Shown piece after piece: positions 1 through 64,000 of a stretch of DNA of 64,000 nucleotides (the first letter of the stretch is position 1; each line of letters opens with the position of its first letter). The stretch is from Sphingopyxis sp. QXT-31 (GTDB lineage Bacteria; Pseudomonadota; Alphaproteobacteria; Sphingomonadales; Sphingomonadaceae). A program made the position numbers and the translations under genes. The notes beneath the pieces were generated by a model. The model was not told where the DNA came from, ran no database searches, and was given only the letters and a program-made list of their open reading frames with translations. The stretch is from the NCBI RefSeq assembly GCF_001984035.1, contig NZ_CP019449.1, positions 682,001 to 746,000 of the forward strand, written 5' to 3'.

Positions 1-1
1 C

Positions 2-550
2 CGCGCGGTCGATCTCGATCACATGATTTCTCTGGGCAATTCGATCTGCCTCGCCGCGCTCCCGATTGCCTATTTGAACGGCGACCTTGAGCGCGCTTCC
101 TGCCTCCAACATCAGCTTGCCGATGTCAGCAGGCGAGAAGGTATCGGGATTTACGAAGCGACCAGCCGCTTTTTCGCCGGCGCCATTCAGGTGGCGAACG
201 GTGCGGAGGCTGGATTTGCATTGATGGAACAGAGCATCTCCGATCTGACGCGGCAAAGGTGGCACACCCGGACTGCCTTTTACCGAAGCCTGCTCGCGGA
301 AGCCTGGTCCCAAGCCGGCGATAGTGCGCGCGCGATAAGCTGCCTGCGGGCGGCTATGATCGAGCGCGATCTGCGCGAAGAGCGCTGGTGTCATCCTGAG
401 CTCTTCCGCGTCGCGGGCGTCATCGCGGCCCGCAGCGGGGATGTCGACAGGGCGGCTCGCTATTTCCAGCAATCGCTGGCGCGAGCGGGATCCTTGGGTG
501 GCGGCGCAGCGATCCGGCGAACCCAAGAATGTCAGGCTGTCTTCCTGTGA
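2..550 (+). CDS. C-terminal part of a TPR-type regulator or ATPase (partial, runs in from the left edge)
   Basis: The reading frame is open from base 2, so the gene begins outside the window; the first internal ATG is at 23. The visible 180 or so residues are all-helical, with repeated A/L-rich helix pairs (for example around RSLLAEAWSQAGDSARAI and DVDRAARYFQQSLARA) typical of the C-terminal tetratricopeptide region of large LuxR/MalT-like or winged-helix ATPase regulators. In that family the last repeat usually continues into a W-E-L-R-A-A segment; here the protein instead ends in an unrelated Gly/Arg-rich tail, so it may be truncated or frameshifted near its end. No catalytic or DNA-binding part is visible. 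Convergent with the amidohydrolase gene. The TPR assignment is an inference from pattern. Confidence 0.5.
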   Translation, partial: RAVDLDHMISLGNSICLAALPIAYLNGDLERASCLQHQLADVSRREGIGIYEATSRFFAGAIQVANGAEAGFALMEQSISDLTRQRWHTRTAFYRSLLAEAWSQAGDSARAISCLRAAMIERDLREERWCHPELFRVAGVIAARSGDVDRAARYFQQSLARAGSLGGGAAIRRTQECQAVFL

Positions 551-554
551 TCCG

Positions 555-584
555 GAACGCGCGGCTCTGAGATCAGGCGCGTTC
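555..584. terminator. Inverted repeat between convergent genes
   Basis: Perfect 8-base arms GAACGCGC (555-562) and GCGCGTTC (577-584) flank a 14-base loop, between the partial regulator and the convergent amidohydrolase and touching the latter's stop codon. There is no T-tract, so a bidirectional terminator role is only suggested by position. Confidence 0.3.
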
Positions 585-2514
585 AGACCGCCCAGCAGCC
601 GCAGCCGAAGGCTCCCCAGAAGCTCTGGACGTCGGCGGCCGGCACGTTGGCGCCGAGAGCCGCGGCATGGTCGTGGCCATGGACGTTGCAGGCGCTGGCA
701 CAGCCGCAGGCGGCCGCCATCTTCTGCGCGCTCTCGGGCCGGCGATAATGGCCGCCGAAGGTCGCGACGGGCGACCAGTCGGGCATCGGCTTGGGCAGGG
801 CGGGTGCGAGGGGGCCATAATCGCCCTCGCCATATACGACCTTGCCGCCGAGGATGGTCAGCACTGCGCGCAGATGCACGATCTCGCTTTCGGCGACGCC
901 GAAATAATCGTCCGAGAGCAGCGCGACGTCGGCGAGCTGACCGGCCTTGATCTGGCCCTTCTTGCCCACCTCGTTCGAGAACCATGTGTTCTTTTCGGTC
1001 CAGAGGCGCAGCGCGGTTTCGCGGTCGAGCCGGTTGCGAACGGGATAGAGCGTTGTGCCGCCGAGCGTCTTGCCGGTGACGAGCCACGAGAGCGAGACCC
1101 ACGGATTATAGCTCGCGACGCGCGTCGCGTCGGTCCCGGCGCCGACCGGGATGCCGGCCTCCATCATCCGCTTGATCGGCGGGGTCGCCTCTGCCGCCTT
1201 GGCGCCATAGCGTTCGATGAAATATTCGCCTTGGAACATCATTCGGTGCTGGAGTGCGATGCCGCCGCCGAGTGCTGCAATGCGATCGATATTGCGCTCG
1301 CTGATCGTCTCGGCATGGTCGAAGAACCAGTTGAGACCCTGAAGCGGGATGTCCCTGTTGACCTTTTCGAACACGTCGAGCGCGCGGCCGATCGTCTGGT
1401 CATAGGTCGCGTGGAGGCGCCACGGCCATTTACGTTCGGCGAGCAGGCGCACCACGGGCTCGAGGTCGCTTTCCATGTTCGCCGGCATGTCGGGCCGCTC
1501 GACGCGGAAATCCTCGAAATCCGCGGCCGAATAGACGAGCATCTCGCCCGCGCCATTGTGACGGTAGGTATCGTCGCCATCGCCAGGCTTTACTTGGCTA
1601 GACCAGGTCGCAAAATCCTTGAGCTCTTCTTTCGGCTTTTGCGTGAAGAGATTGTACGCGATGCGCAGCGTCATCTCGCCGTCCTTGTGCAGCTTTTCGA
1701 TAATCTGGTAATCGTCGGGATAATTCTGGAAGCCGCCGCCCGCGTCGATCACGCTGGTGACGCCGAGCGAATTGAGCTCGCGCATGAAATGCTTCGTCGA
1801 ATTGACCTGATAGTCCTCGGGCAGCTTCGGCCCCTTGGCCAGCGTCGCATAGAGGATCGTCGCGTTGGGCTGCGCGAGCAGCAGGCCCGTCGGGTTGCCG
1901 GCGGCGTCGCGGACGATTTCGCCGCCTGGCGGGTTCGGCGTGTCCTTGGTGTAGCCCACCGCTCGCAGCGCGGCGGCATTGAGGAGCGCGCGGTCATAGA
2001 GGTGCAGGATGAAGACTGGCGTCTCGGGCGCCGCGACGTTGATTTCGTCGAGCGTCGGCAGGCGCTTTTCGGCGAACTGATGCTCGGTGAAGCCGCCGAC
2101 GACGCGTACCCATTGCGGCGACGGGGTGTTCGCCGCCTGGCGCTTCAGCATTGCCATCGCGTCGGCAAGGCTCGGCACGCCGTCCCAGCGCAGCTCCATG
2201 TTATAGTTCAGCCCGCCGCGGATGACGTGGATGTGGCTGTCGATCAGGCCCGGGATCAGGCGGCGGCCTTTGGCATCGATCACGGTCGCATCGGGACCGG
2301 CCGCGGCGCGAGCTGCCTGCTCGCTGCCGACACTCAGGAATTTGCCGCCGCCGATCGCGACCGCCTGCGCCTCGGGATTGGCCTTGTCGAGCGTGGTCAC
2401 CTTGGCGTTGACGATGATCAGGTCCTTGGGGCTCATGGCGAAGCTTTCCGATGCAGAGAGAAGGGCGGTGGTGGCGGCGCCGGCGAGCGCCTGGCGGCGG
2501 GAGATCGGGTTCAT
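583..2514 (-). CDS. Tat-exported YtcJ-type amidohydrolase
   Basis: 643-residue metal-dependent amidohydrolase of the YtcJ branch, which hydrolyses C-N or ester bonds of small substrates; the substrate is unknown. The N-terminus has a twin-arginine signal (SRRQALAG, Arg6-Arg7, then an Ala-rich segment), implying folded export to the periplasm. The metal-binding HxH is in GLIDSHIHV (His94, His96), and the long middle domain follows the TIM-barrel pattern. The last 45 residues form an unusual Cys/His-rich tail (CGCASAC, then HGHDH, then CGCW). Its ATG overlaps the stop of the upstream XapX gene (ATGA), so the two are probably translationally coupled. Last gene of the minus-strand hydrolase operon. 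Confidence 0.85.
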   Translation of the reverse strand: MNPISRRQALAGAATTALLSASESFAMSPKDLIIVNAKVTTLDKANPEAQAVAIGGGKFLSVGSEQAARAAAGPDATVIDAKGRRLIPGLIDSHIHVIRGGLNYNMELRWDGVPSLADAMAMLKRQAANTPSPQWVRVVGGFTEHQFAEKRLPTLDEINVAAPETPVFILHLYDRALLNAAALRAVGYTKDTPNPPGGEIVRDAAGNPTGLLLAQPNATILYATLAKGPKLPEDYQVNSTKHFMRELNSLGVTSVIDAGGGFQNYPDDYQIIEKLHKDGEMTLRIAYNLFTQKPKEELKDFATWSSQVKPGDGDDTYRHNGAGEMLVYSAADFEDFRVERPDMPANMESDLEPVVRLLAERKWPWRLHATYDQTIGRALDVFEKVNRDIPLQGLNWFFDHAETISERNIDRIAALGGGIALQHRMMFQGEYFIERYGAKAAEATPPIKRMMEAGIPVGAGTDATRVASYNPWVSLSWLVTGKTLGGTTLYPVRNRLDRETALRLWTEKNTWFSNEVGKKGQIKAGQLADVALLSDDYFGVAESEIVHLRAVLTILGGKVVYGEGDYGPLAPALPKPMPDWSPVATFGGHYRRPESAQKMAAACGCASACNVHGHDHAAALGANVPAADVQSFWGAFGCGCWAV

Positions 2515-2759
2515 GCGTCGCGCTCCTTAGCGGTCGGCGGCGTCCCCAATATCTGCGGGGCGCAATCCTGGTGGAAATATCGAACCAGTTCGGGCCTGTC
2601 GGCAAGCCTCTTGGCGAGAGGGACGATCTGCTCGCCGAGCAGGATTCCCGCGAGGCCGACGAGGGCGACGATCGGCGGGGCGGGAGAACGGACGCCGAGG
2701 ACGCTGTAGACAAGGCCGGCGAGCAGTCCGGCGCCCAGCGAGATCAGGTAGATTTTCAT
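2511..2759 (-). CDS. XapX-type small membrane protein (DUF1427)
   Basis: Small protein of 82 residues when started at the ATG at 2759, which has a GAGGAG ribosome site 8-9 bases upstream; an upstream start is possible but lacks that support. It carries the XapX signature: a first hydrophobic helix (KIYLISLGAGLLAGLVYSVL), the G-V-R-S-P-A-P-P turn, and a second helix ending in GILLGEQ, followed by a polar tail. The family is small inner-membrane proteins of unproven function, often beside YtcJ-type amidohydrolases and isochorismatase-like hydrolases, as here. It overlaps the amidohydrolase start by four bases. Confidence 0.85.
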   Translation of the reverse strand: MKIYLISLGAGLLAGLVYSVLGVRSPAPPIVALVGLAGILLGEQIVPLAKRLADRPELVRYFHQDCAPQILGTPPTAKERDA

Positions 2760-2859
2760 GGCTTGATGCTCCTCAAGAGTCGCCGAGTAGCTCGGCAAAG
2801 CAAACGCTGGCGAGGGATTACGGCTGCGCTGAAGGTCTCGGCCTCTTGACTGGCGCTCT

Positions 2860-3487
2860 TCAATCGCTGGTCAGCACCCATAGCCTCTCGCGCAGCTCCG
2901 CGTTTTGCTGTTCCAGTGCGCCGATCCGGTCGTGAAGCGGCTGGACCGCAACAGCGACCTCCGGTTCGGAAAAGCGGGGAGTGATGGCTGGGAGCAGTTC
3001 CAGTCATAGGCTTCCAATGTGATGCGGAAGACCCGCTCGGGCACTGCGCGGTAGGACGCATCGCTCAGTCGGCCGGTTAGCTCATGATCCGCATCGAGCG
3101 CGGGCTTCTCAGCTTGGCCGTAAATTTTCAGACGCGCCCGATTGCGGTAATCGACGAGTATCAGGCATATCCGGTTGTTCGCCGTCAAATTACCGGTGCT
3201 GATATACTGCCGATTGCCTCGATAATCGAGAAAGGCGAGCGTGCGCTCATCGACCAGTTTCAGAAAACCGGCGGGGCCGCCGCGATGCTGGACATAGGGC
3301 CAGCCCGTCTCTGAAACCGAAGCCATGTAGAAGCTGTCCCGCTCAGCGATGAACGCCGCCTCCCGCGGCGTGAAGCGGTCGAACTCCCGGTGCCCCTTGA
3401 AGTCGGTCCAGAGTCTGTCCGCCCCATTTCGGCTTGCGCCCTGCGAACCGCTGGCGTCAGCGCGATATCCATGAAACCATAAGCCAT
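2860..3487 (-). pseudogene. Pyridoxamine-5'-phosphate-oxidase-family flavoprotein, broken by two frameshifts
   Basis: A PNPOx-fold protein can be read across three frames. The N-terminus (MAYGFMDIALTP, ATG at 3487) is in one frame up to about 3420. The core (residues around DRLWTDFKGHREFDRFTP, SVSETGWPYVQHRGGP and DYRGNRQYISTGNL) is in a second frame down to about 2995. The C-terminus (ITPRFSEPEVAVAV to the TGA at 2860-2862, ending in a short coiled-coil) is in the third. Both junctions equal loss of one base, at a G run near 3420 and a C run near 2991. Family members act as FMN-dependent reductases or oxidases of small molecules. It is either a recent pseudogene or an intact gene with two homopolymer errors in the assembly. 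Confidence 0.8.
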
Positions 3488-3537
3488 ATCGTGTCTCGCT
3501 GCCTTGCCCCGATCACAGGGCGCATTTCCGGATGGGA

Positions 3538-4215
3538 TTAGCTCGCTTCTCTTACTGCCTGCTGCGCGCGCGCATAGCTCTCGGCGACCGCCGCATAGTT
3601 GGGCGCAACGAGGCCGTAGAGCTTGCCGAGCTCGGCCGCTTCGGGACGCGCCCAAGTGCGGTGCAGCTCCGAGAGCAGCGCATTGGTCGACGTCGGCTTG
3701 ACCCCGCCCTGCACGAAGCGGGCAAGCGAAATTCGGGACACCATTTCGCTCGGATCGCCCGATGCATCGAGTACGGCATAGACGTCGTAGCCGGCGGCCC
3801 GAGCATCGAGAGCGGGGAACATCACGCAGACGCTCGTCCATACGCCCGCCATGATCAACGTCTTGCGTCCGGTCGAGCGGACCTCGGCAACGAAGTCATC
3901 ATTGTCCCAAGCATTCACTTCGCCCTTGCGGGGAACATAAACGGCGTGCGGCGCATGTTCGTGGATTTCTGGCATCAGCGGACCGTTGGTCCCTGCGGGT
4001 TCAGAAGCGGTCGTGATGACCGGGATTTCGAGTAGCGCGGCGAGCTTGGCGATCATCTCGACATTCCGGCGCAGGTCGGCGACCGGGATGTCCTTGACGG
4101 TCTGTAACAGCCCCGACTGGTGATCGAGAAGCAGGATCAGCGCGTCGGACGGGTCGATCAATGTGGCGCCACCGCCTGAGGGCAGGACGCTCGATTTGGA
4201 TTTGCTATTGTACAT
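3538..4215 (-). CDS. Isochorismatase-family cysteine hydrolase (YcaC-like)
   Basis: 225-residue cytoplasmic alpha/beta hydrolase of the isochorismatase superfamily. The catalytic triad is visible: Asp31 in LLLDHQ, Lys97 in RKGEVNAW, and nucleophile Cys130 in AGVWTSVCV. YcaC-like members hydrolyse amide or ester bonds of unknown small substrates; true isochorismatase activity is unlikely because no siderophore genes are near. A strong GAAGGAG ribosome site precedes the ATG. It lies three bases after the stop of the alpha/beta hydrolase gene upstream and 50 bases before the broken PNPOx-family gene, in one operon. Confidence 0.88.
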   Translation of the reverse strand: MYNSKSKSSVLPSGGGATLIDPSDALILLLDHQSGLLQTVKDIPVADLRRNVEMIAKLAALLEIPVITTASEPAGTNGPLMPEIHEHAPHAVYVPRKGEVNAWDNDDFVAEVRSTGRKTLIMAGVWTSVCVMFPALDARAAGYDVYAVLDASGDPSEMVSRISLARFVQGGVKPTSTNALLSELHRTWARPEAAELGKLYGLVAPNYAAVAESYARAQQAVREAS

Positions 4216-4218
4216 GGT

Positions 4219-5112
4219 TCATTCTCCTTCTTGAGTTGCAGTCAACGGGGCGAGGGTTCGCGAGAGAAAATCGCGCAGGATTGGGACGATTTCGTCCGCC
4301 TTCTCCTCAAGGGCGAAATGCCCGGTGTCGAAAAAGTGGAGTTCCGCCTCGGGAAGGTCGCGCAAATAGGCGTGCGCGCCGTCTGTCATGAAGATCGGAT
4401 CATTTCTGCCCCAAAGGATCAGCGTCGGGGGACGATGTGCGCGAAAATATTGGTGAAATGCGGGATAGAGCGCGACATTGGTTTGATAGTCCCGGATGAT
4501 GTCGAGCTGAATTTCGGTCGCGCCCGGTCGGTCGAGAAAATGCTGGTCGGTCAGCCAAGCCGCAGGATCGATCCGCTCCGGTTCCGAAGCGCCCGTGAGA
4601 TATTGAACGCGCGTGCCATTGAGCGTCAAAAAGGGCCGCATCGCATCGCGGTTTGCCTGTGGATCGGCCCAATAAGCGCGAGTGGGGGCCCAGAAATCGC
4701 CCATGCCCTCTTCATAGGCATTGCCGTTCTGGACGATCAGGGCCGTGATGCGATCGGGATTGGCGACCGCCAGGCGAAAGCCGGTCGGCGCGCCATAATC
4801 CATGACATAGAGCGCGAAGCGCTCGATGCCGAGCTGGTCGAGAAAGCTCGCGACGATTTTCGAGAAGTTTTCAAAGCTGTAGTCGAAAGCTTCTGTCGGG
4901 GGCATCTCCGACAGGCCAAATCCGGGAAGGTCGGGCGCGATCACATGGAAGCGGTCGGCCAGTGCCGGAATGAGGTTCCGGTACATATGCGACGAGCTCG
5001 GGAAACCGTGAAGCAGGACGACCACCGGCGCGCCGCACTCGCCCGCCTCGCGGTAGAATATGTCCAGCCCAGCGACTTTGGCGGTGCGATGACAGGTGAG
5101 GGGGTACGTCAT
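4219..5112 (-). CDS. Alpha/beta hydrolase of the epoxide hydrolase / haloalkane dehalogenase type, cytoplasmic
   Basis: 297 residues with the oxyanion-hole motif LLHGFPSSSHMYRN, the nucleophile elbow VMDYGAP (Asp nucleophile, as in epoxide hydrolases and haloalkane dehalogenases rather than Ser esterases), an acid near LWGRNDPIF and the catalytic His in DTGHFALEE. There is no signal peptide. It is clearly paralogous along its length to the exported hydrolase at 5908-6879 (shared motifs [33 protein letters not shown]). Substrate unknown. Twelve bases separate it from the esterase gene upstream, and three from the isochorismatase gene downstream. Confidence 0.85.
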   Translation of the reverse strand: MTYPLTCHRTAKVAGLDIFYREAGECGAPVVVLLHGFPSSSHMYRNLIPALADRFHVIAPDLPGFGLSEMPPTEAFDYSFENFSKIVASFLDQLGIERFALYVMDYGAPTGFRLAVANPDRITALIVQNGNAYEEGMGDFWAPTRAYWADPQANRDAMRPFLTLNGTRVQYLTGASEPERIDPAAWLTDQHFLDRPGATEIQLDIIRDYQTNVALYPAFHQYFRAHRPPTLILWGRNDPIFMTDGAHAYLRDLPEAELHFFDTGHFALEEKADEIVPILRDFLSRTLAPLTATQEGE

Positions 5113-5124
5113 GGGGCCGTCTTC

Positions 5125-5856
5125 CTACGCCGCAGCGGCGGCAGTGGCCGCCGCGACGATAAAGGCGGCGACCTCGCGTGGATGCGACAGCATCACGGCA
5201 TGGCTGCTGTCGATTTCCGAAAGCGTGGCGCCGGCGCGTCCGCCCATGCGTCGCTGTGCGCTCGGCGGCACCATCTTGTCAGCCGACGCGACCAGATAGA
5301 AGCTGGGCTTTGTCTTCCACGCCGCATTGGTGAGCCGTGCGGTTGCCGCGCCGAGCCCCCACGGCAATTGTGCGGCCGCCATGAAGCCCGTGGTCGCGGC
5401 ATCGACGTCCGCAGCGAAGGCCGCGCCAAATCGGGCCGGATCGACGATGAGGTAACCGTCTTCGGTGGGGACGACGGGTGCCTTGGCCTCCCCAGGTTCG
5501 CCGGCGGCTTCGTTGAGCTCGGCCACCGATTCTCCGACATCGGGAACAAATGCCCCAATGTAGGCAAGTCCTTTGACCTTGCGATCGACACCGGCTTCGG
5601 AGATGACCGCTCCGCCGTAGCTGTGGCCGACCAGTAAAACCGATTGTCCAGCGTCCGAAATAAGCCGCTTCGTCGTCGCGACGTCGCCCTCGAGCGAGAT
5701 CGTCGGGTGCTGGGCTACGAGTACTTCAAATCCGCGACCAACGAGGTCGTCATGAACCTGTCGCCATCCCGAGGCATCCACAAAGGCGCCGTGTACAAGG
5801 ACGATCGAAAGGGTTGGCGCGCCAGCTTCGTGGGCGCCTGTGGCGGTAATGGTCAT
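5125..5856 (-). CDS. Alpha/beta hydrolase, EstC-like serine esterase
   Basis: 243-residue alpha/beta-fold hydrolase with a Ser nucleophile in the elbow LVGHSYGGAVI, oxyanion motif VLVHGAFVDASGW and a C-terminal His in DSSHAVMLSHP. This arrangement matches short single-domain carboxylesterases of the EstC/salicylate-esterase-like group. There is no signal peptide. An AAAGGA ribosome site precedes the ATG. It sits between two paralogous Asp-nucleophile hydrolases but belongs to a different branch. The C-terminus ends in an Ala-rich run. Substrate not predictable. Confidence 0.83.
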   Translation of the reverse strand: MTITATGAHEAGAPTLSIVLVHGAFVDASGWRQVHDDLVGRGFEVLVAQHPTISLEGDVATTKRLISDAGQSVLLVGHSYGGAVISEAGVDRKVKGLAYIGAFVPDVGESVAELNEAAGEPGEAKAPVVPTEDGYLIVDPARFGAAFAADVDAATTGFMAAAQLPWGLGAATARLTNAAWKTKPSFYLVASADKMVPPSAQRRMGGRAGATLSEIDSSHAVMLSHPREVAAFIVAAATAAAAA

Positions 5857-5907
5857 CTCATTTCCTTTCGGGGTGGTGCCGCGGGGCGAGGCCCCGCGGA
5901 TGTCACG

Positions 5908-6879
5908 TCACTTGCAAATCTTGCGGTCGAGAAAGTCGCGAATGAGCGGCGCCATCACGTCGAGTCGGTCCTCCAGCGCGAAGTGGCCGCTGTCGAGGAT
6001 ATGCATCTCGGCGTCGGGCAGATCGCGCAGATAGGGGTGCGCGCCGGCTTCGGGAAAGATGACATCGTTTTTGCCCCAGACGATCAGCGTCGGCGGCTTT
6101 CGTTCGCGGAAGAAGGCCTGGAATTGCGGATAGAGCGGGACGTTGCTGCCGTAATCGCCGAGAAGATCGAGCTGGATGTCCTTGTTACCCGGCCGATCGA
6201 GCAGTGCCTGATCGTGAACCCAATTGTCCGGGCTGATCCGCGCGATGTCGCCCATACCGTCGGTGTACTGAAATTTGGTCGTCTCGAGCGTGAGGAGACC
6301 GGCGAGGGCTTCTCGGCGCTCTGGCGTCCTCTCGGCCCAGTAGGCCTTGATCGGATCCCAGAAGGCCGCGAGCCCCTCGGTATAGGCATTGCCGTTCTGG
6401 ACGATCAGACTGTCGACCCGCTCCGGATGCTTGAGCGCGAGCCGGTATCCGATCGGGGCGCCATAATCCATGACGTACATGCTGTAGCGTGTTGCGCCGA
6501 CCTGTTCGGTGAGCTTGTCGACGACGACGGTGAGGTTCGCGAAGGTGTAGGCGAATTTCTCGTGGTCGGGCGCGTCGCTCTGGCCGTAGCCCGGATAGTC
6601 CGGCGCGATGACGCGGTAGCGGTCGGCGAGCAGCGGAATGAGATTGCGGTACATGTGCGACGAAGTCGGGAAGCCGTGAAGCAGCAGGATGACAGGGGCG
6701 TCCTTTGGACCGGCTTCGCGATAGAATACCTTCACGCCGTCTATCTTTGCGCTCTTGTAGTGAATGACGGGTACCGCCTTCGCCGCAGACACGGGTTTTA
6801 GGGGCGTACATGCCGCATCGGCGGCGACCGGACTGATCGCGATGATCGCGGCCATGGCGGTAACGAGATGTGTCTTCAT
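5908..6879 (-). CDS. Exported alpha/beta hydrolase (epoxide hydrolase / dehalogenase type)
   Basis: The ATG at 6879 begins a typical Sec signal peptide ([16 protein letters not shown], cleavage likely after AADA), preferred over an upstream in-frame start that would bury it. The mature enzyme has [14 protein letters not shown], nucleophile elbow [18 protein letters not shown] and DSGHFALED, the same Asp-His-Asp layout as the paralogue at 4219-5112. The signal sequence puts this copy in the periplasm. First gene of the seven-gene minus-strand run; the promoter should lie in the gene-free stretch above 6880. Confidence 0.85.
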
Positions 6880-7579
6880 GATCCTTGCCTTTCGAATGGG
6901 GTGCAGATCGGTCAGCACCTTGCGAAAAGCGGGCTATCATCGGCCAGGACATCCACCGGGATAAATAAGGGTAAAAAGTTGAACACTCGGCTTTACCAGT
7001 CGCCGTCGGAGGATGGATCCTTTTTACAGCGGTCCCGGTTTGGGCGCGGGCAAATCGCAAGGGAGGCTATGCACATCTGTCCGCTTTCGCCGGTTCGACT
7101 TCCAAAAGCTGCCGGTCTGCAATCGGCCAATCGCAGCCAATCGCCAAGGAAGGTGCAGCGCGCGGTGATAGGAGGACGTTCATCGAAGCCGTCGCCACTC
7201 GCGGCGCGCAGGGGGCATTTTTGGGGGCATGTCTAAGAGGTTTATTGTCATATTATATATATCAAATATTTACCCATTAATTTCGGTTCCCGCTACCGCT
7301 CCAATTTCTCATCCCATGATATTCGTATTCGTCTGGATATGGTCCGGAAACTTAACGGGTGCGGTCTGATCATCCGCGCATTCCATACCGCGACCGGGGC
7401 GAACGGGCCGACCGCGATCCTCCCGCCATTACTACGTTTCCGTATGAACGATATCAGGTGGACCTTGGCGAGGCGCGATCGGATCTATCACCCAGATGTC
7501 GGTCGCTCCCATTTTTGCTGATGTCCCGGCGCCACCGGGCAAGATAGTCTCCTTCTCAAAATGACATGAGGAGGATGCG
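6880..7579. other. Gene-free stretch with an AT-rich island
   Basis: About 700 bases with no credible coding sequence. It must hold the promoter of the minus-strand hydrolase run and that of the plus-strand catabolic operon. Around 7240-7330 the base composition turns sharply AT-rich (alternating TATATA), just after a direct repeat of GGGGGCAT (two copies five bases apart, about 7208-7228). At 7284-7303 a fragment reads like the 3' end of a tRNA. Possible remnant of an integration boundary. Confidence 0.5.
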
Positions 7580-8344
7580 ATGGATCTGGGTCTGGCCGGC
7601 AAGAAGGTGATCATCAACGGCGGCGCGCACGGGCTGGGGCTCGCCTCGCTCAAGATTTTCGCCGCCGAGGGCGCCGACGTCGCTTTCTTCTCGCGCGATG
7701 CCGACAAGGTCGCGGCCGCGGTGGCGGCGATCGATGCGGCGGGGCCTGGCAAGGTCTTTGGCGAACAGTTCGACATGACGGGCAACCCCGACGGCTATCG
7801 CGCCTGGCTCGAAAAGGCCCGCGATGCGCTCGGCGGCTGCGACATCTTCATCCACACCGCGAGCTCGTCGGGGCAGGGCGCGACCGGCGACTGGCAGCGC
7901 GGTCTCGACATGGACATCATGGGCGCGGTCCACGGCGTCGAGGTGCTGACCGAGGCGCTGGCGGCGTCGGGGTCGGGGTCGATCATCTTCATGTCGTCGA
8001 CCGCGGCGGTCGAGACCTTCATCGTGCCGCAGGCGTTCAATGCGCTGAAGGCGGCGCTGATCACCTATGGATCGCAGCTGAGCCAGGCACTCGCGGCGCA
8101 GAATATCCGCGTCAACATCGTCTCGCCCGGCGCGATCTATTATCCCGGCGGCAATTGGGAGGTCATCAAGTCGGCCGTGCCGCCGCTCTACGAAGCCACG
8201 CTCGCGCAGATGCCGATGGGGCGTTTCGGCGAGCCCGAGGAAGTGGCGAAGGCGATCGTCTTCATGGCGTCGCCGGCCTGTCCGTACATGACCGGCGCGC
8301 ATCTCGTCGTCGACGGCGGCTTCACCAAGCGCGTCCAGTTCTAG
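7580..8344 (+). CDS. SDR-family protein lacking the catalytic tyrosine
   Basis: 254-residue Rossmann-fold short-chain dehydrogenase/reductase: the cofactor motif is GGAHGLG near the N-terminus, the catalytic Ser is in FMSSTAAVE, and the C-terminal VVDGGF is typical of classical SDRs. The YxxxK signature is altered: the Tyr is Phe (F-N-A-L-K), with Lys kept. Classical members need that Tyr as proton donor, so this copy may be a weak reductase, use another residue, or act non-enzymatically. A GAGGA ribosome site precedes the ATG. First gene of the plus-strand operon that runs to 12511. Confidence 0.85.
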   Translation: MDLGLAGKKVIINGGAHGLGLASLKIFAAEGADVAFFSRDADKVAAAVAAIDAAGPGKVFGEQFDMTGNPDGYRAWLEKARDALGGCDIFIHTASSSGQGATGDWQRGLDMDIMGAVHGVEVLTEALAASGSGSIIFMSSTAAVETFIVPQAFNALKAALITYGSQLSQALAAQNIRVNIVSPGAIYYPGGNWEVIKSAVPPLYEATLAQMPMGRFGEPEEVAKAIVFMASPACPYMTGAHLVVDGGFTKRVQF

Positions 8345-8354
8345 GCCCCGCGCG

Positions 8355-9002
8355 ATGAAACTCTATCAGTCGCTCGGCCCCAATCCGCGCGTGGTGCTGA
8401 TGTACCTCGCCGAGACCGGGGTCGCGGTCGATTGCCAGTTCGTCGACATCATGGCGGCCGAGAATCGTCAGCCCGAATTTTGCGCCAAAAGCCCGCTCGG
8501 GCACACACCGCTGCTCGAACTGGACGACGGTAGCTGCATCGCCGAAAGCATCGCGATCTGCGAATATCTCGATGAGACGCAGACCGCGCACGCCTTGTTC
8601 GGTGCGAGCGCGGAGGAACGGGCGCAAACGCGGATGCTGGTGCGGATCGTCGACCAGCTCGTCGTCGTGCCGATGACCGCGGGTTTTCGCGGCGCCGAGG
8701 GGCTGCCGATGTTCCAAAGCCGGCTGCTCTGCCTGCCCGATGCCGCCGCCGACCTGAAGCGGCTCGCCGCCGACGGGCTGGCGAAGGTCGATGGGATCGT
8801 CGGTGTGGGACCGTGGCTTGCGGGCGATCGCTTCAGCCTGGCCGACATCCTCCTCTTTTGCTTCGTCGAGTTCGGCGCGATGGTCGGCCAGCCGGCCGAT
8901 CTCGCGCTCGCCAATCTGGCCGCCTGGCGGACACGCGTCGCCGCGCGACCCAGCGCTGCCGCCAGCGCCAACCCTCAACTGGGCATCGGAGAGCCTGCAT
9001 GA
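8355..9002 (+). CDS. Glutathione S-transferase family protein
   Basis: 215 residues with an N-terminal thioredoxin-like domain (SPLGHTPLLEL with cis-Pro; glutathione-binding Glu64-Ser65 in IAESIAICEYL) and an all-helical C-terminal domain ending around FSLADILLFCF. Such GSTs in catabolic clusters open epoxides, isomerise or dehalogenate intermediates with glutathione. It starts ten bases after the SDR stop and its TGA overlaps the ATG of the E1 alpha gene (ATGA), so it is co-translated with the thiamine-enzyme module. Substrate unknown. Confidence 0.87.
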   Translation: MKLYQSLGPNPRVVLMYLAETGVAVDCQFVDIMAAENRQPEFCAKSPLGHTPLLELDDGSCIAESIAICEYLDETQTAHALFGASAEERAQTRMLVRIVDQLVVVPMTAGFRGAEGLPMFQSRLLCLPDAAADLKRLAADGLAKVDGIVGVGPWLAGDRFSLADILLFCFVEFGAMVGQPADLALANLAAWRTRVAARPSAAASANPQLGIGEPA

Positions 9003-9979
9003 CTAAAGCGACGATCGACCGCGACAAGCTGCGCGACATCTACACCCGCACGATGCGCGTCGCGCGCGCCGACGAGAAGTTCCGCTCGCTGCTGATGACC
9101 GGCAAGCTCGCGGTCATCTATTACACCGTGCGCGGGCAGGAGCTGGTGTCGGCGGCGGCGATGGCGGCGCTCGAGCCGAGCGACTATCTGGTCACCACCT
9201 ATCGCGGCCAGCACGACCAGATCGCCAAGGGCGTACCGCTCAATCCGCTGTTCGCGGAGATTGCGGGCAAGGTCGGCGGTACTTGCCGCGGCAAGGGCGG
9301 GTCGATGCACATCACACATCCCGAAACCGGGGTGATGGTGACCACCGGCGTCGTCGGATCGGGGCTGCCGATCGCCAACGGCCTCGCGCTCGCGTCGCAG
9401 AACCGCGGCGACGGCAAGGTGACGATGGTCTGCTTCGGCGACGGCGCGACCAATATCGGCGCCTTCCACGAGGCGATGAACATGGCGCAGCTGTGGAAGC
9501 TGCCTGTGATCTTCCTCTGCCAGAACAACCGCTATGGCGAGCACACCGCCTTTGCCGATCACACCAAGGTCGATTCGATCGTCACCCGCGCCAAGGCCTA
9601 TGGAATGGCCGGCGTGCATGTCGACGGCAACGACGCCATCGCGATGTACAACACCACCAAGGCCGCGGTCGATCGCGCCCGCGCGGGCGAGGGGCCGACG
9701 CTGGTCGAGGCGATGTGCTACCGGATGCTCGGGCATTTCTTCGGCGCCGATTTCTCCTACATGCCGAAGGAGCATCTGGCCGAGATGGCGGCGGAGGATC
9801 CGCTGCCGCGGCTCCGCCAGCTGATGCTCGACCATCAGTTTACCGAGGCGGAGCTCGACGCAATCGTCGCCGACCTCGATGCCCAGATGGACGCTGCTGC
9901 CGAATTCGCCGCGAATAGTCCGCTGCCGGGGCCGGAGGAAATCCGCAAGGATGTCTTCGAAGAGGAGATCGCGGCATGA
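8999..9979 (+). CDS. Thiamine-diphosphate dehydrogenase E1 component, alpha subunit (AcoA/PdhA-like)
   Basis: 326-residue E1 alpha of the 2-oxo-acid/acetoin dehydrogenase family. The thiamine diphosphate-Mg motif runs from GDG (147-149) to NN (176-177), and the conserved segments TYRGQHDQIAKG and GKGGSMH are present. The ATG at 8999 is chosen because it overlaps the GST stop and matches the family N-terminus. The enzyme would decarboxylate or cleave an alpha-keto or alpha-hydroxyketone substrate and pass the acyl group to a lipoyl carrier. It pairs with the beta subunit directly after it (ATGA overlap). Without an E2 or E3 nearby the true substrate is open; AcoA-like size and motifs favour acyloin or diketone cleavage over pyruvate dehydrogenase. 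Confidence 0.9.
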   Translation: MTKATIDRDKLRDIYTRTMRVARADEKFRSLLMTGKLAVIYYTVRGQELVSAAAMAALEPSDYLVTTYRGQHDQIAKGVPLNPLFAEIAGKVGGTCRGKGGSMHITHPETGVMVTTGVVGSGLPIANGLALASQNRGDGKVTMVCFGDGATNIGAFHEAMNMAQLWKLPVIFLCQNNRYGEHTAFADHTKVDSIVTRAKAYGMAGVHVDGNDAIAMYNTTKAAVDRARAGEGPTLVEAMCYRMLGHFFGADFSYMPKEHLAEMAAEDPLPRLRQLMLDHQFTEAELDAIVADLDAQMDAAAEFAANSPLPGPEEIRKDVFEEEIAA

Positions 9980-10968
9980 GCGCGCAGATCACGATGACGC
10001 AGGCGATCAACCGCGCGATCGACGAGGCGATGGCCGAAGATGAAGGCGTGATCTTGCTGGGCGAGGATGTTGCCGCGAAGCAGGGCGGCGGGGTATTCAA
10101 AATCTCGGCGGGGTTGACCGAAAAATATGGCGAGCACCGCGTCCGCGCGACGCCGATTTCGGAGCAGGCGATCGTCGGCGCGTGCGTCGGCGCCGCGCTC
10201 GCGGGCTTCCGCCCTATTGCCGAGATCATGCTGATGAACTTCGTGACCGTCGCGATGGACCAGATCGTCAACCACGCCGCGAAGCTCCGCTTCATGTCGG
10301 GCGGGCAGACCAACGTACCGCTGGTGATCCGTACCACGACCGGGGTCGGGGTCGGCTTCGGCGGCCAGCATAGCGACATGCTCGAGGCCTGGTTCGCGCA
10401 TGTCGCGGGGCTGAAGATCGTCACCCCGTCGAACGCCGCCGACGCGCAGGGGCTGATGCGCGCGGCGATCGCGTGCAACGACCCGGTGATCTTCATCGAG
10501 AATATCCTCTGCTACGGCCTGAAATCCGACGATCCGGGCCCGGGTCATTTCGTGCCGCTGGGCAAGGCGGCGATCGCGCGCGAAGGCAGTGACTGTTCGA
10601 TCGTCACCTATGGCCGCACCGTGCTCGACGCGCTTGAAATCGCGGGCAAGCTTGCCGACGAGGGGATTTCGGTCGAGGTCATCGATCTCCGCACCATCGC
10701 GCCTTACGACGAGGCGACGGTCACGGCATCGGTCGAAAAGACCGGCCGCGCGGTCGTGCTGCACGAGGCGGTGAAGCAGTACGGCACCGGTGCCGAAATC
10801 GCCTCGCGGCTAAACGAAAAGCTGTTCGGCAAGCTCAAAGCCCCGGTGACGCGCATCGGCGGTGCCTTCTCGGCAGTGCCGATGGCGAATGCGCTCGAAC
10901 AGGCGTGGATCCCGAACAAGGATGCGATCGCCGATGCAGTGCGCACAGCAGTCAACTGGAAGGGCTGA
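9976..10968 (+). CDS. Thiamine-diphosphate dehydrogenase E1 component, beta subunit (AcoB/PdhB-like)
   Basis: 330-residue transketolase-like E1 beta. The N-terminal pyrimidine-binding domain includes ILLGEDVA, the Glu-rich EHRVRATPISEQ segment and GVGVGFGGQHSD; the C-terminal transketolase domain includes SIVTYG and VVLHEAVKQYGTGAEIA. It forms the alpha2beta2 E1 with the alpha subunit encoded immediately upstream (ATG and TGA overlap) and is followed three bases later by the lipoyl-domain gene. Length is normal for the family. Confidence 0.92.
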   Translation: MSAQITMTQAINRAIDEAMAEDEGVILLGEDVAAKQGGGVFKISAGLTEKYGEHRVRATPISEQAIVGACVGAALAGFRPIAEIMLMNFVTVAMDQIVNHAAKLRFMSGGQTNVPLVIRTTTGVGVGFGGQHSDMLEAWFAHVAGLKIVTPSNAADAQGLMRAAIACNDPVIFIENILCYGLKSDDPGPGHFVPLGKAAIAREGSDCSIVTYGRTVLDALEIAGKLADEGISVEVIDLRTIAPYDEATVTASVEKTGRAVVLHEAVKQYGTGAEIASRLNEKLFGKLKAPVTRIGGAFSAVPMANALEQAWIPNKDAIADAVRTAVNWKG

Positions 10969-10971
10969 GCC

Positions 10972-11202
10972 ATGGCGGAAGAGCTGCGTATTCCCAAGGT
11001 CGGCATGTCGGCGACCGAAATGACGCTCAACGAATGGATGTTCGGCGACGGCGAGCGCGTCGAGGTCGGCGACATCATCTATACGGTCGAGACCGACAAG
11101 ACGACGGTCGAGGTCGAGGCGCAGGTCGCCGGGATCATCCGTCCGATCGGGGTGGAGGGCGAAGTCTATCCGGTCGGCGCGCTCGTCGGCACGATCGAAT
11201 GA
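10972..11202 (+). CDS. Free-standing lipoyl-domain protein
   Basis: Only 76 residues, consisting entirely of one biotinyl/lipoyl domain: IPKVGMSATEM at the start, the lipoylation hairpin ETDKTT with Lys43 as modification site, and a closing GALVGTIE. In acetoin or pyruvate dehydrogenases this domain is the N-terminal part of a much larger E2 acyltransferase; here the subunit-binding and acyltransferase domains are absent and the next gene starts at once (ATGA overlap), so it is not truncated by a frameshift. It presumably acts as a mobile acyl carrier for the E1 pair. Confidence 0.92.
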   Translation: MAEELRIPKVGMSATEMTLNEWMFGDGERVEVGDIIYTVETDKTTVEVEAQVAGIIRPIGVEGEVYPVGALVGTIE

Positions 11203-11612
11203 CTCCGCTCGAAGCCAGCAAGGCGATGTATGCGGCGGTCGCCAAGGGCGACTGGGACGAAGTCGCGACCTTCATGGCCGACGATCTCGTCATCTATGAA
11301 CCCATGTCGCTGCCTTATGGCGGCGAATGGCGCGGGCGTGACGCGCTGCAAAAGCTGTATGCGCATGTCATGGGGTTTTGGGAGGATCCCGTCGTCCAGT
11401 GGCAGGAACTGGTCGGCGGCGAGAAATATGCCGTCGCTCTGCTCCATTTCACTGTGACCGCAAAATCGAGCGGCAAACGTTTCGAGACGCATATCGCCGA
11501 GGTCACCGAGTTCGACGACGCGGGCAAGATGGCGTCGATGCGCATCCATTATTTCGACACCGCCCACATGGTCGAGCAATTGAAGGCTGCGGGCGTTCCG
11601 GGCGCGGCATGA
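11199..11612 (+). CDS. SnoaL-like / NTF2-fold protein
   Basis: 137 residues of the NTF2-like cone fold: N-terminal helix LEASKAMYAAVAKGDWDEV, central strand EWRGRDALQKLY, then strands with KYAVALLHFTVTA and HIAEVTEFDDAGK. Members include polyketide cyclases, steroid isomerases and limonene-epoxide-hydrolase-like proteins that act on hydrophobic ring compounds. The ATG at 11199 overlaps the lipoyl gene stop, and its own TGA overlaps the next ATG, so it is embedded in the operon. Specific reaction not predictable. Confidence 0.8.
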   Translation: MTPLEASKAMYAAVAKGDWDEVATFMADDLVIYEPMSLPYGGEWRGRDALQKLYAHVMGFWEDPVVQWQELVGGEKYAVALLHFTVTAKSSGKRFETHIAEVTEFDDAGKMASMRIHYFDTAHMVEQLKAAGVPGAA

Positions 11613-12511
11613 AGAAAATAATCGTCCTCGGCGCGCCCGCCGACCAAGGTATCCCGCTGCTGACGGCACTGAAGGCGCGCGGCCTGGAACCCGCCGCCGG
11701 GGTGCGGAGGCCGGGCGCGATGGCGGCGACGGTGCACCCCGATGTGCCCGAGGTCGCGGCCGACCTTTACGACGTCGCCAGCCTGACCGCCGCGTTCGAG
11801 GGGCAGGATGCGCTCGCCATGCACCTGCCGTTCGAATTCGACCGCGAGCGCGCGGCGACGATGGGACGCAACATCGCGGCAGCGGCGAGCGCGGCGGGGC
11901 TGCAGAAGATCGTCTTTAACACGAGCTGCTTCGTCGCCGACCACGAGTTGGGCCTGTCGGCGCACGACGGGCGGCGCGATATCGAGCGTGCGATCCACGA
12001 GAGCGGCGTGCCCTATGTGATCATCGAACCGATGGTGTTCATGGACAATATCACCCGCATCTGGTCGCGCCCGGCGATCGTGAACAGCGGGGTCTTCGCT
12101 TATCCGGCCGCCGAGACGCTGAAGATCAGCTGGGTCTGCCTGGAAGATGTCGCGGCCTATATGGTCTCGGCGCTGTTGCACGAAGATCTGATCGCCGACC
12201 GGATCGCGGTGGGCGGACCCGAAGCGCTGGTGGGCGACGAGGTCGCCGAGCGATTGTCCGTTGCGGCGGGACGTCCGGTGCGCTTCCAGAGCCTGTCGCC
12301 CGACGAATTTGCCGCGCGGATGAGCGAGTTGGTCACCGGATCGCGCGAGGTGCAGCCCGCGAGCATCTATGACGGGATGGCCAAATTCTATCGCTGGTAC
12401 AACGACCAGCCGGTCTCGCCCGTCGCGCTCGACGCGGTGCCGGCGGCGCGGTTGCTGGGGGTGACGCCGACGCCGTTTGCGGAGTGGGCGGTGCGGCAGG
12501 ACTGGGGCTAA
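11609..12511 (+). CDS. NmrA-like NAD(P)-binding protein
   Basis: 300 residues with an N-terminal Rossmann motif IIVLGAPADQG (a variant of GATGxxG), followed by a segment like the NmrA/HSCARG atypical SDR group (IVFNTSCFVAD, then PYVIIEPMVFMDNI) and no YxxxK catalytic pair. Such proteins are quinone reductases, NADP sensors or dehydrogenases. Last gene of the seven-gene plus operon. Its stop overlaps the stop of the convergent isomerase gene by four bases. Confidence 0.82.
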   Translation: MKKIIVLGAPADQGIPLLTALKARGLEPAAGVRRPGAMAATVHPDVPEVAADLYDVASLTAAFEGQDALAMHLPFEFDRERAATMGRNIAAAASAAGLQKIVFNTSCFVADHELGLSAHDGRRDIERAIHESGVPYVIIEPMVFMDNITRIWSRPAIVNSGVFAYPAAETLKISWVCLEDVAAYMVSALLHEDLIADRIAVGGPEALVGDEVAERLSVAAGRPVRFQSLSPDEFAARMSELVTGSREVQPASIYDGMAKFYRWYNDQPVSPVALDAVPAARLLGVTPTPFAEWAVRQDWG

Positions 12512-13305
12512 GCCGCGAACCAGCGCCGCGTCGCGGCGAGCAGCGCGCGCGCGCGGTCAGCGGGGTCGGGATGGCCGTCGCGCAAGGCAGCGCTACGCAG
12601 TTCGACGCTGAGCGGCGTGACCGACGGTAACTGCGCAAGCAGCTCGTCCAGCGGCAGTTCGCCCTCGCCCGGCATCAGGCGAAGGTCGAGCGCCTCGCGG
12701 ATGATTTCCGGGATGTCGCTCGGCGGCGGGCCGTGTGCCGGCGCATCGCAGAATTGCGCGTAGGGAAAGCGCCGCGGATCGACCGATCCGAGGTCGGCGG
12801 GCGCGCCGCCGGTGCGCGCAAGATGCAGCGGGTCGATCAGCAGGCCGAGATTGTCGCAATCGGCAGCATCGAGCAGGGCGAGCGCGCTCGCGATGTTCCC
12901 GACCGTGGTGAAAGCTGCAAATTCCAGACAGGCGCGCAGGCCCGCCGCGGCGGCATGATTGCCGAGCCGGTGCAGCTTGTCCGCGGCGCGGGCCGCGTCA
13001 TCTTCCGAACTGACGATCAGGACGTTGCGCGCGCCGATCGCCGCGCCCGCGTCGATCGCGGCGAAATGCGAGGCGTCGTCGGGACCGGGCTTCAGCCAGA
13101 TCACCTCGATATCGAGGATCGCAAGCCCGGCGTCGGCGGCGCGGTCGCGCACCGCGATCGTCGTCGCGGGCGTCCAGCTTTCGGGATCGTACCAGATGCC
13201 GGTCGCCGGCCAGCCGCCCGCGATCGCGGCCGCGACCGTTTGTTCGGGCGAAAATTCGGGCATGACGCCCGCCGCAAGCGATAGCAGCGGGGCGGTGCGC
13301 GCCAT
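12508..13305 (-). CDS. Sugar phosphate isomerase/epimerase-like TIM-barrel protein
   Basis: 265 residues resembling the AP-endonuclease-2/xylose-isomerase-like TIM barrel: DIEVIWLK, LEFAAFTTVGN, NLGLLIDPLHLARTGG and AQFCDAP show the spaced acidic and His metal ligands. The ATG at 13305 shares one base with the TGA of the Rieske gene upstream, so coupling is likely; a longer in-frame start would lie inside that gene. Members of this fold in aromatic-degradation operons act as isomerases, epimerases or dehydratases. Exact reaction unknown. Confidence 0.8.
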   Translation of the reverse strand: MARTAPLLSLAAGVMPEFSPEQTVAAAIAGGWPATGIWYDPESWTPATTIAVRDRAADAGLAILDIEVIWLKPGPDDASHFAAIDAGAAIGARNVLIVSSEDDAARAADKLHRLGNHAAAAGLRACLEFAAFTTVGNIASALALLDAADCDNLGLLIDPLHLARTGGAPADLGSVDPRRFPYAQFCDAPAHGPPPSDIPEIIREALDLRLMPGEGELPLDELLAQLPSVTPLSVELRSAALRDGHPDPADRARALLAATRRWFAA

Positions 13306-14732
13306 CAGGCGGGCAACTCGCCGTCGATATATTTCCCCAGCGTGCGGTGGAAATGCCGGATCCGGCTTTCCTGATAATGGCCGAGCTCGATCACCCCGTT
13401 GGGCGACGATTTCATCCCCTCCTGCACATAGGGGAGATTCTCCATATCCTGGTCGAACACCCCCGCGAGCGCGGCGCCGATCAGGTGGCTCGCGCTGGAA
13501 AAGGGCTGGTCGTCGGGGATCAGGTGCATCGGTGCCGACCTGGGCGGTTTTTCGCCCTTGGGCGTGCGCATCAGGATGCGGACCTCCATCAGGCTGTGGT
13601 CGACGTCGCCCCAGGGCCGCCAGCGGTAGACGATGTTGGGGGTCAGCCCGCCCCACGGCGCCCAGTTGGGGAAGACATTATAGGTGAAATTGTCGAGCAT
13701 CTCGCTGTCGGTCGCGCCCGAATAATCATGCCCGTTCATCGCCGAAAAGGCGGCGCGGTTGGCCTCGGCGAGCACTTTGCGCGCGAGCATCGGATCGTCG
13801 GCATCGAAACCCATGAGGTCGTCGGCGGACGCGGTGCTGCGCCGCGCGCGGCTGTCGCCGCCGCCGATGAACTCCTCGAGCGATTTCAGGACATAGAATT
13901 GATCCTTGCCCTTGATATGCGGCGACATCGCGCCCGCCGGCGTGATCGCGCGGTTGAGGAAGTCGCCATAGAGGTCGTAGCGCGTGTTCGCGTCGGCGGT
14001 GAAGCCCAGGATCTGCGGGTGGGTGACGATGCTGTGCCAGGCCTCCATGAACGCTTCGGCGACCGCCTTCCAGTTCGCCGGAATGACGCGGCCGACCCAG
14101 GCGCCGGTGTGGCATTCGTCCAGCCGCCAATTGTCATAATGCTCGATGCCGGGGCCGACCCAGTCGCGGAAGCCGGGCAGATCGTGATTCTCGGTGACGA
14201 GGATGAAGCCCTGCCAACTCTCGACCTTCAGCTCGGGCAGGCTCATGTCTTTGGCTTCGAGATGCTTGAAGTCCCACGCGCAGGGGGCTTCCTTGAAGCG
14301 GCCGTCGTGGTGCCAGGAAAATCCGTGGAAGGGGCAGCGCAGGTTCACCGCGGGGCCGCTCTCGGTGCGCAGCTTGCGGCCGCGGTGTAGGCAGACATTG
14401 TAGAAGGCTTTGACCGATCCGTCCTTCTGACGGACGAGCAATATGCTCTTTTCGTTGATGTCATAGACGACGGTGTCGCCGGGGTTCGGCATATCCTCTT
14501 CGCGCGCGGCGAACTGCCAGATGTTCGGCCACATCTTCTCGCGCTCGAGCTTCGCCCAATCCTCGCTGACATAACGCTCGATCGCGATCGGCTCGTCGCC
14601 GAGTTCCTGATTGGATTCAGCGAACAGATAGTCGGGGACGCGCCGGGTGTCGGCGTTGAGCATGTCGGTGTAGCTGGTACCCGGGCAGCGATCGTCGCGA
14701 TTCTGGTCCTGGGGCGGGGAGAGGTCGTTCAT
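13305..14732 (-). CDS. Rieske non-heme iron oxygenase, alpha subunit (second)
   Basis: 475 residues. The Rieske [2Fe-2S] ligands are C-x-H at 114/116 (CLHRGRK) and C-x2-H at 133/136 (CPFHGFSW); the mononuclear iron site is in the catalytic domain around NWKAVAEAFMEAWHS and THP. It would hydroxylate or O-demethylate an aromatic or alicyclic ring. The ATG at 14732 is preceded by GGAG; a longer reading frame lacks a ribosome site. It follows the other Rieske gene by 17 bases. No ferredoxin or reductase is encoded nearby, so electrons must come from elsewhere. Confidence 0.9.
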   Translation of the reverse strand: MNDLSPPQDQNRDDRCPGTSYTDMLNADTRRVPDYLFAESNQELGDEPIAIERYVSEDWAKLEREKMWPNIWQFAAREEDMPNPGDTVVYDINEKSILLVRQKDGSVKAFYNVCLHRGRKLRTESGPAVNLRCPFHGFSWHHDGRFKEAPCAWDFKHLEAKDMSLPELKVESWQGFILVTENHDLPGFRDWVGPGIEHYDNWRLDECHTGAWVGRVIPANWKAVAEAFMEAWHSIVTHPQILGFTADANTRYDLYGDFLNRAITPAGAMSPHIKGKDQFYVLKSLEEFIGGGDSRARRSTASADDLMGFDADDPMLARKVLAEANRAAFSAMNGHDYSGATDSEMLDNFTYNVFPNWAPWGGLTPNIVYRWRPWGDVDHSLMEVRILMRTPKGEKPPRSAPMHLIPDDQPFSSASHLIGAALAGVFDQDMENLPYVQEGMKSSPNGVIELGHYQESRIRHFHRTLGKYIDGELPA

Positions 14733-14749
14733 CGATTGCTCCGGAAGGG

Positions 14750-15979
14750 TCAGGCGATCTGGTCGAGCGGCATCTTGCACGCCGCGGCGATCGAGCGGTG
14801 GACGCCGTGCAGCGCCGGCTCGTTTGCGCCGAGCACGACGTGGAAGTCGGCGGGGGCGGTGACGAGGTTCGCGTAGCCGTTGCTGGCGACGCGATAATCT
14901 TCGGTCTGCACGACGGTGGCGGTCATGTCATAGGCCATCTCGCACATCTTGCGATGCTCCTCGCCCTCGACGCCGAACGGCGCGTAGACTGCGAACTGGC
15001 AGAACATCTTGCCCGCGCCGTCGGGGAACAGCCGGAAGACCTGCGTGAAATAGACCCCCGGCGTCACCGCGCCGAAGAAGACGACGGTGTTGGGGAACAG
15101 GAAATGCACCCCGCCATAGTCGGTCTCGGGCCATTCGCTTTCGTCCTTGCCGACCAGTTCGCCGATCGACAGGTCGGGAAAGCTGACGCGGTGATGGCGG
15201 CCCATCGGCTCATAGACGTTGCGGTCGCTGTAATGCGTGCCGCCGATCGTCGAAGCGTGGAGCATCTTGAAATGATAGCTCTCGCCATAGGTGTCGAGCG
15301 CGAATTTCCAGTTGGAATCGGCGGTCAGGATGCCCTTCTTGACCGGCTCGGCGCGGTGCAATTCGAGCTGCGCGAGCACCGGGCCGAAGTCGCCGAGATG
15401 CGCGGCGGCATCGATCGGCGCGCCGTCCGGATTGGCGCGCACGAAGATCAGGCCGAGATGCTCGGCGCAGGGCAGTTCGATCAGGTTGCGCGCGCCGATC
15501 TCGCAATTGGCGAACCCTTCCTTGCCGGGCTGGCCGACGAGCTGGCCGGCTGGGTCGAAGGTCCAGGCGTGAAACGGACAGACGAGGCGCGGGCGCGGCC
15601 CGCTCCACGGCTCCTTTTCCTCGACCAGCTTGGCGCCGCGGTGGGTACACATGTTGAGAAAGGCGCGTGCGACCCCGTCCTTGCCGCGCGCGACGAGGAT
15701 AGACGGGCCGACCGAGTCGAACACCAGCGTATCGCCGGTCTTCGGAATGTCGCCGGACAGGCCGGCGACGATCGGCTCGTTGCGGAAGATATGCTCCATC
15801 TCGGCGGCGTTGCGCTTTTCGCTCATATAGACGGACTTGTGCAGCGGCAGCGGCCCCTCGGCGCGGTCGGTGCGGTTCTCGGCAACGATGGCGACCAGCT
15901 TGCGCAATCCGGTGCGTGCGTTGCGCTTGCGGACCGTGAACCAGTCCTGCGGTGCGATCTTCGGATCGGACTCGGCCAT
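14750..15979 (-). CDS. Rieske non-heme iron oxygenase, alpha subunit (first)
   Basis: 409 residues with Rieske ligands Cys111/His113 (CTHRGAK) and Cys134/His137 (CPFHAWTF), and a catalytic domain with the iron-binding segment NWKFALDTYGESYHFKMLH. It resembles single-component-terminal ring-hydroxylating oxygenases and is only distantly similar to the neighbouring Rieske protein. First gene of the operon; transcription probably starts in the 98-base divergent region shared with the VOC gene, where an inverted repeat lies. Confidence 0.9.
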   Translation of the reverse strand: MAESDPKIAPQDWFTVRKRNARTGLRKLVAIVAENRTDRAEGPLPLHKSVYMSEKRNAAEMEHIFRNEPIVAGLSGDIPKTGDTLVFDSVGPSILVARGKDGVARAFLNMCTHRGAKLVEEKEPWSGPRPRLVCPFHAWTFDPAGQLVGQPGKEGFANCEIGARNLIELPCAEHLGLIFVRANPDGAPIDAAAHLGDFGPVLAQLELHRAEPVKKGILTADSNWKFALDTYGESYHFKMLHASTIGGTHYSDRNVYEPMGRHHRVSFPDLSIGELVGKDESEWPETDYGGVHFLFPNTVVFFGAVTPGVYFTQVFRLFPDGAGKMFCQFAVYAPFGVEGEEHRKMCEMAYDMTATVVQTEDYRVASNGYANLVTAPADFHVVLGANEPALHGVHRSIAAACKMPLDQIA

Positions 15980-16030
15980 GGCATTCCCTCACATTTTGCC
16001 CAGTATGACTCCGGGTCGCGAAGGGCTTAT

Positions 16031-16054
16031 CGCACAAAGCCCGGCGCTTGTGCG
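16031..16054. promoter_or_regulatory. Operator-like inverted repeat in the divergent Rieske/VOC promoter region
   Basis: Perfect 7-base arms CGCACAA (16031-16037) and TTGTGCG (16048-16054) separated by ten bases, midway between the Rieske operon start (15979) and the VOC gene start (16078). Spacing fits a dimeric regulator site. The regulator is unknown; the LuxR-type gene at 16739 is the nearest candidate. Confidence 0.45.
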
Positions 16055-16077
16055 CTATCGCTTTTGAGGGGAGAGAC

Positions 16078-16614
16078 ATGGCCGCACCCGCAACGCTCGC
16101 ATCGATCGGCGACATCATGCAGCTCGCTTTTGTGCCGTCCGATTTCGACGCTGCGGTGAAGCACTGGACCGAAGTGATGGGCGCGGGCCCCTTCTTCCTG
16201 CTGCCGAACGTATCGCTCCCCGGTGGGCGCTATCGCGGCGAGGCGAGCGATCCGGTTTTCACCATGGCGCTCGGCTATTGGGGCGATATGCAGATCGAGC
16301 TGATCCGGCCGGAGAATGACGCGAAGTCGCTCTATCGCGACGAATATGCGGTGGGCGAGGGGCTGCACCATGTGTGCCTGCTGGTGGACTCGATCGCCGA
16401 GGCGCGGGCACGCTGCGCCGAGGTCGGCGCGGAGATCATCTTCGAAGCGCCCGTCGGCGATACCGGCGGCGTGATCTATGCCGATCCGGGCACCGGGCCG
16501 GGGACCTTGGTCGAGCTGCTCGAACCGCAGGCGGGCACGCGCGAGCTGTTCGCGATGATGCGCGACGCGGCGAAGGACTGGGACGGGAGCGCGCCGCTTC
16601 GGTCGCTGGGGTAA
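16078..16614 (+). CDS. VOC-superfamily protein (glyoxalase/dioxygenase-like)
   Basis: 178 residues forming two beta-alpha-beta-beta-beta modules: the first begins IMQLAFVPSDFDAAVKHW, the second HHVCLLVDSIAEARARC and ends near GTGPGTLVELLEP. Family members bind a divalent metal and act as extradiol-type dioxygenases, epimerases or lyases. The ATG at 16078 is preceded by GAGGGGAGAG, favouring it over an upstream in-frame start. Divergent from the Rieske operon, suggesting shared regulation. Confidence 0.85.
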   Translation: MAAPATLASIGDIMQLAFVPSDFDAAVKHWTEVMGAGPFFLLPNVSLPGGRYRGEASDPVFTMALGYWGDMQIELIRPENDAKSLYRDEYAVGEGLHHVCLLVDSIAEARARCAEVGAEIIFEAPVGDTGGVIYADPGTGPGTLVELLEPQAGTRELFAMMRDAAKDWDGSAPLRSLG

Positions 16615-16635
16615 TTCGATCGCGCTCGCCCAACT

Positions 16636-16724
16636 CCGTTCGCCCTGAGCTTGTCGAAGGGCCGTTCTTTCTTTTGGCAGTGCAGAAGAGAAGGACGGTG
16701 CTTCGACAAGCTCAGCACGAACGG
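16636..16724. repeat. Dispersed palindromic repeat (GAGCTTGTCGAAG type)
   Basis: Two imperfect inverted arms built on GAGCTTGTCGAAGGGC and GCTTCGACAAGCTCAGC, flanked by CCGTTCG and CGAACGG, with a central spacer of about 40 bases. This fits a mobile intergenic palindrome of the kind common in sphingomonads. Lies between the convergent VOC and LuxR genes, so it could also end transcription. Confidence 0.75.
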
Positions 16725-16738
16725 AATATAGGATAGCT

Positions 16739-17605
16739 CTAACTATTCGCCCCCAGATACCCCAGCTGCCCGGCCTTGAAGATCGTCTGCGCGCGGTTGA
16801 CCGAGTTTAGTTTCTCGCCCGCGCGATGCACATGATAGCGCACGGTCGCGTGGCTCAGCGAGATGATCATGCCGATCTCGCGGTCGGTCTTGCCGATCGC
16901 GGCCCAGCGCAGGCATTCGACTTCGCGCTTCGACAGTTCGCAGTCCGACGGGATCCGCCGCTTGGTGCGCATCGCCGAGGCATAGCCCGCGATGAAGCGC
17001 CGCGTCGCCGCGCCCAGGATATGCCCGATTGCCGCGAACTGATCACTGAGGTCGGCGATCTCATGATCCACCGGATGATAGCTGTTCGCCGAAATCTGGC
17101 CGAAGGGCAGATGGACCGGCACCACGATCGCCGCCTGATAGCGCTGGTTCGCGGCGAAGTAGCGCGAGAGGTCGATATCGTTGAGATAGGGATTGGGCAC
17201 CGCAGTGCGGAACCCCTCGCCGTTGCACCAGAAGGCCTCGCTCTCGTAGCGGCACGAGCGCGGCAGCGGCGAGTGGAGCGCTAGCCTGTGATCCTCCCAC
17301 CAGCGCTCGCCGTCGCCGAGCCAGCCGAACAGGTCGGCGGCGAGCACCGTGCCGTCGGCATCGACCATCGTTTCCTTGGATGCGATATCGTCGCAGAGCG
17401 CGGCGCGGAGGCCGTGGGCGGCGGCGAAATCGCGCAGCGCGACGGCCGCGTCGTGGATATCCTCCACGCAGCGGACCGTGACCGCTTCGACGAGCGCCCT
17501 GGTGTTCATTGGCGGTGCAAGCCCGTCGTCCGGCAGCCTGGCTGCTCTCTCTCCCACAGGCGGGACTATTTCACACTGGTCGGCAAGTCGCAATGCATGT
17601 GTCAT
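16739..17605 (-). CDS. LuxR-family transcriptional regulator
   Basis: 288 residues: an N-terminal ligand-binding region of the autoinducer-domain type (segments around WWEDHRLALHSPLPRSCR and AAIVVPVHLPFGQI) and a C-terminal LuxR helix-turn-helix (LSKREVECLRWAAIGKTD, then ATVRYHVHRAGEKL). No luxI is nearby, so it is a solo LuxR that probably senses a substrate or intermediate. Its ATG overlaps the stop of the acyl-CoA dehydrogenase gene (ATGA), so it is co-expressed with the P450/thiolase operon and probably regulates it. A shorter start at an internal Met (residue 33) is possible. Confidence 0.87.
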   Translation of the reverse strand: MTHALRLADQCEIVPPVGERAARLPDDGLAPPMNTRALVEAVTVRCVEDIHDAAVALRDFAAAHGLRAALCDDIASKETMVDADGTVLAADLFGWLGDGERWWEDHRLALHSPLPRSCRYESEAFWCNGEGFRTAVPNPYLNDIDLSRYFAANQRYQAAIVVPVHLPFGQISANSYHPVDHEIADLSDQFAAIGHILGAATRRFIAGYASAMRTKRRIPSDCELSKREVECLRWAAIGKTDREIGMIISLSHATVRYHVHRAGEKLNSVNRAQTIFKAGQLGYLGANS

Positions 17606-18810
17606 AGGCGTAGCACCGTCTTTGCTATGATGTTTTTCTGGACTTCGCTCGAACCGCCGAAGACGGTCCAGGCACGGCTGTTGAGATAGCGCGCGGCCGC
17701 GACCTGCGCATCCTCGTCGCCGATCGGCGGCGGCGCTTCGTTGCCGTAGAGCGGGCGAACGGTCGGCAATTGCAGGCCGTCATAGCCGTGCAGGTCCATC
17801 GCGAGCCCGTCGATGCGCTGGTGGATTTCGGAGGAGAGCAATTTGACGAGCGAGGTTTGCGGTCCCGCCGGACGGCCCTTGGCGATGTCGGCCAATATGC
17901 GCAACTCGGTGGTTTCGAGCGCTTCGGCCTCGAGCCGCAGCCGCGCGATGCGCGTCGCGATCAGGATGTCGCCGCCGAGCGACCCGTTGTGCCCGCTCGG
18001 TGCGACGCCCGCGAGTTCTTCCAGATGGTCGATCGCGCGGATCAGCCGCGGCGCGTGGAACGATCCGCCGCGCTCGTTCTCGAGCAGATATTTGGCGATC
18101 GTCCAGCCTTGGCCTTCTTCGCCGATGCGGTTGTCGACCGCGGTGCGCGCACCGTCGAGGAACACTTGGTTGACCTCGTGATCGCCCGCCATGGTGATGA
18201 TCGGGCTGACGGTTACCCCGGGCTGGTCCATCGGGATGAGCAGGAAACTGATCCCCGCCTGCTTGCGGACTTCGCCGTCGGTGCGGACGAGGCAGAAGAT
18301 CCAGTTCGCATGGTGCGCGTGCGTGGTCCAGATCTTCGAGCCGTCGACGATATATTCGTCGCCCTCGCGGCGGGCGCGGGTGCGGAGCGAGGCGAGGTCG
18401 GAGCCGCTTTGCGGTTCCGAATAGCCCTGACACCAATAATCGGTGCCGGCGCGGATCGCGGGCAGGAAGCGGTCCTTCTGTTCCTGCGTGCCGAAGGCGC
18501 AGATGACCGGGCCGACGAGGCGCAGCCCGAGCACCGAAAGCGCCGGGGCGCCCGCGATCGCGCATTCCTTTTCGAAGATATAGCGCTGCATCGGCGTCCA
18601 GCCGGTACCCCCGCAATCCTCGGGCCAGTGATAGGCGACCCAGCCTTTGTCGTTCAGGATGCGGTGCCAGACGAGACCGATGTCGGGCTCGACGAAGACA
18701 CCGGGGGTGCGCCGTGCGCCATCGCGCACATAATCCGGCAGCGACGTGCGCAGAAAGTCGCGGACCTCCTCGCGAAAATCCTGTTCGTCCTTGGTAAGAT
18801 CCAGATCCAT
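17602..18810 (-). CDS. Acyl-CoA dehydrogenase, long form
   Basis: 402 residues with the three-domain ACAD layout: helical N-terminus (LTKDEQDFREEVRDFLR), FAD-binding middle (CQGYSEPQSGSDLA, then SKIWTTHAHHANW) and C-terminal helices ending AWTVFGGSSEVQKNIIAK. It would introduce an alpha-beta double bond into an acyl-CoA. It and the shorter ACAD at 20352-21413 flank a thiolase and a DUF35 gene, as in steroid side-chain operons where two unlike ACADs form an alpha2beta2 enzyme. Seven bases after the thiolase stop; overlaps the LuxR start. Confidence 0.9.
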   Translation of the reverse strand: MDLDLTKDEQDFREEVRDFLRTSLPDYVRDGARRTPGVFVEPDIGLVWHRILNDKGWVAYHWPEDCGGTGWTPMQRYIFEKECAIAGAPALSVLGLRLVGPVICAFGTQEQKDRFLPAIRAGTDYWCQGYSEPQSGSDLASLRTRARREGDEYIVDGSKIWTTHAHHANWIFCLVRTDGEVRKQAGISFLLIPMDQPGVTVSPIITMAGDHEVNQVFLDGARTAVDNRIGEEGQGWTIAKYLLENERGGSFHAPRLIRAIDHLEELAGVAPSGHNGSLGGDILIATRIARLRLEAEALETTELRILADIAKGRPAGPQTSLVKLLSSEIHQRIDGLAMDLHGYDGLQLPTVRPLYGNEAPPPIGDEDAQVAAARYLNSRAWTVFGGSSEVQKNIIAKTVLRL

Positions 18811-18817
18811 ATGATTT

Positions 18818-19966
18818 CTAGCGTTCGAGGATCGCCACCGCCGACAGGCCGGGCGCTCCATAGACATGGGAATAGCCCACTTTGGGGCCGTTCGGTACCT
18901 GCCGCTCGCCGCCGCGACCGCGCAATTGCACCGTGTTTTCATAGACCTGCCGCAGGCCCGAGGCGCCGATCGGTTCGCCGCAGGCAAGGCAGCCACCGTC
19001 GGTGTTGACCGGCATCCTGCCGCCGATCTCGCTCCAGCCCTCGGCAAGCCATTGTTCCTGCTCGCCGTCGGCGCAGAAGCCGTTTTCGGCCATATGCATG
19101 ATCTCGGCGCCGCTTTCGGTGTCCTGCAATTGCGCGACCGAGACATCTTCGGGGCCGATGCCCGCCATTTCGAACGCGGCCTTGCTGGCGATCTGCGTGG
19201 GTTTGCCGCCGCCATTAACGCTGATCGACGGCGCAAAGACCTCGAACGAGCCTTCGGGGCGGGTGCGGAAGGCGACGCTGGCGATGCGGACGGCGTTGGC
19301 GCCGAGTTCGCGCACCTTCCTGCCGCTGGCGAGCACCAGCGCGACCGCGCCTTCGGCGGGCGAGCAGAACATATATTTGGTCAGCGGATCATTGACCATC
19401 GGCGCGTTCAGGATCGTGTCGAGATCGACCGGCGAGCGCCGCCAGGCGTGATCGCAGAGGGTGCCGTTGCGAAAAGCCTTTTCGGCGACTAGGCCCAGCG
19501 TGCGGCGGCTGATGCCGTGGAGCGCCATATAGCGCTGGATCTTGAGCGCAAAGAATTGCGTCGTCAGCATCATGCCGGTTTCGCCATACCATAAGGGCAG
19601 GCCGTAATCGGACGGCTTGGCGTTGAAGGCGCCGCGCGGATGCTTGTCGAAACCGACCGCAAGCGCAATATCGCACGCGCCCGCCGCGATCGCGTTACGC
19701 GCGGCGGTCAGCGCGCTGCCCCCCGTGGCGCAGCCGTTCGCGACGTTGATGAAGGGGACGCTGGTCAGTCCGAGTTCGTTGACCATGATGTCGGCCGAGC
19801 CAGCCGCCGCCGACCCGCCATAAGCAAATTCGACATCGCCCCATTCGATCCCGGCGTCGCCCAGGGCTTCACGCACCGCATAAACGCCCTGATCGCGTCC
19901 CGAACGGCCGTCGGTGCGGCCGAAGGGGTGGATGCCAGCGCCGATGATATAGACGTCGTCACTCAT
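18818..19966 (-). CDS. Lipid-transfer-type thiolase / acetyl-CoA acetyltransferase-like (Ltp2-like)
   Basis: 382-residue thiolase-fold protein of the SCP2/lipid-transfer group. The nucleophile-region Cys is kept (VANGCATGG), and the C-terminal loop reads NTDGGCLACGEPIGASG, with Glu where degradative thiolases have His (GHP). Relatives in steroid degradation are retro-aldolases that split a beta-hydroxyacyl-CoA together with a DUF35 partner. Such a partner is encoded directly upstream here (ATGA overlap). Retro-aldolase or thiolase activity is inferred from this pairing. Confidence 0.88.
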   Translation of the reverse strand: MSDDVYIIGAGIHPFGRTDGRSGRDQGVYAVREALGDAGIEWGDVEFAYGGSAAAGSADIMVNELGLTSVPFINVANGCATGGSALTAARNAIAAGACDIALAVGFDKHPRGAFNAKPSDYGLPLWYGETGMMLTTQFFALKIQRYMALHGISRRTLGLVAEKAFRNGTLCDHAWRRSPVDLDTILNAPMVNDPLTKYMFCSPAEGAVALVLASGRKVRELGANAVRIASVAFRTRPEGSFEVFAPSISVNGGGKPTQIASKAAFEMAGIGPEDVSVAQLQDTESGAEIMHMAENGFCADGEQEQWLAEGWSEIGGRMPVNTDGGCLACGEPIGASGLRQVYENTVQLRGRGGERQVPNGPKVGYSHVYGAPGLSAVAILER

Positions 19967-20355
19967 GGCTGGCGCTCCGGACGAAAGGCATAGGTCGAGC
20001 GGCTGGCGTCGAAAGGCACCACCGCAAACTCCATCGGCATCCCGATGGCCAAGTCGGCTACGTCCGCATCGACGATGCGCGTCTCGACGATCACTTCGCC
20101 GGGCAGTTCGACATAGCCGATCAAAAAGGGCTGGAAGGGCTGCGGGCCGCTATAGGGCTCCTTGGGTTCGAAACCCTGTGTCGTCCATGACCAGAGCGTG
20201 CCCTTGCGCGACAGTGGGACGGGTTCGACCAGCGCGGCGGCGTCGCCATCGGGGACCGGAAAGACGATCTCGCCACTGGCGCGCCGCCCGCCAATCAGCC
20301 GGGGTTCGGCCTCGTCGGTCCACAGGCCGGGGGCGATGGGGGCGAGCGCGCTCAC
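19963..20355 (-). CDS. DUF35/OB-fold partner protein with a cysteine-free ribbon
   Basis: 130 residues starting at a GTG (20355) that overlaps the stop of the ACAD gene upstream (GTGA). The layout matches DUF35 proteins: a short N-terminal helix, a rubredoxin-like ribbon, then an OB fold (GTLWSWTTQGF, PFLIGYVELP, AIGMPMEF). In the usual ribbon four Cys hold zinc; here the equivalent stretch reads GGRRASGEIVFP and has none. Such proteins bind acyl-CoA and activate their thiolase-like partner, which is the next gene. Confidence 0.85.
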   Translation of the reverse strand: MSALAPIAPGLWTDEAEPRLIGGRRASGEIVFPVPDGDAAALVEPVPLSRKGTLWSWTTQGFEPKEPYSGPQPFQPFLIGYVELPGEVIVETRIVDADVADLAIGMPMEFAVVPFDASRSTYAFRPERQP

Positions 20356-21413
20356 GCCGCCCTCGCAAAGCTGCGCAGGCAATGATCCTGGTCGCCGAAA
20401 AACCTGTCGAGCAGCATCACTCGCTTCAGCGCATGGCCGATCGCCAGTTCGTCGGTCTGGCCCATGCCGCCGTGCATCTGTACCGCCTCCAGCCCTATTT
20501 TCGTCGCCGCTTCGCCGACGAAGGCCTTGGCGCCCGCGGCGATCCGCGGCCAGTTCTTGTCGTCGGTGGTCGGGTCGAGCATCGCGGTACGCAGCATCAT
20601 CGAGCGCGCCTGTTCCAGCGCGGCATAGCATTCGACGAGGCGGTGCTGGAGCGCCTGGAAGCTGCCGATCGCGGCGCCGAACTGCTGGCGTTCGCCAACA
20701 TAGGCGAGCGTATCGTCGAACATCGTCTGTGCGAGCCCCACCATTTCGGCGGCGGCGAGCATGCGGACGTCGCCGATCACGCGCTGGAATCTGGCGTCGG
20801 GCAGGTCGAGGATGTCGGCCGGAGTGCGGTGCAGGTCTACCGTGGCGGCGTTCGAGCCGTCGATGACCGGATAATCCTGTCGCACGACGCCCGCTGCGCC
20901 GTTCGCGATTTTGGCGAGCTTGTTGCCGGCGACGGTGACGAGCAGCGTATCGGCGAGCGGCGCGCCGAGGACGAAGGTTTTGGCTCCGGCCACATGATCG
21001 CCCTCGGTCTTGGTACCGACCGCTTCGGTCTCATAGCGGCGTGCGGGTTCGGCGAAGGCGACCGCGGCGAACTGCGCGCCGGTGGCCAGATCGGCGACCA
21101 GTGCCGTATCTCCCGCAGCGGCGGCGAGCCGGATCGGCAGCACGCCGTTTTCGAGCCAAGGATCGATCGCGATGCCCTTGCCGAGCGCTTCGGCCACGAG
21201 CGCAACGTCGACCATCGTCCCGCCGATGCCGCCCATCGCTTCGGGCGCGGCGAGCGCAAGCAGGCCGAGGTCGGCAATCTCCTGCCAGCGCGCGCGCGAA
21301 TAGCCGCCCTCGGCTTTGCGCATCGCATGCCGCGCGGCGATGTCGATCGGGCCGAGAAAGCGGCCGATCGTGTCGCGCGTCAGCTGCTGGTCTTCGTCGA
21401 GGTCGAAATTCAT
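20352..21413 (-). CDS. Acyl-CoA dehydrogenase, short form
   Basis: 353 residues with ACAD features: N-terminal LDEDQQLTRDTIGRF, a reduced middle domain, and the C-terminal RQQFGAAIGSFQALQH and QMHGGMGQTDE segments that bind FAD across the dimer. It is shorter than typical ACADs (about 380), mainly in the middle domain, as in one subunit of heterotetrameric steroid ACADs. Its ATG overlaps the P450 stop and its stop overlaps the DUF35 GTG. The partner is probably the long ACAD at 17602-18810. Confidence 0.88.
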   Translation of the reverse strand: MNFDLDEDQQLTRDTIGRFLGPIDIAARHAMRKAEGGYSRARWQEIADLGLLALAAPEAMGGIGGTMVDVALVAEALGKGIAIDPWLENGVLPIRLAAAAGDTALVADLATGAQFAAVAFAEPARRYETEAVGTKTEGDHVAGAKTFVLGAPLADTLLVTVAGNKLAKIANGAAGVVRQDYPVIDGSNAATVDLHRTPADILDLPDARFQRVIGDVRMLAAAEMVGLAQTMFDDTLAYVGERQQFGAAIGSFQALQHRLVECYAALEQARSMMLRTAMLDPTTDDKNWPRIAAGAKAFVGEAATKIGLEAVQMHGGMGQTDELAIGHALKRVMLLDRFFGDQDHCLRSFARAA

Positions 21414-22657
21414 GTCCGGCGCTCGAAGGTGATCGGCAGGGTGGTGAGGCCGCGCAGCAGCATGTTCGGCGGCCAGCTCGGTACGTGCCCGTCGGCGACG
21501 CGGAAGTTGGTCAGGCGCTTCAGCAACTCCGAATAGGCGACCGCCATTTCCTTGCGGCTCAGCATATTGCCGACGCACATATGGATGCCCTTGCCGAAGG
21601 CGAGATGGCTGCGCGCATTGGTCCGTTCGATGTCGAAGCGGTCGGGGTCGGGATATTTGGCGGGGTCGCGGTTCGCGGCGGCGTAGCGCAGTTGCACCAT
21701 CGCGCCCTTGGGGATGGCGACGCCGCCCAGTTCGGCGTCTTTCAACACAATGCGCCACATACCCGCGGTCGGGCTTTCGGTGCGCAGCACTTCCTCGACG
21801 AGGTTGAGGATCGCGCGCTCGTTTCCCTCGTCGATCGCGGCGACGGCCTTGGCCATCTGGTCGGGGTTCTCGATCAGCTGAAGCAGCCCGCCCGCGAGCG
21901 CCGAGGTCGTCGTCTCGTTCCCCGCGACCATCAACTGCTGCATGATCGACAGGATTTCGGCATCCCCGAGTGGGCGCTCGCCATCGACCTCGGCATAGAC
22001 GAGGTCGGAGAGCAGGTCGTCGGTGCGGTTCGCCCGGCGCTCGTCGATCTTCGCTTTCACGAAATGCTGGAATTCGACGACCTCGCGCGCGCATTCGAGT
22101 TCGCGCTCCTTGGGGATCATCCGTCCGAGCCGGTCGACGAAGGCGTCGGACCAGCGCTTGACCTTGTCCAGATCGTCCTTGGTCATGCCGATCTGGCTGG
22201 CGATCATCGCGACGGGCAGGGGGATGCCGAAATCGCGGACAAAATCGGCCTCGCCCTTTTCGGCCATGCGGTCGATCAACCCGGCGACGACCCCGCGCAT
22301 ATCCTCTTCGATCGCGGCGACGCGCTTCATCGAGAAAGCGAGGTTCACGAGCTTGCGGAACCGCGTGTGCGTCGGCGGATCGGCGGTCAGTAGCGTATCG
22401 ACCTGCGGCCAGCCCTCGGCGAGAATCGCCGACACGTCGCCATCCTCGGCCATCGCGCCCGACAGCGTGCCCTGGAAATTGTTCGAGAAGGTCTCGACGT
22501 CGCCGGTCGCCTGCGAACACAGCTCATAGGAGAGGACGAGGAACATGCCGGGCGACAATTGCACGACGGGGCTCTTGGGCATCCATGCGCGGTAATAGTC
22601 GAACGGGTCCGCGATGACCTGCGGCTCGAAAAAACTGCCTGCGGCGATATCGTTCAC
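21410..22657 (-). CDS. Cytochrome P450
   Basis: 415 residues, a soluble bacterial class I P450. The heme-ligand loop FGKGIHMCVGN has Cys361, the I-helix oxygen-activation motif is AGNETT (245-250), and the K-helix ExxR is EEVLR (288-292). It would hydroxylate a hydrophobic substrate, plausibly at an alkyl chain or ring carbon feeding the acyl-CoA genes that follow in the same operon. Ferredoxin and reductase partners are not in the window. A half-copy of the GCACAA element occurs upstream near 22719. Confidence 0.93.
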   Translation of the reverse strand: MNDIAAGSFFEPQVIADPFDYYRAWMPKSPVVQLSPGMFLVLSYELCSQATGDVETFSNNFQGTLSGAMAEDGDVSAILAEGWPQVDTLLTADPPTHTRFRKLVNLAFSMKRVAAIEEDMRGVVAGLIDRMAEKGEADFVRDFGIPLPVAMIASQIGMTKDDLDKVKRWSDAFVDRLGRMIPKERELECAREVVEFQHFVKAKIDERRANRTDDLLSDLVYAEVDGERPLGDAEILSIMQQLMVAGNETTTSALAGGLLQLIENPDQMAKAVAAIDEGNERAILNLVEEVLRTESPTAGMWRIVLKDAELGGVAIPKGAMVQLRYAAANRDPAKYPDPDRFDIERTNARSHLAFGKGIHMCVGNMLSRKEMAVAYSELLKRLTNFRVADGHVPSWPPNMLLRGLTTLPITFERRT

Positions 22658-22732
22658 GCGCCTCTTCCCTCGATCTTCTCTTTATACGCGCAACTATAGG
22701 CAGACGCTCTCCCGGCGCGATGCACAATTTCG

Positions 22733-23509
22733 TTAGGCGGCCGCGACATGGGAAAGCGCGTTGGAAAGGAATATGCGGAGGTTCGGATCGGCATAGGCCA
22801 CAGGTCCGTCGCCGGGCTGGAGATAGACGAGGCGGCCGGCGCCGACGGGCTTTTCCCACGCGATGAGGTCGCTTTCGGGGCGGTGCTCCCAGCCGTCGTT
22901 GCTGAACATGCGTCCGGAGACGGCCTGCGCCGCCGAGTAGAAATTGTCGCGGACGAAGGCGTGATCGGCGCGGAGCAGCGGCTTGGCGGCACCCCATGTC
23001 GGTGCCAGATACAGCTCGTCGCAGAGCGGGAAGCGTGGCGGCAGGCCCGCGGTCACCGGGTGATCGGGTTCGAGCACGACGGCATCGTAGCGCACCTCGT
23101 GCCGATAGCCCGAGTCGAGATGCGCTTCGCCATGCGCCTCGCCGGGATCGTAGAGGAAGCGCCCGCCGATCATCTCGGCCCATTCGGGCCATTCGGCCCA
23201 GCCGGCGATCGCATGATGCATCGCGACCGCGCCGCCGCCGCGCCCGAAATAGTCGGTGATCGCGCGGCGGTATGTAACGGAGGGCGGCCGGGTTGCGGTC
23301 TTGCCATCGCCGAAGCTGTAGCCCGGCATATCGTAGAAGAGGATCGCGTCGGCGTCCCTCGCCGCGCCGCCGGCGATCGCGGTTTCGGCCTCGGGGTGGA
23401 TCAGATGCGTGATCGTCCAGCCGTCGAAACTTGCGAGCAACTCGGCAAAGGGTTCGGCTTCATACGGATGGCCGCCCGACAGGACGAGAAGGCGGCGCGG
23501 TCCGGTCAT
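22733..23509 (-). CDS. ThuA-like protein (first copy)
   Basis: 258 residues of the ThuA/trehalose-utilisation class I glutamine-amidotransferase-like fold: LLVLSGGHPYEAEPF at the N-terminus, AMHHAIAGWAEWPEW in the middle, and CDELYLAP. No amidotransferase Cys triad is evident. The ATG at 23509 overlaps the stop of the MDR reductase gene; a longer reading frame would extend into that gene. Distantly paralogous to the ThuA-like protein at 37901. Function unknown; ThuA-like domains occur in several carbohydrate and xenobiotic operons. Confidence 0.82.
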   Translation of the reverse strand: MTGPRRLLVLSGGHPYEAEPFAELLASFDGWTITHLIHPEAETAIAGGAARDADAILFYDMPGYSFGDGKTATRPPSVTYRRAITDYFGRGGGAVAMHHAIAGWAEWPEWAEMIGGRFLYDPGEAHGEAHLDSGYRHEVRYDAVVLEPDHPVTAGLPPRFPLCDELYLAPTWGAAKPLLRADHAFVRDNFYSAAQAVSGRMFSNDGWEHRPESDLIAWEKPVGAGRLVYLQPGDGPVAYADPNLRIFLSNALSHVAAA

Positions 23510-24522
23510 GCGATCTTGAGGATCATCTTGCCCTGATTGCTCCCGGCGAAAAGCCGCATGAAAGCGTCGAAGCTGTTCTCGATCCCCTCGTCGACATGCT
23601 CGTCGGCGATCAGCCGACCCTGCTGGAGCCATGCAGCCATTTCGGCGGCGCCCTCGGCGAAGCGCGGAATATAATCGGCCACCAGCAGCCCGCGGATCGA
23701 GGCCCGGTGGACGATCAGCTGCCAGATGTTGCGCGCGCCGACTTTTTCGACGCTATTATACTCGCTGATCAACCCGCAAAGGCCGATCCGCGCGCCGTGG
23801 CGCAAATTGTTGAGCCCCGCGTCGAGAATGTCGCCGCCGACATTTTCGAAGATGATGTCGACTCCGTCGGGCGCTTCGGCGCGGATCGCGTCGGTGAGCG
23901 CCTGCACATCCTTGCCGCGATAGTCGATCGCCGCGTCGAAGCCGTAGCGGTCGATCAGCTTCGCGCATTTCTCCGGCCCTCCGGCGATGCCGATGACCTT
24001 GCTCGCGCCTTTTATCTTCGCGATCTGCCCGACCAGCGAGCCGACCGCGCCCGCCGCGCCGGTGACGAGGACGACGTCGCCGGGCTTGGGTTCGCAGACG
24101 TCGATATACCCGAAATAGGCCGTCATCCCGACCGCGCCGAGCACCGAGAGATAGTTGGTCACCGACGGCACGAGGCTGGCGTCGATCGGCTGGGTGAAGC
24201 CGCCGACCGTGCCGACCGAATAATCCTCGATCGCGTTGAGGCCCATCACCCATTGGCCGGGCGCAAAGCCTTCCGCCCTGCTCGCCTCGACGATCCCGAC
24301 GGTCGACGCGCGCACCGGATCGCCGAGAGGGATCGGCGGCATATAGCTTGGCGCATCGTCCATCCAGCCGCGGATCGCGGGGTCGAGCGAGGCGTAATGG
24401 TTGCGGATCAGGAATTCGCCGTCGGCGAGCCCGGGGGTGGGCTGGGTGACGAGCGAGAAATCTTCCGGCGCGGGTTCGCCGTTCGGACGGCGGACGAGCA
24501 GGAAGCGGCGGTTGTCGGGCAT
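23506..24522 (-). CDS. MDR-family NADP-dependent oxidoreductase (first copy)
   Basis: 338 residues of the medium-chain dehydrogenase/reductase fold without zinc ligands, close to the curcumin/leukotriene-B4 12-hydroxydehydrogenase group: NHYASLDPAIRGWMDD at the N-terminus, Rossmann motif VTGAAGAVGSLVGQ, and FENVGGDILDAGL. These enzymes reduce alpha-beta-unsaturated ketones or aldehydes with NADPH. A paralogue is at 26775-27773. Nine bases after the molybdopterin oxidoreductase stop and coupled to the ThuA-like gene. Confidence 0.9.
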   Translation of the reverse strand: MPDNRRFLLVRRPNGEPAPEDFSLVTQPTPGLADGEFLIRNHYASLDPAIRGWMDDAPSYMPPIPLGDPVRASTVGIVEASRAEGFAPGQWVMGLNAIEDYSVGTVGGFTQPIDASLVPSVTNYLSVLGAVGMTAYFGYIDVCEPKPGDVVLVTGAAGAVGSLVGQIAKIKGASKVIGIAGGPEKCAKLIDRYGFDAAIDYRGKDVQALTDAIRAEAPDGVDIIFENVGGDILDAGLNNLRHGARIGLCGLISEYNSVEKVGARNIWQLIVHRASIRGLLVADYIPRFAEGAAEMAAWLQQGRLIADEHVDEGIENSFDAFMRLFAGSNQGKMILKIA

Positions 24523-24531
24523 GGGAATTCC

Positions 24532-26658
24532 TCAAGCGGGGACGATGGAAACCGGGATCGCGCTTTGCAGCGACTGGCCGGTGATGGGGTCGTAGGCGAC
24601 GCTCTCGCTGACGAGGCGGTTGGTCGATGCACCATGCTCATGGACGCCGTCGGGGCCGATGTCGGGCCCGCCGAACGCGTGCGCCATCGACACGACGCCG
24701 GGGCGCATATTCTCGGCCGCGCGCGCGACCGCGACGACTTCGCCGACCGCCGAGCGGATGCGGACGGTGTCGCCGTCGGCGCAGGGGATCAGCGCGAGAT
24801 CGTCGGGGTGGAGGAAGGCGGGGTTAGTGGTGCGCTTGGCGCGCAGCGCGGGGAGGTTCTGCCCGGTCGAGTTGAAGCGGTGCCGGCTGCGCCGCGACAC
24901 CATGCGCCAGGGAAAGTCCGGCGTCGGCTGGGCTGCATCGGCATAGGCGATGAGCTGGTCGGGCATTGCGCCAGCCGTCAGGTCGAAGCGCCCCGGCGCC
25001 TCGGGATCGCCCGCCTCGACGACCGGGTGGAGGTCGGCGTAGATCACCGCCTTGCCGTCGACCGTGTCGCTGCGCACCTTGCTCGGCGCGACCGAGCAGC
25101 CCGCGACCATCAGGTCGAGGAAGGCCTCTTTCGTGGGCCGCTCATCCATCGGGCAGGCACCGCCCGCGAGCGGCATGCCGGTGCCGATACGGTGTGCGAG
25201 TTCCCAGAGCATCTCCCACTCCTCGAGCAGCCCTTCGGGCGCTTCGATCATCGCCTCTGTATAGCGGGCGTAGGGGATTTCATACCACCATTCGGAGAGG
25301 TTGCTGATGTCCTCGCGTTCGAGGCACATCTTGGGTGCGAGGATATAGTCGGCGCGTTTCGCGGTGGCTGAGTCGGCATTGACGTCGATCGAGACGAGCA
25401 GGTCGAGCCCGTCGATCGCGCGCGTCATCTTGTCCTGGTCGGGGAAGGCGACCACCGGATTGCCGCCGATCACGATCAGCGCGCGCACTTGGCCTTCGCC
25501 CGGCGTCAGCATCTCGTCGGCCAGGACGTTGCACGGCATTTCCATGCCGAGGTGGGTGAGGCCGCGGATGCGCGAGGTGGGGAAGCCCTCGCCATAGAGA
25601 GCTATCGGCGGCGCGACCTGCGCGCGGCGCGGGGTGACGGGGGTGAAGACGCGCGGGATCGAGCTTTTCTCGCCCTCGCGGCAGAAGCGCCCGCAGATGA
25701 TGTTGAGCGACGAGACGAGATATTGGGTGAGCGTACCGTTGCCCGCCATTTCGGGCCCGGTGCCGGTCGAGACGACGCCCTTGGTGCCGCCCGCGAACAT
25801 GCGCGCCGCGGCGACGAGCTGGCTTTCCTCGACCCCGGCGCGCGCAGCGGCGACCGCGGGGGTAAAATCGGCGACGGCACGGGTAAGGTCGTCGAGGCCG
25901 TCGACATATTGCTGGACGAAGCCCTTGTCATACAGGCCTTCGGACAGGATGACATGGATGATGCCGGCGAGCATTGCCGGGTCTTCGCCTGGGCGCACCG
26001 GCAGGTGAATGTGCGCGAGCGCCGCCACGTCGCTCTCGCGCGGGTCGGCGACGATCAGCTTCAGCCCGCCGTCGAGCGCATCGCGCAGGCGGCGCGAGGG
26101 TGAAAAGGGCGGCAGGCCGCCCGGCGGGCCATAGTGCGAGACGATCGGGTTGTTGCCGATGAAGAAGGCGACGTCGGCCTCGGAGAAGCTGTGCATCCCG
26201 CCCATCCAGTTGCCGTAGCGCATCGTCGTATAGACTTTCGCGGGCTGGTCGAGCGTCACCGATGTGTAGATGTTGCGCGTCCCCAGCCCCTGCGCAAAGG
26301 CCGTCGCGCTGCCCACCCCGGCGCTGTTCTGGAACGAATAGGTCCCGGCGTAGATGGCGACGGCATGCGGGCCGTGCTCGGCGATGATCGCCGACAGCTT
26401 CGCGCCGATCTCGTCGAGCGCGCCGTCGGTCGCAATGTCCGCGAACGCGCCATCGGCGCGCTTCTGCGACACCGTCAGTCGCTGCGGCCCGTGATGCGCC
26501 TCGGCGAGCTGGCGGCCCTTGATACACGTATAACCGCCGAATACCGGATCGTCGGGATCGCCCTGCACCTTGGTCACGCGGCCGTCGTCGATGGTGACCA
26601 GCATCGCACAATTGGCATGGCAGAAGCGGCAGAAACTGCGGCGGACCTCAGGCATCAT
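24532..26658 (-). CDS. Molybdopterin-dependent oxidoreductase (DMSO reductase family)
   Basis: 708 residues. The N-terminus holds a 4Fe-4S motif C-x2-C-x3-C (CRFCHANC) and a fourth Cys in YTCIKG, followed by molybdopterin domains (IYAGTYSFQN, FFIGNNPIVSHYG, LIVIGGNPVVAFPD) and a C-terminal molydopterin dinucleotide-binding domain (SRRSRHRFNSTGQN). No Tat signal, so cytoplasmic. In catabolic clusters such enzymes hydroxylate without O2 or oxidise aldehydes. The start at 26658 (ATGATG after AGGGAGAG) leaves the Cys motif at the N-terminus as is usual; a longer frame overlaps the divergent gene. Confidence 0.9.
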   Translation of the reverse strand: MMPEVRRSFCRFCHANCAMLVTIDDGRVTKVQGDPDDPVFGGYTCIKGRQLAEAHHGPQRLTVSQKRADGAFADIATDGALDEIGAKLSAIIAEHGPHAVAIYAGTYSFQNSAGVGSATAFAQGLGTRNIYTSVTLDQPAKVYTTMRYGNWMGGMHSFSEADVAFFIGNNPIVSHYGPPGGLPPFSPSRRLRDALDGGLKLIVADPRESDVAALAHIHLPVRPGEDPAMLAGIIHVILSEGLYDKGFVQQYVDGLDDLTRAVADFTPAVAAARAGVEESQLVAAARMFAGGTKGVVSTGTGPEMAGNGTLTQYLVSSLNIICGRFCREGEKSSIPRVFTPVTPRRAQVAPPIALYGEGFPTSRIRGLTHLGMEMPCNVLADEMLTPGEGQVRALIVIGGNPVVAFPDQDKMTRAIDGLDLLVSIDVNADSATAKRADYILAPKMCLEREDISNLSEWWYEIPYARYTEAMIEAPEGLLEEWEMLWELAHRIGTGMPLAGGACPMDERPTKEAFLDLMVAGCSVAPSKVRSDTVDGKAVIYADLHPVVEAGDPEAPGRFDLTAGAMPDQLIAYADAAQPTPDFPWRMVSRRSRHRFNSTGQNLPALRAKRTTNPAFLHPDDLALIPCADGDTVRIRSAVGEVVAVARAAENMRPGVVSMAHAFGGPDIGPDGVHEHGASTNRLVSESVAYDPITGQSLQSAIPVSIVPA

Positions 26659-26774
26659 ATCTCTCCCTGATCGCACCCTACGCCGCCGTCGCTGGCAAGC
26701 GACTGGCACTTTTGGCGGTGGCTGGCGGCAGAGCGCGGGCGCAGTTTCGATGCAAAGAAACGGGGAGAGTATCG

Positions 26775-27773
26775 ATGCCGACATCGCGCCAATGGCTGCT
26801 GAACGGACACCCGCGCGGGCGCGGGATCGAGGATGGCGATTTCCAGCTGGTCGAGACCGATATCGGCGCCCCCGGCGACGGGGAACTGCTGCTGAAGACG
26901 CTCTATCTGGGGTTCGATCCGGCGCAAAAGGGCTGGATGGAAAATATCGCCGATTATGTCGCGCCGATGGCGATCGGCGACGTGATGCGCGGCAGCGGGA
27001 TCAGCGAAGTTGTCGAAAGCCATCATCCGGGTTTCGCACCGGGCGATCTTGTCATGGGATCGACGGGCTGGACCGAATGGCATGTGTCGAATGGCGAAGG
27101 GCTGGTGAAGATAGAGACGCAGTTGCCCCCGACTGCGATGCTCTCGGTACTCGGGACAACGGGGGTCACCGCCTATTGCGGGCTGTTCAAGGTCGGCCGA
27201 CCGGTCGCGGGCGATACCGTGCTGGTATCGGGCGCGGCGGGAGCAACGGGGTCGGTCGTCGGCCAGCTCGCCAAGATTGCGGGATGCCGCGCGGTCGGCA
27301 TCGCGGGGGGCGAGGACAAGTGCCGCTGGCTGGTCGAGGAAGCGGGCTACGATGCCGCGATCGATTACAAGGCGGGCAACGTCCGTAAACAGATCAAGGA
27401 GCATTGTCTTGGAGGAGTCAACGTGATCTTCGACAATGTCGGCGGGGCGATCCTCAACGACATGCTCGGCGAGATCGCGACCGGCGCGCGCGTCGCGGTG
27501 TGCGGAGGTATCAGCCGCTACGAGATGGGGACTTTGCCAGCCGGGCCGCAGAATTATTTCAACCTCATCTTCCGCCGCGGTTCGATGGCTGGTTTCATCG
27601 TGCTCGATTGGGCGAGCGAATTTCCCGAAATCCGCAAGCGGCTGGAGGGCTTCGTCCTCGATGGCCGGCTTCACTATCGCGAGGATGTGCAGCAGGGGTT
27701 CGAGAATGCGCCCGATACGCTCAAACGCCTGTTCAGCGGTCAGAACCGCGGCAAGCAACTTTTGAAACTTTGA
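26775..27773 (+). CDS. MDR-family NADP-dependent oxidoreductase (second copy)
   Basis: 332 residues, same zinc-free double-bond-reductase type as the protein at 23506: YLGFDPAQKGWMEN, Rossmann motif VSGAAGATGSVVGQ, FDNVGGAILNDML. The ATG at 26775 follows GGGGAGAG. Divergent from the molybdopterin gene across 116 bases and followed 11 bases later by an SDR gene behind a perfect AAGGAGGT site. Likely reduces an enone or enal intermediate. Confidence 0.9.
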   Translation: MPTSRQWLLNGHPRGRGIEDGDFQLVETDIGAPGDGELLLKTLYLGFDPAQKGWMENIADYVAPMAIGDVMRGSGISEVVESHHPGFAPGDLVMGSTGWTEWHVSNGEGLVKIETQLPPTAMLSVLGTTGVTAYCGLFKVGRPVAGDTVLVSGAAGATGSVVGQLAKIAGCRAVGIAGGEDKCRWLVEEAGYDAAIDYKAGNVRKQIKEHCLGGVNVIFDNVGGAILNDMLGEIATGARVAVCGGISRYEMGTLPAGPQNYFNLIFRRGSMAGFIVLDWASEFPEIRKRLEGFVLDGRLHYREDVQQGFENAPDTLKRLFSGQNRGKQLLKL

Positions 27774-27784
27774 AGGAGGTCGAC

Positions 27785-28594
27785 ATGGGCAGGCTGGCAG
27801 GGAAGCGCGCCGTCATCATCGGCGCAGCATCGGCGGGCAATATGGCGCAGGTGACCGCGCGGCTGTTCGCGCGCGAGGGCGCGACGGTGATGGTCGCGGG
27901 ACGCAGGCAGGAACCGCTCGATGCGCTGGCGGCCGAGATCGGCGGCCATGCCGCGCTCTGCGATATCACCGACAAGGCTTCGGTCTTCGCGCTCGCCGGC
28001 GCGGCGAAGGCGAAGATGGGCGGTGTCGATGTCGCGTTGAACGCCAGCGGCTGGGGGCTGCTCAAGCCCTTGCTCGAGGTGACAGAGGAGGAACTCGCGA
28101 GCATCGTCGCGCTGCAATTCACCGGCGTGCATCATTTCCTCCAGGCTTTCATCGGCGCGATGCTGGCAAACGATCCGACCGGCGGCTCGATCATCCAGAT
28201 TTCCTCGGCGACGACGCGCGCGCCGATCGGCAACCATGCCGCCTATATCGGCACCAAGGCAGGGTCGGAGGCGCTGATCCGCTGCGTCGCCAACGATTTC
28301 GGGGCCGCGGGGATCCGGGCGAACATCGTGTCGCCGGCGTTCACGGAGTCGCCGATGACCGAGGGTGCGTTCGCGACGCCGGGATTGGTCGACGCCTTCC
28401 TGCCGCGCTACCCGCTCGGGCGGCTCAATACCTCGCAGGACGTCGCGAACGCATGCCTGTGGCTGGCCAGCGACGAGGCGTTCGTGACCGGCGAGAATTT
28501 GCAGCCCAATGGCGGGCTAGCGCTGCGCGGCAATCCGCAAGAGGGCGATATTGCGGCGGCGGTTGGCGCCGCGATGGCGAAGTTGCAAGCCTGA
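27785..28594 (+). CDS. SDR-family oxidoreductase
   Basis: 269 residues. The cofactor motif is the variant GAASAGNMAQ instead of GxxxGxG, catalytic Ser is in QISSATTRAP, and YxxxK is intact (AAYIGTKAG). Ends with an extension past the usual C-terminus. Would oxidise or reduce a hydroxyl/keto group in the pathway. Strong ribosome site AAGGAGGT seven bases before the ATG; co-transcribed with the MDR gene upstream. Confidence 0.88.
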   Translation: MGRLAGKRAVIIGAASAGNMAQVTARLFAREGATVMVAGRRQEPLDALAAEIGGHAALCDITDKASVFALAGAAKAKMGGVDVALNASGWGLLKPLLEVTEEELASIVALQFTGVHHFLQAFIGAMLANDPTGGSIIQISSATTRAPIGNHAAYIGTKAGSEALIRCVANDFGAAGIRANIVSPAFTESPMTEGAFATPGLVDAFLPRYPLGRLNTSQDVANACLWLASDEAFVTGENLQPNGGLALRGNPQEGDIAAAVGAAMAKLQA

Positions 28595-28597
28595 AGA

Positions 28598-28731
28598 TCC
28601 TCCCCGTCGCGTAGCGATGGGGAGGGGGACCGCTCGCGCGGCGAGTGGTGGAGGGGCGGCAACGGTAGCGCAATAGCCCCTCCGTCAGCGCTTCGCGTTG
28701 CCACCTCCCCATGGCTTCGCCACGGAGAGGA
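28598..28731. repeat. Dispersed repeat with paired CCTCCCC hairpins
   Basis: Two self-complementary units: CCTCCCCGTCGCGTAGCGA paired with TGGGGAGG on the left, and CCTCCCCATGGCTTCG with its complement on the right, separated by GTGGAGGGGC and AGCCCCTCC arms. Non-coding, between two convergent genes. It has the look of a miniature mobile or REP-like element; could terminate both transcripts. Confidence 0.7.
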
Positions 28732-28735
28732 GCGA

Positions 28736-30316
28736 TCAACCAATCTGCCGCTCGCGCCCTTCCCAATAGGGCGCCCGCAACTCGCGGCGCAGGATTTTGC
28801 CCGACGGATTGCGCGGCAGTGCGGGGATGAAGTCGACCGACTTGGGGCATTTATAGCCCGCGATCCGTGTCCGAGCCCAACCGATGATGTCGGCAGCATC
28901 GGCGCTCGCGCCGTCGCGCAGCACGACGCACGCCTTCACCGCCTCGCCCCTTTTCTCGTCCGGCACGCCGACCACCGCGACGTCGGCCACGGCTGGATGA
29001 CCATAGATCGCATTCTCGACCTCGGCCGGATAGACATTCTCGCCGCCCGAGATGATCATGTCCTTCACCCGGTCGTGGAGGTAGAAATAGCCGTCCTCGT
29101 CGGTGTAGCCGGCGTCGCCGGTGCGCAGCCAGCCTTCGCCGTCGATCGTCTCCGCGGTTGCCTCGGGCCGCCCCCAATATTCACGCATATTCGCCTGCGC
29201 GCGGATCGCGATCTCGCCGATGTCGCGCGGGGGCAGGGGATTGCCGTCGGTATCGATGACGCGCATCTCGACCCCGCGCAATGGCTTGCCGACCGAGCGC
29301 ATCCGCTCGTTGCCCGCGGGGTCGTGGTCCTCGGGCGGCAGCGCGGCGATCGTGCCCGACGTCTCGGTCATCCCGTACATCTGAACGAAGCCGCACTGGA
29401 ACACATCGATGCACTGGCGCAGCAGGTCGAGCGGGATCGGCGAGGCGCCATAGGCGATGTGGCGGAGGCGCGAGAAATCGACTTCGCGTGCGCGGGGCTG
29501 ATTGACGATGATCTGCATTGCCGCGGGGACCATGAAGATTTTCGAGATGCCATAGGTTCCGATCAGGTCGAGCACGCCGCCGGGATCGAATTCGCGCGTG
29601 ATCACGCCGGTCGCGCCGTTGGTCATCACGGTGATGCCGTATCCGGTGCCGCCGATATGGAAACAGGGCATCGCGACCAGGCCAACGTCATCCTCGTCCC
29701 ACCGCTCCCAGTCGGCCTGCAGCGCGGGATCGCGGTCGAGCTGCGAGCGCAGCACCGATCCGTTGGTCAGCACCGCGCCCTTGGGTTTGCCGGTGGTGCC
29801 CGAGGTGTACATCTGGATCACCGCATCGGTCTCGCCGCGCGAGATGTCGGGGTCGACGGTCGGGAAGCTGTCGCGCCAACTCCGGTAGTCGGGGAAGCCG
29901 CTGGCCGGTCCCTCGGTCGCGACGACATGCTCGACGCCCGGAAAGGCGTCGCGGTTTGCGGCGACCAGCTCCGTAAACTCCGGCCCGACGAACAGGATGC
30001 GGGCGCCGCAATTGTCGATGATCCACGCGATTTCGGGCACCGCGAGGCGCCAGTTGACCGGCGTCATGACGCCGCCGGCTTTGGCGACCGCGACCAGCAG
30101 CTCAAAATAGAGATCGCTGTTCTTGCCGAGATAGGCGACGCGGTCGTCGGGCTTCAAACTCAATGCGATCAACGCATTGGCGGCGCGATTGCTGTTCGCA
30201 TCGAAGTCGGCGTAGGTCGTTGCGCGGCCTTCGAAATGATAGAGAATCTGGTCGGGCCGCTCGCGCGCGTTCCGCCGCGCGACGTCGGCGACGCGTTCAA
30301 ATGCTGTGACCTTCAC
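28736..30316 (-). CDS. Acyl-CoA synthetase (AMP-forming, class I adenylate-forming)
   Basis: 526 residues. Adenylate-forming motifs: P-loop YTSGTTGKPKGAV, QMYGMTETSG, and WLRTGDAGYTDEDG, with the C-terminal catalytic Lys in NPSGKILRREL. It activates a carboxylic acid to acyl-AMP, then acyl-CoA. The GTG at 30316 is taken as start because GGGAGAG lies seven bases upstream and the N-terminus then matches the family (TAFERVADVARRNARERPDQ). Directly follows the carotenoid-oxygenase-family gene (13-base gap). Confidence 0.9.
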   Translation of the reverse strand: MKVTAFERVADVARRNARERPDQILYHFEGRATTYADFDANSNRAANALIALSLKPDDRVAYLGKNSDLYFELLVAVAKAGGVMTPVNWRLAVPEIAWIIDNCGARILFVGPEFTELVAANRDAFPGVEHVVATEGPASGFPDYRSWRDSFPTVDPDISRGETDAVIQMYTSGTTGKPKGAVLTNGSVLRSQLDRDPALQADWERWDEDDVGLVAMPCFHIGGTGYGITVMTNGATGVITREFDPGGVLDLIGTYGISKIFMVPAAMQIIVNQPRAREVDFSRLRHIAYGASPIPLDLLRQCIDVFQCGFVQMYGMTETSGTIAALPPEDHDPAGNERMRSVGKPLRGVEMRVIDTDGNPLPPRDIGEIAIRAQANMREYWGRPEATAETIDGEGWLRTGDAGYTDEDGYFYLHDRVKDMIISGGENVYPAEVENAIYGHPAVADVAVVGVPDEKRGEAVKACVVLRDGASADAADIIGWARTRIAGYKCPKSVDFIPALPRNPSGKILRRELRAPYWEGRERQIG

Positions 30317-30329
30317 CGGTATTCTCTCC

Positions 30330-31787
30330 CTATGCTGCGCCGAGCGCTTGTCGATAGAGCATGGAGTCCGCCGCATAGAAATTGCAATGGAACCCCGATG
30401 GGACGCGGAACGGCACCTGCACCAATGCGACCGGCCCCGCGGCGATGTCGAGCGCGTCGAAGATCGCGAGCTCGCTCGTTGCTGCACCCGCGCGGTGGAC
30501 CAACGTCATCGCATAACCGTCTCCTTCGCCCGCGGCACCGACCTTCGGCGCGAAGATCAGTTCGCCGCACGAGGCGCCGTTGCCGAAGTGATAGACATCC
30601 TCCTTGCCGCTCACGGTGTCGAAGCGGAGCACGCCGTCCATCCCCTCGGCGCGGCCGTCGCGGCTATTGAGATTGATATTGGCGAAGCTGTGGCGCGAGG
30701 CGCGGGTCATGAAGCGGTCGTCGGGGCGCGGGAACTGGATGTCGCGGTCGTTGAGCGTCTCCTCCTTGATCCAGGTTCCGTTGCCGTTGGTGCCGGGGTC
30801 GATGGTCCAGCGGCGGAGGCTCTGCTGGGTATCGCCATGGGTCTTTTTCGCGCCCGTCTCGTCGGGGAAGAGCGCGGTGCCGTTCGCGGCGGCGACGTCG
30901 GCGATGATCTCGCCATCCGCTTCCCAGACGTTGAGTTCGTGGAACATGTGGCGCGGTTCATAGTCGAACCAGCGAAGGTCGCTCGCACTGCCCTCGCGCG
31001 GCATCACCCCGAATTTGGTCGGGCGGCCATTAACCCAGGCGGTCATCGGTCCACCCTTCATGAAACGGCCGAGATCGGCGTCGATCGGGATCACCGGGAA
31101 AACGACCCAATTTTCGGTCAGGAAGAAGGTGTGCATCAAGGCGTTGTGCGGCATGTCGATGATCTCGGCCTTGCGCACGCTGCCATCGGCGGCGATCACG
31201 TCGTACCGCAACTGCGGCGCGCCCATCGGGCCGTTGATCGCCATGCCGATGTTGACCAGTTCGCCCGTATGATGGTCGATCTTGGGATGCGCGGAGAAGG
31301 TCGTGGTGATCGTCCCGCCATAATGTTCCTCGCCCAAAGTCTCGAGCGTGCGCGGGTCGAGTGCGACCGCGGGGGCGCCCTCCATCAGCGCGAGCAATTT
31401 GCCGCCATGGACGATGATATTGGTGTTGGCGGTGTTGTAGCGCTTGCCCTGCACTGACGGATCGGCGGTCATCGGGTTGCCGAACAGCCCGAACAGGCGC
31501 TTGCCCGCTGCCTTCTCCAGCTCGAACTTTTCGGTCCGCACCCAGCGGTTGAGCATCGAGGCACGGCCGTCCGCGATGTGGAAAGCATAGACCATGCCGT
31601 CGCCGTCGAACCAGTGATACTCGCCCTCGCGCGTCGGATAGAGCGGCTCGGGGCCGTTGCGATAGAAGACACCGACGAGGTCGGCGGGGATTTCGCCTTC
31701 GACGATCAGGTCGGGCGCGGTCCCTTCGAAGCGCACCGGCTGGTGATGGCCCGACAGATAGGGGTGGTCGAAAAAGGCCTGCGTCAT
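30330..31787 (-). CDS. Carotenoid oxygenase family protein (RPE65/lignostilbene dioxygenase type)
   Basis: 485 residues, a seven-bladed propeller iron dioxygenase that cleaves a C=C bond. Candidate His ligands are spread as in the family: SAHPKID, HNALMHTF, MFHELN and GFHCNFY at the C-terminus. No signal peptide. Bacterial members cleave carotenoids, apocarotenoids or stilbenes. Placed between a TonB receptor gene and an acyl-CoA ligase gene on the same strand, so the cleavage product or imported substrate may be activated to CoA. The ATG at 31787 is preceded by GAGGGACGAGG. Confidence 0.9.
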   Translation of the reverse strand: MTQAFFDHPYLSGHHQPVRFEGTAPDLIVEGEIPADLVGVFYRNGPEPLYPTREGEYHWFDGDGMVYAFHIADGRASMLNRWVRTEKFELEKAAGKRLFGLFGNPMTADPSVQGKRYNTANTNIIVHGGKLLALMEGAPAVALDPRTLETLGEEHYGGTITTTFSAHPKIDHHTGELVNIGMAINGPMGAPQLRYDVIAADGSVRKAEIIDMPHNALMHTFFLTENWVVFPVIPIDADLGRFMKGGPMTAWVNGRPTKFGVMPREGSASDLRWFDYEPRHMFHELNVWEADGEIIADVAAANGTALFPDETGAKKTHGDTQQSLRRWTIDPGTNGNGTWIKEETLNDRDIQFPRPDDRFMTRASRHSFANINLNSRDGRAEGMDGVLRFDTVSGKEDVYHFGNGASCGELIFAPKVGAAGEGDGYAMTLVHRAGAATSELAIFDALDIAAGPVALVQVPFRVPSGFHCNFYAADSMLYRQALGAA

Positions 31788-31905
31788 CCTCGTCCCTCTT
31801 TTCGCTCGATAGTGCATCAAACAAGGGGCGGTGCAACGCGCCGCCCCCTGTTCGCTTGGGCTCCCCCTTTTGCGATCCCGCCGTGCCCGTGGCGGGAAGG
31901 TTCGA

Positions 31906-34278
31906 TCAGAATTTGAAGCCGAGCTCGACCCCGTAAGTCCGCGGCTCGATCGCACCCGAGAATGTGAAGAGGCCCGCCACCGGCAGCGTGCTGCCGATGT
32001 CGCGGACATTGGTCAGATTGCGGCCGAAGACGGCAACGCTGATTTCGCCGCTGCCCGTGAGGAAAGTGTAGGACATTTGCCCAGACAGATTCTCGCGATC
32101 CTTGGTGAAGCAGCGGAAATCATTGGTTACGGCACCAAGCACGATCGGCCGGTTTGCGACGATGCAAGTGGCCGTCTTGCTCTGAAAGCGGAGCAGCACA
32201 TTGGCGTCGAAGCGGCCCGAGCCAATTTCCTTCGAATAATTGACCCCGGTCGAAATCTGATATTTTGGCGCGCGGCGCAAGGTGAGCGTCGATACGTCGT
32301 CCCCGATATTGTCGCCGTTGAGATCTTTCAGGAAGGTGCCGTATTTCGCATCGATATAGCTCGCCGACGCCGTGAAATTCAGCGCGTCGGAGGGCTGGAT
32401 GATCAGCTCCATTTCGGCGCCGGTGATCTTCGCCGAGGCGGCGTTTCCGACGACCGTTTCCTGGGGCTGGGCCGATCCGGGGGGCGAAGGCTGAACGACC
32501 TCCTCCTGCTTGTTGTTATATTTTGTGTGGAACAGGGCGATGTTCGTGCGCAAGGTGCGGTCCAGCCAGTCGGCTTTCAGGCCGACCTCGAATGCATCGA
32601 CAGTTTCCGGGAAATAAGGACCAAGCGATGTGGGCGAAGCCGCTCGTCCGTTGAACCCGCCCGAGCGGAAGCCCGTCGAATAGGATCCATAGACGATCTT
32701 GTTGTCGCCGATTTCATAGGTGGCGTTGGCGCGCCAGGTGAACTTGCCGAAGGACGCCTCGCCCGAACAATTGTTCGCCGGACCGAAGGTCGGAAGCCCG
32801 GCAAGCGGCCCCGGCCCGAAGACCCCCGTCACCCGAACGCACGACCGTCCGTCGAATGTCGGCTGGCTCAATTCGACGAGCCCGACGACCTGCCCATAAT
32901 TGTTGAAAGTTTCTTTTTTGTCGCGGGTGTATCGGCCGCCGACCGAGAATTTGAACTTGTCGGTCAGCGTGAATTGCGCGTCGGCAAACCCGGCATAGGA
33001 CGTCGCCTTGTTGTCGGTGTAGGCGCGCAGCGTCGCTCCCGTGGGGCTCTGCGAGGGCACGGGCCCCAGCCGAGTGAACTGGTCCAGCTGGTAATTGCTG
33101 TTGTAATAATATCCGCCGACCAGCAGGTTGACCGCGTCGCTCAGTTCGGCGACGACGCGCAGTTCCTGGCTGAATTGTTCGAATTTCTGGATACGCCGGG
33201 TAGCGAAGAAATCCGCCGAACTGCCATCAAAATCTTGCGCCACATTCTCGTCGTTGGTGCGATAGCCGGTGACCGAATAGAGCGTCAGATTGTCGCCGAG
33301 CGACCAGGTGATGTTGCCGGTCAGCGCGTCGGTGTCGTTGGTGACGTCATGCGGCGCCAATTGATAGGTGACGTCCATGCCGCGATCGGGAAGGCTGAAC
33401 CGGTTGCACTCGGCGACCGGCGAAAATCCCGGCGCGCCCGCGGCCAGGCAGATCAGGTCCAGGCTCGAGGAGGTCGGTATCGACACCGTCTCGCCGCGTT
33501 CGCGGCTATGTTCGTAAGTGATCTCGGCAGAGAAATCGCTGCTCGGCTCGATCAGCGCGGTAACGCCGCCGCTCAGGGTCTCATATTTGCCGTCGCGCCC
33601 GCCCCTGATGGCGTTGCGGACAAAGCCGTCGGTCTTGTCGTAATAGCCGAAGGCCTTGAGCGCGATGAAGTCGCCCAGCTTGCCGCTGTTCACGACCAAA
33701 CGCGCGCTCTTGGTATCGAACCGTGCGTAGGAGAAGCGGCCCTTCGCCCCGAAGTCGTCGGTCGGCTTGCTGCGCTTCACCTCGATCACGCCGCCGATCG
33801 TGTTGCGGCCGAACAGCGTTCCCTGCGGACCGCGCAGGACCTGCAGGCTTTCGAGGTCGAAACTGTCGAGCAGCTGGCCGGTGTTCGTCCCGATGAAGAC
33901 GCCATCGACGACGACGCCGACGGTCGGGTCGAAACTTTTCTCGATATCTTCGAACGAAATGCCGCGGATGGAAATCGCCGCAGCGCTCGGTCCTGCGGAA
34001 ACGCTGTCGATGACCAGACTGGGAACGCGCCCCGCGACATCGCGAATGTCCTGGACCATGCCGGTGTCCAACGCCTCTGCGTCGAGCGCGGTGATCGCGA
34101 CGGGAACCGACTGCGCACTTTCCTCGCGCTTCTGCGCGGTGACGACGATTTCGCGGATCGCTCCGCCGCTCTCGTCCTGAACAGGCGCTTCCTGCGCGAA
34201 CGCCGGGGTGGCGATGGCCAGGGCGATTAGCGACACCGTGGTATACACGGCAGGCAGCATTCGGGCGTGCGTGATCAT
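31906..34278 (-). CDS. TonB-dependent outer-membrane receptor
   Basis: 790 residues with a signal peptide (VYTTVSLIALAIATPAFA), a TonB-box-like IREIVVTAQKREE, a plug domain (VPVAITALDAEAL, then RGISFEDIEKSFDPT, LRGPQGTLFGRNTIGG) and a long beta-barrel ending in the terminal Phe of ELGFKF. Receptors of this branch, abundant in sphingomonads, import hydrophobic substrates as well as siderophores; no iron-uptake genes are near. Strong GGGAGG ribosome site. First of a three-gene run with the carotenoid oxygenase and acyl-CoA ligase. Confidence 0.95.
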   Translation of the reverse strand: MITHARMLPAVYTTVSLIALAIATPAFAQEAPVQDESGGAIREIVVTAQKREESAQSVPVAITALDAEALDTGMVQDIRDVAGRVPSLVIDSVSAGPSAAAISIRGISFEDIEKSFDPTVGVVVDGVFIGTNTGQLLDSFDLESLQVLRGPQGTLFGRNTIGGVIEVKRSKPTDDFGAKGRFSYARFDTKSARLVVNSGKLGDFIALKAFGYYDKTDGFVRNAIRGGRDGKYETLSGGVTALIEPSSDFSAEITYEHSRERGETVSIPTSSSLDLICLAAGAPGFSPVAECNRFSLPDRGMDVTYQLAPHDVTNDTDALTGNITWSLGDNLTLYSVTGYRTNDENVAQDFDGSSADFFATRRIQKFEQFSQELRVVAELSDAVNLLVGGYYYNSNYQLDQFTRLGPVPSQSPTGATLRAYTDNKATSYAGFADAQFTLTDKFKFSVGGRYTRDKKETFNNYGQVVGLVELSQPTFDGRSCVRVTGVFGPGPLAGLPTFGPANNCSGEASFGKFTWRANATYEIGDNKIVYGSYSTGFRSGGFNGRAASPTSLGPYFPETVDAFEVGLKADWLDRTLRTNIALFHTKYNNKQEEVVQPSPPGSAQPQETVVGNAASAKITGAEMELIIQPSDALNFTASASYIDAKYGTFLKDLNGDNIGDDVSTLTLRRAPKYQISTGVNYSKEIGSGRFDANVLLRFQSKTATCIVANRPIVLGAVTNDFRCFTKDRENLSGQMSYTFLTGSGEISVAVFGRNLTNVRDIGSTLPVAGLFTFSGAIEPRTYGVELGFKF

Positions 34279-34417
34279 CGTCGGTCCTCCCTCTCGCGCC
34301 GTCGCATAGCTTCGCCGGTCGCGTTGGACGGAAGGTCTGCTTAATGCCGCTTTTGAACAATCATCAAAAATATCAGGCGTGCCGTAACGGCCGCAAAGCC
34401 GCTAAATCTGGGCGATA

Positions 34418-35131
34418 TTATTGACGCTGGGTCGCGCCGCCGTCGACGAACAGGCCGTGGCCTGACATGAAACGCGCGTCGTCGGAGGCGAGGAAGGCGG
34501 CGACGTCGGCGATGTCCTCGGGCTGGCCGAGACGCCCGAGCGCGGCCTTGTCGATCCAGCGCTGTTTGAATTCGGGCATCGCCGAAAAGGCGGGCGCGGT
34601 CATCGGCGTGTCGATCGCGCCAGGCTGGATGCAATTGACCGTGATGCCATAAGCCCCGACCTCGGTCGCGACCGATTTGGCCATGCCCAGCACCGCATGT
34701 TTGGACGCGCTATAGGCCGCCATGCCCGCCTCGCCGAAGCTCGACATCACCGATCCGATCAGGATGATCCGGCCGTGGGGCGAGCTTTTGAGCAGCGGCA
34801 ACGCGTCGCGCATCAGGCGGAAGACCGCGGTGACGTTGACCGCCATCATCTGGTCGAAAAATTCATCGTCGTGCCCGTCGAGCATCTGCATGCCGGTGAT
34901 GCCCGCGCAGGCGACGACGATATCGAGCCGGCCCAACCGGCGGGCGGCCTCGTCGACCAGCCCCGCGTTGACACCCGCTTCGGTGACGTCGGCGACGATA
35001 TCGACGTCGCCCGCACGGTCGGTGGTCAGCACGCGCGCGCCGTCGGCGGTCAGCCGCCGCGCCGTCGCAAGCCCGATCCCCGATCCCGCTCCGGTGACGA
35101 GCGCGGCGCGGCCGTCGAGGCGGCCCGCCAT
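34418..35131 (-). CDS. SDR-family oxidoreductase
   Basis: 237 residues, classical SDR: GAGSGIG cofactor motif, NNAG position reads ACAGI, catalytic Ser in IGSVMSS and YSASK. An Asp in the loop after beta2 (TTDRAG) suggests NAD preference. It shares one base with the SDR gene upstream (TGATG), so the two are coupled. Predicted hydroxysteroid- or alcohol-dehydrogenase-like role. Confidence 0.9.
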   Translation of the reverse strand: MAGRLDGRAALVTGAGSGIGLATARRLTADGARVLTTDRAGDVDIVADVTEAGVNAGLVDEAARRLGRLDIVVACAGITGMQMLDGHDDEFFDQMMAVNVTAVFRLMRDALPLLKSSPHGRIILIGSVMSSFGEAGMAAYSASKHAVLGMAKSVATEVGAYGITVNCIQPGAIDTPMTAPAFSAMPEFKQRWIDKAALGRLGQPEDIADVAAFLASDDARFMSGHGLFVDGGATQRQ

Positions 35132-35877
35132 CAGAGCGAACTGCCGCCGTCGACGCGGAACTCGGCGCCGGTGGCAAAGGCGGACTCGTCCGATGCGAGG
35201 TAGAGGACGATCGCCGAAATTTCCTCGGGCTTGCCGAGCCGCCCGACGGGGTGCGTCGCGACCCAGCCATCGTACAGCGCCTGCGGATCATCGACCTGCG
35301 CCATCACCTTGTCGAGGATCGGCGTGTGGATTGCGCCCGGATGCACCGAATTGCAGCGGATGCCGTAACCCTTGCGCGCATAATGGAGCGCGGCCGACTT
35401 GGTGAGGTGCGTCACCGCGGCCTTGGCGGCGTTGTAGGCGGCCAGGTCGCCCTGCGCGCGCACGCCGCACATCGACGACATGTTGATCACCGACCCGCCA
35501 TGCTCCTTCATCTTCGGGATCACATGCTTGCAGCCTAGAAAGACCCCGTCGACATCGACCGAAAATTCGTGACGGAAGGCTTCGAGCGTCAGGTCCTCGA
35601 TCGAGCCGTGCGTCGTGATCCCGGCATTGTTGACGAGGATGTCGATCCGATCGCAGTTGCCGAGCGCGGTGAGCCAGTCGGCCTCTTCCGACACGTCGAG
35701 CTTGACGAAACGCTGGCCGAGTTCGGCGGCGAGCGCCTCGCCCGCGGCGGTGTCGATGTCGGCAATGACGACGCTTGCGCCCTCCGCGACGAAGCGGCGG
35801 ACGATGTCGAGCCCCAGCCCCGATGCGCCGCCGGTGACGAACGCGATCTTGCCCGCGATGCGGCCTTGCCCTGCCAT
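35131..35877 (-). CDS. SDR-family oxidoreductase
   Basis: 248 residues, classical SDR: GGASGLG, Asp after beta2 (VIADID, favouring NAD), NNAG, Ser in NMSSMCGV and YNAAK. The ATG at 35877 is preferred because GGAGG sits six bases upstream; an earlier in-frame start lacks this. Resembles 3-alpha/20-beta-hydroxysteroid dehydrogenases in general pattern. Divergent from the GMC oxidoreductase gene and coupled to the next SDR. Confidence 0.9.
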   Translation of the reverse strand: MAGQGRIAGKIAFVTGGASGLGLDIVRRFVAEGASVVIADIDTAAGEALAAELGQRFVKLDVSEEADWLTALGNCDRIDILVNNAGITTHGSIEDLTLEAFRHEFSVDVDGVFLGCKHVIPKMKEHGGSVINMSSMCGVRAQGDLAAYNAAKAAVTHLTKSAALHYARKGYGIRCNSVHPGAIHTPILDKVMAQVDDPQALYDGWVATHPVGRLGKPEEISAIVLYLASDESAFATGAEFRVDGGSSL

Positions 35878-35999
35878 CCTGTCCTCCATCTTTTGCGCTG
35901 GCACTATCATGCTGCGAACGGGGCGAGGGGACTATTTATTGCGCTAGGTGCGGCGGGCCGCCGGTCGGTTCCACATCGGGGCCGGGACAGGAGAGCGCC

Positions 36000-37637
36000 A
36001 TGGCGGAGAGCTGGGACTATATCGTCGTCGGGGCTGGATCGGCGGGATGCGTCGTCGCCGAGCAGCTGAGCGCCGACCCGCAAATCCGCGTGCTGCTGCT
36101 CGAGGCGGGCGGCGACAACGCCAGCCGCTGGGTCGCAATCCCCAAGGGGGTGGCGAAGCTCGTCACCAATCCCGACCATATCTGGGCCTATGGCGTGTCG
36201 CAGCCGCGCGGCGACGGCGGCGCGCCGGGCGAGGTGTGGATCCGCGGCAAGGGGCTCGGCGGGTCGTCGGCGGTCAATGGCATGATCTGGAGCCGCGGCG
36301 AGCCCGCCGATTACGACGAATGGGAAAAGCTCGGCGGCACCGGCTGGGATGGCGCGGCGATGACGGAGGCGTTCCGCAGCCTCGAGGATCATGGCCTCGG
36401 CGCCAGCGCGATGCGCGGGGCGGGCGGGCCGGTCGGCATCGCGCCCAAGATTCACAGCTATCCGCTGGCCGAGACGATCGTGCAGGCCGGGGTCGAGATG
36501 GGGTTGAAACCCGTCGACGACCTCAACGGCACGACGCTCGACCGCGTCGGCTTTTATTCGCACAATGTCCGCCGTGGGCGGCGCGAGAGCGCGGCGACGA
36601 CCTTCCTCGCGCGGGCGAAGAAGCGGCCGAACCTGCATGTCGTCACGCACGCGATGGCCGAGCGGCTGGTCGTCGAGAATGGCGTCGTGACCGGGGTCGA
36701 GGCGAAGGTCGCGGGCCAGCCGCGGCGCTTCGACTGCCACGGCGAGGTGATCGTGTCGGGCGGGACGCTGGAGAGCCCGTTGCTGCTCCAGCGCTCGGGC
36801 ATCGGTCCTGCCGATATGCTGCGCGCCGCGGGGGTCAAGCCGCTCATCGACGCCCCCGACGTCGGCGGGCGGCTGCGCGAGCATCTGGGCTTTTCGATGC
36901 CGCACCGGCTGGCACGCGATGTCGGCAGCAACCGCAGCTTCTTCGGCGTCGGGCTGATGCGCGCGATGGCGCAATATATGCTGACGCGCGGCGGCATCAT
37001 GGCGACCGGGCCGTTCGAGGTCGGTGCCTTCCTGAACCTCACCAGCCGCGACATGCGCCCAGATCTGCAGCTCTACCTCGGCGGCTACACCTTCGCGCTC
37101 GGCGACGACAAGCATCCGGTGCCGCTCAGCAGTATCGATCGCAAGCCGGGCATGACCATTTATGGGCAGCTCCTCCGGCTGACGAGCGAGGGGAGCATCG
37201 CGATCACCGGCCCCGGCAGCGATGCAGCCGCCGACATCAAGCCCAACTGGCTCTCGACGCGCGAGGACGAGCGCAGCGCGATCGCCGCGGTGCATGCGAT
37301 GCGCCGCTATATGGCGCAGCCCGCGCTCGTCGGCCTTGTCGAGCGCGAACTGCTTCCCGGCGCGGCGGTGCAGAGCGACGCCGAAATCCTCGCCGCCTTC
37401 CGCCGCCTCGCCACCTGCGGCCTGCACGGCGTGGGGACATGCCGGATGGGCAGCGACAATCGCGCGGTCACCGATGCGCGGCTGCGCGTCAACGGCGTCG
37501 GCGGGCTGCGCGTCGTCGATTGCTCGGTGATGCCGTCGCCGGTGACGGGCAACACCAACGCGCCCGCGATGGCGCTGGCGTTGCGCGCGGCCGGACTGAT
37601 CCGCGAGGATCGGCGACGGCTGCGCGCGGTGGCGTGA
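36000..37637 (+). CDS. GMC-family FAD oxidoreductase (choline dehydrogenase-like)
   Basis: 545 residues. FAD-binding VVGAGSAGCVVAEQL at the N-terminus, GMC signature 1 around GLGGSSAVNGMIWSRG, signature 2 around GGTLESPLLLQRSGIG, and the C-terminal catalytic His region CGLHGVGTCRMG plus VMPSPVTGNTNAP. Oxidises a primary or secondary alcohol to aldehyde/ketone, passing electrons to the quinone pool or O2. AGGAGAG ribosome site. Monocistronic, divergent from the SDR pair. Confidence 0.93.
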   Translation: MAESWDYIVVGAGSAGCVVAEQLSADPQIRVLLLEAGGDNASRWVAIPKGVAKLVTNPDHIWAYGVSQPRGDGGAPGEVWIRGKGLGGSSAVNGMIWSRGEPADYDEWEKLGGTGWDGAAMTEAFRSLEDHGLGASAMRGAGGPVGIAPKIHSYPLAETIVQAGVEMGLKPVDDLNGTTLDRVGFYSHNVRRGRRESAATTFLARAKKRPNLHVVTHAMAERLVVENGVVTGVEAKVAGQPRRFDCHGEVIVSGGTLESPLLLQRSGIGPADMLRAAGVKPLIDAPDVGGRLREHLGFSMPHRLARDVGSNRSFFGVGLMRAMAQYMLTRGGIMATGPFEVGAFLNLTSRDMRPDLQLYLGGYTFALGDDKHPVPLSSIDRKPGMTIYGQLLRLTSEGSIAITGPGSDAAADIKPNWLSTREDERSAIAAVHAMRRYMAQPALVGLVERELLPGAAVQSDAEILAAFRRLATCGLHGVGTCRMGSDNRAVTDARLRVNGVGGLRVVDCSVMPSPVTGNTNAPAMALALRAAGLIREDRRRLRAVA

Positions 37638-37900
37638 AGCATCTGGTGATGGCGATTCCGGGGCGGGGGACTGCCGTTGCCCTGTCCAAAGTTCAGGAAA
37701 GTTCAGCCCTGTGCGCTCCCCCAGCAGGACCTCGGCAACCGCGCATGTCGACCGAGTAAAAGCGCTGGAATCGATGCTTGCATAGCTAGATAATGTAGGA
37801 AAGCCTTTTTGAATACGACGGCTTTTTTGGAGTGGGCTGCGCTTGCATCTGGACCCCGGCTTTCGTCAGGGAGCGGAAACTAACGCCAGAAACCAGATGC

Positions 37901-38668
37901 TTATGCTAAAACGCTCTTGCGCTCTTTTAGCCAGCCGATCCCGCGGCGGAGCAGGTCGTAGAAGACCGGCAGGTCCCACGCGCAGCGGTCGACCGTCGGC
38001 CACCAGTCCATCATCGGCTGCAGGTCGTAATGCCCGCGGCAATGGCCGAGCGTCAGGTACAGCACTGCCCCCGCGCCGTGCCGCTTGATGTAGAAGACCG
38101 GGTAGGTGCCCGGCGCGTCCGCGGCTTCGACGAAGCCGGTGCCGGGGCCGGTGCATTCGGTGTCGAGCAGTATATGCAGGTCGCCGTGCGTTTCGAGGTG
38201 ATACAGCTCGTCGGTCGTCTCGAACGGCTCGATGCCCTTGGTGAGTTGGTGGTCGGGGTCGGCGACGCGCACCGTATAGGGCTCGATCGCCGGATGGCTG
38301 ATGAACTGCGAGCCGAGCAGGTTCATCATCAGCGGCGCCCAGCGCGGCGCGTCCCACAGACCGGTGTCGAGCAGGCGGAGGATCGAATTCGTCCCGTGGA
38401 GCGCGTACCAGCGCCCGCCCTTCGCTAGCCAGCGCTTGAGTGCCTCCTGCGCGGGCAGCGACGGGGTAACGTCGCAGGTATAGGTGATCAGGATATCGGC
38501 CGCCTCGATCGCCGCGATATTGTCGTAATTTTCGAACACCCGCGTCCGCACGCGCTGGTCCTCGGCGAGCAGTTTGAGCAGCTCGAGCCGCGCGAAATCC
38601 ATGTCGTGCCAGACACCGCCGCAGATCAGCACGCAATCGATGCGGGGCGGATGTTCGCTGTCGCTCAT
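37901..38668 (-). CDS. ThuA-like protein (second copy)
   Basis: 255 residues of the ThuA-like fold: CVLICGGVWHDMDF at the N-terminus, WYALHGTNSILR, and DELYHLETHGD. More distant from the ThuA-like protein at 22733 than a recent duplicate would be, yet both are near oxidoreductases of the same cluster. Function unknown. Divergent from the SDR gene at 38794 across 125 bases. Nothing gene-like is seen in the 260 bases between its stop and the GMC gene. Confidence 0.82.
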   Translation of the reverse strand: MSDSEHPPRIDCVLICGGVWHDMDFARLELLKLLAEDQRVRTRVFENYDNIAAIEAADILITYTCDVTPSLPAQEALKRWLAKGGRWYALHGTNSILRLLDTGLWDAPRWAPLMMNLLGSQFISHPAIEPYTVRVADPDHQLTKGIEPFETTDELYHLETHGDLHILLDTECTGPGTGFVEAADAPGTYPVFYIKRHGAGAVLYLTLGHCRGHYDLQPMMDWWPTVDRCAWDLPVFYDLLRRGIGWLKERKSVLA

Positions 38669-38793
38669 CGCCGGTTCTCTCCTCCTGTTATGGCGCCATC
38701 ATGCGGGTGCGGTGCGCTGCCGTCACCTTGCTGTATTGATAGGTTCCCGAAGACCATGAAACTGGCAAGAGGGACGGCGAGAGGAGAGGCGCG

Positions 38794-39576
38794 ATGCAGC
38801 AGAGGCTGGGCGGCAGGGTTGCTCTGGTCACCGGCGGGACCAGCGGGATTGGCGCTGCGGCGGTCGCGCGATTGACGCGCGAAGGCGCGAAAGTGGTCTT
38901 CACCGGCTCCAACACCGAGGCCGCCGCGAGGGTCGAGGCCGACACCGGCGCCGTCTTCCGCGCCCACCGCGTCGAGGACGCATCCGCCTGGCCCGCGCTG
39001 ATGGCGGAGATCGACGCCGAATATGGCCGGCTCGACATCGCCTTCGCCAATGCCGGGACCGAAGCGGGCGATGCGAGCGTCGAGGATATCGGCATCGACG
39101 CCTGGAACCATATCGTGGGGGTCAATCAGACCGGTGTGATGCTCACCGTCCAGCATGCGATTCGCGCGATGGCGAAGAATCCCGGCGGTGCTGCGGGGTC
39201 CATCGTCGTCAATTCTTCGATGAACGCGCATCGTGCGATGGGCAATTATGCCGCTTATTCGGTGACCAAAGCGGCGGTCGTCGCGCTGGTCAAGTCGGCG
39301 GCGATCCACTGCGCGGGCAAGGGCTATGCGATCCGCGTCAATGCCGTGCTTCCGGGGGTGGTCGAGACCGACATGATCCGCGGCGTCATCGACCGCGCGC
39401 CCGATCCCGACGCCGCCCGCGCCGCGTTCGAGGGCATGGCGCCGATGAAGCGCATGGCGCAGCTTGCCGAAGTCGCCGCCCTCGTCGCTTTCCTCGCCTC
39501 CGACGAGGCGGCGTTCATCTCGGGCGCCGACTATGTCATCGACGGCGCGACCACCGCCGGTATGATGGGCGTCTGA
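38794..39576 (+). CDS. SDR-family oxidoreductase
   Basis: 260 residues, classical SDR: GGTSGIG, VFTGSN after beta2 (suggesting NADP), the catalytic Ser in VVNSSMNAHR, YSVTK and a C-terminal DYVIDGATTAG. GAGAGGAGAGG precedes the ATG. Followed 25 bases later by the old-yellow-enzyme gene, so likely an SDR/OYE reduction pair. Confidence 0.9.
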   Translation: MQQRLGGRVALVTGGTSGIGAAAVARLTREGAKVVFTGSNTEAAARVEADTGAVFRAHRVEDASAWPALMAEIDAEYGRLDIAFANAGTEAGDASVEDIGIDAWNHIVGVNQTGVMLTVQHAIRAMAKNPGGAAGSIVVNSSMNAHRAMGNYAAYSVTKAAVVALVKSAAIHCAGKGYAIRVNAVLPGVVETDMIRGVIDRAPDPDAARAAFEGMAPMKRMAQLAEVAALVAFLASDEAAFISGADYVIDGATTAGMMGV

Positions 39577-39601
39577 CGGCCCCTATTCTGCTGGAGCGAC
39601 T

Positions 39602-40705
39602 GTGACCGAACCCAAGCTGTTCACGCCGATGACCGTCGGCGGCCTCGCCCTTCGCAACCGCATCGTGATTGCCCCGATGTGCCAATATTCGGCGGTCGAC
39701 GGCTGCATGACCGACTGGCATCTGATCCATCTCGGCAATCTGGCGCTATCCGGCGCAGCCTTGCTGACGATCGAGGCGACCGCGGTGTTGCCCGAGGGGC
39801 GGATCAGCTATGCCGACGTGGGCCTGTGGGACGATGCGACCGAAGCCGCGATGGCGCGCACGCTGGCGAGCGTCCGCCGCTGGTCGGATATGCCGATCGC
39901 GATCCAGCTTGGGCATGCGGGCCGCAAGGCCTCGACCGAGGTGCCGTGGAAAGGCGGGGCGCAGCTGGCGCCCGGCGGTCCGAACGGCTGGCAGACCGAG
40001 GGACCGTCGGCATTACCTTTCGCCGAAGGCGACGTTCCGCCGGCCGAGCTCGACCGCGACGGCATGGCGCGCATCCGCGACGCCTTTGCCGCATCGGCGA
40101 TCCGTGCCGCGCGGCTCGGCATCGATGCGGTGCAGATCCACGCTGCGCACGGCTATCTGCTGCACCAGTTTCTCTCGCCGCTGTCGAACCGCCGCACCGA
40201 CGATTATGGCGGCAGTCTCGAGAACCGGATGCGCTTTCCGATCGAGGTTTTCGATGCGGTGCGCGGGGCCTTTCCCGCCGATCGCCCCGTCACCGTCCGC
40301 GTGTCGGGTACCGACTGGGTCGATGGCGGCTGGACGATCGAGGAGACCGTCCGGTTCGGACAGGAACTCGAAGCGCGCGGCTGTTCGGCAATCCATGTGT
40401 CGAGCGGCGGGCTCGATCCGCGCCAGCAAATTCCGGTCGGACCCGGCTATCAGGTGCCCCTCGCGCGCGCGGTGATGCAGGCCGTGCCGATGCCGGTCGT
40501 CGCAGTGGGCATGATCACCGATTACGACCAGGCCGAGGCGATTATCGCCTCGGGCGACGCCGATATGGTCGCGCTGGCGCGCGGCATATTGTTCGATCCT
40601 CGCTGGCCTTGGCACGCCGCCGCGCACCTCGGTGCCAAAGTGTCCGCGCCGCCGCAATATCTGCGCTCGCAGCCGCGCGATTACCCCGATCTCTTTACAA
40701 TATAG
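39602..40705 (+). CDS. Old yellow enzyme, YqjM-like NADH:flavin oxidoreductase
   Basis: 367 residues, FMN-binding TIM barrel starting with GTG at 39602. The YqjM-type Cys is in APMCQYSA (residue 27); the substrate-binding His pair is in IHAAHGYLLHQF; NRRTDDYGGS and MVALARGILFDP are family signatures. Reduces activated C=C bonds (enones, possibly dienones or nitro compounds) with NAD(P)H. Last gene of the catabolic region on this side. Confidence 0.92.
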   Translation: MTEPKLFTPMTVGGLALRNRIVIAPMCQYSAVDGCMTDWHLIHLGNLALSGAALLTIEATAVLPEGRISYADVGLWDDATEAAMARTLASVRRWSDMPIAIQLGHAGRKASTEVPWKGGAQLAPGGPNGWQTEGPSALPFAEGDVPPAELDRDGMARIRDAFAASAIRAARLGIDAVQIHAAHGYLLHQFLSPLSNRRTDDYGGSLENRMRFPIEVFDAVRGAFPADRPVTVRVSGTDWVDGGWTIEETVRFGQELEARGCSAIHVSSGGLDPRQQIPVGPGYQVPLARAVMQAVPMPVVAVGMITDYDQAEAIIASGDADMVALARGILFDPRWPWHAAAHLGAKVSAPPQYLRSQPRDYPDLFTI

Positions 40706-40807
40706 AGATTTGCTGCCGGCGATCGAGAGCGTTGATTAAGCATTCCTTTTTCGTGCCAGATGGGACCCTGTCTGTTACTCTACGCGTGCGGAGGCGGCGC
40801 CCCGGTA

Positions 40808-41524
40808 ATGAGGACTGCAGCGGTGCGGATAGCGACATGGTGGCGAGTGGCGGCGAAAAACTGGGTGCTGGTGGGCACCTGCGCCGGGGTGCTCGTCATC
40901 CTGTCGATCCTGTCGCTGGGGACCGACCGCGGGTTCGCGGAGAATGCTCGGCTGCGCTAGCAGGTCGTCGATTCCTATGACGCGCGTGCCGCGCTGCAGG
41001 GGGTGCTGGCGCGGCATCAGGATATCGAGCTCGGCCAGCGTGGCATCGTGATCACCGGCGATCCGGCGTTCCTGGCGCCCTATCGCAGCGCCGAATCGCG
41101 CATCGACGCCAATTTCGAACTGTTCCAGAAGCTGGCGGGCGGCGAGGGGCAGGATCGGCTGATCGCCGAGCTGCGCGCGACCTCGACCGAAAAGCGCCGC
41201 TTCGTCGAACGCACGATCGACCTGGTCGAAGCCGGGCGGCGCGACGAAGCGATCGCGCTGATCGCCAGCGGCGAGGGCAAGAGGTCGATGGATCGCCTCC
41301 GCCTGCTCATCGGCGAAATCTCGGAGGCCGAGCGCAAGACGCTCGCCGAGCGCACCGCGGTCGCCGACGGTTCGCGCACCGCGCTCCGCCAGCGCAGCTT
41401 TGCGCTTCAGGCCGGGCTGATCCTGCTCTTGATCATCTCCGCGGTGCTGATCGCGCGCAGCCAGTGGGCGCGCAACCACGCCCTGTAATTGGTCGAAAAT
41501 GCGCTACGGAAGCGACGCAAATAG
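40808..41524 (+). pseudogene. CHASE3-domain membrane sensor, broken by two in-frame stop codons
   Basis: A single frame encodes an N-terminal membrane helix (NWVLVGTCAGVLVILSILSL), a CHASE3 extracytoplasmic helical domain (LGQRGIVITGDPAFLAPY), and a second helix (LILLLIISAVLIARS) followed by a short basic tail. The frame is cut by TAG at 40958-40960, right after the first helix, and TAA at 41486-41488, twelve codons before the natural TAG at 41522. No frameshift is needed to read through. No kinase domain follows, so the ancestor was a CHASE3-only protein of about 238 codons. Likely a decaying sensor. Confidence 0.8.
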
Positions 41525-41604
41525 GGTTACCGAAGCATGACGCTGCATGGTAACGGGCAATCTGGTCGCGCAAAGCTTCCCGATAAAGGGGCAAGTCGTT
41601 TGGA

Positions 41605-42189
41605 ATGAAACAGGATTCGCATCCCGAAAGCGATGCCAGGCGGTTGATCGATAGCCTCGGCGAGGGCGAGATCGAATGTCTGCGCCTGGTGGGCAAGGGC
41701 CTTGGGTCGAAGGCGATCGCGCGCGAGCTCGGTCTGTCGCCGCACACCGTCGATGCCCGGCTGAAGGCGACCTGCCGCAAGCTCGGCACCAATTCGCGCT
41801 TTGTCGCGGCCAAGATGCTGGCCGACAACCCGCCTTCATCTCCCGAAAAGCCACCGGATTCGACCGATACCAATTTGGTATATGAAAATGTGAGCCTTCC
41901 CAACGGGCCGGTTGCCGCCGACAAGGGGGCATCGGCGGGGGAAGGCGACGGCCCCGGCGATCTCGATCACGCCATGCCTCGAGAGACCGGGTCGATAGCC
42001 GATTCCGGGAGCGGGGGGGCTTGGCTCGAGCCGGATCATCCGATCGCCAAATTCTTCGGGGGCGAAAACAGGCTTTCGGTCTGGCAACGGCTGCTGGTCA
42101 CCCTTGCCATCGCGATGGGATCGGTCATCGCGTTCGGCGTGCTCGTCAACGGGCTCGTCGGAATCTCGAGGCTCATTTCGTCTCCCTGA
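41605..42189 (+). CDS. LuxR-type HTH protein with C-terminal membrane helix
   Basis: 194 residues. A LuxR/FixJ-type helix-turn-helix occupies about residues 15-65 (LGEGEIECLRLVGKGLGSKA, then LSPHTVDARLKATCRKLG) at the N-terminus, then a Pro/Gly/Asp-rich linker, then one hydrophobic helix near the C-terminus (LLVTLAIAMGSVIAFGVLVN). DNA binding at one end and membrane anchoring at the other suggests a tail-anchored regulator. It follows the broken CHASE3 sensor by 80 bases and precedes two small genes on the same strand. Confidence 0.85.
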   Translation: MKQDSHPESDARRLIDSLGEGEIECLRLVGKGLGSKAIARELGLSPHTVDARLKATCRKLGTNSRFVAAKMLADNPPSSPEKPPDSTDTNLVYENVSLPNGPVAADKGASAGEGDGPGDLDHAMPRETGSIADSGSGGAWLEPDHPIAKFFGGENRLSVWQRLLVTLAIAMGSVIAFGVLVNGLVGISRLISSP

Positions 42190-42224
42190 ACGGCCGCGAT
42201 CGGGCGGTCTGGGGGAGTGGGAAC

Positions 42225-42596
42225 ATGCTCAAGGAACGCATCGCCGCCGCCAACGAGGTCGCGGACAAGCTGCACCAATATGAAAAAGCGATCGACGAGG
42301 CGATCGCGCGTGCCGGGGAACTGGTCAGCATCTTGCCGCAGGCGCAGGCATCGGCCAAGCTGTCGTCCGTGATGGGCGATACGAGCTTCAACCTGTTGCA
42401 CGCTTCGGTGACCGGACTGTTCGAAGGGCGCGCACGCGTCGTCGCGCTGCACCACGAACTGACCAGCGTGAAGGACAGGATGGGGCTGCGCAACCGTATC
42501 GTCGGTGTCGGCGACCTCGGAAAGACATTGCCGCCGGCGGGGACCCTCGTCGAAGCGGATCCGATCCTCGCCGTCGACAGGACAGCGACGGCCTGA
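42225..42596 (+). CDS. Small helical protein of unknown function
   Basis: 123 residues, started at the ATG at 42225 with GGGGGAG upstream. Predominantly helical and Ala/Glu-rich (ERIAAANEVADKLHQYEKAI), with a central VTGLFEGRARVVALHHEL segment and a Pro-containing tail; no membrane helix. I do not recognise a family with certainty. Position, 35 bases after the membrane-anchored HTH gene, suggests an accessory of that regulator. Confidence 0.7.
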   Translation: MLKERIAAANEVADKLHQYEKAIDEAIARAGELVSILPQAQASAKLSSVMGDTSFNLLHASVTGLFEGRARVVALHHELTSVKDRMGLRNRIVGVGDLGKTLPPAGTLVEADPILAVDRTATA

Positions 42597-42647
42597 GGGC
42601 ATCCCCCCAGGTCGTGATCACAACATGTCTATTGAGAGGACGTGACC

Positions 42648-43079
42648 ATGATCTGGGGGGTGCTTTACCTGGTGGCGCTGGTCACGGTGCTGGTCATCGT
42701 GCTGCGCATCGGGGACGGCGAGAGCCGCTTCGCGATCGTGGTGCTCGCGGTCGCGTCGGTGATGACCGCGGTTGCGCTCTATCTGTCGCGCACCCGGTTC
42801 GAGATTTTCAGCCTGTCTGTCGTCTCGGTCGATTTGCTGCTGCTGGCCATCTACATGGCGCAGGCACTGCGCAGCCGGCGATACTGGCCGATGTGCCTGC
42901 CGGCCTTTCAACTGATCAACGTGATCACCCATATGGCGAAGCTCGCGGCGCCTGAGATCGTGCCGCGCGTCTATTCGGCGGGGCAGGGCTTTTGGGCCTA
43001 TCCGATGCTGACGGTGATCCTCTGCGCGGCGCTATGGAACCGCGCCGACCAGAAGGCGCGCGCCGCCCGCGGCGGCTGA
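42648..43079 (+). CDS. Small integral membrane protein of unknown function
   Basis: 143 residues with about four hydrophobic helices (LYLVALVTVLVIVLRI, FAIVVLAVASVMTAVALYL, FSLSVVSVDLLLLAIYMAQ, and YPMLTVILCAALW) and a basic C-terminus. The ATG at 42648 is chosen because GAGAGGA lies seven bases upstream; a GTG two codons earlier is possible. Third gene of the HTH-led trio. No family recognised. Confidence 0.75.
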   Translation: MIWGVLYLVALVTVLVIVLRIGDGESRFAIVVLAVASVMTAVALYLSRTRFEIFSLSVVSVDLLLLAIYMAQALRSRRYWPMCLPAFQLINVITHMAKLAAPEIVPRVYSAGQGFWAYPMLTVILCAALWNRADQKARAARGG

Positions 43080-43224
43080 CGCGCCTTGCGCCGCCATGAA
43101 CGGCGCGCCGATCCTGCGACAATTTGCGACAAAATTACGCCTATCCGGCATGGCGGTGGGACAGACCGCGCCTAGACCGCCCTCATCGCAGTCTCCTTCG
43201 GACTGCTCATGAGGAGTTCGTTAC

Positions 43225-43863
43225 GTGAAGAAATTGTCGCTTCTGACTTTGGGCGCCGCGTTGATCGCCGTGCCCGTTCTCGCCGCCCCGGGCGGCGCCA
43301 AGGCCGATGCCGAGGGCAACGGCACCCTGACTCGCGCCGAGGTCCAGACCAATGCCACCGCGATGTTCGCGAAGATGGACGCGAACGGCGACGGCAAGCT
43401 CGACCAGGCTGACCGCGCCGCCAAGCGCAGCGAAATGCAGGCCAAGGCCTTCGAGCGTTTCGACGCGAACAAGGACGGCCAGATCAGCAAGGCCGAATGG
43501 GACCAGCACGCCGCCGATCGCGCCGCGAAGCGCGCCGCCAAAAAAGCCGAACGTGGTGAGAAGCGCGCCGAAGCCGGCGAGCCGGGCAAGCGCGGCCCCG
43601 GCATGCGCGGCCATCATGGCAAGCGCGGCGGCCACCACGGCATGCGCGGGGGCATGATGATGAAGGCCGATACCGACGGCGACAAGGCGATCAGCGCCGC
43701 CGAGTTCCAGACCGCGGCGCTCGCGCGCTTCGACGCGGCCGATGCCAACAAGGACGGCCAGGTCACCGCCGACGAGCGCCAGGCGCAGCGCGCGGCGAAG
43801 AAGGAAAAGCGGGCCGAATGGCGCGCCAAGCGGGCCGCCGCCGCGGCGAGCCCCGCCAACTGA
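43225..43863 (+). CDS. Exported EF-hand calcium-binding protein
   Basis: 212 residues starting with GTG (GAGGAG eight bases upstream). A Sec signal peptide (LLTLGAALIAVPVLA) precedes five EF-hand-type loops: DAEGNGTLTRAE (weaker), DANGDGKLDQAD, DANKDGQISKAE, DTDGDKAISAAE and DANKDGQVTADE. Between loops 3 and 4 is a His/Gly/Arg/Met-rich stretch (GHHGKRGGHHGMRGG) that could bind other metals. Likely a periplasmic Ca2+ buffer or sensor. It precedes a two-component pair but is separated by a strong hairpin. Confidence 0.88.
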   Translation: MKKLSLLTLGAALIAVPVLAAPGGAKADAEGNGTLTRAEVQTNATAMFAKMDANGDGKLDQADRAAKRSEMQAKAFERFDANKDGQISKAEWDQHAADRAAKRAAKKAERGEKRAEAGEPGKRGPGMRGHHGKRGGHHGMRGGMMMKADTDGDKAISAAEFQTAALARFDAADANKDGQVTADERQAQRAAKKEKRAEWRAKRAAAAASPAN

Positions 43864-43940
43864 ACTGGCGGGACCGACGGGCGAGGGCGGCTATCTCCCC
43901 CTCCCTGGCATTGCCTTTGCCCGCCGGCCCTGCCAGCTAT

Positions 43941-43970
43941 CGCCCACCGGCCTCATGCGGCCGGTGGGCG
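43941..43970. terminator. Strong 12-base-pair hairpin upstream of the response regulator
   Basis: Perfect inverted repeat CGCCCACCGGCC / GGCCGGTGGGCG with a six-base loop TCATGC, 77 bases after the EF-hand stop and 26 before the response-regulator ATG. Followed by AACTATTT rather than a pure T-run. Either an intrinsic terminator for the EF-hand gene or a 5'-leader structure of the regulator transcript. Confidence 0.5.
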
Positions 43971-43996
43971 AACTATTTCGAACCGATGGACGACCG

Positions 43997-44731
43997 ATGA
44001 CCGATAACGACGCGCCCCGTATCCTGCTGATCGACGACGAACCGTCGATCCGCGAGCCGCTGAGCGAATATCTGACCGCGCAGGGCCTGACCGTGACCGC
44101 CGCGGCCAATGCCGCCGAGGCGCGCTCGGTACTGCGCGCGCAAAGCGTCGACCTGGTCGTCAGTGACATCATGATGCCCGGCGAGGACGGGCTGTCGCTC
44201 ACGCGCCATTTGCGCGAGACGAGCAGCATCCCCGTCATCCTGCTCACCGCGCGCGCCGAGGATACCGAAAGAATCATCGGGCTCGAGATCGGCGCCGACG
44301 ATTATGTCGTCAAACCCTTCAACCCGCGCGAACTGGTCGCGCGCATCCGCACCGTGCTGCGCCGGACGCAGGCGGGCGGGCGCACGCTCGACCCCGGCGG
44401 CGCGAGCTACGCCTTCGGGCCGTGGGTACTGAGGGATGTCGAACGCGTGCTCGTCGATGGCGATGGGCAGGAGGTCGCGCTGTCGTCGGGCGAATATCAT
44501 CTGCTGCAGGCGCTGGTCCGCCATCCGCGGCAGGTGATGAGCCGCGACCGGCTGCTCGACCTCGTCCGCGGGCGCGAGGCCGATATCTTCGACCGCGCGA
44601 TCGACAACCTGGTCAGCCGGTTGCGCAAGAAGATCGAAGTCGATCCCGCGCATCCGCAGCTGGTCAAGACCGTGTGGGGCGGGGGCTATACGCTCGCCTG
44701 CGAGGTCAAGCGGATGGGCGGCGCAGCGTGA
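43997..44731 (+). CDS. OmpR-family response regulator
   Basis: 244 residues: an N-terminal receiver domain (LLIDDEPSIREP, phospho-acceptor Asp57 in VVSDIMMPGEDG, Thr in LLTARA, Lys in VVKPF) and a C-terminal winged helix (LSSGEYHLLQALVRHP, then VSRLRKKIEVDP and TVWGGGYTLA). The stop overlaps the GTG of the histidine kinase gene (GTGA), so they form a cognate pair. The ATG at 43997 fits the receiver start; a longer frame runs back through the hairpin. Confidence 0.93.
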   Translation: MTDNDAPRILLIDDEPSIREPLSEYLTAQGLTVTAAANAAEARSVLRAQSVDLVVSDIMMPGEDGLSLTRHLRETSSIPVILLTARAEDTERIIGLEIGADDYVVKPFNPRELVARIRTVLRRTQAGGRTLDPGGASYAFGPWVLRDVERVLVDGDGQEVALSSGEYHLLQALVRHPRQVMSRDRLLDLVRGREADIFDRAIDNLVSRLRKKIEVDPAHPQLVKTVWGGGYTLACEVKRMGGAA

Positions 44732-46080
44732 AACTGCGCCTCTGGCCCCGCAGCCTCGTCGGCCAGCTCGTGCTCGCGGTCGCCGCCGCGCTCTTCGTCG
44801 CGCAGGCGATCAACTATACTTTGCTCGTGCGCGGCCAGCGGCAGCAGACGCTGGCAAACGGCGGCGGCATGGCGGTCGCGCGGATCATCGACGCGCTCGA
44901 ACGCGACCGGCGGGGCTCGGTCGCGCTCGACCAACGGCCCGAACGCGGGGCCAGCCAAAGACGCCTGCCGAAGATGCTGGTCGATGACCGGCCCTATACA
45001 CCGCCGCCGCGCGCGAAGCGAGCCTCGCATCTCGCCGAGCATGTCGCGGCGCAGCTTGCCGAGGTAGGACTCCCGGCGCAAAGCGTCGATGCGTGGATCG
45101 TGTCGCAGCACCGCCAGCCGCCCCAGTTGCGTGGGCCCGCACGCACCGCGATCGTCTCGGCCAAGCTCGGCGACCGCTATGTTACCGTGCGCACTTGGCT
45201 CCCGGCCGAGGGCAAAAGGCTACAGGGCTTCCTGATCTGGCAGACTTTGTCGCTCTACCTGCTCATCCTCGTGCCGATCCTGCTGATCGCATGGCGCGCG
45301 GCGCAGCCGCTGCGGACGCTGACCCACGCGGTGCGGCGCGATCCGATGGGCGACGGACCGCCGCTGGTCGAGGAGGGCCCCTCGGACGTCCGCGAGGTGA
45401 TCGGCGCCTTTAACGCTTCGCGTGCGCGGATCGGCGCGATGCTCGCCGACAAGGACCGCATGCTCGGCGCCGTCGGCCACGACCTGCGCACGCCGCTCGC
45501 CAGCCTGCGCGTGCGCGTCGAGGCGGTCGAGGACGACAATCTCCGCGACAAGATGATCGCGACGATCGACGAGATGACCGCGATGCTGACCGACATATTG
45601 GCGGTGGCGCGCAGCGGCGCGGGCAAGGAAGCGCGCGAGGTCTATGACCCTGCGACGCTGCTCGCGCAGCTCGGCGAGGAATATCGCGCGATGGGCAAGC
45701 CGGTCGTGGGCCCGGATGCGCTGCCGCCCTTGCCGTCGCTCAGCGGCCGGCCGCTGCTGGTGCGCCGCGCGCTGCGCAACCTGGTCGACAATGCACTGGC
45801 CTATGCGGGCAGCGCGACGCTGCTCGTCGAGGTCGGCGGCGGCGAGCTGCGCTTCGTCGTGCGCGATGACGGGCCGGGCATCGACCCCGCGCGGATCGGC
45901 GAACTGATCGAGCCCTTCGCGCGCGGCGAGGCGTCGCGCAACCGTGCCACCGGCGGTGCCGGGCTGGGCCTCGCAATCGCGCATGCGCTGGCGGAGGGCG
46001 AGGGCGGGCGGCTCGCGATCGCGAACCGCGGCGATGCCCAAGGGCTCGACGCGGCGATCATATTGCCCGTTCAGGCGTAG
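44728..46080 (+). CDS. HAMP-type sensor histidine kinase
   Basis: 450 residues starting at GTG. Two membrane helices (LVLAVAAALFVAQAINYTLL and LYLLILVPILLIAWR) bracket a periplasmic domain of about 140 residues rich in Arg and Pro. Then HAMP, HisKA with His251 in VGHDLRTPLASL, and HATPase with N-box LVDNALAYA, G1 DDGPGID and G2 GGAGLGLAIA. Phosphorylates the coupled OmpR-type regulator. Signal unknown; the neighbouring EF-hand protein raises the option of cation or envelope stress. The 3' end overlaps the convergent thioesterase gene by 10 bases. Confidence 0.92.
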   Translation: MKLRLWPRSLVGQLVLAVAAALFVAQAINYTLLVRGQRQQTLANGGGMAVARIIDALERDRRGSVALDQRPERGASQRRLPKMLVDDRPYTPPPRAKRASHLAEHVAAQLAEVGLPAQSVDAWIVSQHRQPPQLRGPARTAIVSAKLGDRYVTVRTWLPAEGKRLQGFLIWQTLSLYLLILVPILLIAWRAAQPLRTLTHAVRRDPMGDGPPLVEEGPSDVREVIGAFNASRARIGAMLADKDRMLGAVGHDLRTPLASLRVRVEAVEDDNLRDKMIATIDEMTAMLTDILAVARSGAGKEAREVYDPATLLAQLGEEYRAMGKPVVGPDALPPLPSLSGRPLLVRRALRNLVDNALAYAGSATLLVEVGGGELRFVVRDDGPGIDPARIGELIEPFARGEASRNRATGGAGLGLAIAHALAEGEGGRLAIANRGDAQGLDAAIILPVQA

Positions 46081-46871
46081 ATCGCGATGCCCTGGCTGCC
46101 GCTCATCACCGGCTTGCCGGCGCGGTTCCAGATCATCATGTCCTGAACCGAAAAGCCGCCACGCGCGAAGCCGGTCTTCGCCGACAGCAGCCACCAGCCG
46201 TCGTCGGTCTCAGGCTTTCCGGTCAGCATGTTGACCGTCCAGTTCATCGAACTGATCGGCCCGAATTCGGTAAACAGCGCCATCGCCGCGGGGGGCAGCG
46301 CATCGCCCATCGCGAGCAGCGCGACCGCGGGATGGCACGCGGGCTCCTCGACGAAGCGCACCCAGGTCAGATAAGCGCCGACATCGCTTTTCCAGTTGAA
46401 GCGCGGGCCGGTGGTCGGGCGCATGTCGAAATGGCGCACGAAGCTGGGGCGTGCCTTGTGATCCGGGACGGGCTCCAGGCTTTCGGGCGCGGGCGCGTCG
46501 GGCATCGCCAGGCTGTTGTGGTCGAGATGACTTTGCCGGTCGCCCGAGAAGGCGAAGGTCGCCGCGGTGCCGAACCCCATGTCGCTCGACACCCCGGCTT
46601 CGACGAACAGCGAGGATTTCGACTGGCGCAACACGCGCGTATCGACGGTGCAATCGCCGCCGACCGGGCCGACGAAGCTGATCTGGGCGTAACGCAGCGG
46701 CGTCTCCGTCGGGTGCAGCGCCATCGTGCCCGCGAGGGCGACCGCCGAACTGATCCCTCCATAGGCGGTGCGGCCCTGCATCCATCCGTCGTCGATATGC
46801 GCCTTGGCCGCGCCCTCTTCGGTGCGCAGCGTCGAAAGCAGCGCGTCCAGCGCGCTGGGAGAGTCGGTCAT
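46071..46871 (-). CDS. Acyl-CoA thioesterase (double hotdog, TesB-like)
   Basis: 266 residues forming two hotdog domains: N-terminal with GWMQGRTAYGGISSAVAL and C-terminal with GPISSMNWTVNML and FARGGFSVQDMMIWNRAGK, as in thioesterase-like proteins that release CoA from acyl-CoA. It follows the saccharopine-dehydrogenase-like gene by seven bases and would share its upstream operator, which resembles a LiuR (branched-chain acyl-CoA) site. Confidence 0.85.
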   Translation of the reverse strand: MTDSPSALDALLSTLRTEEGAAKAHIDDGWMQGRTAYGGISSAVALAGTMALHPTETPLRYAQISFVGPVGGDCTVDTRVLRQSKSSLFVEAGVSSDMGFGTAATFAFSGDRQSHLDHNSLAMPDAPAPESLEPVPDHKARPSFVRHFDMRPTTGPRFNWKSDVGAYLTWVRFVEEPACHPAVALLAMGDALPPAAMALFTEFGPISSMNWTVNMLTGKPETDDGWWLLSAKTGFARGGFSVQDMMIWNRAGKPVMSGSQGIAIYA

Positions 46872-46878
46872 CTTCGCT

Positions 46879-48051
46879 TCAGTCCTCGATCTGGAAAGTC
46901 AGGCCGGCATTGGCGGTCAGCCGGTCGATCAGCGCCTCGCCGAGTAGCGCGCCCGGCGTCCATACGCCGCCGTCGCCCTTGTTCGCGAGCAGCGCGATCC
47001 CGGTCTCGGCGAGCATCTTCGACGTCGACCCGTAACCGGGGTCGCGGTCACCCTGCACGCTGGCGCGGATCGTCGTGCCATCGGGATATTCGCCAATGAA
47101 GAGGATGTCGTAAAAGCCGTTCTCGCGCTCTTCCTTGCTCGGCCCCTCGCCGGGCTGGAGCCGCGATTCCCCGAACGGGTTCGCCTTCGCCATCGCTTCG
47201 GCCATCGCCTTGCCCGCGTCGCCGATCGTCGTCATCACCATCTCGTCATAGACGAGGTCGGCGCCCCACCGATGCCCGAGCAGGAAATTGGTGCGGTGGA
47301 CATTCTTGGTGTTGATCGCCGCCATCACGAAGGGCGCGGTCCAGGTGCCCGTCGCGCTGTCATATTCGGGGATCAGACCGGTCGGCTGCGACGGCCCCTC
47401 GAACCCCGGGGTGAGCGCGAAGCTCGACTTGAGCAGCAGCGCGAGCGAGGGCTTTTTCGCGACGGCCTTCAGCGTCTCTGTCAGGCTGGCGATCGTACCG
47501 CCCGACGCACCGCCCGCCATCTTGCGGACGCGTCCCTTGACGCGCGGCGCCGGCTTTCCGTGGCGTTTGACCGCTTCGGCCTGCAGGAACAGCACGCCGA
47601 GATCGAAGGGGATCGAATCGAAGCCGCAGCTGAAGGTGATCCGCGCGCCCGACGCCTTGGCCGCGTCCTGATGCGCGTCGATCATCTCGCGCATCCAGCC
47701 GGGCTCGCCGCAGAGGTCGGCATAGGCGGTCCCTGCCCTGACGCACGCCGCGACGACCTCGCTGCCATGGAGCTGGTACGGCCCGACGGTGGTCAGGACG
47801 ACCTTGGTTCGCGCCGCCATCGCGTCAAGGCTCGCGAGGTCGCCCGCGTCGGCAACGACCAATGGCGTGTCCTCGGGAGCGCCGATGAGGTCGCGGACTG
47901 CGGCCAGCTTGTCGGCGCTGCGTCCCGCCATCGCCCATTTGGGCGCATCGGCGCGTGCGCCATAATGCTGCACCAGATATTCGGCGACGAGGCGCCCGGT
48001 GAAGCCCGTCGCGCCATAGACGATGATGTCGAACTCGCGCTTGTCCGCCAT
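46879..48051 (-). CDS. Saccharopine dehydrogenase-like / trans-acting enoyl reductase family protein
   Basis: 390 residues. N-terminal Rossmann motif IIVYGATGFTGRLVAEYL and a LTTVGPYQLHG segment mark the saccharopine-dehydrogenase NADP-binding fold of the trans-acting enoyl reductase group, not lysine metabolism proper. In mycobacteria such a protein reduces a lipid-linked double bond; here the partner thioesterase suggests acyl-CoA metabolism. A TTTACGTAAACG operator lies just upstream. Confidence 0.87.
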   Translation of the reverse strand: MADKREFDIIVYGATGFTGRLVAEYLVQHYGARADAPKWAMAGRSADKLAAVRDLIGAPEDTPLVVADAGDLASLDAMAARTKVVLTTVGPYQLHGSEVVAACVRAGTAYADLCGEPGWMREMIDAHQDAAKASGARITFSCGFDSIPFDLGVLFLQAEAVKRHGKPAPRVKGRVRKMAGGASGGTIASLTETLKAVAKKPSLALLLKSSFALTPGFEGPSQPTGLIPEYDSATGTWTAPFVMAAINTKNVHRTNFLLGHRWGADLVYDEMVMTTIGDAGKAMAEAMAKANPFGESRLQPGEGPSKEERENGFYDILFIGEYPDGTTIRASVQGDRDPGYGSTSKMLAETGIALLANKGDGGVWTPGALLGEALIDRLTANAGLTFQIED

Positions 48052-48064
48052 GGCCCGCTCTCCC

Positions 48065-48081
48065 TTTACGTAAACGTTAAG
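48065..48081. promoter_or_regulatory. LiuR-like (MerR family) operator candidate
   Basis: The stretch TTTACGTAAACGTTAAG lies 14-30 bases upstream of the saccharopine-dehydrogenase-like gene. It closely matches the published LiuR/branched-chain acyl-CoA regulator consensus as I recall it (ACGTAAACGTnAA). No LiuR gene is in the window. The match is by eye. Confidence 0.5.
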
Positions 48082-48123
48082 TGGAGGCTAGCGCAGGGCG
48101 GCTGTCTTGCCAAGCGAAAGGCG

Positions 48124-48633
48124 TCAGCGCCGCCAGAAGGGCTTTCGCACCGGGACGGGCGCACCCGCCGCTTCGGCGCGGCCCTCGGCGCGCGCGGCGC
48201 GGAGTTCGGCTTCGGTCAGGCGGCTTTCGGCCTGGTGCCTCGCGAGTTCTTCACGGCGGCGCTGGCGCAGCGCGTCATAACTCCAGCGCGTGTGGCCGTA
48301 ACCGAACAGGCAGAGTAGCCCGCCCGCGATTGCCAGATTCTTCATCGCCGCCATCGCCTGCAGCGGATCGGTGAATTCGCGGTGGAAGAAGAGGATGGTC
48401 AGTAGCACAAAGCCTGTAAGCAGGATCGCGAACAGCCGCGTCGCAATGCCCAGCGCGATGCATACGCCCGCAATCAGCTCGAACAATCCGGTCGGGATGG
48501 CGAGCCCCCCGGGGAGGCCGGCGGCCGAAATCATGGCATTGGTGTCGGCGACGTGGATCAGCTTGTTGATCCCCGACACGACGAAAATCACGGCGATGAA
48601 CAGCCGTCCGATGAACACGGCAATCATGGACAT
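48124..48633 (-). CDS. DoxX-family membrane protein
   Basis: 169 residues with four membrane helices (FIGRLFIAVIFVVSGINKL, LIAGVCIALGIATRLFAILLTG, LLTILFFH, and NLAIAGGLLCLFGYG) and a charged Arg/Ala-rich C-terminal tail. DoxX proteins are small integral membrane proteins linked to respiratory or redox stress functions; exact role unknown. GGAGG precedes the ATG by seven bases. Confidence 0.87.
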   Translation of the reverse strand: MSMIAVFIGRLFIAVIFVVSGINKLIHVADTNAMISAAGLPGGLAIPTGLFELIAGVCIALGIATRLFAILLTGFVLLTILFFHREFTDPLQAMAAMKNLAIAGGLLCLFGYGHTRWSYDALRQRRREELARHQAESRLTEAELRAARAEGRAEAAGAPVPVRKPFWRR

Positions 48634-48717
48634 GGATGATCCTCCACAAGGGCCCCGTCCGCTTGTGCTGTCAGGACGCGTGGCGACGCGGGAGGTTCCC
48701 GCGATCAGGCGGCGGCG

Positions 48718-48876
48718 TCAGGACAGGTCGTAAACGATGTCGTCGACGTCGCCATTCTGTTCGCCGCTGCCGCCGCGCGTCCGCCGTGCCGGCACCACGC
48801 TGCGCAATTGCGGCGCGGTCCAGTTTTTCGCGTCGCAACGGCCTTTGCTGGTCCGATGGTCGCTTCGATCTTTCAT
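48718..48876 (-). CDS. 52-residue peptide resembling a RiPP precursor (short gene)
   Basis: The ATG at 48876 is preceded by GGAGGGG eight bases upstream, a near-perfect ribosome site. The peptide has a basic N-terminal half with W-x2-P-x-L (NWTAPQLRSVV) and a Thr two residues before a Gly-Gly (RRTRGG), followed by an acidic tail ending NGDVDDIVYDLS. A W-x2-P-x-L leader, Thr at -2 and a core opening with Gly and carrying an acidic residue at position 9 are features of lasso-peptide precursors. No maturation genes (lasB/lasC-like, PqqD) are in the window. It could instead be a conserved small protein of another kind. Confidence 0.6.
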   Translation of the reverse strand: MKDRSDHRTSKGRCDAKNWTAPQLRSVVPARRTRGGSGEQNGDVDDIVYDLS

Positions 48877-48942
48877 GTCATGAACCCCTCCAGGACGCGG
48901 CGAACATGCCGGAAACCGGGGCGAGGATCAAGAAAGGCGGGA

Positions 48943-50664
48943 TCAGCGCGGTTCGAGTCGGATATCGGCGACTTGGCAGTCGCTGCAATCGACCGCGCGC
49001 AGGATCAGCGCATCGGTCTCGCCGCCGATCGTCAGGTCACCGACCGCGACATTCTGCCAGCCGATGCCGGGTGCAACTGCGGCCTCCTTGCCCGCCAGAG
49101 CGATGCGTCCGCCATTGGCCGAACGGACGCGGACCGATGCGTTCCAGCGTCCCGATGCGGCGGTTTCGATCGCGTAGCGCATCCATTCGCCGCTGACGAA
49201 GTCGGCGACATATGGCGTTCCGTCGGCCTCGCGCGCGATGTCGACGCCGTCGTTGCGAAAGGTCGTGCCGTTGTTCCACGGCGTGCGCTCGCCGCCGGTC
49301 GCGACATGGTAGTTGGCGTCGACGGTGTCGCCGTATGCGACGCCTGCGGGGCCGAGGTCGTAGTCGACGGCGCGGATGGTCGTTGGCGCCTTGCCGAGCT
49401 TGCGTTCCACGAACGCCTTCGGGCTCGCGTCGCGTGGCTGGCGGAACATCGCGTCGATGACGTCGGGCTTGGCGATATTCTTGTCGAACCGGCTGTTCTC
49501 GGCGAGCTGCATCATCGCGGCGAATGCCTCTTCGGCGCCCGGCTTCGGCCCCTTGCCGGTCGCCCAGGCGACGATCTTCATCCAGCCGTCGCCGGGGGCG
49601 ATCTCGAGCGGCTGGTTGAAGCCGATCTTCTTGAGCGGCCAGAAATTCCAGCCGATGCCTTCGCCCTCGACCAGCGCGATCGCGTCGCGGAACCAGACAT
49701 TGCTGTTCTCGCCCGACTCGCCGAGCCAGACAGGGCGGTTGTAGCTCGTCCGTAGCTTGACGATGTCGGCGATGCTGGCGGCGTCATTGCGGTTCCAATA
49801 TTTGTGGAAGCTGAGCACCATATTGGCGTCCCACGCGGGCGGCAGGCCCTTGTAATTATTGCCCCAGCAATTGCCTTCGACGATGATCATATGCCTGGCA
49901 TCGACGCCGCGGATCGCCGCGGTGATGCGCTGCTGCAACTCCCAGACCGCCTTGCTCTCGGTCTCGTCGCAGCCATTGCCCTTGCCGGGTGTCGCAAAGC
50001 TCCAGTTGGGCTCGTTGATCAGATCGTAGCCGCCGATCCACGGCTCGTCCTTGTAGCGCGCCGCGAGCTTGGTCCACAGCGCCACCGTCTTGCGCTTGTT
50101 CTCCTCGCTTTCCCACAGGGACGGCTTCGCGGGATCGCGGTCCGATATGGCGAGGTCGTTGCCCTGACCCCCGGGCGCGGCGTGGAGGTCGAGGATCAGG
50201 TACAGGCCGTGCTTCTTGCTCCATGCGAGCAGCTTGTCGATGCGCTGAAAGCCCTCCTCATGCCAAGTGTCGGTACCGGCTTTCGTTTCCTTGTCCGCGG
50301 GCAGGGTGAGCTGGTCGAAATGGATCGGCAGCCTTACCGAATTGAAGCCCCAAGCGGCCATCTGCGCAATGTCGGCCTCTGTCGTATGGTTGTCGAGCCA
50401 GGCGCGGTAGAATTCGGCCGTCCGCTCCTCGCCGACCAGTTCGACCAGTTTCGCGCGAATACGATGCTGCTGCCCGACCTCGCCGAGCTTCAGCATATAG
50501 CCTTCCTGCAGCATCCAGCCGCCGAGCCCCATGCCGCGCAGGATTACGGGCCGACCGCTGTCGTCGACGATCTTTGTGCCCTCGACCCGCAGCCAGCCCT
50601 CGGCCTGCGCTGCGGTAGAGGAAAACAGCGCCGCAAGCGCCAGCGCGACCCGTCCGAATTTCAT
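48943..50664 (-). CDS. Exported glycoside hydrolase family 5 enzyme with C-terminal CBM6-like domain
   Basis: 573 residues. Signal peptide (VALALAALFSSTAAQA), GH5 TIM barrel with acid/base Glu in YDLINEPNW and nucleophile Glu in VWLGESGEN, conserved RGMGLGGW near the N-terminus, and a C-terminal beta-sandwich of about 130 residues (DGVDIAREADG, GEWMRYAIET) like CBM6. GH5 enzymes cut beta-1,4-glucan, mannan or similar; CBM6-like modules bind beta-glycans. Secreted or periplasmic. A LacI-type operator candidate sits 25 bases upstream. Confidence 0.9.
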   Translation of the reverse strand: MKFGRVALALAALFSSTAAQAEGWLRVEGTKIVDDSGRPVILRGMGLGGWMLQEGYMLKLGEVGQQHRIRAKLVELVGEERTAEFYRAWLDNHTTEADIAQMAAWGFNSVRLPIHFDQLTLPADKETKAGTDTWHEEGFQRIDKLLAWSKKHGLYLILDLHAAPGGQGNDLAISDRDPAKPSLWESEENKRKTVALWTKLAARYKDEPWIGGYDLINEPNWSFATPGKGNGCDETESKAVWELQQRITAAIRGVDARHMIIVEGNCWGNNYKGLPPAWDANMVLSFHKYWNRNDAASIADIVKLRTSYNRPVWLGESGENSNVWFRDAIALVEGEGIGWNFWPLKKIGFNQPLEIAPGDGWMKIVAWATGKGPKPGAEEAFAAMMQLAENSRFDKNIAKPDVIDAMFRQPRDASPKAFVERKLGKAPTTIRAVDYDLGPAGVAYGDTVDANYHVATGGERTPWNNGTTFRNDGVDIAREADGTPYVADFVSGEWMRYAIETAASGRWNASVRVRSANGGRIALAGKEAAVAPGIGWQNVAVGDLTIGGETDALILRAVDCSDCQVADIRLEPR

Positions 50665-50688
50665 GATGGCATCCCCATTTATGATCTA

Positions 50689-50702
50689 TGGGAACGTTAT
50701 CA
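50689..50702. promoter_or_regulatory. LacI-family operator candidate upstream of the GH5 gene
   Basis: TGGGAACGTTATCA is a near-palindrome centred on CG (half-sites TGGGAAC and TGATAAC), the style of LacI/GalR-family sites. It lies 25-38 bases before the GH5 start, where a repressor would act. The regulator gene is not in the window. Confidence 0.4.
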
Positions 50703-50740
50703 AATTCGTTACTAAGAGCAAGTATCGAACCGGTCTAGCA

Positions 50741-50816
50741 GTCATCCCGGCGAAAGCCGGGATCTCGACCTATCGCCATGACGCCCCGGTGAGATCCCGG
50801 CCTTCGCCGGGATGAC
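50741..50816. repeat. Dispersed palindromic repeat (GTCATCCCGGCGAAAG type)
   Basis: Left arm GTCATCCCGGCGAAAGCCGG and right arm CCGGCCTTCGCCGGGATGAC are inverted copies, each with an internal hairpin, separated by about 25 bases. A common intergenic repeat of high-GC alphaproteobacteria. Lies between the divergent GH5 promoter region and the dcd stop. Confidence 0.75.
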
Positions 50817-50857
50817 GGGCCTGAAAGCAGATGAGGGTAGCGGGAAGCGCGCGCTGC

Positions 50858-51412
50858 TTAAAGTCTGGGCAGCGTGACGCCCTTCTGCCCCATATATTTG
50901 CCCGCACGGTCGGCGTAGCTCGTCTCGCAGGGCTCGTTGCCAGCCAAGAACAGGAACTGGCACGCGCCCTCATTGGCGTAGATCTTGGCGGGCAGGGGGG
51001 TGGTGTTCGAAAACTCGAGGGTCACATGCCCCTCCCAGCCGGGCTCGAGCGGGGTGACGTTTACGATGATGCCGCAGCGCGCATAGGTCGACTTGCCGAG
51101 GCAGATGACGAGCACATCGCGCGGGATACGGAAATATTCGACCGTGCGCGCGAGCGCGAAGCTGTTCGGCGGGATGATGCACACGTCTGTTTCGCGGTCG
51201 ACGAAATTCTTGGGATCGAAATCCTTGGGGTCGACGATCGTGCTGTCGACGTTGGTGAAGATCTTGAATTCGGGCGCGACGCGCGCGTCATAGCCGTAGG
51301 AGGACAGGCCGTAGCTGATGCACCCGTCGCGGCGCTGCGCCTCGACGAAGGGTTCGATCATGCCCTGATTGAGCGCGGCGTCGCGAATCCAGCGGTCGGA
51401 AAGAATGGCCAT
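50858..51412 (-). CDS. dcd: dCTP deaminase
   Basis: 184 residues, the usual length. Family motifs: [50 protein letters not shown] and [18 protein letters not shown] with the catalytic Glu. Converts dCTP to dUTP for dTMP synthesis. Followed, after a 39-base gap on the same strand, upstream by cdd, so pyrimidine salvage genes are grouped. Confidence 0.95.
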
Positions 51413-51451
51413 GACGCTGTCTTGTCGGCGCGCGCGGATTCGCGCAAGCGG

Positions 51452-51901
51452 TCAGTCAATCAGCCCCAGATCCTTCGGCCCGAAGGCCGCGGGCAGCAGC
51501 TCGCTCAGCCGGTAGCTCGTCACCGCGCTGCCGTCACCCGACGCGCAATGGACGAGGATGTCGGTCCGCGACCGCTCGGCGGCCTCGTTGAGGATCTGGC
51601 GGCATCGCCCGCACGGATTCACCGGATCGGCTCCGATCAGGGCATCGCCCTCGGGCCGCCCGCCGACGATCGCGACCTCGGCGAGCTCGCCGATCCAGCC
51701 CTCGTTGGCGATCTTCGCGACCGCCGCGGTCTCGGCGCAGAGCGTCAGGCCATAGCTCGCATTCTCGACATTGGCGCCGGTCACCACGTCGCCATTCTTG
51801 AGCAGCAGCGCCGCCCCGACATGAAAGCCCGAATAAGGCGCATAGGCACGGCTCGCGGCGTCGCGCGCCGCCTCGATCAGCGCGTCGCGGGGGTTGGTCA
51901 T
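51452..51901 (-). CDS. cdd: Cytidine deaminase
   Basis: 149 residues, tetrameric-type cytidine deaminase. Zn ligands in the catalytic CAET (with the Glu proton shuttle) and in PCGRCRQ; substrate-binding YAPYSGFHVGAA at the N-terminus. Deaminates cytidine and deoxycytidine. Its ATG at 51901 overlaps the stop of the GH25-like gene (ATGA); a longer in-frame start would lie inside that gene. Confidence 0.93.
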   Translation of the reverse strand: MTNPRDALIEAARDAASRAYAPYSGFHVGAALLLKNGDVVTGANVENASYGLTLCAETAAVAKIANEGWIGELAEVAIVGGRPEGDALIGADPVNPCGRCRQILNEAAERSRTDILVHCASGDGSAVTSYRLSELLPAAFGPKDLGLID

Positions 51902-52656
51902 TTGATGTCTCCGTCGGGGCGTACGACGTTCCAGCCTATGGTGCCGTCGGCGCCCGAGATCCGCATATAATCGTTCGCCTGCCACATCGCCCAGGGATGC
52001 GCGCCATAATCGGGCGCGAAAAAGTCGCGGCGCAGCCACGCGGTGCGCGCGATGCCCTGAGTCACCTGATAATCGGCGTCGAAGGCCGGACTCGGTGCGA
52101 TCATGCTCGGCTTGCCCATATGCGCCTCGATCTGCGCGAGGAAAGTCGCGAGTTCGCTGAGCAGCAGCGCGCGCGTCGGCCGGTCGGGGCAGCGGTCGTC
52201 ATAATCGAGCCACACCGCCGCGGGCAGCGTGTCGGTCCGGCGCGGCACGTGGCGGATGAAGTTCGCCGCCTGGTCGGTGGCGAGGCGGCAGAGGTCGTAA
52301 CGGTGGATCGCCCCGGTCTGGACGTCGGCCAGTCGCGCCTCGCGCATGTTGCGCGCGAACATCGGGTCGCTGCGCTCGGCCCCGTCGGTCGCGAGGAGAT
52401 AGGCGAAATCGGCGCCCGCGGCCTTGACCGATCCCCAATGAACCTCGCCGTTGCTGGCGTCGATCGTCGCGCCCTGCCAGGGATATTGGTCGCGCGCCGG
52501 CGCCCAGCGCGCCGCCCACCACAAAGCGAGGCCCGCCGCGAGCAGCGCCAGCAGCAGCGCCGCGGCCAGCCGCCGCAGCCAGCGCAGCAGGGCGGCGCGC
52601 CAGCCCGCTCCGGCGCCTGCCGGTTTCTTCTTCCTGCTTGCCGCGCCCGTCGCCAT
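51898..52656 (-). CDS. Membrane-anchored GH25 lysozyme-like protein
   Basis: 252 residues. A basic N-terminus and one membrane helix (LAAALLLALLAAGLALWW) anchor a GH25 muramidase-like barrel (GATIDASNGEVHW, AAVWLDYDDRC, PWAMWQANDY). In GH25 the catalytic acidic pair is usually D-x-E; here it reads L-D-Y-D, with Asp instead of Glu, so activity is uncertain. Role would be in peptidoglycan cleavage or binding on the periplasmic side. Coupled to cdd. Confidence 0.82.
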   Translation of the reverse strand: MATGAASRKKKPAGAGAGWRAALLRWLRRLAAALLLALLAAGLALWWAARWAPARDQYPWQGATIDASNGEVHWGSVKAAGADFAYLLATDGAERSDPMFARNMREARLADVQTGAIHRYDLCRLATDQAANFIRHVPRRTDTLPAAVWLDYDDRCPDRPTRALLLSELATFLAQIEAHMGKPSMIAPSPAFDADYQVTQGIARTAWLRRDFFAPDYGAHPWAMWQANDYMRISGADGTIGWNVVRPDGDIK

Positions 52657-52658
52657 GA

Positions 52659-53156
52659 TCAGCCCTTGATGTGCAGCACGCAGATCAGCGTGAACAGCCG
52701 CCGCGCGGTGTCGAAATCGACCGCGATCTTGCCGTCGAGCCGGTCCATCAGCATCTCGGCCGCCTCATTGTGCAGCGCGCGGCGCGCCATGTCGACGGTC
52801 TCGATCTGCTGCGCGGTCGAGGTCTTGATCGCTTGGTAATAGGAATCGCAGATCGCGAAATAGTCGCGGATCGGGCGGCGGAAGCGCCCGAGGCCTAGGA
52901 TGATCGCCTCCAGCGGCGAATGATCCTCGCGCGCGATCTCGAAGATCAGCCGGCCTTCCTCGACGCGCAGTTTCAGCCGGTAGGGGCCGGCATAGCCGTC
53001 GGCATGCCCGCGCTGCGGCACGAATTTATTCTCCTCGATCAGGTCGAAGATCGCGACGCGCCGTTCCTGTTCGACGTCGGCATTGCGCCACACGATCGAG
53101 CCCTCGTCGAGCTCGATCGAAATGATGCGCTGCAGGGCGGGATCGGCGTCGGTCAT
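52659..53156 (-). CDS. UPF0262 family protein
   Basis: 165 residues matching the alphaproteobacterial UPF0262 family: IISIELDEGSIVWRNADVEQ at the N-terminus, FEIAREDHSPLEAIILGLG, and IRDYFAICDSYYQAIKT. Function is not established. Separated by two bases from the GH25-like gene on the same strand. Cytoplasmic, no membrane segment. Confidence 0.9.
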   Translation of the reverse strand: MTDADPALQRIISIELDEGSIVWRNADVEQERRVAIFDLIEENKFVPQRGHADGYAGPYRLKLRVEEGRLIFEIAREDHSPLEAIILGLGRFRRPIRDYFAICDSYYQAIKTSTAQQIETVDMARRALHNEAAEMLMDRLDGKIAVDFDTARRLFTLICVLHIKG

Positions 53157-53225
53157 AGCGTTCGGCTTCTACTTGGCGCGTCGCGAAGGGCAAGGGGCCT
53201 GCTATGGAGGCGCCAACTTCCTTCG

Positions 53226-53304
53226 CCGTTCGTGTCGAGCGAAGTCGAGACACCCATAAGGAGCGTGTGCCTTCGCGTGTCTCGACTTCGCTCGACACGA
53301 ACGG
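53226..53304. repeat. Dispersed palindromic repeat (GTGTCGAGCGAAGTCGAG type)
   Basis: Near-perfect inverted arms CCGTTCGTGTCGAGCGAAGT and ACTTCGCTCGACACGAACGG around a 25-30-base centre. Intergenic, between UPF0262 and dnaB. Similar in design, not in sequence, to the repeats at 16636 and 50741. Confidence 0.75.
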
Positions 53305-53403
53305 GAGGGGAAGGCAGACTTATCCCCAGATGGGTCCACGGCGCTGCGGATCGGCAGAGCTAAGCCGGTTGCACCCGCCACGCGCCCGGCGCATGATGAC
53401 GCC

Positions 53404-54915
53404 ATGGCTGAACTAGCACTATTCCCCACCCCGGCCCCCGCCGGGGAAGACCGCCAATTGCCGCGCAATATCGAGGCCGAGGCAGCGTTCCTGGGCGCGA
53501 TCCTGATCGACAACCGAGTCGTCGAGGACCTGCCCGTCGCGCTGACCCCCGATCATTTCTTCGAACCGCTCCACGGCCGCATCTTCCAGCAGACGATGGC
53601 GCTGATCGAGCGCAACAGCATCGCGACCCCGGTGACGCTTAAGCCCTTTTTCGAGGCCGACGAGGCGATGAAGGCGGTCGGCGGCCCCGGCTATCTCGCG
53701 CAATTGACGGGCAGCGGCGCCGGGCTGATCGGCGCGCGCGACTTCGCGCGCCAGATCTTCGACCTCGCGCTGCTCCGCGAACTCGTCGGCGTCGGCCGCA
53801 CGCTCGTCGACAGCGCGCTCGACACCAGCGAGAGCGTCGACCCGCAGGCGCAAATCGAGGAGGCCGAGACCGCGCTGTACCGCGTCGCGGGCGGCGAAGC
53901 CGAGATGGGCACGGTCAAGAGCTTCAATACCGCGAGCCTCGTCGCGCTGCAGGCGGCAGAGCGCGCGCTCAATTCGGGCGGCCACCTGTCGGGGATCACC
54001 ACCGGCATTTCGAGCATGAACGCCAAGATCGGCGGCATGCACAATTCGGACCTCATGATCCTCGCGGGCCGACCGGGCATGGGCAAGACCTCGCTCGCGA
54101 CCAACATCGCGTACAACGCCGCCGAACGCTTCCGCCGCGACGAGGAAGACGGCATCCCGCCCGAGAAGAATATGGGCGCCAAGGTCGCCTTCTTCAGCCT
54201 CGAAATGTCCGCCGACCAGCTCGCGACGCGCGTGCTGGCCGAACAATCCGGCGTGTCGGGCGAGGCGCTGCGCATGGGCAAGATCAGCAAGGACCAGTTC
54301 CAGCAACTGAGCCGCGCCGCGCAGGCGCTCCAGACCTTGCCGCTGTTCATCGACGACACTGCGGGCCTGACGATTGCAGGCCTGCGCACCCGCGCGCGGC
54401 GCCTGCAGCGGCGCCACGGCATCGGCCTGATCATCGTCGATTATCTCCAGCTGCTCCAAGGCTCGTCGCGCAGCGGCGACAACCGCGTGCAGGAAATCTC
54501 GGAGATTTCGCGTGGTCTTAAGACTTTGGCGAAGGAGCTTAATGTCCCCGTGATGGCGCTGTCGCAGCTCAGCCGCGCGGTCGAAAGCCGCGAGGACAAA
54601 CGCCCGCAGCTCTCGGACCTTCGCGAATCGGGCTCGATCGAGCAGGACGCCGACATGGTGCTCTTCGTGTTCCGCGAGGATTATTATGTCGCCGCGCGCG
54701 AACCCAAGCGCCCGATCGAGGGCGACGACGTCAAGGTCCACGCCGCGCACGAGGAATGGGCGGCCGAAATGGAACGCGTCTTCGGCCTCGCCGAAGTCAT
54801 CGTCGCCAAATCGCGCCACGGCTCGACCGGCAAGATCCGCATGCATTTCGAGGCGAAGACGACCAAGTTCAGCGATCTTGCCGATGACAGCATGGCGTAT
54901 GAGGATTATGAGTAG
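53404..54915 (+). CDS. dnaB: Replicative DNA helicase DnaB
   Basis: 503 residues. N-terminal DnaB domain (NIEAEAAFLGAILIDNRVVE), Walker A AGRPGMGKTSLA, Walker B IIVDYLQLL, and the RecA-type ALSQLSRAVE and RESGSIEQDADMV segments. Hexameric helicase that unwinds the replication fork. Full length and without an intein. Transcribed away from the UPF0262 gene. Confidence 0.97.
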   Translation: MAELALFPTPAPAGEDRQLPRNIEAEAAFLGAILIDNRVVEDLPVALTPDHFFEPLHGRIFQQTMALIERNSIATPVTLKPFFEADEAMKAVGGPGYLAQLTGSGAGLIGARDFARQIFDLALLRELVGVGRTLVDSALDTSESVDPQAQIEEAETALYRVAGGEAEMGTVKSFNTASLVALQAAERALNSGGHLSGITTGISSMNAKIGGMHNSDLMILAGRPGMGKTSLATNIAYNAAERFRRDEEDGIPPEKNMGAKVAFFSLEMSADQLATRVLAEQSGVSGEALRMGKISKDQFQQLSRAAQALQTLPLFIDDTAGLTIAGLRTRARRLQRRHGIGLIIVDYLQLLQGSSRSGDNRVQEISEISRGLKTLAKELNVPVMALSQLSRAVESREDKRPQLSDLRESGSIEQDADMVLFVFREDYYVAAREPKRPIEGDDVKVHAAHEEWAAEMERVFGLAEVIVAKSRHGSTGKIRMHFEAKTTKFSDLADDSMAYEDYE

Positions 54916-54927
54916 GTCCAAAGCCTC

Positions 54928-55278
54928 ATGATCGGATGGGGGTGGCTGATCGCGACGACCCTTGTCCTCCTGATCGCGATGAATCTGCATCTGTGGATTC
55001 GGTCGAGAGTTATCGAGCGGCGGCTGGACGATGAGTATGACTATTTCCGCTACATCGAGCGAGAAAGCGCCGTCATGCGCTTCGTCAACGGCGTCTATAC
55101 GAAAGACATGCCGAACCATTGGCTCACCGACTTTCTCGACAAGCATGTCGAGCTGGCCTTTGAAGACCCTCTTCTTGACGATCAGATCCGCCGTTACCGA
55201 GTGACGCGAGCCTCGTGGTTCGGGGGCTTCGGCATCTGGGTGGTCGTCGCGACCGCGCTAGCAATGACTACGGCTTAG
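54928..55278 (+). CDS. Small membrane protein of unknown function
   Basis: 116 residues with hydrophobic helices at both ends (WLIATTLVLLIAMNLHLWI and FGGFGIWVVVATALAMTTA) and a charged cytoplasmic-looking middle (RRLDDEYDYFRYIE). No family recognised. It starts 12 bases after dnaB and its codons look less GC-biased than its neighbours. Its stop overlaps the convergent cysH gene by four bases. Confidence 0.7.
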   Translation: MIGWGWLIATTLVLLIAMNLHLWIRSRVIERRLDDEYDYFRYIERESAVMRFVNGVYTKDMPNHWLTDFLDKHVELAFEDPLLDDQIRRYRVTRASWFGGFGIWVVVATALAMTTA

Positions 55279-56078
55279 AAAGCCGGATCGTTCGCCGGAT
55301 CGTCGTCGATCGGCGTCACCGCTTCGTGGATGCCGCATTCGGTCTTGTCCCAGCCGCGCCAGCGGCCCGAGCGCGGGTCTTCGCCGGGCTTCACCTTCGA
55401 CGTGCACGGCGAACAGCCGATCGATGGATAGCCCTCGGCCTCAAGCGGATGGCGCGGCAGGTCGTGCGCCTCGAAATAGGCGTCGAGTTCCTCGCGCGAC
55501 CAGTTGGCGAGCGGGTTGAACTTCAGGCGGCCGGTGTTGCCGTCGAGCTCGAAGCGCGGCAGGCCGGTGCGCGTCGCCGACTGGAAACCCTTGCGCCCGG
55601 TGATCGAGGTGTCGAAATCGGCGAGCGCCTTTTCGAGCGGCTTGACCTTGCGGATTTCGCAGCAGCCGTCGGGGTCGTAGGACCAGCGCAGCTCGGTCGC
55701 GTCCTTTTTGGCCAGCTCGTCGGGATCGGGGGTGAGGTTGACGAGGTTGAGCCCCAGCCGTGCGGTCAGTTCGTCGCGATACGCCAGCGTTTCGGGGAAA
55801 TGCTTGCCGGTGTCGAGGAACAGCACCGGCATGTCGGGTGCGACCTGCGCGATGAGGTGGAGCAGCACCGCGCTCTCGGCGCCGAAGCTCGACACGATCG
55901 CGGTCTCGCCAAGCAGCCCGGCGCCGATAACGCTCGCCACCACCTCGGCGGCGTCCTGACCACGGAACAGGTTGTTGAGGCGGATGACGTCGGTCGGCGC
56001 GAAGCGCGGCGCGACGTCGATGCGGTCGCGGGTGCGGTCTTCGCCGGCTTTGGGGGGAGAGGTTTTCACTTCAGCCAT
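55275..56078 (-). CDS. cysH: Adenylylsulfate (APS) reductase, CysH family
   Basis: 267 residues. PP-loop-like SSFGAESAVLLH, then KPLEKAL and the C-terminal catalytic Cys in TECGIHEA. Two further motifs, CCEIRKV and GCSPCT, are the CC...CxxC ligands of a 4Fe-4S cluster, which marks APS reductases rather than PAPS reductases. Reduces APS to sulfite in assimilatory sulfate reduction. Overlaps the DUF934 gene by eight bases; last gene of the operon. Confidence 0.93.
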   Translation of the reverse strand: MAEVKTSPPKAGEDRTRDRIDVAPRFAPTDVIRLNNLFRGQDAAEVVASVIGAGLLGETAIVSSFGAESAVLLHLIAQVAPDMPVLFLDTGKHFPETLAYRDELTARLGLNLVNLTPDPDELAKKDATELRWSYDPDGCCEIRKVKPLEKALADFDTSITGRKGFQSATRTGLPRFELDGNTGRLKFNPLANWSREELDAYFEAHDLPRHPLEAEGYPSIGCSPCTSKVKPGEDPRSGRWRGWDKTECGIHEAVTPIDDDPANDPAF

Positions 56079-56484
56079 GCCTCAGCTTCCAGATCGGCAC
56101 CGCGCCGTCGGCCGCGCCCTGATAATGCTCGGGCCAGCGCGCCAGCGCCGCCTCGACATCGGCCGGATTGAGGTCCTTTTCGGCGGCGAAGCTGTCGAAG
56201 CCGCAGCGCTTCATATAGGCGATCTGGTCGACGAGCACGTCGCCCTGCGCGCGCAATTCGCCCGCATAGCCGGCTTCGCGCAGGATGCGCGCCGAGGAAT
56301 AGCCGCGGCCGTCACGAAACTTGGGGAAGGCGACCTCGATCAGCGCGAGCCGGTCGAGGTGCGGGATCAGCGCGCGTGCATCTTCGTCGGGTTCGAGCCG
56401 CACCGCGGTGGCGTTCGACTGCGACAGAAAGGCATCGAGCGTGACGCAGGGCTCCTCGCCCGGCTGAAGCGCGGCGTCGGTCAT
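56071..56484 (-). CDS. DUF934 protein of sulfur assimilation
   Basis: 137 residues; RLALIEVAFPKFRDGRGYSS, RILREAGYAGELRAQGDVLVDQ and MKRCGFDSF match DUF934, a small protein conserved in cys operons of proteobacteria with unproven role. Sits between the RidA-like and cysH genes with overlaps on both sides (ATGA with RidA), fitting co-regulation with sulfite reduction. Confidence 0.88.
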   Translation of the reverse strand: MTDAALQPGEEPCVTLDAFLSQSNATAVRLEPDEDARALIPHLDRLALIEVAFPKFRDGRGYSSARILREAGYAGELRAQGDVLVDQIAYMKRCGFDSFAAEKDLNPADVEAALARWPEHYQGAADGAVPIWKLRHG

Positions 56485-56882
56485 TCATTTTCTCCCGGGA
56501 TACGCGCGATCACCTTGATCTCGAAAGTGAAACCCGACAGCCAGGTCACGCCGACCGCGGTGATGTTTGGATAGGGCTTCTCGCCCCAATTGGCGCCGAG
56601 CACGGGAAAGATCGTCTCGAAATGCGTGTCGGGATCGATCATGAACAACGTCACGTCGACGACCTTGTCGAAGCTCGACCCGGCGGCCCTCAGGATCGCA
56701 TTGAGATTGTCGAACGCCAGCTGCACCTGCGCCGCAAGGTCGGGCTCGGGCGAGCCATCGACGCGCGCACCGACCTGCCCCGACACGAACAGGAAACCGT
56801 TCGAGCGGATCGCGGGCGAATAACGATGCGCCTCATAGAGCGCATGCGGCTCGGGCGGAAAGACGGCGTCGCGCTCAGCCAT
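56481..56882 (-). CDS. RidA-family protein
   Basis: 133 residues of the YjgF/YER057c/UK114 trimeric fold: RSNGFLFVSGQVGARVDG, QVQLAFDNLNAILRAAG and VTWLSGFTFEIKVIARIP. RidA-type proteins deaminate reactive enamine/imine products of PLP enzymes; subgroup members do other jobs. The Arg that clears imines in true RidA is not clearly placed, so function is open. Embedded in the cys operon between cysI and DUF934 with overlaps, an unusual location. Confidence 0.85.
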   Translation of the reverse strand: MAERDAVFPPEPHALYEAHRYSPAIRSNGFLFVSGQVGARVDGSPEPDLAAQVQLAFDNLNAILRAAGSSFDKVVDVTLFMIDPDTHFETIFPVLGANWGEKPYPNITAVGVTWLSGFTFEIKVIARIPGENE

Positions 56883-58506
56883 AGATCGCCTCCTTGAACG
56901 GCGCCATGCCGACGCGGCGGAAGGTATCGACGAAGCGCTCGCCCTCGCTGCGGGTGGCGAGATATTTGTCGGTCACGCGCTCGATCGCATCGACCACGCC
57001 GTCCTCGTCGAAACCGGGGCCGGTAATCGTGCCGAGGCTGACGTCCTCCGCGCCCGATCCGCCGAGCAAAAGCTGGTAATTCTCGGTGCCCTTGCGGTCG
57101 ACGCCGAGGATGCCGATGTGGCCGGCGTGGTGATGCCCGCAGGCGTTGATGCAGCCCGAAATCTTGAGCTTGAGCTCGCCGAGTTCCTTCTGGCGGCCGA
57201 GGTCCGAGAAGCGCGTCGCGATCTTCTGCGCGACCGGGATCGAGCGCGCATTGGCGAGGCTGCAATAATCGAGCCCGGGGCAGGCAATGATGTCGCTGAT
57301 CAGGTCGAGGTTCGGCGTCGCGAGCCCCGCACCGTCGAGCGCTTGCCAGATCGCGTAGAGATCGGCCTTACGGACGTGCGGCAGCACGATGTTCTGCGCA
57401 TGCGTCACGCGCAGCTCGTCGTGGCTGTACTGCTCGGCAAGGTCGGCCATCAGGTCGATCTGCGCCGACGATGCGTCGCCGGGGATGCCGCCGACGGGCT
57501 TCAGGCTGATGTTGACGATGGCATGGCCCGGCACCTTGTGCTTTGCGACATTCTGGTCGACCCAGACCGCGAAGTCGGGATCGCTACGGTCGATGGCGTC
57601 CGGAGCCGAAGCATCGAGCGCCGGCGGCGCGAATTGCTTGGCGATGCGGTCGAATTCGGCCTTGGGCGGGTCGATGCCGAGCGACTTCACATGGGCGAAT
57701 TCCTCCTCGACCTGACGGCGATATTCGTCGGCGCCCAGTTCGTGGATCAGGATCTTGATCCGCGCCTTGTAGATATTGTCGCGGCGGCCATAGCGGTTGT
57801 AGACGCGCAGGCACGCCTCGGCATAGCTCAGCATATCCGCCAGCGGGACGAAATCCTTGATCAGCGGCGCGATCATCGGGGTGCGGCCCATGCCGCCGCC
57901 CACGTAAAAGGCCGCGCCATGCTGCCCGTCCTTCTCGACGATCTGGATGCCGATATCGTGTAGACGCATCGCCGCGCGATCCTCGTCGGCGGCGATGACG
58001 GCGATCTTGAACTTGCGCGGCAGATAGCTGAATTCGGGGTGGAAGCTCGACCATTGGCGGAGCAGTTCGGCCCAGGGACGCGGATCGGTGATCTCGTCGG
58101 CCGCGGCGCCGGCCCACTGGTCCGAGCTGATGTTGCGGATGCAATTGCCGCTGGTCTGGATCGCATGCATCTCGACCGACGCCAGATCCTCAAGGATCGC
58201 GGGGGCGTCCTCCAGCTTGATCCAGTTATACTGGATGTTCTGGCGCGTGGTGAAATGGCCGTAATCGCGGTCGTATTTGCGCGCGATGTGCGCGAGCATG
58301 CGCATCTGGCGGCTGTCGAGCGTGCCATAAGGCACCGCGACGCGCAGCATATAGGCGTGGAGCTGGAGGTAGAGGCCGTTCATCAGGCGCAGCGGCTTGA
58401 ACTGGTCCTCGGTGATCTCGCCCGCCAGGCGGCGCTTCACCTGGTCCGAAAATTCGGCGACGCGGGCGGCGACCATCGCATGGTCATATTCGTCATATTT
58501 ATACAT
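56875..58506 (-). CDS. cysI: Sulfite reductase hemoprotein (ferredoxin-type nitrite/sulfite reductase)
   Basis: 543 residues. Siroheme/4Fe-4S ligands in CPGLDYC (C-x5-C) and GCINACGHHHAGHIG (C-x3-C); ferredoxin-fold half-domains and DYGHFTTRQNIQYNW are typical. Reduces sulfite to sulfide with six electrons; siroheme comes from the cobA-encoded methyltransferase upstream. No flavoprotein subunit (cysJ) is in the operon, so a ferredoxin or other donor is likely. Confidence 0.93.
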   Translation of the reverse strand: MYKYDEYDHAMVAARVAEFSDQVKRRLAGEITEDQFKPLRLMNGLYLQLHAYMLRVAVPYGTLDSRQMRMLAHIARKYDRDYGHFTTRQNIQYNWIKLEDAPAILEDLASVEMHAIQTSGNCIRNISSDQWAGAAADEITDPRPWAELLRQWSSFHPEFSYLPRKFKIAVIAADEDRAAMRLHDIGIQIVEKDGQHGAAFYVGGGMGRTPMIAPLIKDFVPLADMLSYAEACLRVYNRYGRRDNIYKARIKILIHELGADEYRRQVEEEFAHVKSLGIDPPKAEFDRIAKQFAPPALDASAPDAIDRSDPDFAVWVDQNVAKHKVPGHAIVNISLKPVGGIPGDASSAQIDLMADLAEQYSHDELRVTHAQNIVLPHVRKADLYAIWQALDGAGLATPNLDLISDIIACPGLDYCSLANARSIPVAQKIATRFSDLGRQKELGELKLKISGCINACGHHHAGHIGILGVDRKGTENYQLLLGGSGAEDVSLGTITGPGFDEDGVVDAIERVTDKYLATRSEGERFVDTFRRVGMAPFKEAIYG

Positions 58507-58507
58507 G

Positions 58508-58804
58508 TCAGATCACCCAGTCGCCGGCCGCGGGATCGGCGGGTTTCAGTGTCAAATCGGGGCGCACGGTCGGCCCCAATGCACGGATGCGGTCCTTGAT
58601 ATGCGCGGGGCGCGGGCCCTCGGCGGTCGCTTCGCCCGCGATGATGTAGGGCGCGTTGACGCGGCGCGCGGCCTCTTCGACCGCCAGGATCGCGTCGCCA
58701 TGCTCGCCGACGTCGGCGGCGTCCTCGATGTGCAGCGACCAGTCGGCGCCGGTCCACCAGGTGACGAAGCCCGTTTTCAGGTCGTTGCCCGTGAGCAATT
58801 TCAT
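58508..58804 (-). CDS. DUF2849 protein of the sulfite-reductase operon
   Basis: 98 residues (KLLTGNDLKTGFVTWWTG, RRVNAPYIIAGEA) matching DUF2849, a short protein found almost only between cobA and cysI in alphaproteobacteria. Proposed as an accessory or electron-transfer factor for sulfite reductase; unproven. The ATG overlaps the cobA stop, and its stop is one base before the cysI ATG. Confidence 0.88.
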   Translation of the reverse strand: MKLLTGNDLKTGFVTWWTGADWSLHIEDAADVGEHGDAILAVEEAARRVNAPYIIAGEATAEGPRPAHIKDRIRALGPTVRPDLTLKPADPAAGDWVI

Positions 58805-59598
58805 GTGAAGTCCCCAATATTTTCCATGTTCTGCGCGACGCCGGGCGCGCCAAGGCAGTCGAGCGCATCGGCGCGCGCCGCGACCTTGCCGACGATGATG
58901 AGCGCCGGGCTGGCGACCTTCTCGCGCACGACGAGGTCGCCGAGATCGGTGAGCAGGGTGCGCAGCACGCGCGCGTCGGCGGTGGTGCCGCGCTCGACGA
59001 CTGCCACGGGCAGGCCGGGCGAAACGCCGTCGGCGATCAGCTTGTCGGCGATGGCGCTGGCGGTCGCGAGGCCCATGTAGATGACGAGCGTGCGGCCATG
59101 GCCCGCGAGACCCGACCAGTCCTGATCGGACAAATCCTTGCACTGGCCCGCAACGAAGCTGACCGCGCTCGCATCCTCGCGGTGGGTGAGCGGGAGGCCA
59201 GCCTGCGCCGCGCAGCCGGCCGCGGCGGTGATGCCGGGGACGACCTCGCAGGCGACGCCGGCTTCGCGTGCCGCCTCGAGCTCCTCGCCGCCGCGCCCGA
59301 AAATGAACGGATCGCCGCCCTTCAGCCGCACGACCTGCTTGCCCGCCAGCGTCTCGCGCACCAACAGTTCGTTGATCAGTTCCTGCTTCATCGTGTGGCG
59401 GCTACGCTGCTTGGCGACGCTGATCCGCTCGACATGCGCCGGGATCAGCGCCAGCACGCCGTCACCGACCAGCCCGTCGTGCACAACGAGATCAGCGCTT
59501 TCGAGCAGCCGCGCGGCGCGCAAGGTCAGCAGGTCGGGATCGCCCGGACCGGCGCCGACGAGCCATAATTTGCCCGAAGAAGGGAGACTCTTTTCCAT
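58801..59598 (-). CDS. cobA: Uroporphyrinogen-III C-methyltransferase
   Basis: 265 residues from the ATG at 59598. Motifs VGAGPGDPDLLTLRAARLL, HDGLVGDGVLALIP, VRLKGGDPFIFGRGGEE and VVPGITAAAGCA are those of SAM-dependent SUMT enzymes, which make precorrin-2 for siroheme. Only the methyltransferase domain is present (no CysG oxidase/ferrochelatase). The start is uncertain: an ATG four codons further upstream (59610) is equally possible and neither has a clear ribosome site. First gene of the sulfate-assimilation operon. Confidence 0.92.
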   Translation of the reverse strand: MEKSLPSSGKLWLVGAGPGDPDLLTLRAARLLESADLVVHDGLVGDGVLALIPAHVERISVAKQRSRHTMKQELINELLVRETLAGKQVVRLKGGDPFIFGRGGEELEAAREAGVACEVVPGITAAAGCAAQAGLPLTHREDASAVSFVAGQCKDLSDQDWSGLAGHGRTLVIYMGLATASAIADKLIADGVSPGLPVAVVERGTTADARVLRTLLTDLGDLVVREKVASPALIIVGKVAARADALDCLGAPGVAQNMENIGDFT

Positions 59599-59704
59599 GG
59601 CTAGCAACATGGTTTGCGCGCCCCGAAAGCGCAAAGCAGGCTTTATTGACGGGGGTGAAGGTAAAATTGACCGCGCGTTTCTGTCGCTCGCGACGCCGCG
59701 GCCT

Positions 59705-61150
59705 TTATAGATATTTCTTGGTCACCAGCTGCGATTCTTCGGGATCGCGCAGCCCGACGCCTATCGACGCGCGCGTCGAATCGCTCTCGCTGCTGGCGAC
59801 CGGATAAGCGCAATAGTCGGCGGCGTAGAAAGCGCTGGGCCGGTGGTTGCCCGACAGGCCGATGCCGCCGAATGGCGCCGCCGACGACGCGCCATTGGTT
59901 GGCCGGTTCCAGTTGATTACCCCGGCGCGGGCATTGGCCCAGAACTGGTCGTAGAGCTGTGGCGACCCGCCTATCAGCGCCGCCGACAGGCCGAAAGCGG
60001 TGTTGTTCGCTTCGGCGATCGCGGCTTCGAAACTGTCGACGCGGATCACCTGGAGCAAAGGCCCGAACAGTTCGATATCGGGCCGCTCGGCCATGTCGGT
60101 GACATCGATAATGCCCGGGGTCAGGAACGGCCGGTCGCGCACCGGGCGCGTCATGTGGCGGACGACCTGACCGCCGTTCGACATCAGGATCAGAAAGCTT
60201 TCGGTCAGGCCGTCGGCCGCCTCGTTGTCGATCACCGGTCCCATATAGGGCGGGGGAGTTGCAAAGGGTTCGTCGACGATCAGCCGATTGGCGAGTTTCC
60301 GAACCTCTTCGACCAGCCGATCAGCCATGGTTTCGCGGACGATCAGGCGGCGCGCGTTGCTGCAGCGTTGCCCGGCGCTCAGAAAGGCGGACTGCACGAC
60401 CAGGATCGCGGCGGTGTGAAGGTCAGGGGTGTCCCACACGACCACCGGGTTGTTACCGCCCATTTCAAGCGCAAGGATCTTGTCGGGCCGGTTGGCGAAC
60501 TGACGGTTGAGCGCCAGCCCCGTGCGCGCCGATCCAGTGAACAGCAGGCCGTCGATCCCCGCATGACCCGCGAGCGCCTTGCCCTCGTCGGGGCCACCGA
60601 CGACAAGCCGCAGCACCTCCTTGGGCACCCCGGCGCTATGGAACAGATCAACGAGCAGGGCGCCGGTCGCGGGGGTCTTTTCCGACGGCTTGAACACGAC
60701 CGAATTGCCGGCGATCAGCGCCGGCACGATATGCCCGTTGGGCAGATGCGCGGGGAAATTATAGGGCCCCAGCACCGCGAGCAGTCCGTGCGGCTTGTGG
60801 CGCACCGCGTTGCGCAGCCCCATCGCGCCCTCGATGCGGCGGTTCGAGGTGCGCTCCGAATAGGCGTTGATCGAGATATCGACCTTGTTCGCAACCGATT
60901 CCACTTCGGTGCGGGCTTCCCAGAGCGGCTTGCCGGTCTCGCGCGAGATCAAGGTCGCCAGCGTCTCGGCCTCGGCCTTCACGCGGTCGGCGAAGCGGCG
61001 CAGCGTTTCGGTGCGGAAGGTGAGGGGCTTTGCCGCCCATTCGGGCCAGGCGCGGCGACCGATCTCGACCTCTTGATCGACATTGCTGATCGCGCGGCGC
61101 CAGACTTCCAGGCCCGTGGCGGGATCGTGCGAAACCAGTTCGGCGGTCAT
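59705..61150 (-). CDS. astD: Aldehyde dehydrogenase, succinylglutamate-semialdehyde dehydrogenase type
   Basis: 481 residues. ALDH signatures: Glu in LALEMGGNNPVVV, catalytic Cys in AGQRCSNARRL, GLLFTGSARTG and VLGPYNFPAHLPNG. Closest in pattern to AstD, which oxidises N-succinylglutamate semialdehyde in arginine degradation. The other ast genes are not adjacent. Divergent from the hydrolase gene at 61.3 kb. Confidence 0.85.
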   Translation of the reverse strand: MTAELVSHDPATGLEVWRRAISNVDQEVEIGRRAWPEWAAKPLTFRTETLRRFADRVKAEAETLATLISRETGKPLWEARTEVESVANKVDISINAYSERTSNRRIEGAMGLRNAVRHKPHGLLAVLGPYNFPAHLPNGHIVPALIAGNSVVFKPSEKTPATGALLVDLFHSAGVPKEVLRLVVGGPDEGKALAGHAGIDGLLFTGSARTGLALNRQFANRPDKILALEMGGNNPVVVWDTPDLHTAAILVVQSAFLSAGQRCSNARRLIVRETMADRLVEEVRKLANRLIVDEPFATPPPYMGPVIDNEAADGLTESFLILMSNGGQVVRHMTRPVRDRPFLTPGIIDVTDMAERPDIELFGPLLQVIRVDSFEAAIAEANNTAFGLSAALIGGSPQLYDQFWANARAGVINWNRPTNGASSAAPFGGIGLSGNHRPSAFYAADYCAYPVASSESDSTRASIGVGLRDPEESQLVTKKYL

Positions 61151-61386
61151 GACGTCGCCCGCATGCGGGCGATGATGGGGGACAGTCGCAGCATCGCCTC
61201 TGCTCTTATCGGCGAAAGGTTAACCGGGCAAGCCGAGGACCCAAGCATCGCTTGCGCGCGCGCGCCGGGTTGGCGATAGATGCGGCGAATCCCGCAGAGC
61301 GCGGATGACAAGGGGAAAGCGCCATTTCGGCACGGCAGGATCATCGCGAACGCTGGTGGGACCATTATTGGTGGTCGCCCGACGGC

Positions 61387-62220
61387 GTGCGCCTGCACGC
61401 CCGCGTCTATGATCCGCCCGAACCGGTCGAGACGCTGCCGCCGATCCTCTGCCTGCCTGGCCTCGCGCGCAACGCCCGCGATTTCGAGGCGCTGGCTCCG
61501 CATCTCGCCGAGCGCCGCCGCGTCATCGTCGTCGAATTCCGCGGCCGCGGCGAAAGCGCCTATGCCAAGGATCCGATGACCTATGTCCCGCTCTCTTATG
61601 TGCAGGACGTCGTCGCGCTGCTCGACGATCGCGGGATCCAGCGCTTCGCGACGATCGGTACCTCGCTCGGCGGGCTTGTCTCGATGATCCTCGCCGCGAC
61701 CTTGCCGGGGCGGCTCGTCGGCGCGGTGCTGAACGACGTCGGGCCGGAGCTCGAGGAAGCGGGGCTCGCGCGCATCCGCGACTATATCGGCACCGGCGGC
61801 AGCCAGCCGACCTGGATTCACGCCGCGCGCACGGTCGCCGAACTCAATGCCGCGGTCTATCCCGATTACGGCCTCCACGACTGGCTGCGGATGACAAAGC
61901 GCACGCACAAGCTGACCGCCGAGGGACGGATCGTCACTGATTACGACAAGCAGATCGCGGCGCCGCTGCGTGTCCCGCATGGGGGGGAGGCCGCGGCGGA
62001 CCTGTGGCCCGCCTATCGCGCGCTCGGCGATATTCCACTGCTGATCCTGCGCGGCGCACTGTCGGACATTCTCGCACGCACCGCCGCCGACCGGATGCTC
62101 GCCGAACGGCCGACCGCGCGGCTGGTCGAAGTCCCCGGCGTCGGCCACGCCCCGACGATGGACGAGCCCGAGGCGCGCGCCGCGATCGACGCCTGGGCGG
62201 CGGAACTGCCCGCGGCGTGA
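61387..62220 (+). CDS. Alpha/beta hydrolase (start codon uncertain)
   Basis: 277 residues from the GTG at 61387. Ser nucleophile in IGTSLGGLVS, HG-type motif LCLPGLARNARDFE, EFRGRGESAYA and the C-terminal His in GVGHAPTMDEPE: a single-domain hydrolase. The frame stays open and coding-like upstream to 61324 (RWWDHYWWSPDGVRLHARVY), where an ATT follows AGGGGA by eight bases; no ATG, GTG or TTG is available in that stretch, so the true start may be ATT or a mutated ATG. The GTG is reported as the conservative start. Its stop overlaps the next GTG start. Confidence 0.85.
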   Translation: MRLHARVYDPPEPVETLPPILCLPGLARNARDFEALAPHLAERRRVIVVEFRGRGESAYAKDPMTYVPLSYVQDVVALLDDRGIQRFATIGTSLGGLVSMILAATLPGRLVGAVLNDVGPELEEAGLARIRDYIGTGGSQPTWIHAARTVAELNAAVYPDYGLHDWLRMTKRTHKLTAEGRIVTDYDKQIAAPLRVPHGGEAAADLWPAYRALGDIPLLILRGALSDILARTAADRMLAERPTARLVEVPGVGHAPTMDEPEARAAIDAWAAELPAA

Positions 62221-63365
62221 GCGACGAGGCGCGTCCGGTCCGCATCCTGCATCTCCATTCGAGCTTCTCGCTCGGCGGCAAGGAAGCGCGCGCGACGCGG
62301 CTGATGAACCTGATGGGGGACCGCGCCGAACACGCGATCCTCTCGGCCGTCCCCGACGCGCTCGGCGCGCGGGACGCTATCGATCCGGTCATCAAGGTCG
62401 ATTTCCCCGGCGCGGCTGCGCCCGCGCTCCACGGCAAGCCGGGGCCGGTGCGCTATCGCGCGCTGGCACGCTATATGGCGGGGTTCGACCTGATCCTCAG
62501 CTATAATTGGGGTTCGATGGACGGGGTGATGGCGCACCGCTGGTTCGCGCGGACGCGCGGCCTGCCGCCGCTGATCCATCACGAGGACGGCTTCAACGAG
62601 GACGAGAGCGCCCGGCGCAACTGGAAACGCAACGCCTTCCGCCGCCTCGCGCTGCCGACAGCCAAGGCGCTCGTTGTCCCCTCGACTTTGCTCCAGCGCA
62701 TCGCCGCCGACGAATGGGGCGCCAGCGACTGCACCGAACTGATCCGGAACGGCATCGACGTCGCGGCCTATGCGCACGGCCCCGATATGCCGATCGCCGG
62801 CATGGAACGCCGCCCCGGCGAGGTCGTGATCGGCACCGTCGCGGGGCTGCGCAAGGTCAAGGACCTGCCGCGCCTCGTCCGCGCGGTCGCGCCGCTGCCC
62901 GCCAATGTCCGGCTGGTGATCGTCGGCGAGGGGCCCGAGCGCGATGCGATCCGCGCCGAGGCGGCGGCGTGCGGCATGGCCGACCGGCTGGTGCTGCCCG
63001 GCTTCATGGCCGAACCCGCGCGCTGGATAGGTCATTTCGACCTGCTGGCCTTGTCGTCGAAAAGCGAACAGGCGCCGATCGCGGTGATCGAGGCGATGGC
63101 GGCGGGGCTACCCGTCGCCAGCCCCGATGTCGGCGACGTCGCGGCGATGGTTTCGACCGAGAACGCGCCTTATGTGGCCTCCGACGAAGCCGGGTTCCGC
63201 GCCGCGCTCGCCGACCTCGCCGCCGACGCCGCGCTACGCCGCGCGGTCGGCGAGGCGAACCGCCATGCCGCCGCGCAGCGCTTCGACGAATCAACCATGG
63301 TCGCGGCCTATGAAAGCCTCTATGGACGGGCGCTGGAAGGTCGCCGTCTCTTCTCCCGGGGATAG
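62217..63365 (+). CDS. Glycosyltransferase family 4 (GT-B fold)
   Basis: 382 residues from the GTG at 62217, which overlaps the hydrolase stop (GTGA). N-terminal ILHLHSSFSLGGKEARATRL; C-terminal donor-binding half with VIGTVAGLRKVKDLPRLV, LVIVGEGPERDAI and the EX7E-like EQAPIAVIEAMAAGLPV. Transfers a nucleotide-sugar residue to a lipid or polysaccharide acceptor; acceptor unknown. No other polysaccharide genes are nearby. Confidence 0.88.
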   Translation: MSDEARPVRILHLHSSFSLGGKEARATRLMNLMGDRAEHAILSAVPDALGARDAIDPVIKVDFPGAAAPALHGKPGPVRYRALARYMAGFDLILSYNWGSMDGVMAHRWFARTRGLPPLIHHEDGFNEDESARRNWKRNAFRRLALPTAKALVVPSTLLQRIAADEWGASDCTELIRNGIDVAAYAHGPDMPIAGMERRPGEVVIGTVAGLRKVKDLPRLVRAVAPLPANVRLVIVGEGPERDAIRAEAAACGMADRLVLPGFMAEPARWIGHFDLLALSSKSEQAPIAVIEAMAAGLPVASPDVGDVAAMVSTENAPYVASDEAGFRAALADLAADAALRRAVGEANRHAAAQRFDESTMVAAYESLYGRALEGRRLFSRG

Positions 63366-63409
63366 GCCGCACGGCCATTGACTTTCGGCGTCGCCTTCCG
63401 CTTACGGAA

Positions 63410-63433
63410 GCGCAAATCGGGGCCCGATTGCGC
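63410..63433. promoter_or_regulatory. Inverted repeat before the nitronate monooxygenase gene
   Basis: GCGCAAATCGGG and CCCGATTGCGC form an imperfect stem (one bulged base) with almost no loop, preceded by a smaller CTTCCGCTTACGGAAG stem (about 63395-63410). Located after the glycosyltransferase stop. Could be a terminator without T-tract or an operator. Confidence 0.35.
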
Positions 63434-63464
63434 CATGCAGTCGGGCGGAGAGAAAGAGGTTCTC

Positions 63465-64000
63465 GTGTTCAAAGGTTTGAAGCCCATCGTTTACGGCGGC
63501 CGCGAAGTGTGGCCGCTGGTTGAGGGGGGCAAGGGCGTGTCCGCAACCAACCATATGTCGAGCGGCGCCTGGGCCGCGGCGGGCGGCATCGGCACCGTCT
63601 CGGCGGTCAACGCCGACAGCTACGACGCCGAGGGCAAGATCGTTCCGCAGGTCTATAATGCGCTGACCCGGCGCGAGCGCCACGAGGAACTGATCCAGTA
63701 CGGCATCGACGGCGCCGTCGCGCAGGTCGAGCGCGCCTATGAACTGGCAGGCGGCAAGGGCGCGATCAACATCAACGTGCTCTGGGAAATGGGCGGCGCG
63801 CAGCAGATCCTCGAGGGCGTGCTGTCGCGGACCAAGGGCATGATCGCCGGGGTCACCTGCGGCGCGGGCATGCCGTACAGGCTCAGCGAAATCGCCGAGC
63901 GCCACAATGTGATGTATCTGCCGATCATCAGCTCGGCGCGCGCGTTTCGCGCGCTGTGGAAGCGCGCCTATCACAAGGTGCCGCACCTGCTCGGCGCGGT
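63465..64000 (+). CDS. Nitronate monooxygenase / 2-nitropropane dioxygenase family (partial, cut by right edge)
   Basis: The frame is open to the end of the window (178 codons seen). N-terminal FKGLKPIVYGGREVWPLVEG, SSGAWAAAGGIGTVSAVN and AININVLWEMGG match the NMO/enoyl-reductase II FMN TIM barrel. Oxidises nitronates or related carbanions. The GTG at 63465, with AAAGAGG five bases upstream, is preferred; an ATG at 63435 in frame is the alternative. Too incomplete to judge the catalytic His. Confidence 0.85.
   Translation, partial: MFKGLKPIVYGGREVWPLVEGGKGVSATNHMSSGAWAAAGGIGTVSAVNADSYDAEGKIVPQVYNALTRRERHEELIQYGIDGAVAQVERAYELAGGKGAININVLWEMGGAQQILEGVLSRTKGMIAGVTCGAGMPYRLSEIAERHNVMYLPIISSARAFRALWKRAYHKVPHLLGA

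Follow-up and report, generated by a model that had tools for sequence, protein, structure and literature searches.

In thiamine-dependent dehydrogenase complexes, a lipoyl domain is normally an arm attached to a very large E2 core. The pyruvate (PDH) and branched-chain 2-oxoacid dehydrogenases (TIGR03182, PRK09212; PDB 1ni4, 1um9) draw on the same two-subunit E1 families as the locus described here, and share with it the thiamine diphosphate (ThDP) motifs and the QHS motif of the beta subunit. In contrast to these systems, the window (the 64,000-nucleotide stretch of Sphingopyxis sp. QXT-31 DNA that we analysed) has no linked full-length E2 and encodes the carrier as a separate protein, here called LIP. 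Acetoin operons have the E1-E1-lipoyl gene order, as in the window, and LIP resembles the lipoyl segment of the E2 (PRK14875) of the AcoA-AcoB-AcoC acetoin dehydrogenase; unlike that E2, LIP ends where the remainder of PRK14875 would start, and the window also differs from the acetoin system in that its neighbouring alpha/beta hydrolases are not conserved in 20 relatives. The split-E2 operons of Paraburkholderia and Diaphorobacter share the order E1alpha-E1beta-LIP (76 aa), with an E1beta that is 58–59% identical to that of the window and falls in the same E1beta clade, but they carry an E2 core of 249–275 aa directly after LIP, whereas the window genome has none.

Further systems are comparable in part. 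Cyclohexane-1,2-dione hydrolase performs a ThDP-dependent cleavage of a ring ketone, and in the hybrid transketolase-PDH NapB/NapD a lipoyl domain transfers an acyl group to a non-CoA acceptor; both parallel the function proposed for the window trio. The LbpA protein of sulfur oxidation is a stand-alone lipoyl carrier that clusters with an LplA-like gene (PMC6067878). LbpA is GcvH-like and has Hdr-like proteins as partners, whereas the partner of LIP in the window is a ThDP-dependent E1. Among the papers listed by literature searches, none presents, in its title or the opening of its abstract, an E1 paired with a stand-alone lipoyl protein within a catabolic cluster.

The operon at 7580–12511

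The operon has the order SDR-GST-E1alpha-E1beta-LIP-SnoaL-NmrA, spans 7580–12511 on the forward strand and runs in overlapping frames (ORF coordinates and Pfam). A short-chain dehydrogenase (SDR, 7580–8344; adh_short_C2) heads it, followed by a GST-family protein (8355–9002; GST_N/GST_C), the E1 alpha subunit with its thiamine-diphosphate domain (8999–9979; E1_dh, 248.8 bits), the E1 beta subunit with intact QHSD and TPISE motifs (9976–10968; Transket_pyr and Transketolase_C), LIP, a free-standing lipoyl domain protein of 76 aa with Lys43 in a DKT motif (10972–11202; Biotin_lipoyl), a SnoaL-like protein (11199–11612; SnoaL_2) and an NmrA-like NAD(P)-binding protein (11609–12511; NmrA). The GST stop and the E1alpha start overlap in ATGA, E1alpha also overlaps E1beta, and the SnoaL and NmrA genes start within the stops of LIP and SnoaL, respectively. 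An earlier note on this DNA had reported the E1, lipoyl, SnoaL-like and NmrA-like genes within these coordinates, as well as the coupling of GST upstream, and the ORFs and Pfam matches confirm both.

For comparison, 80 of 380 confirmed loci were kept as the set of LIP relatives. Among the loci with room for the respective gene, an SDR homolog scoring above 300 bits is present in 69 of 70 and SnoaL lies 3' of LIP in 67 of 75, while NmrA is found within 4 kb in 33 of 75. The GST is optional: it stands beside E1 in 21 of the 70 loci with room, and the other 49 lack it there and still have LIP without E2. Two related clusters, L216 and L224, likewise have GST homologs, and because L224 holds a GST and an E2 core together, the two are not mutual replacements. 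The proposal of a glutathione route, in which the linked GST would stand in for E2 by moving or releasing the acyl group, gains from the overlap of GST with E1alpha in the window and from these occurrences, but it was not borne out as a general mechanism, given the 49 GST-free loci and L224, and we regard it as very improbable. The 21/70 count and L224 likewise rule out GST as a universal partner.

A free lipoyl protein beside a two-subunit E1

LIP lies directly 3' of E1beta in all 80 relatives, separated by −1 to 18 bases in 78 of these loci and by 126 and 224 bases in the other two. The protein invariably ends 33–37 residues past the lysine, and the lysine motif DK[TSA] is present in every relative (DKT or DKS in most rows). 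The ratio dN/dS for LIP is at most 0.47, with a median of 0.22 (79 of 80 pairs computable), which indicates purifying selection; across the 13 loci that are at least 85% identical, dN is 0.006–0.057 against a dS of 0.27–0.54. These 80 loci, with their preserved length and signature of selection, show that the short gene is no recent truncation, an outcome that the earlier note had named as one that would refute its reading. The survey of the E1-E1-lipoyl gene order that the note had called for thus found the lipoyl gene to be always short (80/80), but by no means always beside a GST.

Sequence and structure comparisons consistently place LIP among lipoyl domains. PF00364 (Biotin_lipoyl), covering residues 4–75, is its sole Pfam match, and its best NCBIfam match is the lipoyl segment (positions 3–77 of 372) of the acetoin E2 PRK14875, below the cut-off. 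AlphaFold2 predicted a lipoyl-type fold, with a pLDDT of 92.4 in the best model and of 63.6 and 40.6 in two of the five models, and a Foldseek search with the LIP model returned E2 lipoyl domains at the top ranks. That LIP is biotinylated and serves a carboxylase is an idea that the Pfam family, which spans both kinds of domain, and the biotinyl domains from Foldseek rank 8 onwards might suggest. It is nevertheless hardly credible against the E2 lipoyl domains that head both the sequence and the fold matches, the prevalence of DKT/DKS rather than MKM (the lysine motif of biotinyl domains), the position of LIP next to E1, and the lipoate-ligase-like gene of a paralogous trio. On these sequence features LIP is a conserved, selected, free-standing putative lipoyl carrier. 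The system also draws attention to genes that carry the name E2 acyltransferase in the sources yet contain no acyltransferase.

The top PDB match of the window E1alpha is human PDH E1alpha, from which it differs in that the human YRAHGF aligns to YRGQHD in the window. The window E1alpha remains under both PDH equivalog cut-offs (283.8 vs 393.85 bits for TIGR03182 and 240.9 vs 411.35 bits for TIGR03181), so homology does not fix its chemistry. The window E1beta exceeds the subfamily cut-off of PRK09212. The TPISE and QHSD-type motifs of E1beta are present in 80 of 80 relatives and the GHFFG motif of E1alpha in all 78 examined. Of the parts of a 2-oxoacid or acetoin dehydrogenase complex, the locus provides the E1, whose ThDP and catalytic motifs are intact, as well as a lipoyl domain with a modifiable lysine (DK[TSA] in 80/80; lipoyl fold). 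C-C cleavage by E1 is plausible.

E2 supply and the separate cores of relatives

The remaining parts of such a complex are distributed differently. LIP has no E2 core attached to it, nor does another gene of the complex supply one, and none was found in the LIP flanks of the 80 relatives, 68 of which have at least 5 kb of sequence past LIP (minimum 0.9 kb). The complete genome of the strain encodes three E2 cores, every one of them full-length (ORFs of 424–453 aa), and the count is exactly three in 25 of 27 relatives; a free E2 core was found neither in this genome nor adjoining LIP in the 27 relatives. E3 is available from elsewhere in the genome: two lipoamide dehydrogenase genes score above the NCBI cut-off, both distant and neither within the window. 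The description "no E2 or E3" therefore stands for the locus but not genome-wide, and with E3 present elsewhere, the missing part is a dedicated E2 core only. Three alpha/beta hydrolases that neighbour the operon were rejected as a detached acyltransferase, as none has a homolog at E ≤ 1e-8 in the 40 kb around LIP in any of the 20 relatives compared.

The three full-length E2s could also be taken to mean that LIP is a spare domain or relict, dispensable to an E1 that docks to the E2 of PDH or of the branched-chain dehydrogenase (BCKDH). We consider this improbable in view of the LIP length kept in 80 of 80 relatives, the low dN/dS and the co-inheritance with a Rieske oxygenase described below.

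In Burkholderiales and some others, the free lipoyl gene is accompanied by a separate E2 catalytic-core gene, that is, a split E2. Within 29 hand-chosen comparison loci (the plasmid matches examined were 5 of 6 for LIP and 8 of 60 listed for E1beta, from 791 records), a separate core occurs in 7 of the 20 informative loci with free LIP and E1, two of the seven (L227 and L228) lying outside the 24-row E1beta clade described below. These cores are ORFs of 230–334 aa, and all of them bear either DHRxxDG or DHRVING; six adjoin LIP, directly 3' of it in two Paraburkholderia and one Diaphorobacter operon, and the seventh, in L224, is 5 kb off. Homologous operons with a separate core gene make the wider system a split E2. 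The phylum-wide search sampled 398 genomes and listed the strongest rows, and so yields no prevalence.

In the E1beta phylogeny, the window family forms a 24-row clade (99/98) with rows from Burkholderiales, Azospirillum and Streptomyces, and L224, the nearest outside relative, is sister to the window clade (98/94); the tree carries a long-branch warning, for L227 with the PDH row of the window genome. The window belongs to the free-lipoyl E1 group, defined here by an E1alpha-E1beta pair with a separate lipoyl protein of about 76–82 aa and an E1beta within the 24-row clade, and lacks the separate E2 core gene that is a feature of part of this group. A free LIP also occurs outside the 24-row clade, in L143, L227, L228 and L098, and L216, outside the clade of the window and L224, has no core either. 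The Burkholderiales cores score 304–408 bits among themselves and at most about 107 bits against those of L224, L227, L228 and L138, suggesting that recruitment of a separate core probably happened repeatedly. Loss of one ancestral core in the window lineage was at first favoured and then given up as a conclusion, because the relatives' cores are of several unlike kinds; the lineage may have lost a core or may never have had one.

The suggestion of a carrier used instead of an E2 core is thus supported in part: the strain's own genome has no free core and none was seen adjoining LIP in the 27 relatives, but the two Paraburkholderia operons, Diaphorobacter and L224 have a separate core. The earlier note had also taken a normal E2 right after the lipoyl gene in homologous operons as evidence against its reading: a separate core is present there in Paraburkholderia and Diaphorobacter, and none was found in the flanks of the 80 close loci. 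Thus, the lipoyl arm here is free, with a separate core alongside in some lineages and E1 alone in others.

The linked catabolic cluster and a candidate reaction

The E1alpha-E1beta-LIP trio is co-inherited with a catabolic cluster of roughly 31 kb, and the trio and this large cluster are conserved across Sphingopyxis, Blastomonas and Erythrobacteraceae. Downstream of the operon, all on the reverse strand, are a xylose-isomerase-like TIM barrel protein (12508–13302; AP_endonuc_2 in relative L043:10593-11390, with homologs close to LIP in part of the 20 genomes compared), two Rieske oxygenase alpha subunits (Rieske1, 13305–14744, with Rieske/Ring_hydroxyl_A matched on the ortholog L001:12342-13814; and a second, 14750–15979, from Pfam), a syntenic LuxR-type regulator with a GerE domain (16739–17605; Pfam) and acyl-CoA dehydrogenase 1 (17602–18810; Pfam on the longer frame 17602–19236), whose best NCBIfam match, below the cut-off, is the large subunit of pimeloyl-CoA dehydrogenase. 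These are followed by an SCP2-type thiolase (18818–19966; Thiolase_C_1), a DUF35/ChsH2-type OB-fold partner (19963–20631; OB_ChsH2_C), the syntenic acyl-CoA dehydrogenase 2 (20352–21458, inside the longer open frame 20352–22520, on which Pfam matched), a zinc-binding-type dehydrogenase/reductase (23506–24522; ADH_N_2) and a molybdopterin oxidoreductase (24532–26784), both with Pfam matches and syntenic, an AMP-forming acyl-CoA ligase (28736–30487; Pfam, and NCBIfam PRK06187 over cut-off) and an RPE65-type carotenoid/stilbene cleavage oxygenase (30330–32009; RPE65). The start probably lies further in for the ORFs of the ChsH2-type partner, the ligase and the RPE65-type oxygenase.

In the 40 kb around LIP, the block from acyl-CoA dehydrogenase 1 through thiolase, ChsH2-type partner, acyl-CoA dehydrogenase 2 and zinc-type dehydrogenase to molybdopterin oxidoreductase is kept in 16 of 20 genomes and Rieske1 in 15 of 20, these 20 being a subset of 28 LIP-positive genomes. 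Relatives also have a KstD-like flavoprotein, nearest to 3-oxosteroid and 4-oxocyclohexanecarboxylate dehydrogenases; its gene is absent at the corresponding place in the window.

Of 296 genomes sampled from the order, 28 have the LIP marker. With ortholog identity thresholds fixed after viewing the rows (55% for Rieske1, 66% for the thiolase, 63% for the RPE65-type oxygenase), and with 34 LIP-negative genomes hand-picked from the 268 without an ortholog, some of which (G291, G047, G117) have other free lipoyl genes, a Rieske1 ortholog is present in 28/28 LIP-positive vs 0/34 LIP-negative genomes, a thiolase ortholog in 28/28 vs 2/34 (G125 and G119) and an RPE65-type ortholog in 10/27 (G280 left out) vs 0/34, counts on which the Fisher tests ignore kinship. 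The search cut-off alone matches Rieske1 in 33/62, thiolase in 38/62 and the RPE65-type oxygenase in 51/61 genomes, and the listed rows below threshold are paralogs, at no more than 41%, 39% and 37% identity, respectively. With an ortholog in just 10 of 27 LIP-positive genomes, the RPE65-type oxygenase is accessory and outside the core, and was rejected as the key to the substrate.

Our preferred reading, to which we give a probability of roughly 0.5, is that E1 breaks a C-C bond in a ring-ketone catabolite and loads the acyl group onto LIP, a diffusible carrier that delivers it in trans. An E1alpha2beta2 would thus be devoted to one catabolic pathway, with its lipoyl arm as a separate, diffusible protein of 76 residues. 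The cluster would break down a cyclic ketone of alicyclic, terpenoid or steroid-like type, its oxygenase and dehydrogenases yielding either a 2-oxo acid or an acyloin or diketone; E1 would split the C-C bond adjoining the carbonyl and reductively acylate LIP; and the acyl group would pass to CoA in trans, through the separate E2 core gene in several relatives and, in the window genome, most likely through a resident housekeeping E2 core, with a shared E3 re-oxidising dihydrolipoyl-LIP. Weighing against this reading are the E1alpha scores under the equivalog cut-offs, the unlike cores of the relatives, the core-less L216, the free LIP beyond the 24-row clade, the flavoprotein gene lacking at its place in the window and the thiolase ortholog in G125 and G119. 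A free arm of this kind predicts an acyl-lipoyl carrier biochemistry and gives a handle on the large catabolic cluster.

The unlike cores of the relatives lower this trans-acyl-transfer explanation and raise one in which LIP takes acyl groups or electrons from E1 with no transfer to CoA, the acyl group being hydrolysed to the free acid and the AMP-forming ligase of the cluster adding CoA. We treat this as a tentative possibility. It would account for no E2 core being kept and fits the absence of a shared ancestral core, and an AMP-forming ligase is present in the cluster and in most of the 20 compared genomes, as well as near the LIP-only loci L140 and L216. However, L100 and L215 hold both a core and ligases, so that the ligase is not a mere substitute, and none of the linked genes was recognised as a thioesterase; the three neighbouring alpha/beta hydrolases are not conserved in the 20 relatives.

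In a more unusual reading, the trio might itself open the ring of a cyclic ketone or cleave a C-C bond in it: the Rieske oxygenase, KstD-like flavoprotein and dehydrogenases would produce a cyclic acyloin or diketone, E1 would cut it, and the thioester on diffusible LIP would pass to some acceptor that is not a dedicated E2. This version is doubtful; if true, it would open rings in a way unlike the meta-cleavage, Baeyer-Villiger and retro-aldol routes. Steroid degradation as such was set aside: a term search of the 2026 Caenibius bile-salt paper (PMC12882949) and the 2021 bile-acid review (PMC8399759) gave no mention of lipoyl, pyruvate dehydrogenase or thiamine. That review reports that homologs of C3 side-chain enzymes, Sal2/Ltp2 among them, were not found in Sphingobium Chol11 or in other bile-acid degraders related to it (PMC8399759).

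The genome of Sphingopyxis sp. QXT-31 harbors a paralogous second trio that carries its own lipoate-ligase-like (LplA-like) gene, an arrangement like that of the LbpA clusters (PMC6067878), and a further LplA/LipB-family gene is present besides that of the second trio.

Conservation of a free-standing lipoyl protein beside E1

The operon at 7580-12511 (+) comprises seven densely packed genes in the order SDR, GST, E1alpha, E1beta, LIP, SnoaL-like and NmrA-like, with start and stop codons overlapping at four junctions (GST/E1alpha, E1alpha/E1beta, LIP/SnoaL and SnoaL/NmrA). LIP (10972-11202, +) is a 76-residue protein whose Biotin_lipoyl domain spans residues 4-75 and whose Lys43 sits within a DKT turn; its AlphaFold2 model (pLDDT 92.4 for the best of five, two of which were poor) has seven strands, Lys43 lying between two of them, and retrieves E2 lipoyl domains as top Foldseek matches. 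The motifs of E1 are intact. E1alpha is PDH E1alpha-like, yet falls under both PDH equivalog cut-offs, and human PDH YRAHGF, the histidine of which matters in PDH, aligns to YRGQHD in the window; this sequence change offers only a hint of altered chemistry. The same site reads YRGQGEQ in 54 of 78 E1alpha sequences from the 80 related loci described below.

From 380 confirmed E1beta relatives in genome contigs, we kept the best 80. LIP lies directly downstream of E1beta in every one, at a gap of -1 to 18 bases in 78 and of 126 and 224 bases in two, and ends 33-37 residues past the lysine. For the 13 loci whose LIP shares at least 85% identity, dN was 0.006-0.057 and dS 0.27-0.54, and dN/dS reached at most 0.47 (median 0.22) over the 79 usable pairs of the 80. 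A protein search for LIP returned 526 proteins, 76 aa being the usual length among the 120 matches listed. E1 and the free lipoyl carrier are conserved and under selection; the position after E1beta, the constant end and the low dN/dS argue against a truncation confined to this strain, and LIP is, judged by these sequences, no truncation. Queries with the genome's own PDH, OGDH and BCKDH cores detected no E2 core in the available flanks of any of the 80 loci, 68 of which offered at least 5 kb after LIP.

E2, E3 and lipoate genes across whole genomes

The window's genome, a single contig estimated by tool as 100% complete, encodes three E2 catalytic domains (ORFs of 424, 433 and 453 aa), two lipoamide dehydrogenases over cut-off and two LplA/LipB-family genes, so that shared E3 and lipoate-attachment genes are available, and a dedicated E2 core is missing from the entire genome. 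The earlier note's "no E2 or E3" holds for the locus of the trio (E1alpha-E1beta-LIP) but does not extend to the genome, which has the three E2 domains and the two lipoamide dehydrogenases. A divergent SDR-E1alpha-E1beta-LIP(76)-LplA-like locus, likewise devoid of an E2 core, occupies 3.684-3.688 Mb (L098:6366-10081) and carries one of the two LplA/LipB-family genes; the genome therefore harbors two core-less trios. The nearest tree relative of this second trio, L228, has the order E1alpha-E1beta-LIP-core-LplA. Another E1-type protein (~762 aa), in which the alpha and beta parts form one chain, is encoded at G000:C1:3457950-3458876, with no lipoyl domain listed near it.

Among 27 other genomes with a LIP ortholog, 25 encode three E2 domains and no more, all within ORFs of at least 406 aa. 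The remaining two, G274 and G243 (the latter with an additional 135-aa partial match), each have a fourth E2 domain that bears a lipoyl domain and adjoins its own E1 genes, about 10 kb from LIP in G274. As a positive control, the core beside LIP was found in a more distant proteobacterium (G437). E1 and E2 accept free lipoyl domains in vitro. We suggest that E1 would reductively acylate LIP, a resident E2 core would pass the acyl group from LIP to CoA in trans, and the shared E3 would re-oxidise LIP. Among the papers listed by open-access literature searches, none describes such an E1 plus free-lipoyl system by its title or the opening of its abstract.

Separate E2 cores and GST genes among relatives

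In a wider comparison of 29 hand-chosen annotated loci, a short lipoyl ORF occurs together with E1 in 21; excluding one that ends at a contig edge (L229), a separate core is present in 7 of 20 and none lies within the stretch in 13. The other eight comprise three with LIP but without E1, three with full-length E2, one with E1 and a core but without LIP, and one E1 locus with neither. Plasmids of Paraburkholderia (two) and Diaphorobacter encode E1alpha-E1beta-LIP(76)-E2 core, unlike the core-less window trio; here the core (about 250-275 aa) has a gene to itself, with PF00198 alone in the one scanned. The counterexample that the earlier note had anticipated, a normal E2 immediately after the trio, is thus partly borne out, albeit as a separate gene and against 80 of 80 close loci without E2 in the available flanks. 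The DHRxxDG or DHRVING motif is kept in every core. In Azospirillum and Streptomyces, E1alpha, E1beta and LIP are accompanied by Rieske and flavoprotein genes, with no E2 within the stretch, and Thermus has E1alpha-E1beta-LIP(82).

In the E1beta tree (34 rows), the window family, Burkholderiales, Azospirillum and Streptomyces form a 24-row clade (99/98), outside which free LIP is also found (L143, L227, L228, L098). Three loci of the same clade (L222, L223, L225) have a free lipoyl gene beside one long E1 gene (676-713 aa), apparently an alpha/beta fusion. The sister of the window clade is L224 (98/94); its locus encodes a GST and thiolase/DUF35, and an E2 core lies 5 kb away from LIP. Compared with one another, the Burkholderiales cores reach 304-408 bits, against at most about 107 bits with those of L224, L227, L228 and L138; of the eleven compared, the nearest to the L224 core is the full-length E2 of L102. 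By these similarities, recruitment of a core probably took place on more than one occasion. In the window lineage a core may have been lost or may never have existed; L216, just outside this lineage, is likewise without a core.

The earlier note had speculated that the linked GST may release or transfer the acyl group through glutathione and asked whether the lipoyl gene is always short and beside a GST. The short end is constant in all 80 loci, whereas a same-strand GST lies upstream in only 21 of 70 loci with room (a further locus, L044, has a weaker one on the opposite strand). Sphingopyxis has a GST and no core, L224 has both, and the 49 GST-less loci also have no E2 in their available flanks; these combinations therefore indicate that the GST is no stand-in for E2.

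Co-inheritance with a catabolic cluster

Downstream, 12508-39309 (~27 kb) holds catabolic genes for two Rieske oxygenases, two acyl-CoA dehydrogenases (ACAD), thiolase/DUF35, a Mo-oxidoreductase, a CoA ligase, a TonB receptor and a ThuA-like protein, with much of the stretch syntenic with other Sphingopyxis and Erythrobacteraceae. We compared window genes with the 40 kb around LIP in 20 of 28 genomes with a LIP ortholog: SDR, E1alpha, E1beta and LIP recur in 20/20, SnoaL in 17/20, ACAD1, thiolase, ChsH2/DUF35, ACAD2, ADH and Mo-oxidoreductase in 16/20, and Rieske1 and a KstD-like flavoprotein in 15/20 each. Three consecutive alpha/beta-hydrolase genes beside the operon (4219-6918, -) have no homologs in these 40 kb regions of the 20 relatives.

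The trio is co-inherited with this cluster: Rieske1 orthologs (at least 55% identical) occur in 28/28 genomes with LIP versus 0/34 chosen genomes without it, and thiolase orthologs (at least 66%) in 28/28 versus 2/34. In G065 and G203 both are present, though separated from LIP by about 0.6 Mb or placed on a different contig, and within the window's genus Rieske1 occurs in 4/4 sampled genomes with LIP versus 0/10 without. G125, one of the two LIP-less genomes with the thiolase, has thiolase/DUF35/ACAD genes, and the 20 kb examined there contain neither E1 nor LIP. An RPE65-type carotenoid/lignostilbene oxygenase (30330-32009) has orthologs (at least 63%) in 10/27 versus 0/34.

Other Sphingopyxis carry the 549-aa KstD-like flavoprotein between SnoaL and NmrA (e.g. 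L001:9621-11270); it is absent at that junction in the window (11609-11612). Its nearest PDB matches are 3-oxosteroid 1-dehydrogenases and its nearest NCBIfam match, under cut-off, is 4-oxocyclohexanecarboxylate 2-dehydrogenase; ACAD1 is nearest to pimeloyl-CoA dehydrogenase, also under cut-off, and the thiolase to SCP2-type and benzoylsuccinyl-CoA thiolases in PDB and lipid-transfer-protein thiolases in NCBIfam. These nearest matches point to catabolism of a ring ketone bearing an acyl side chain. On two Sphingobium plasmids (L101, L104), E1alpha-E1beta occurs together with a KstD-like flavoprotein and a free-standing lipoyl gene, with no E2 within the stretch; the L101 trio adjoins homogentisate dioxygenase and fumarylacetoacetase genes.
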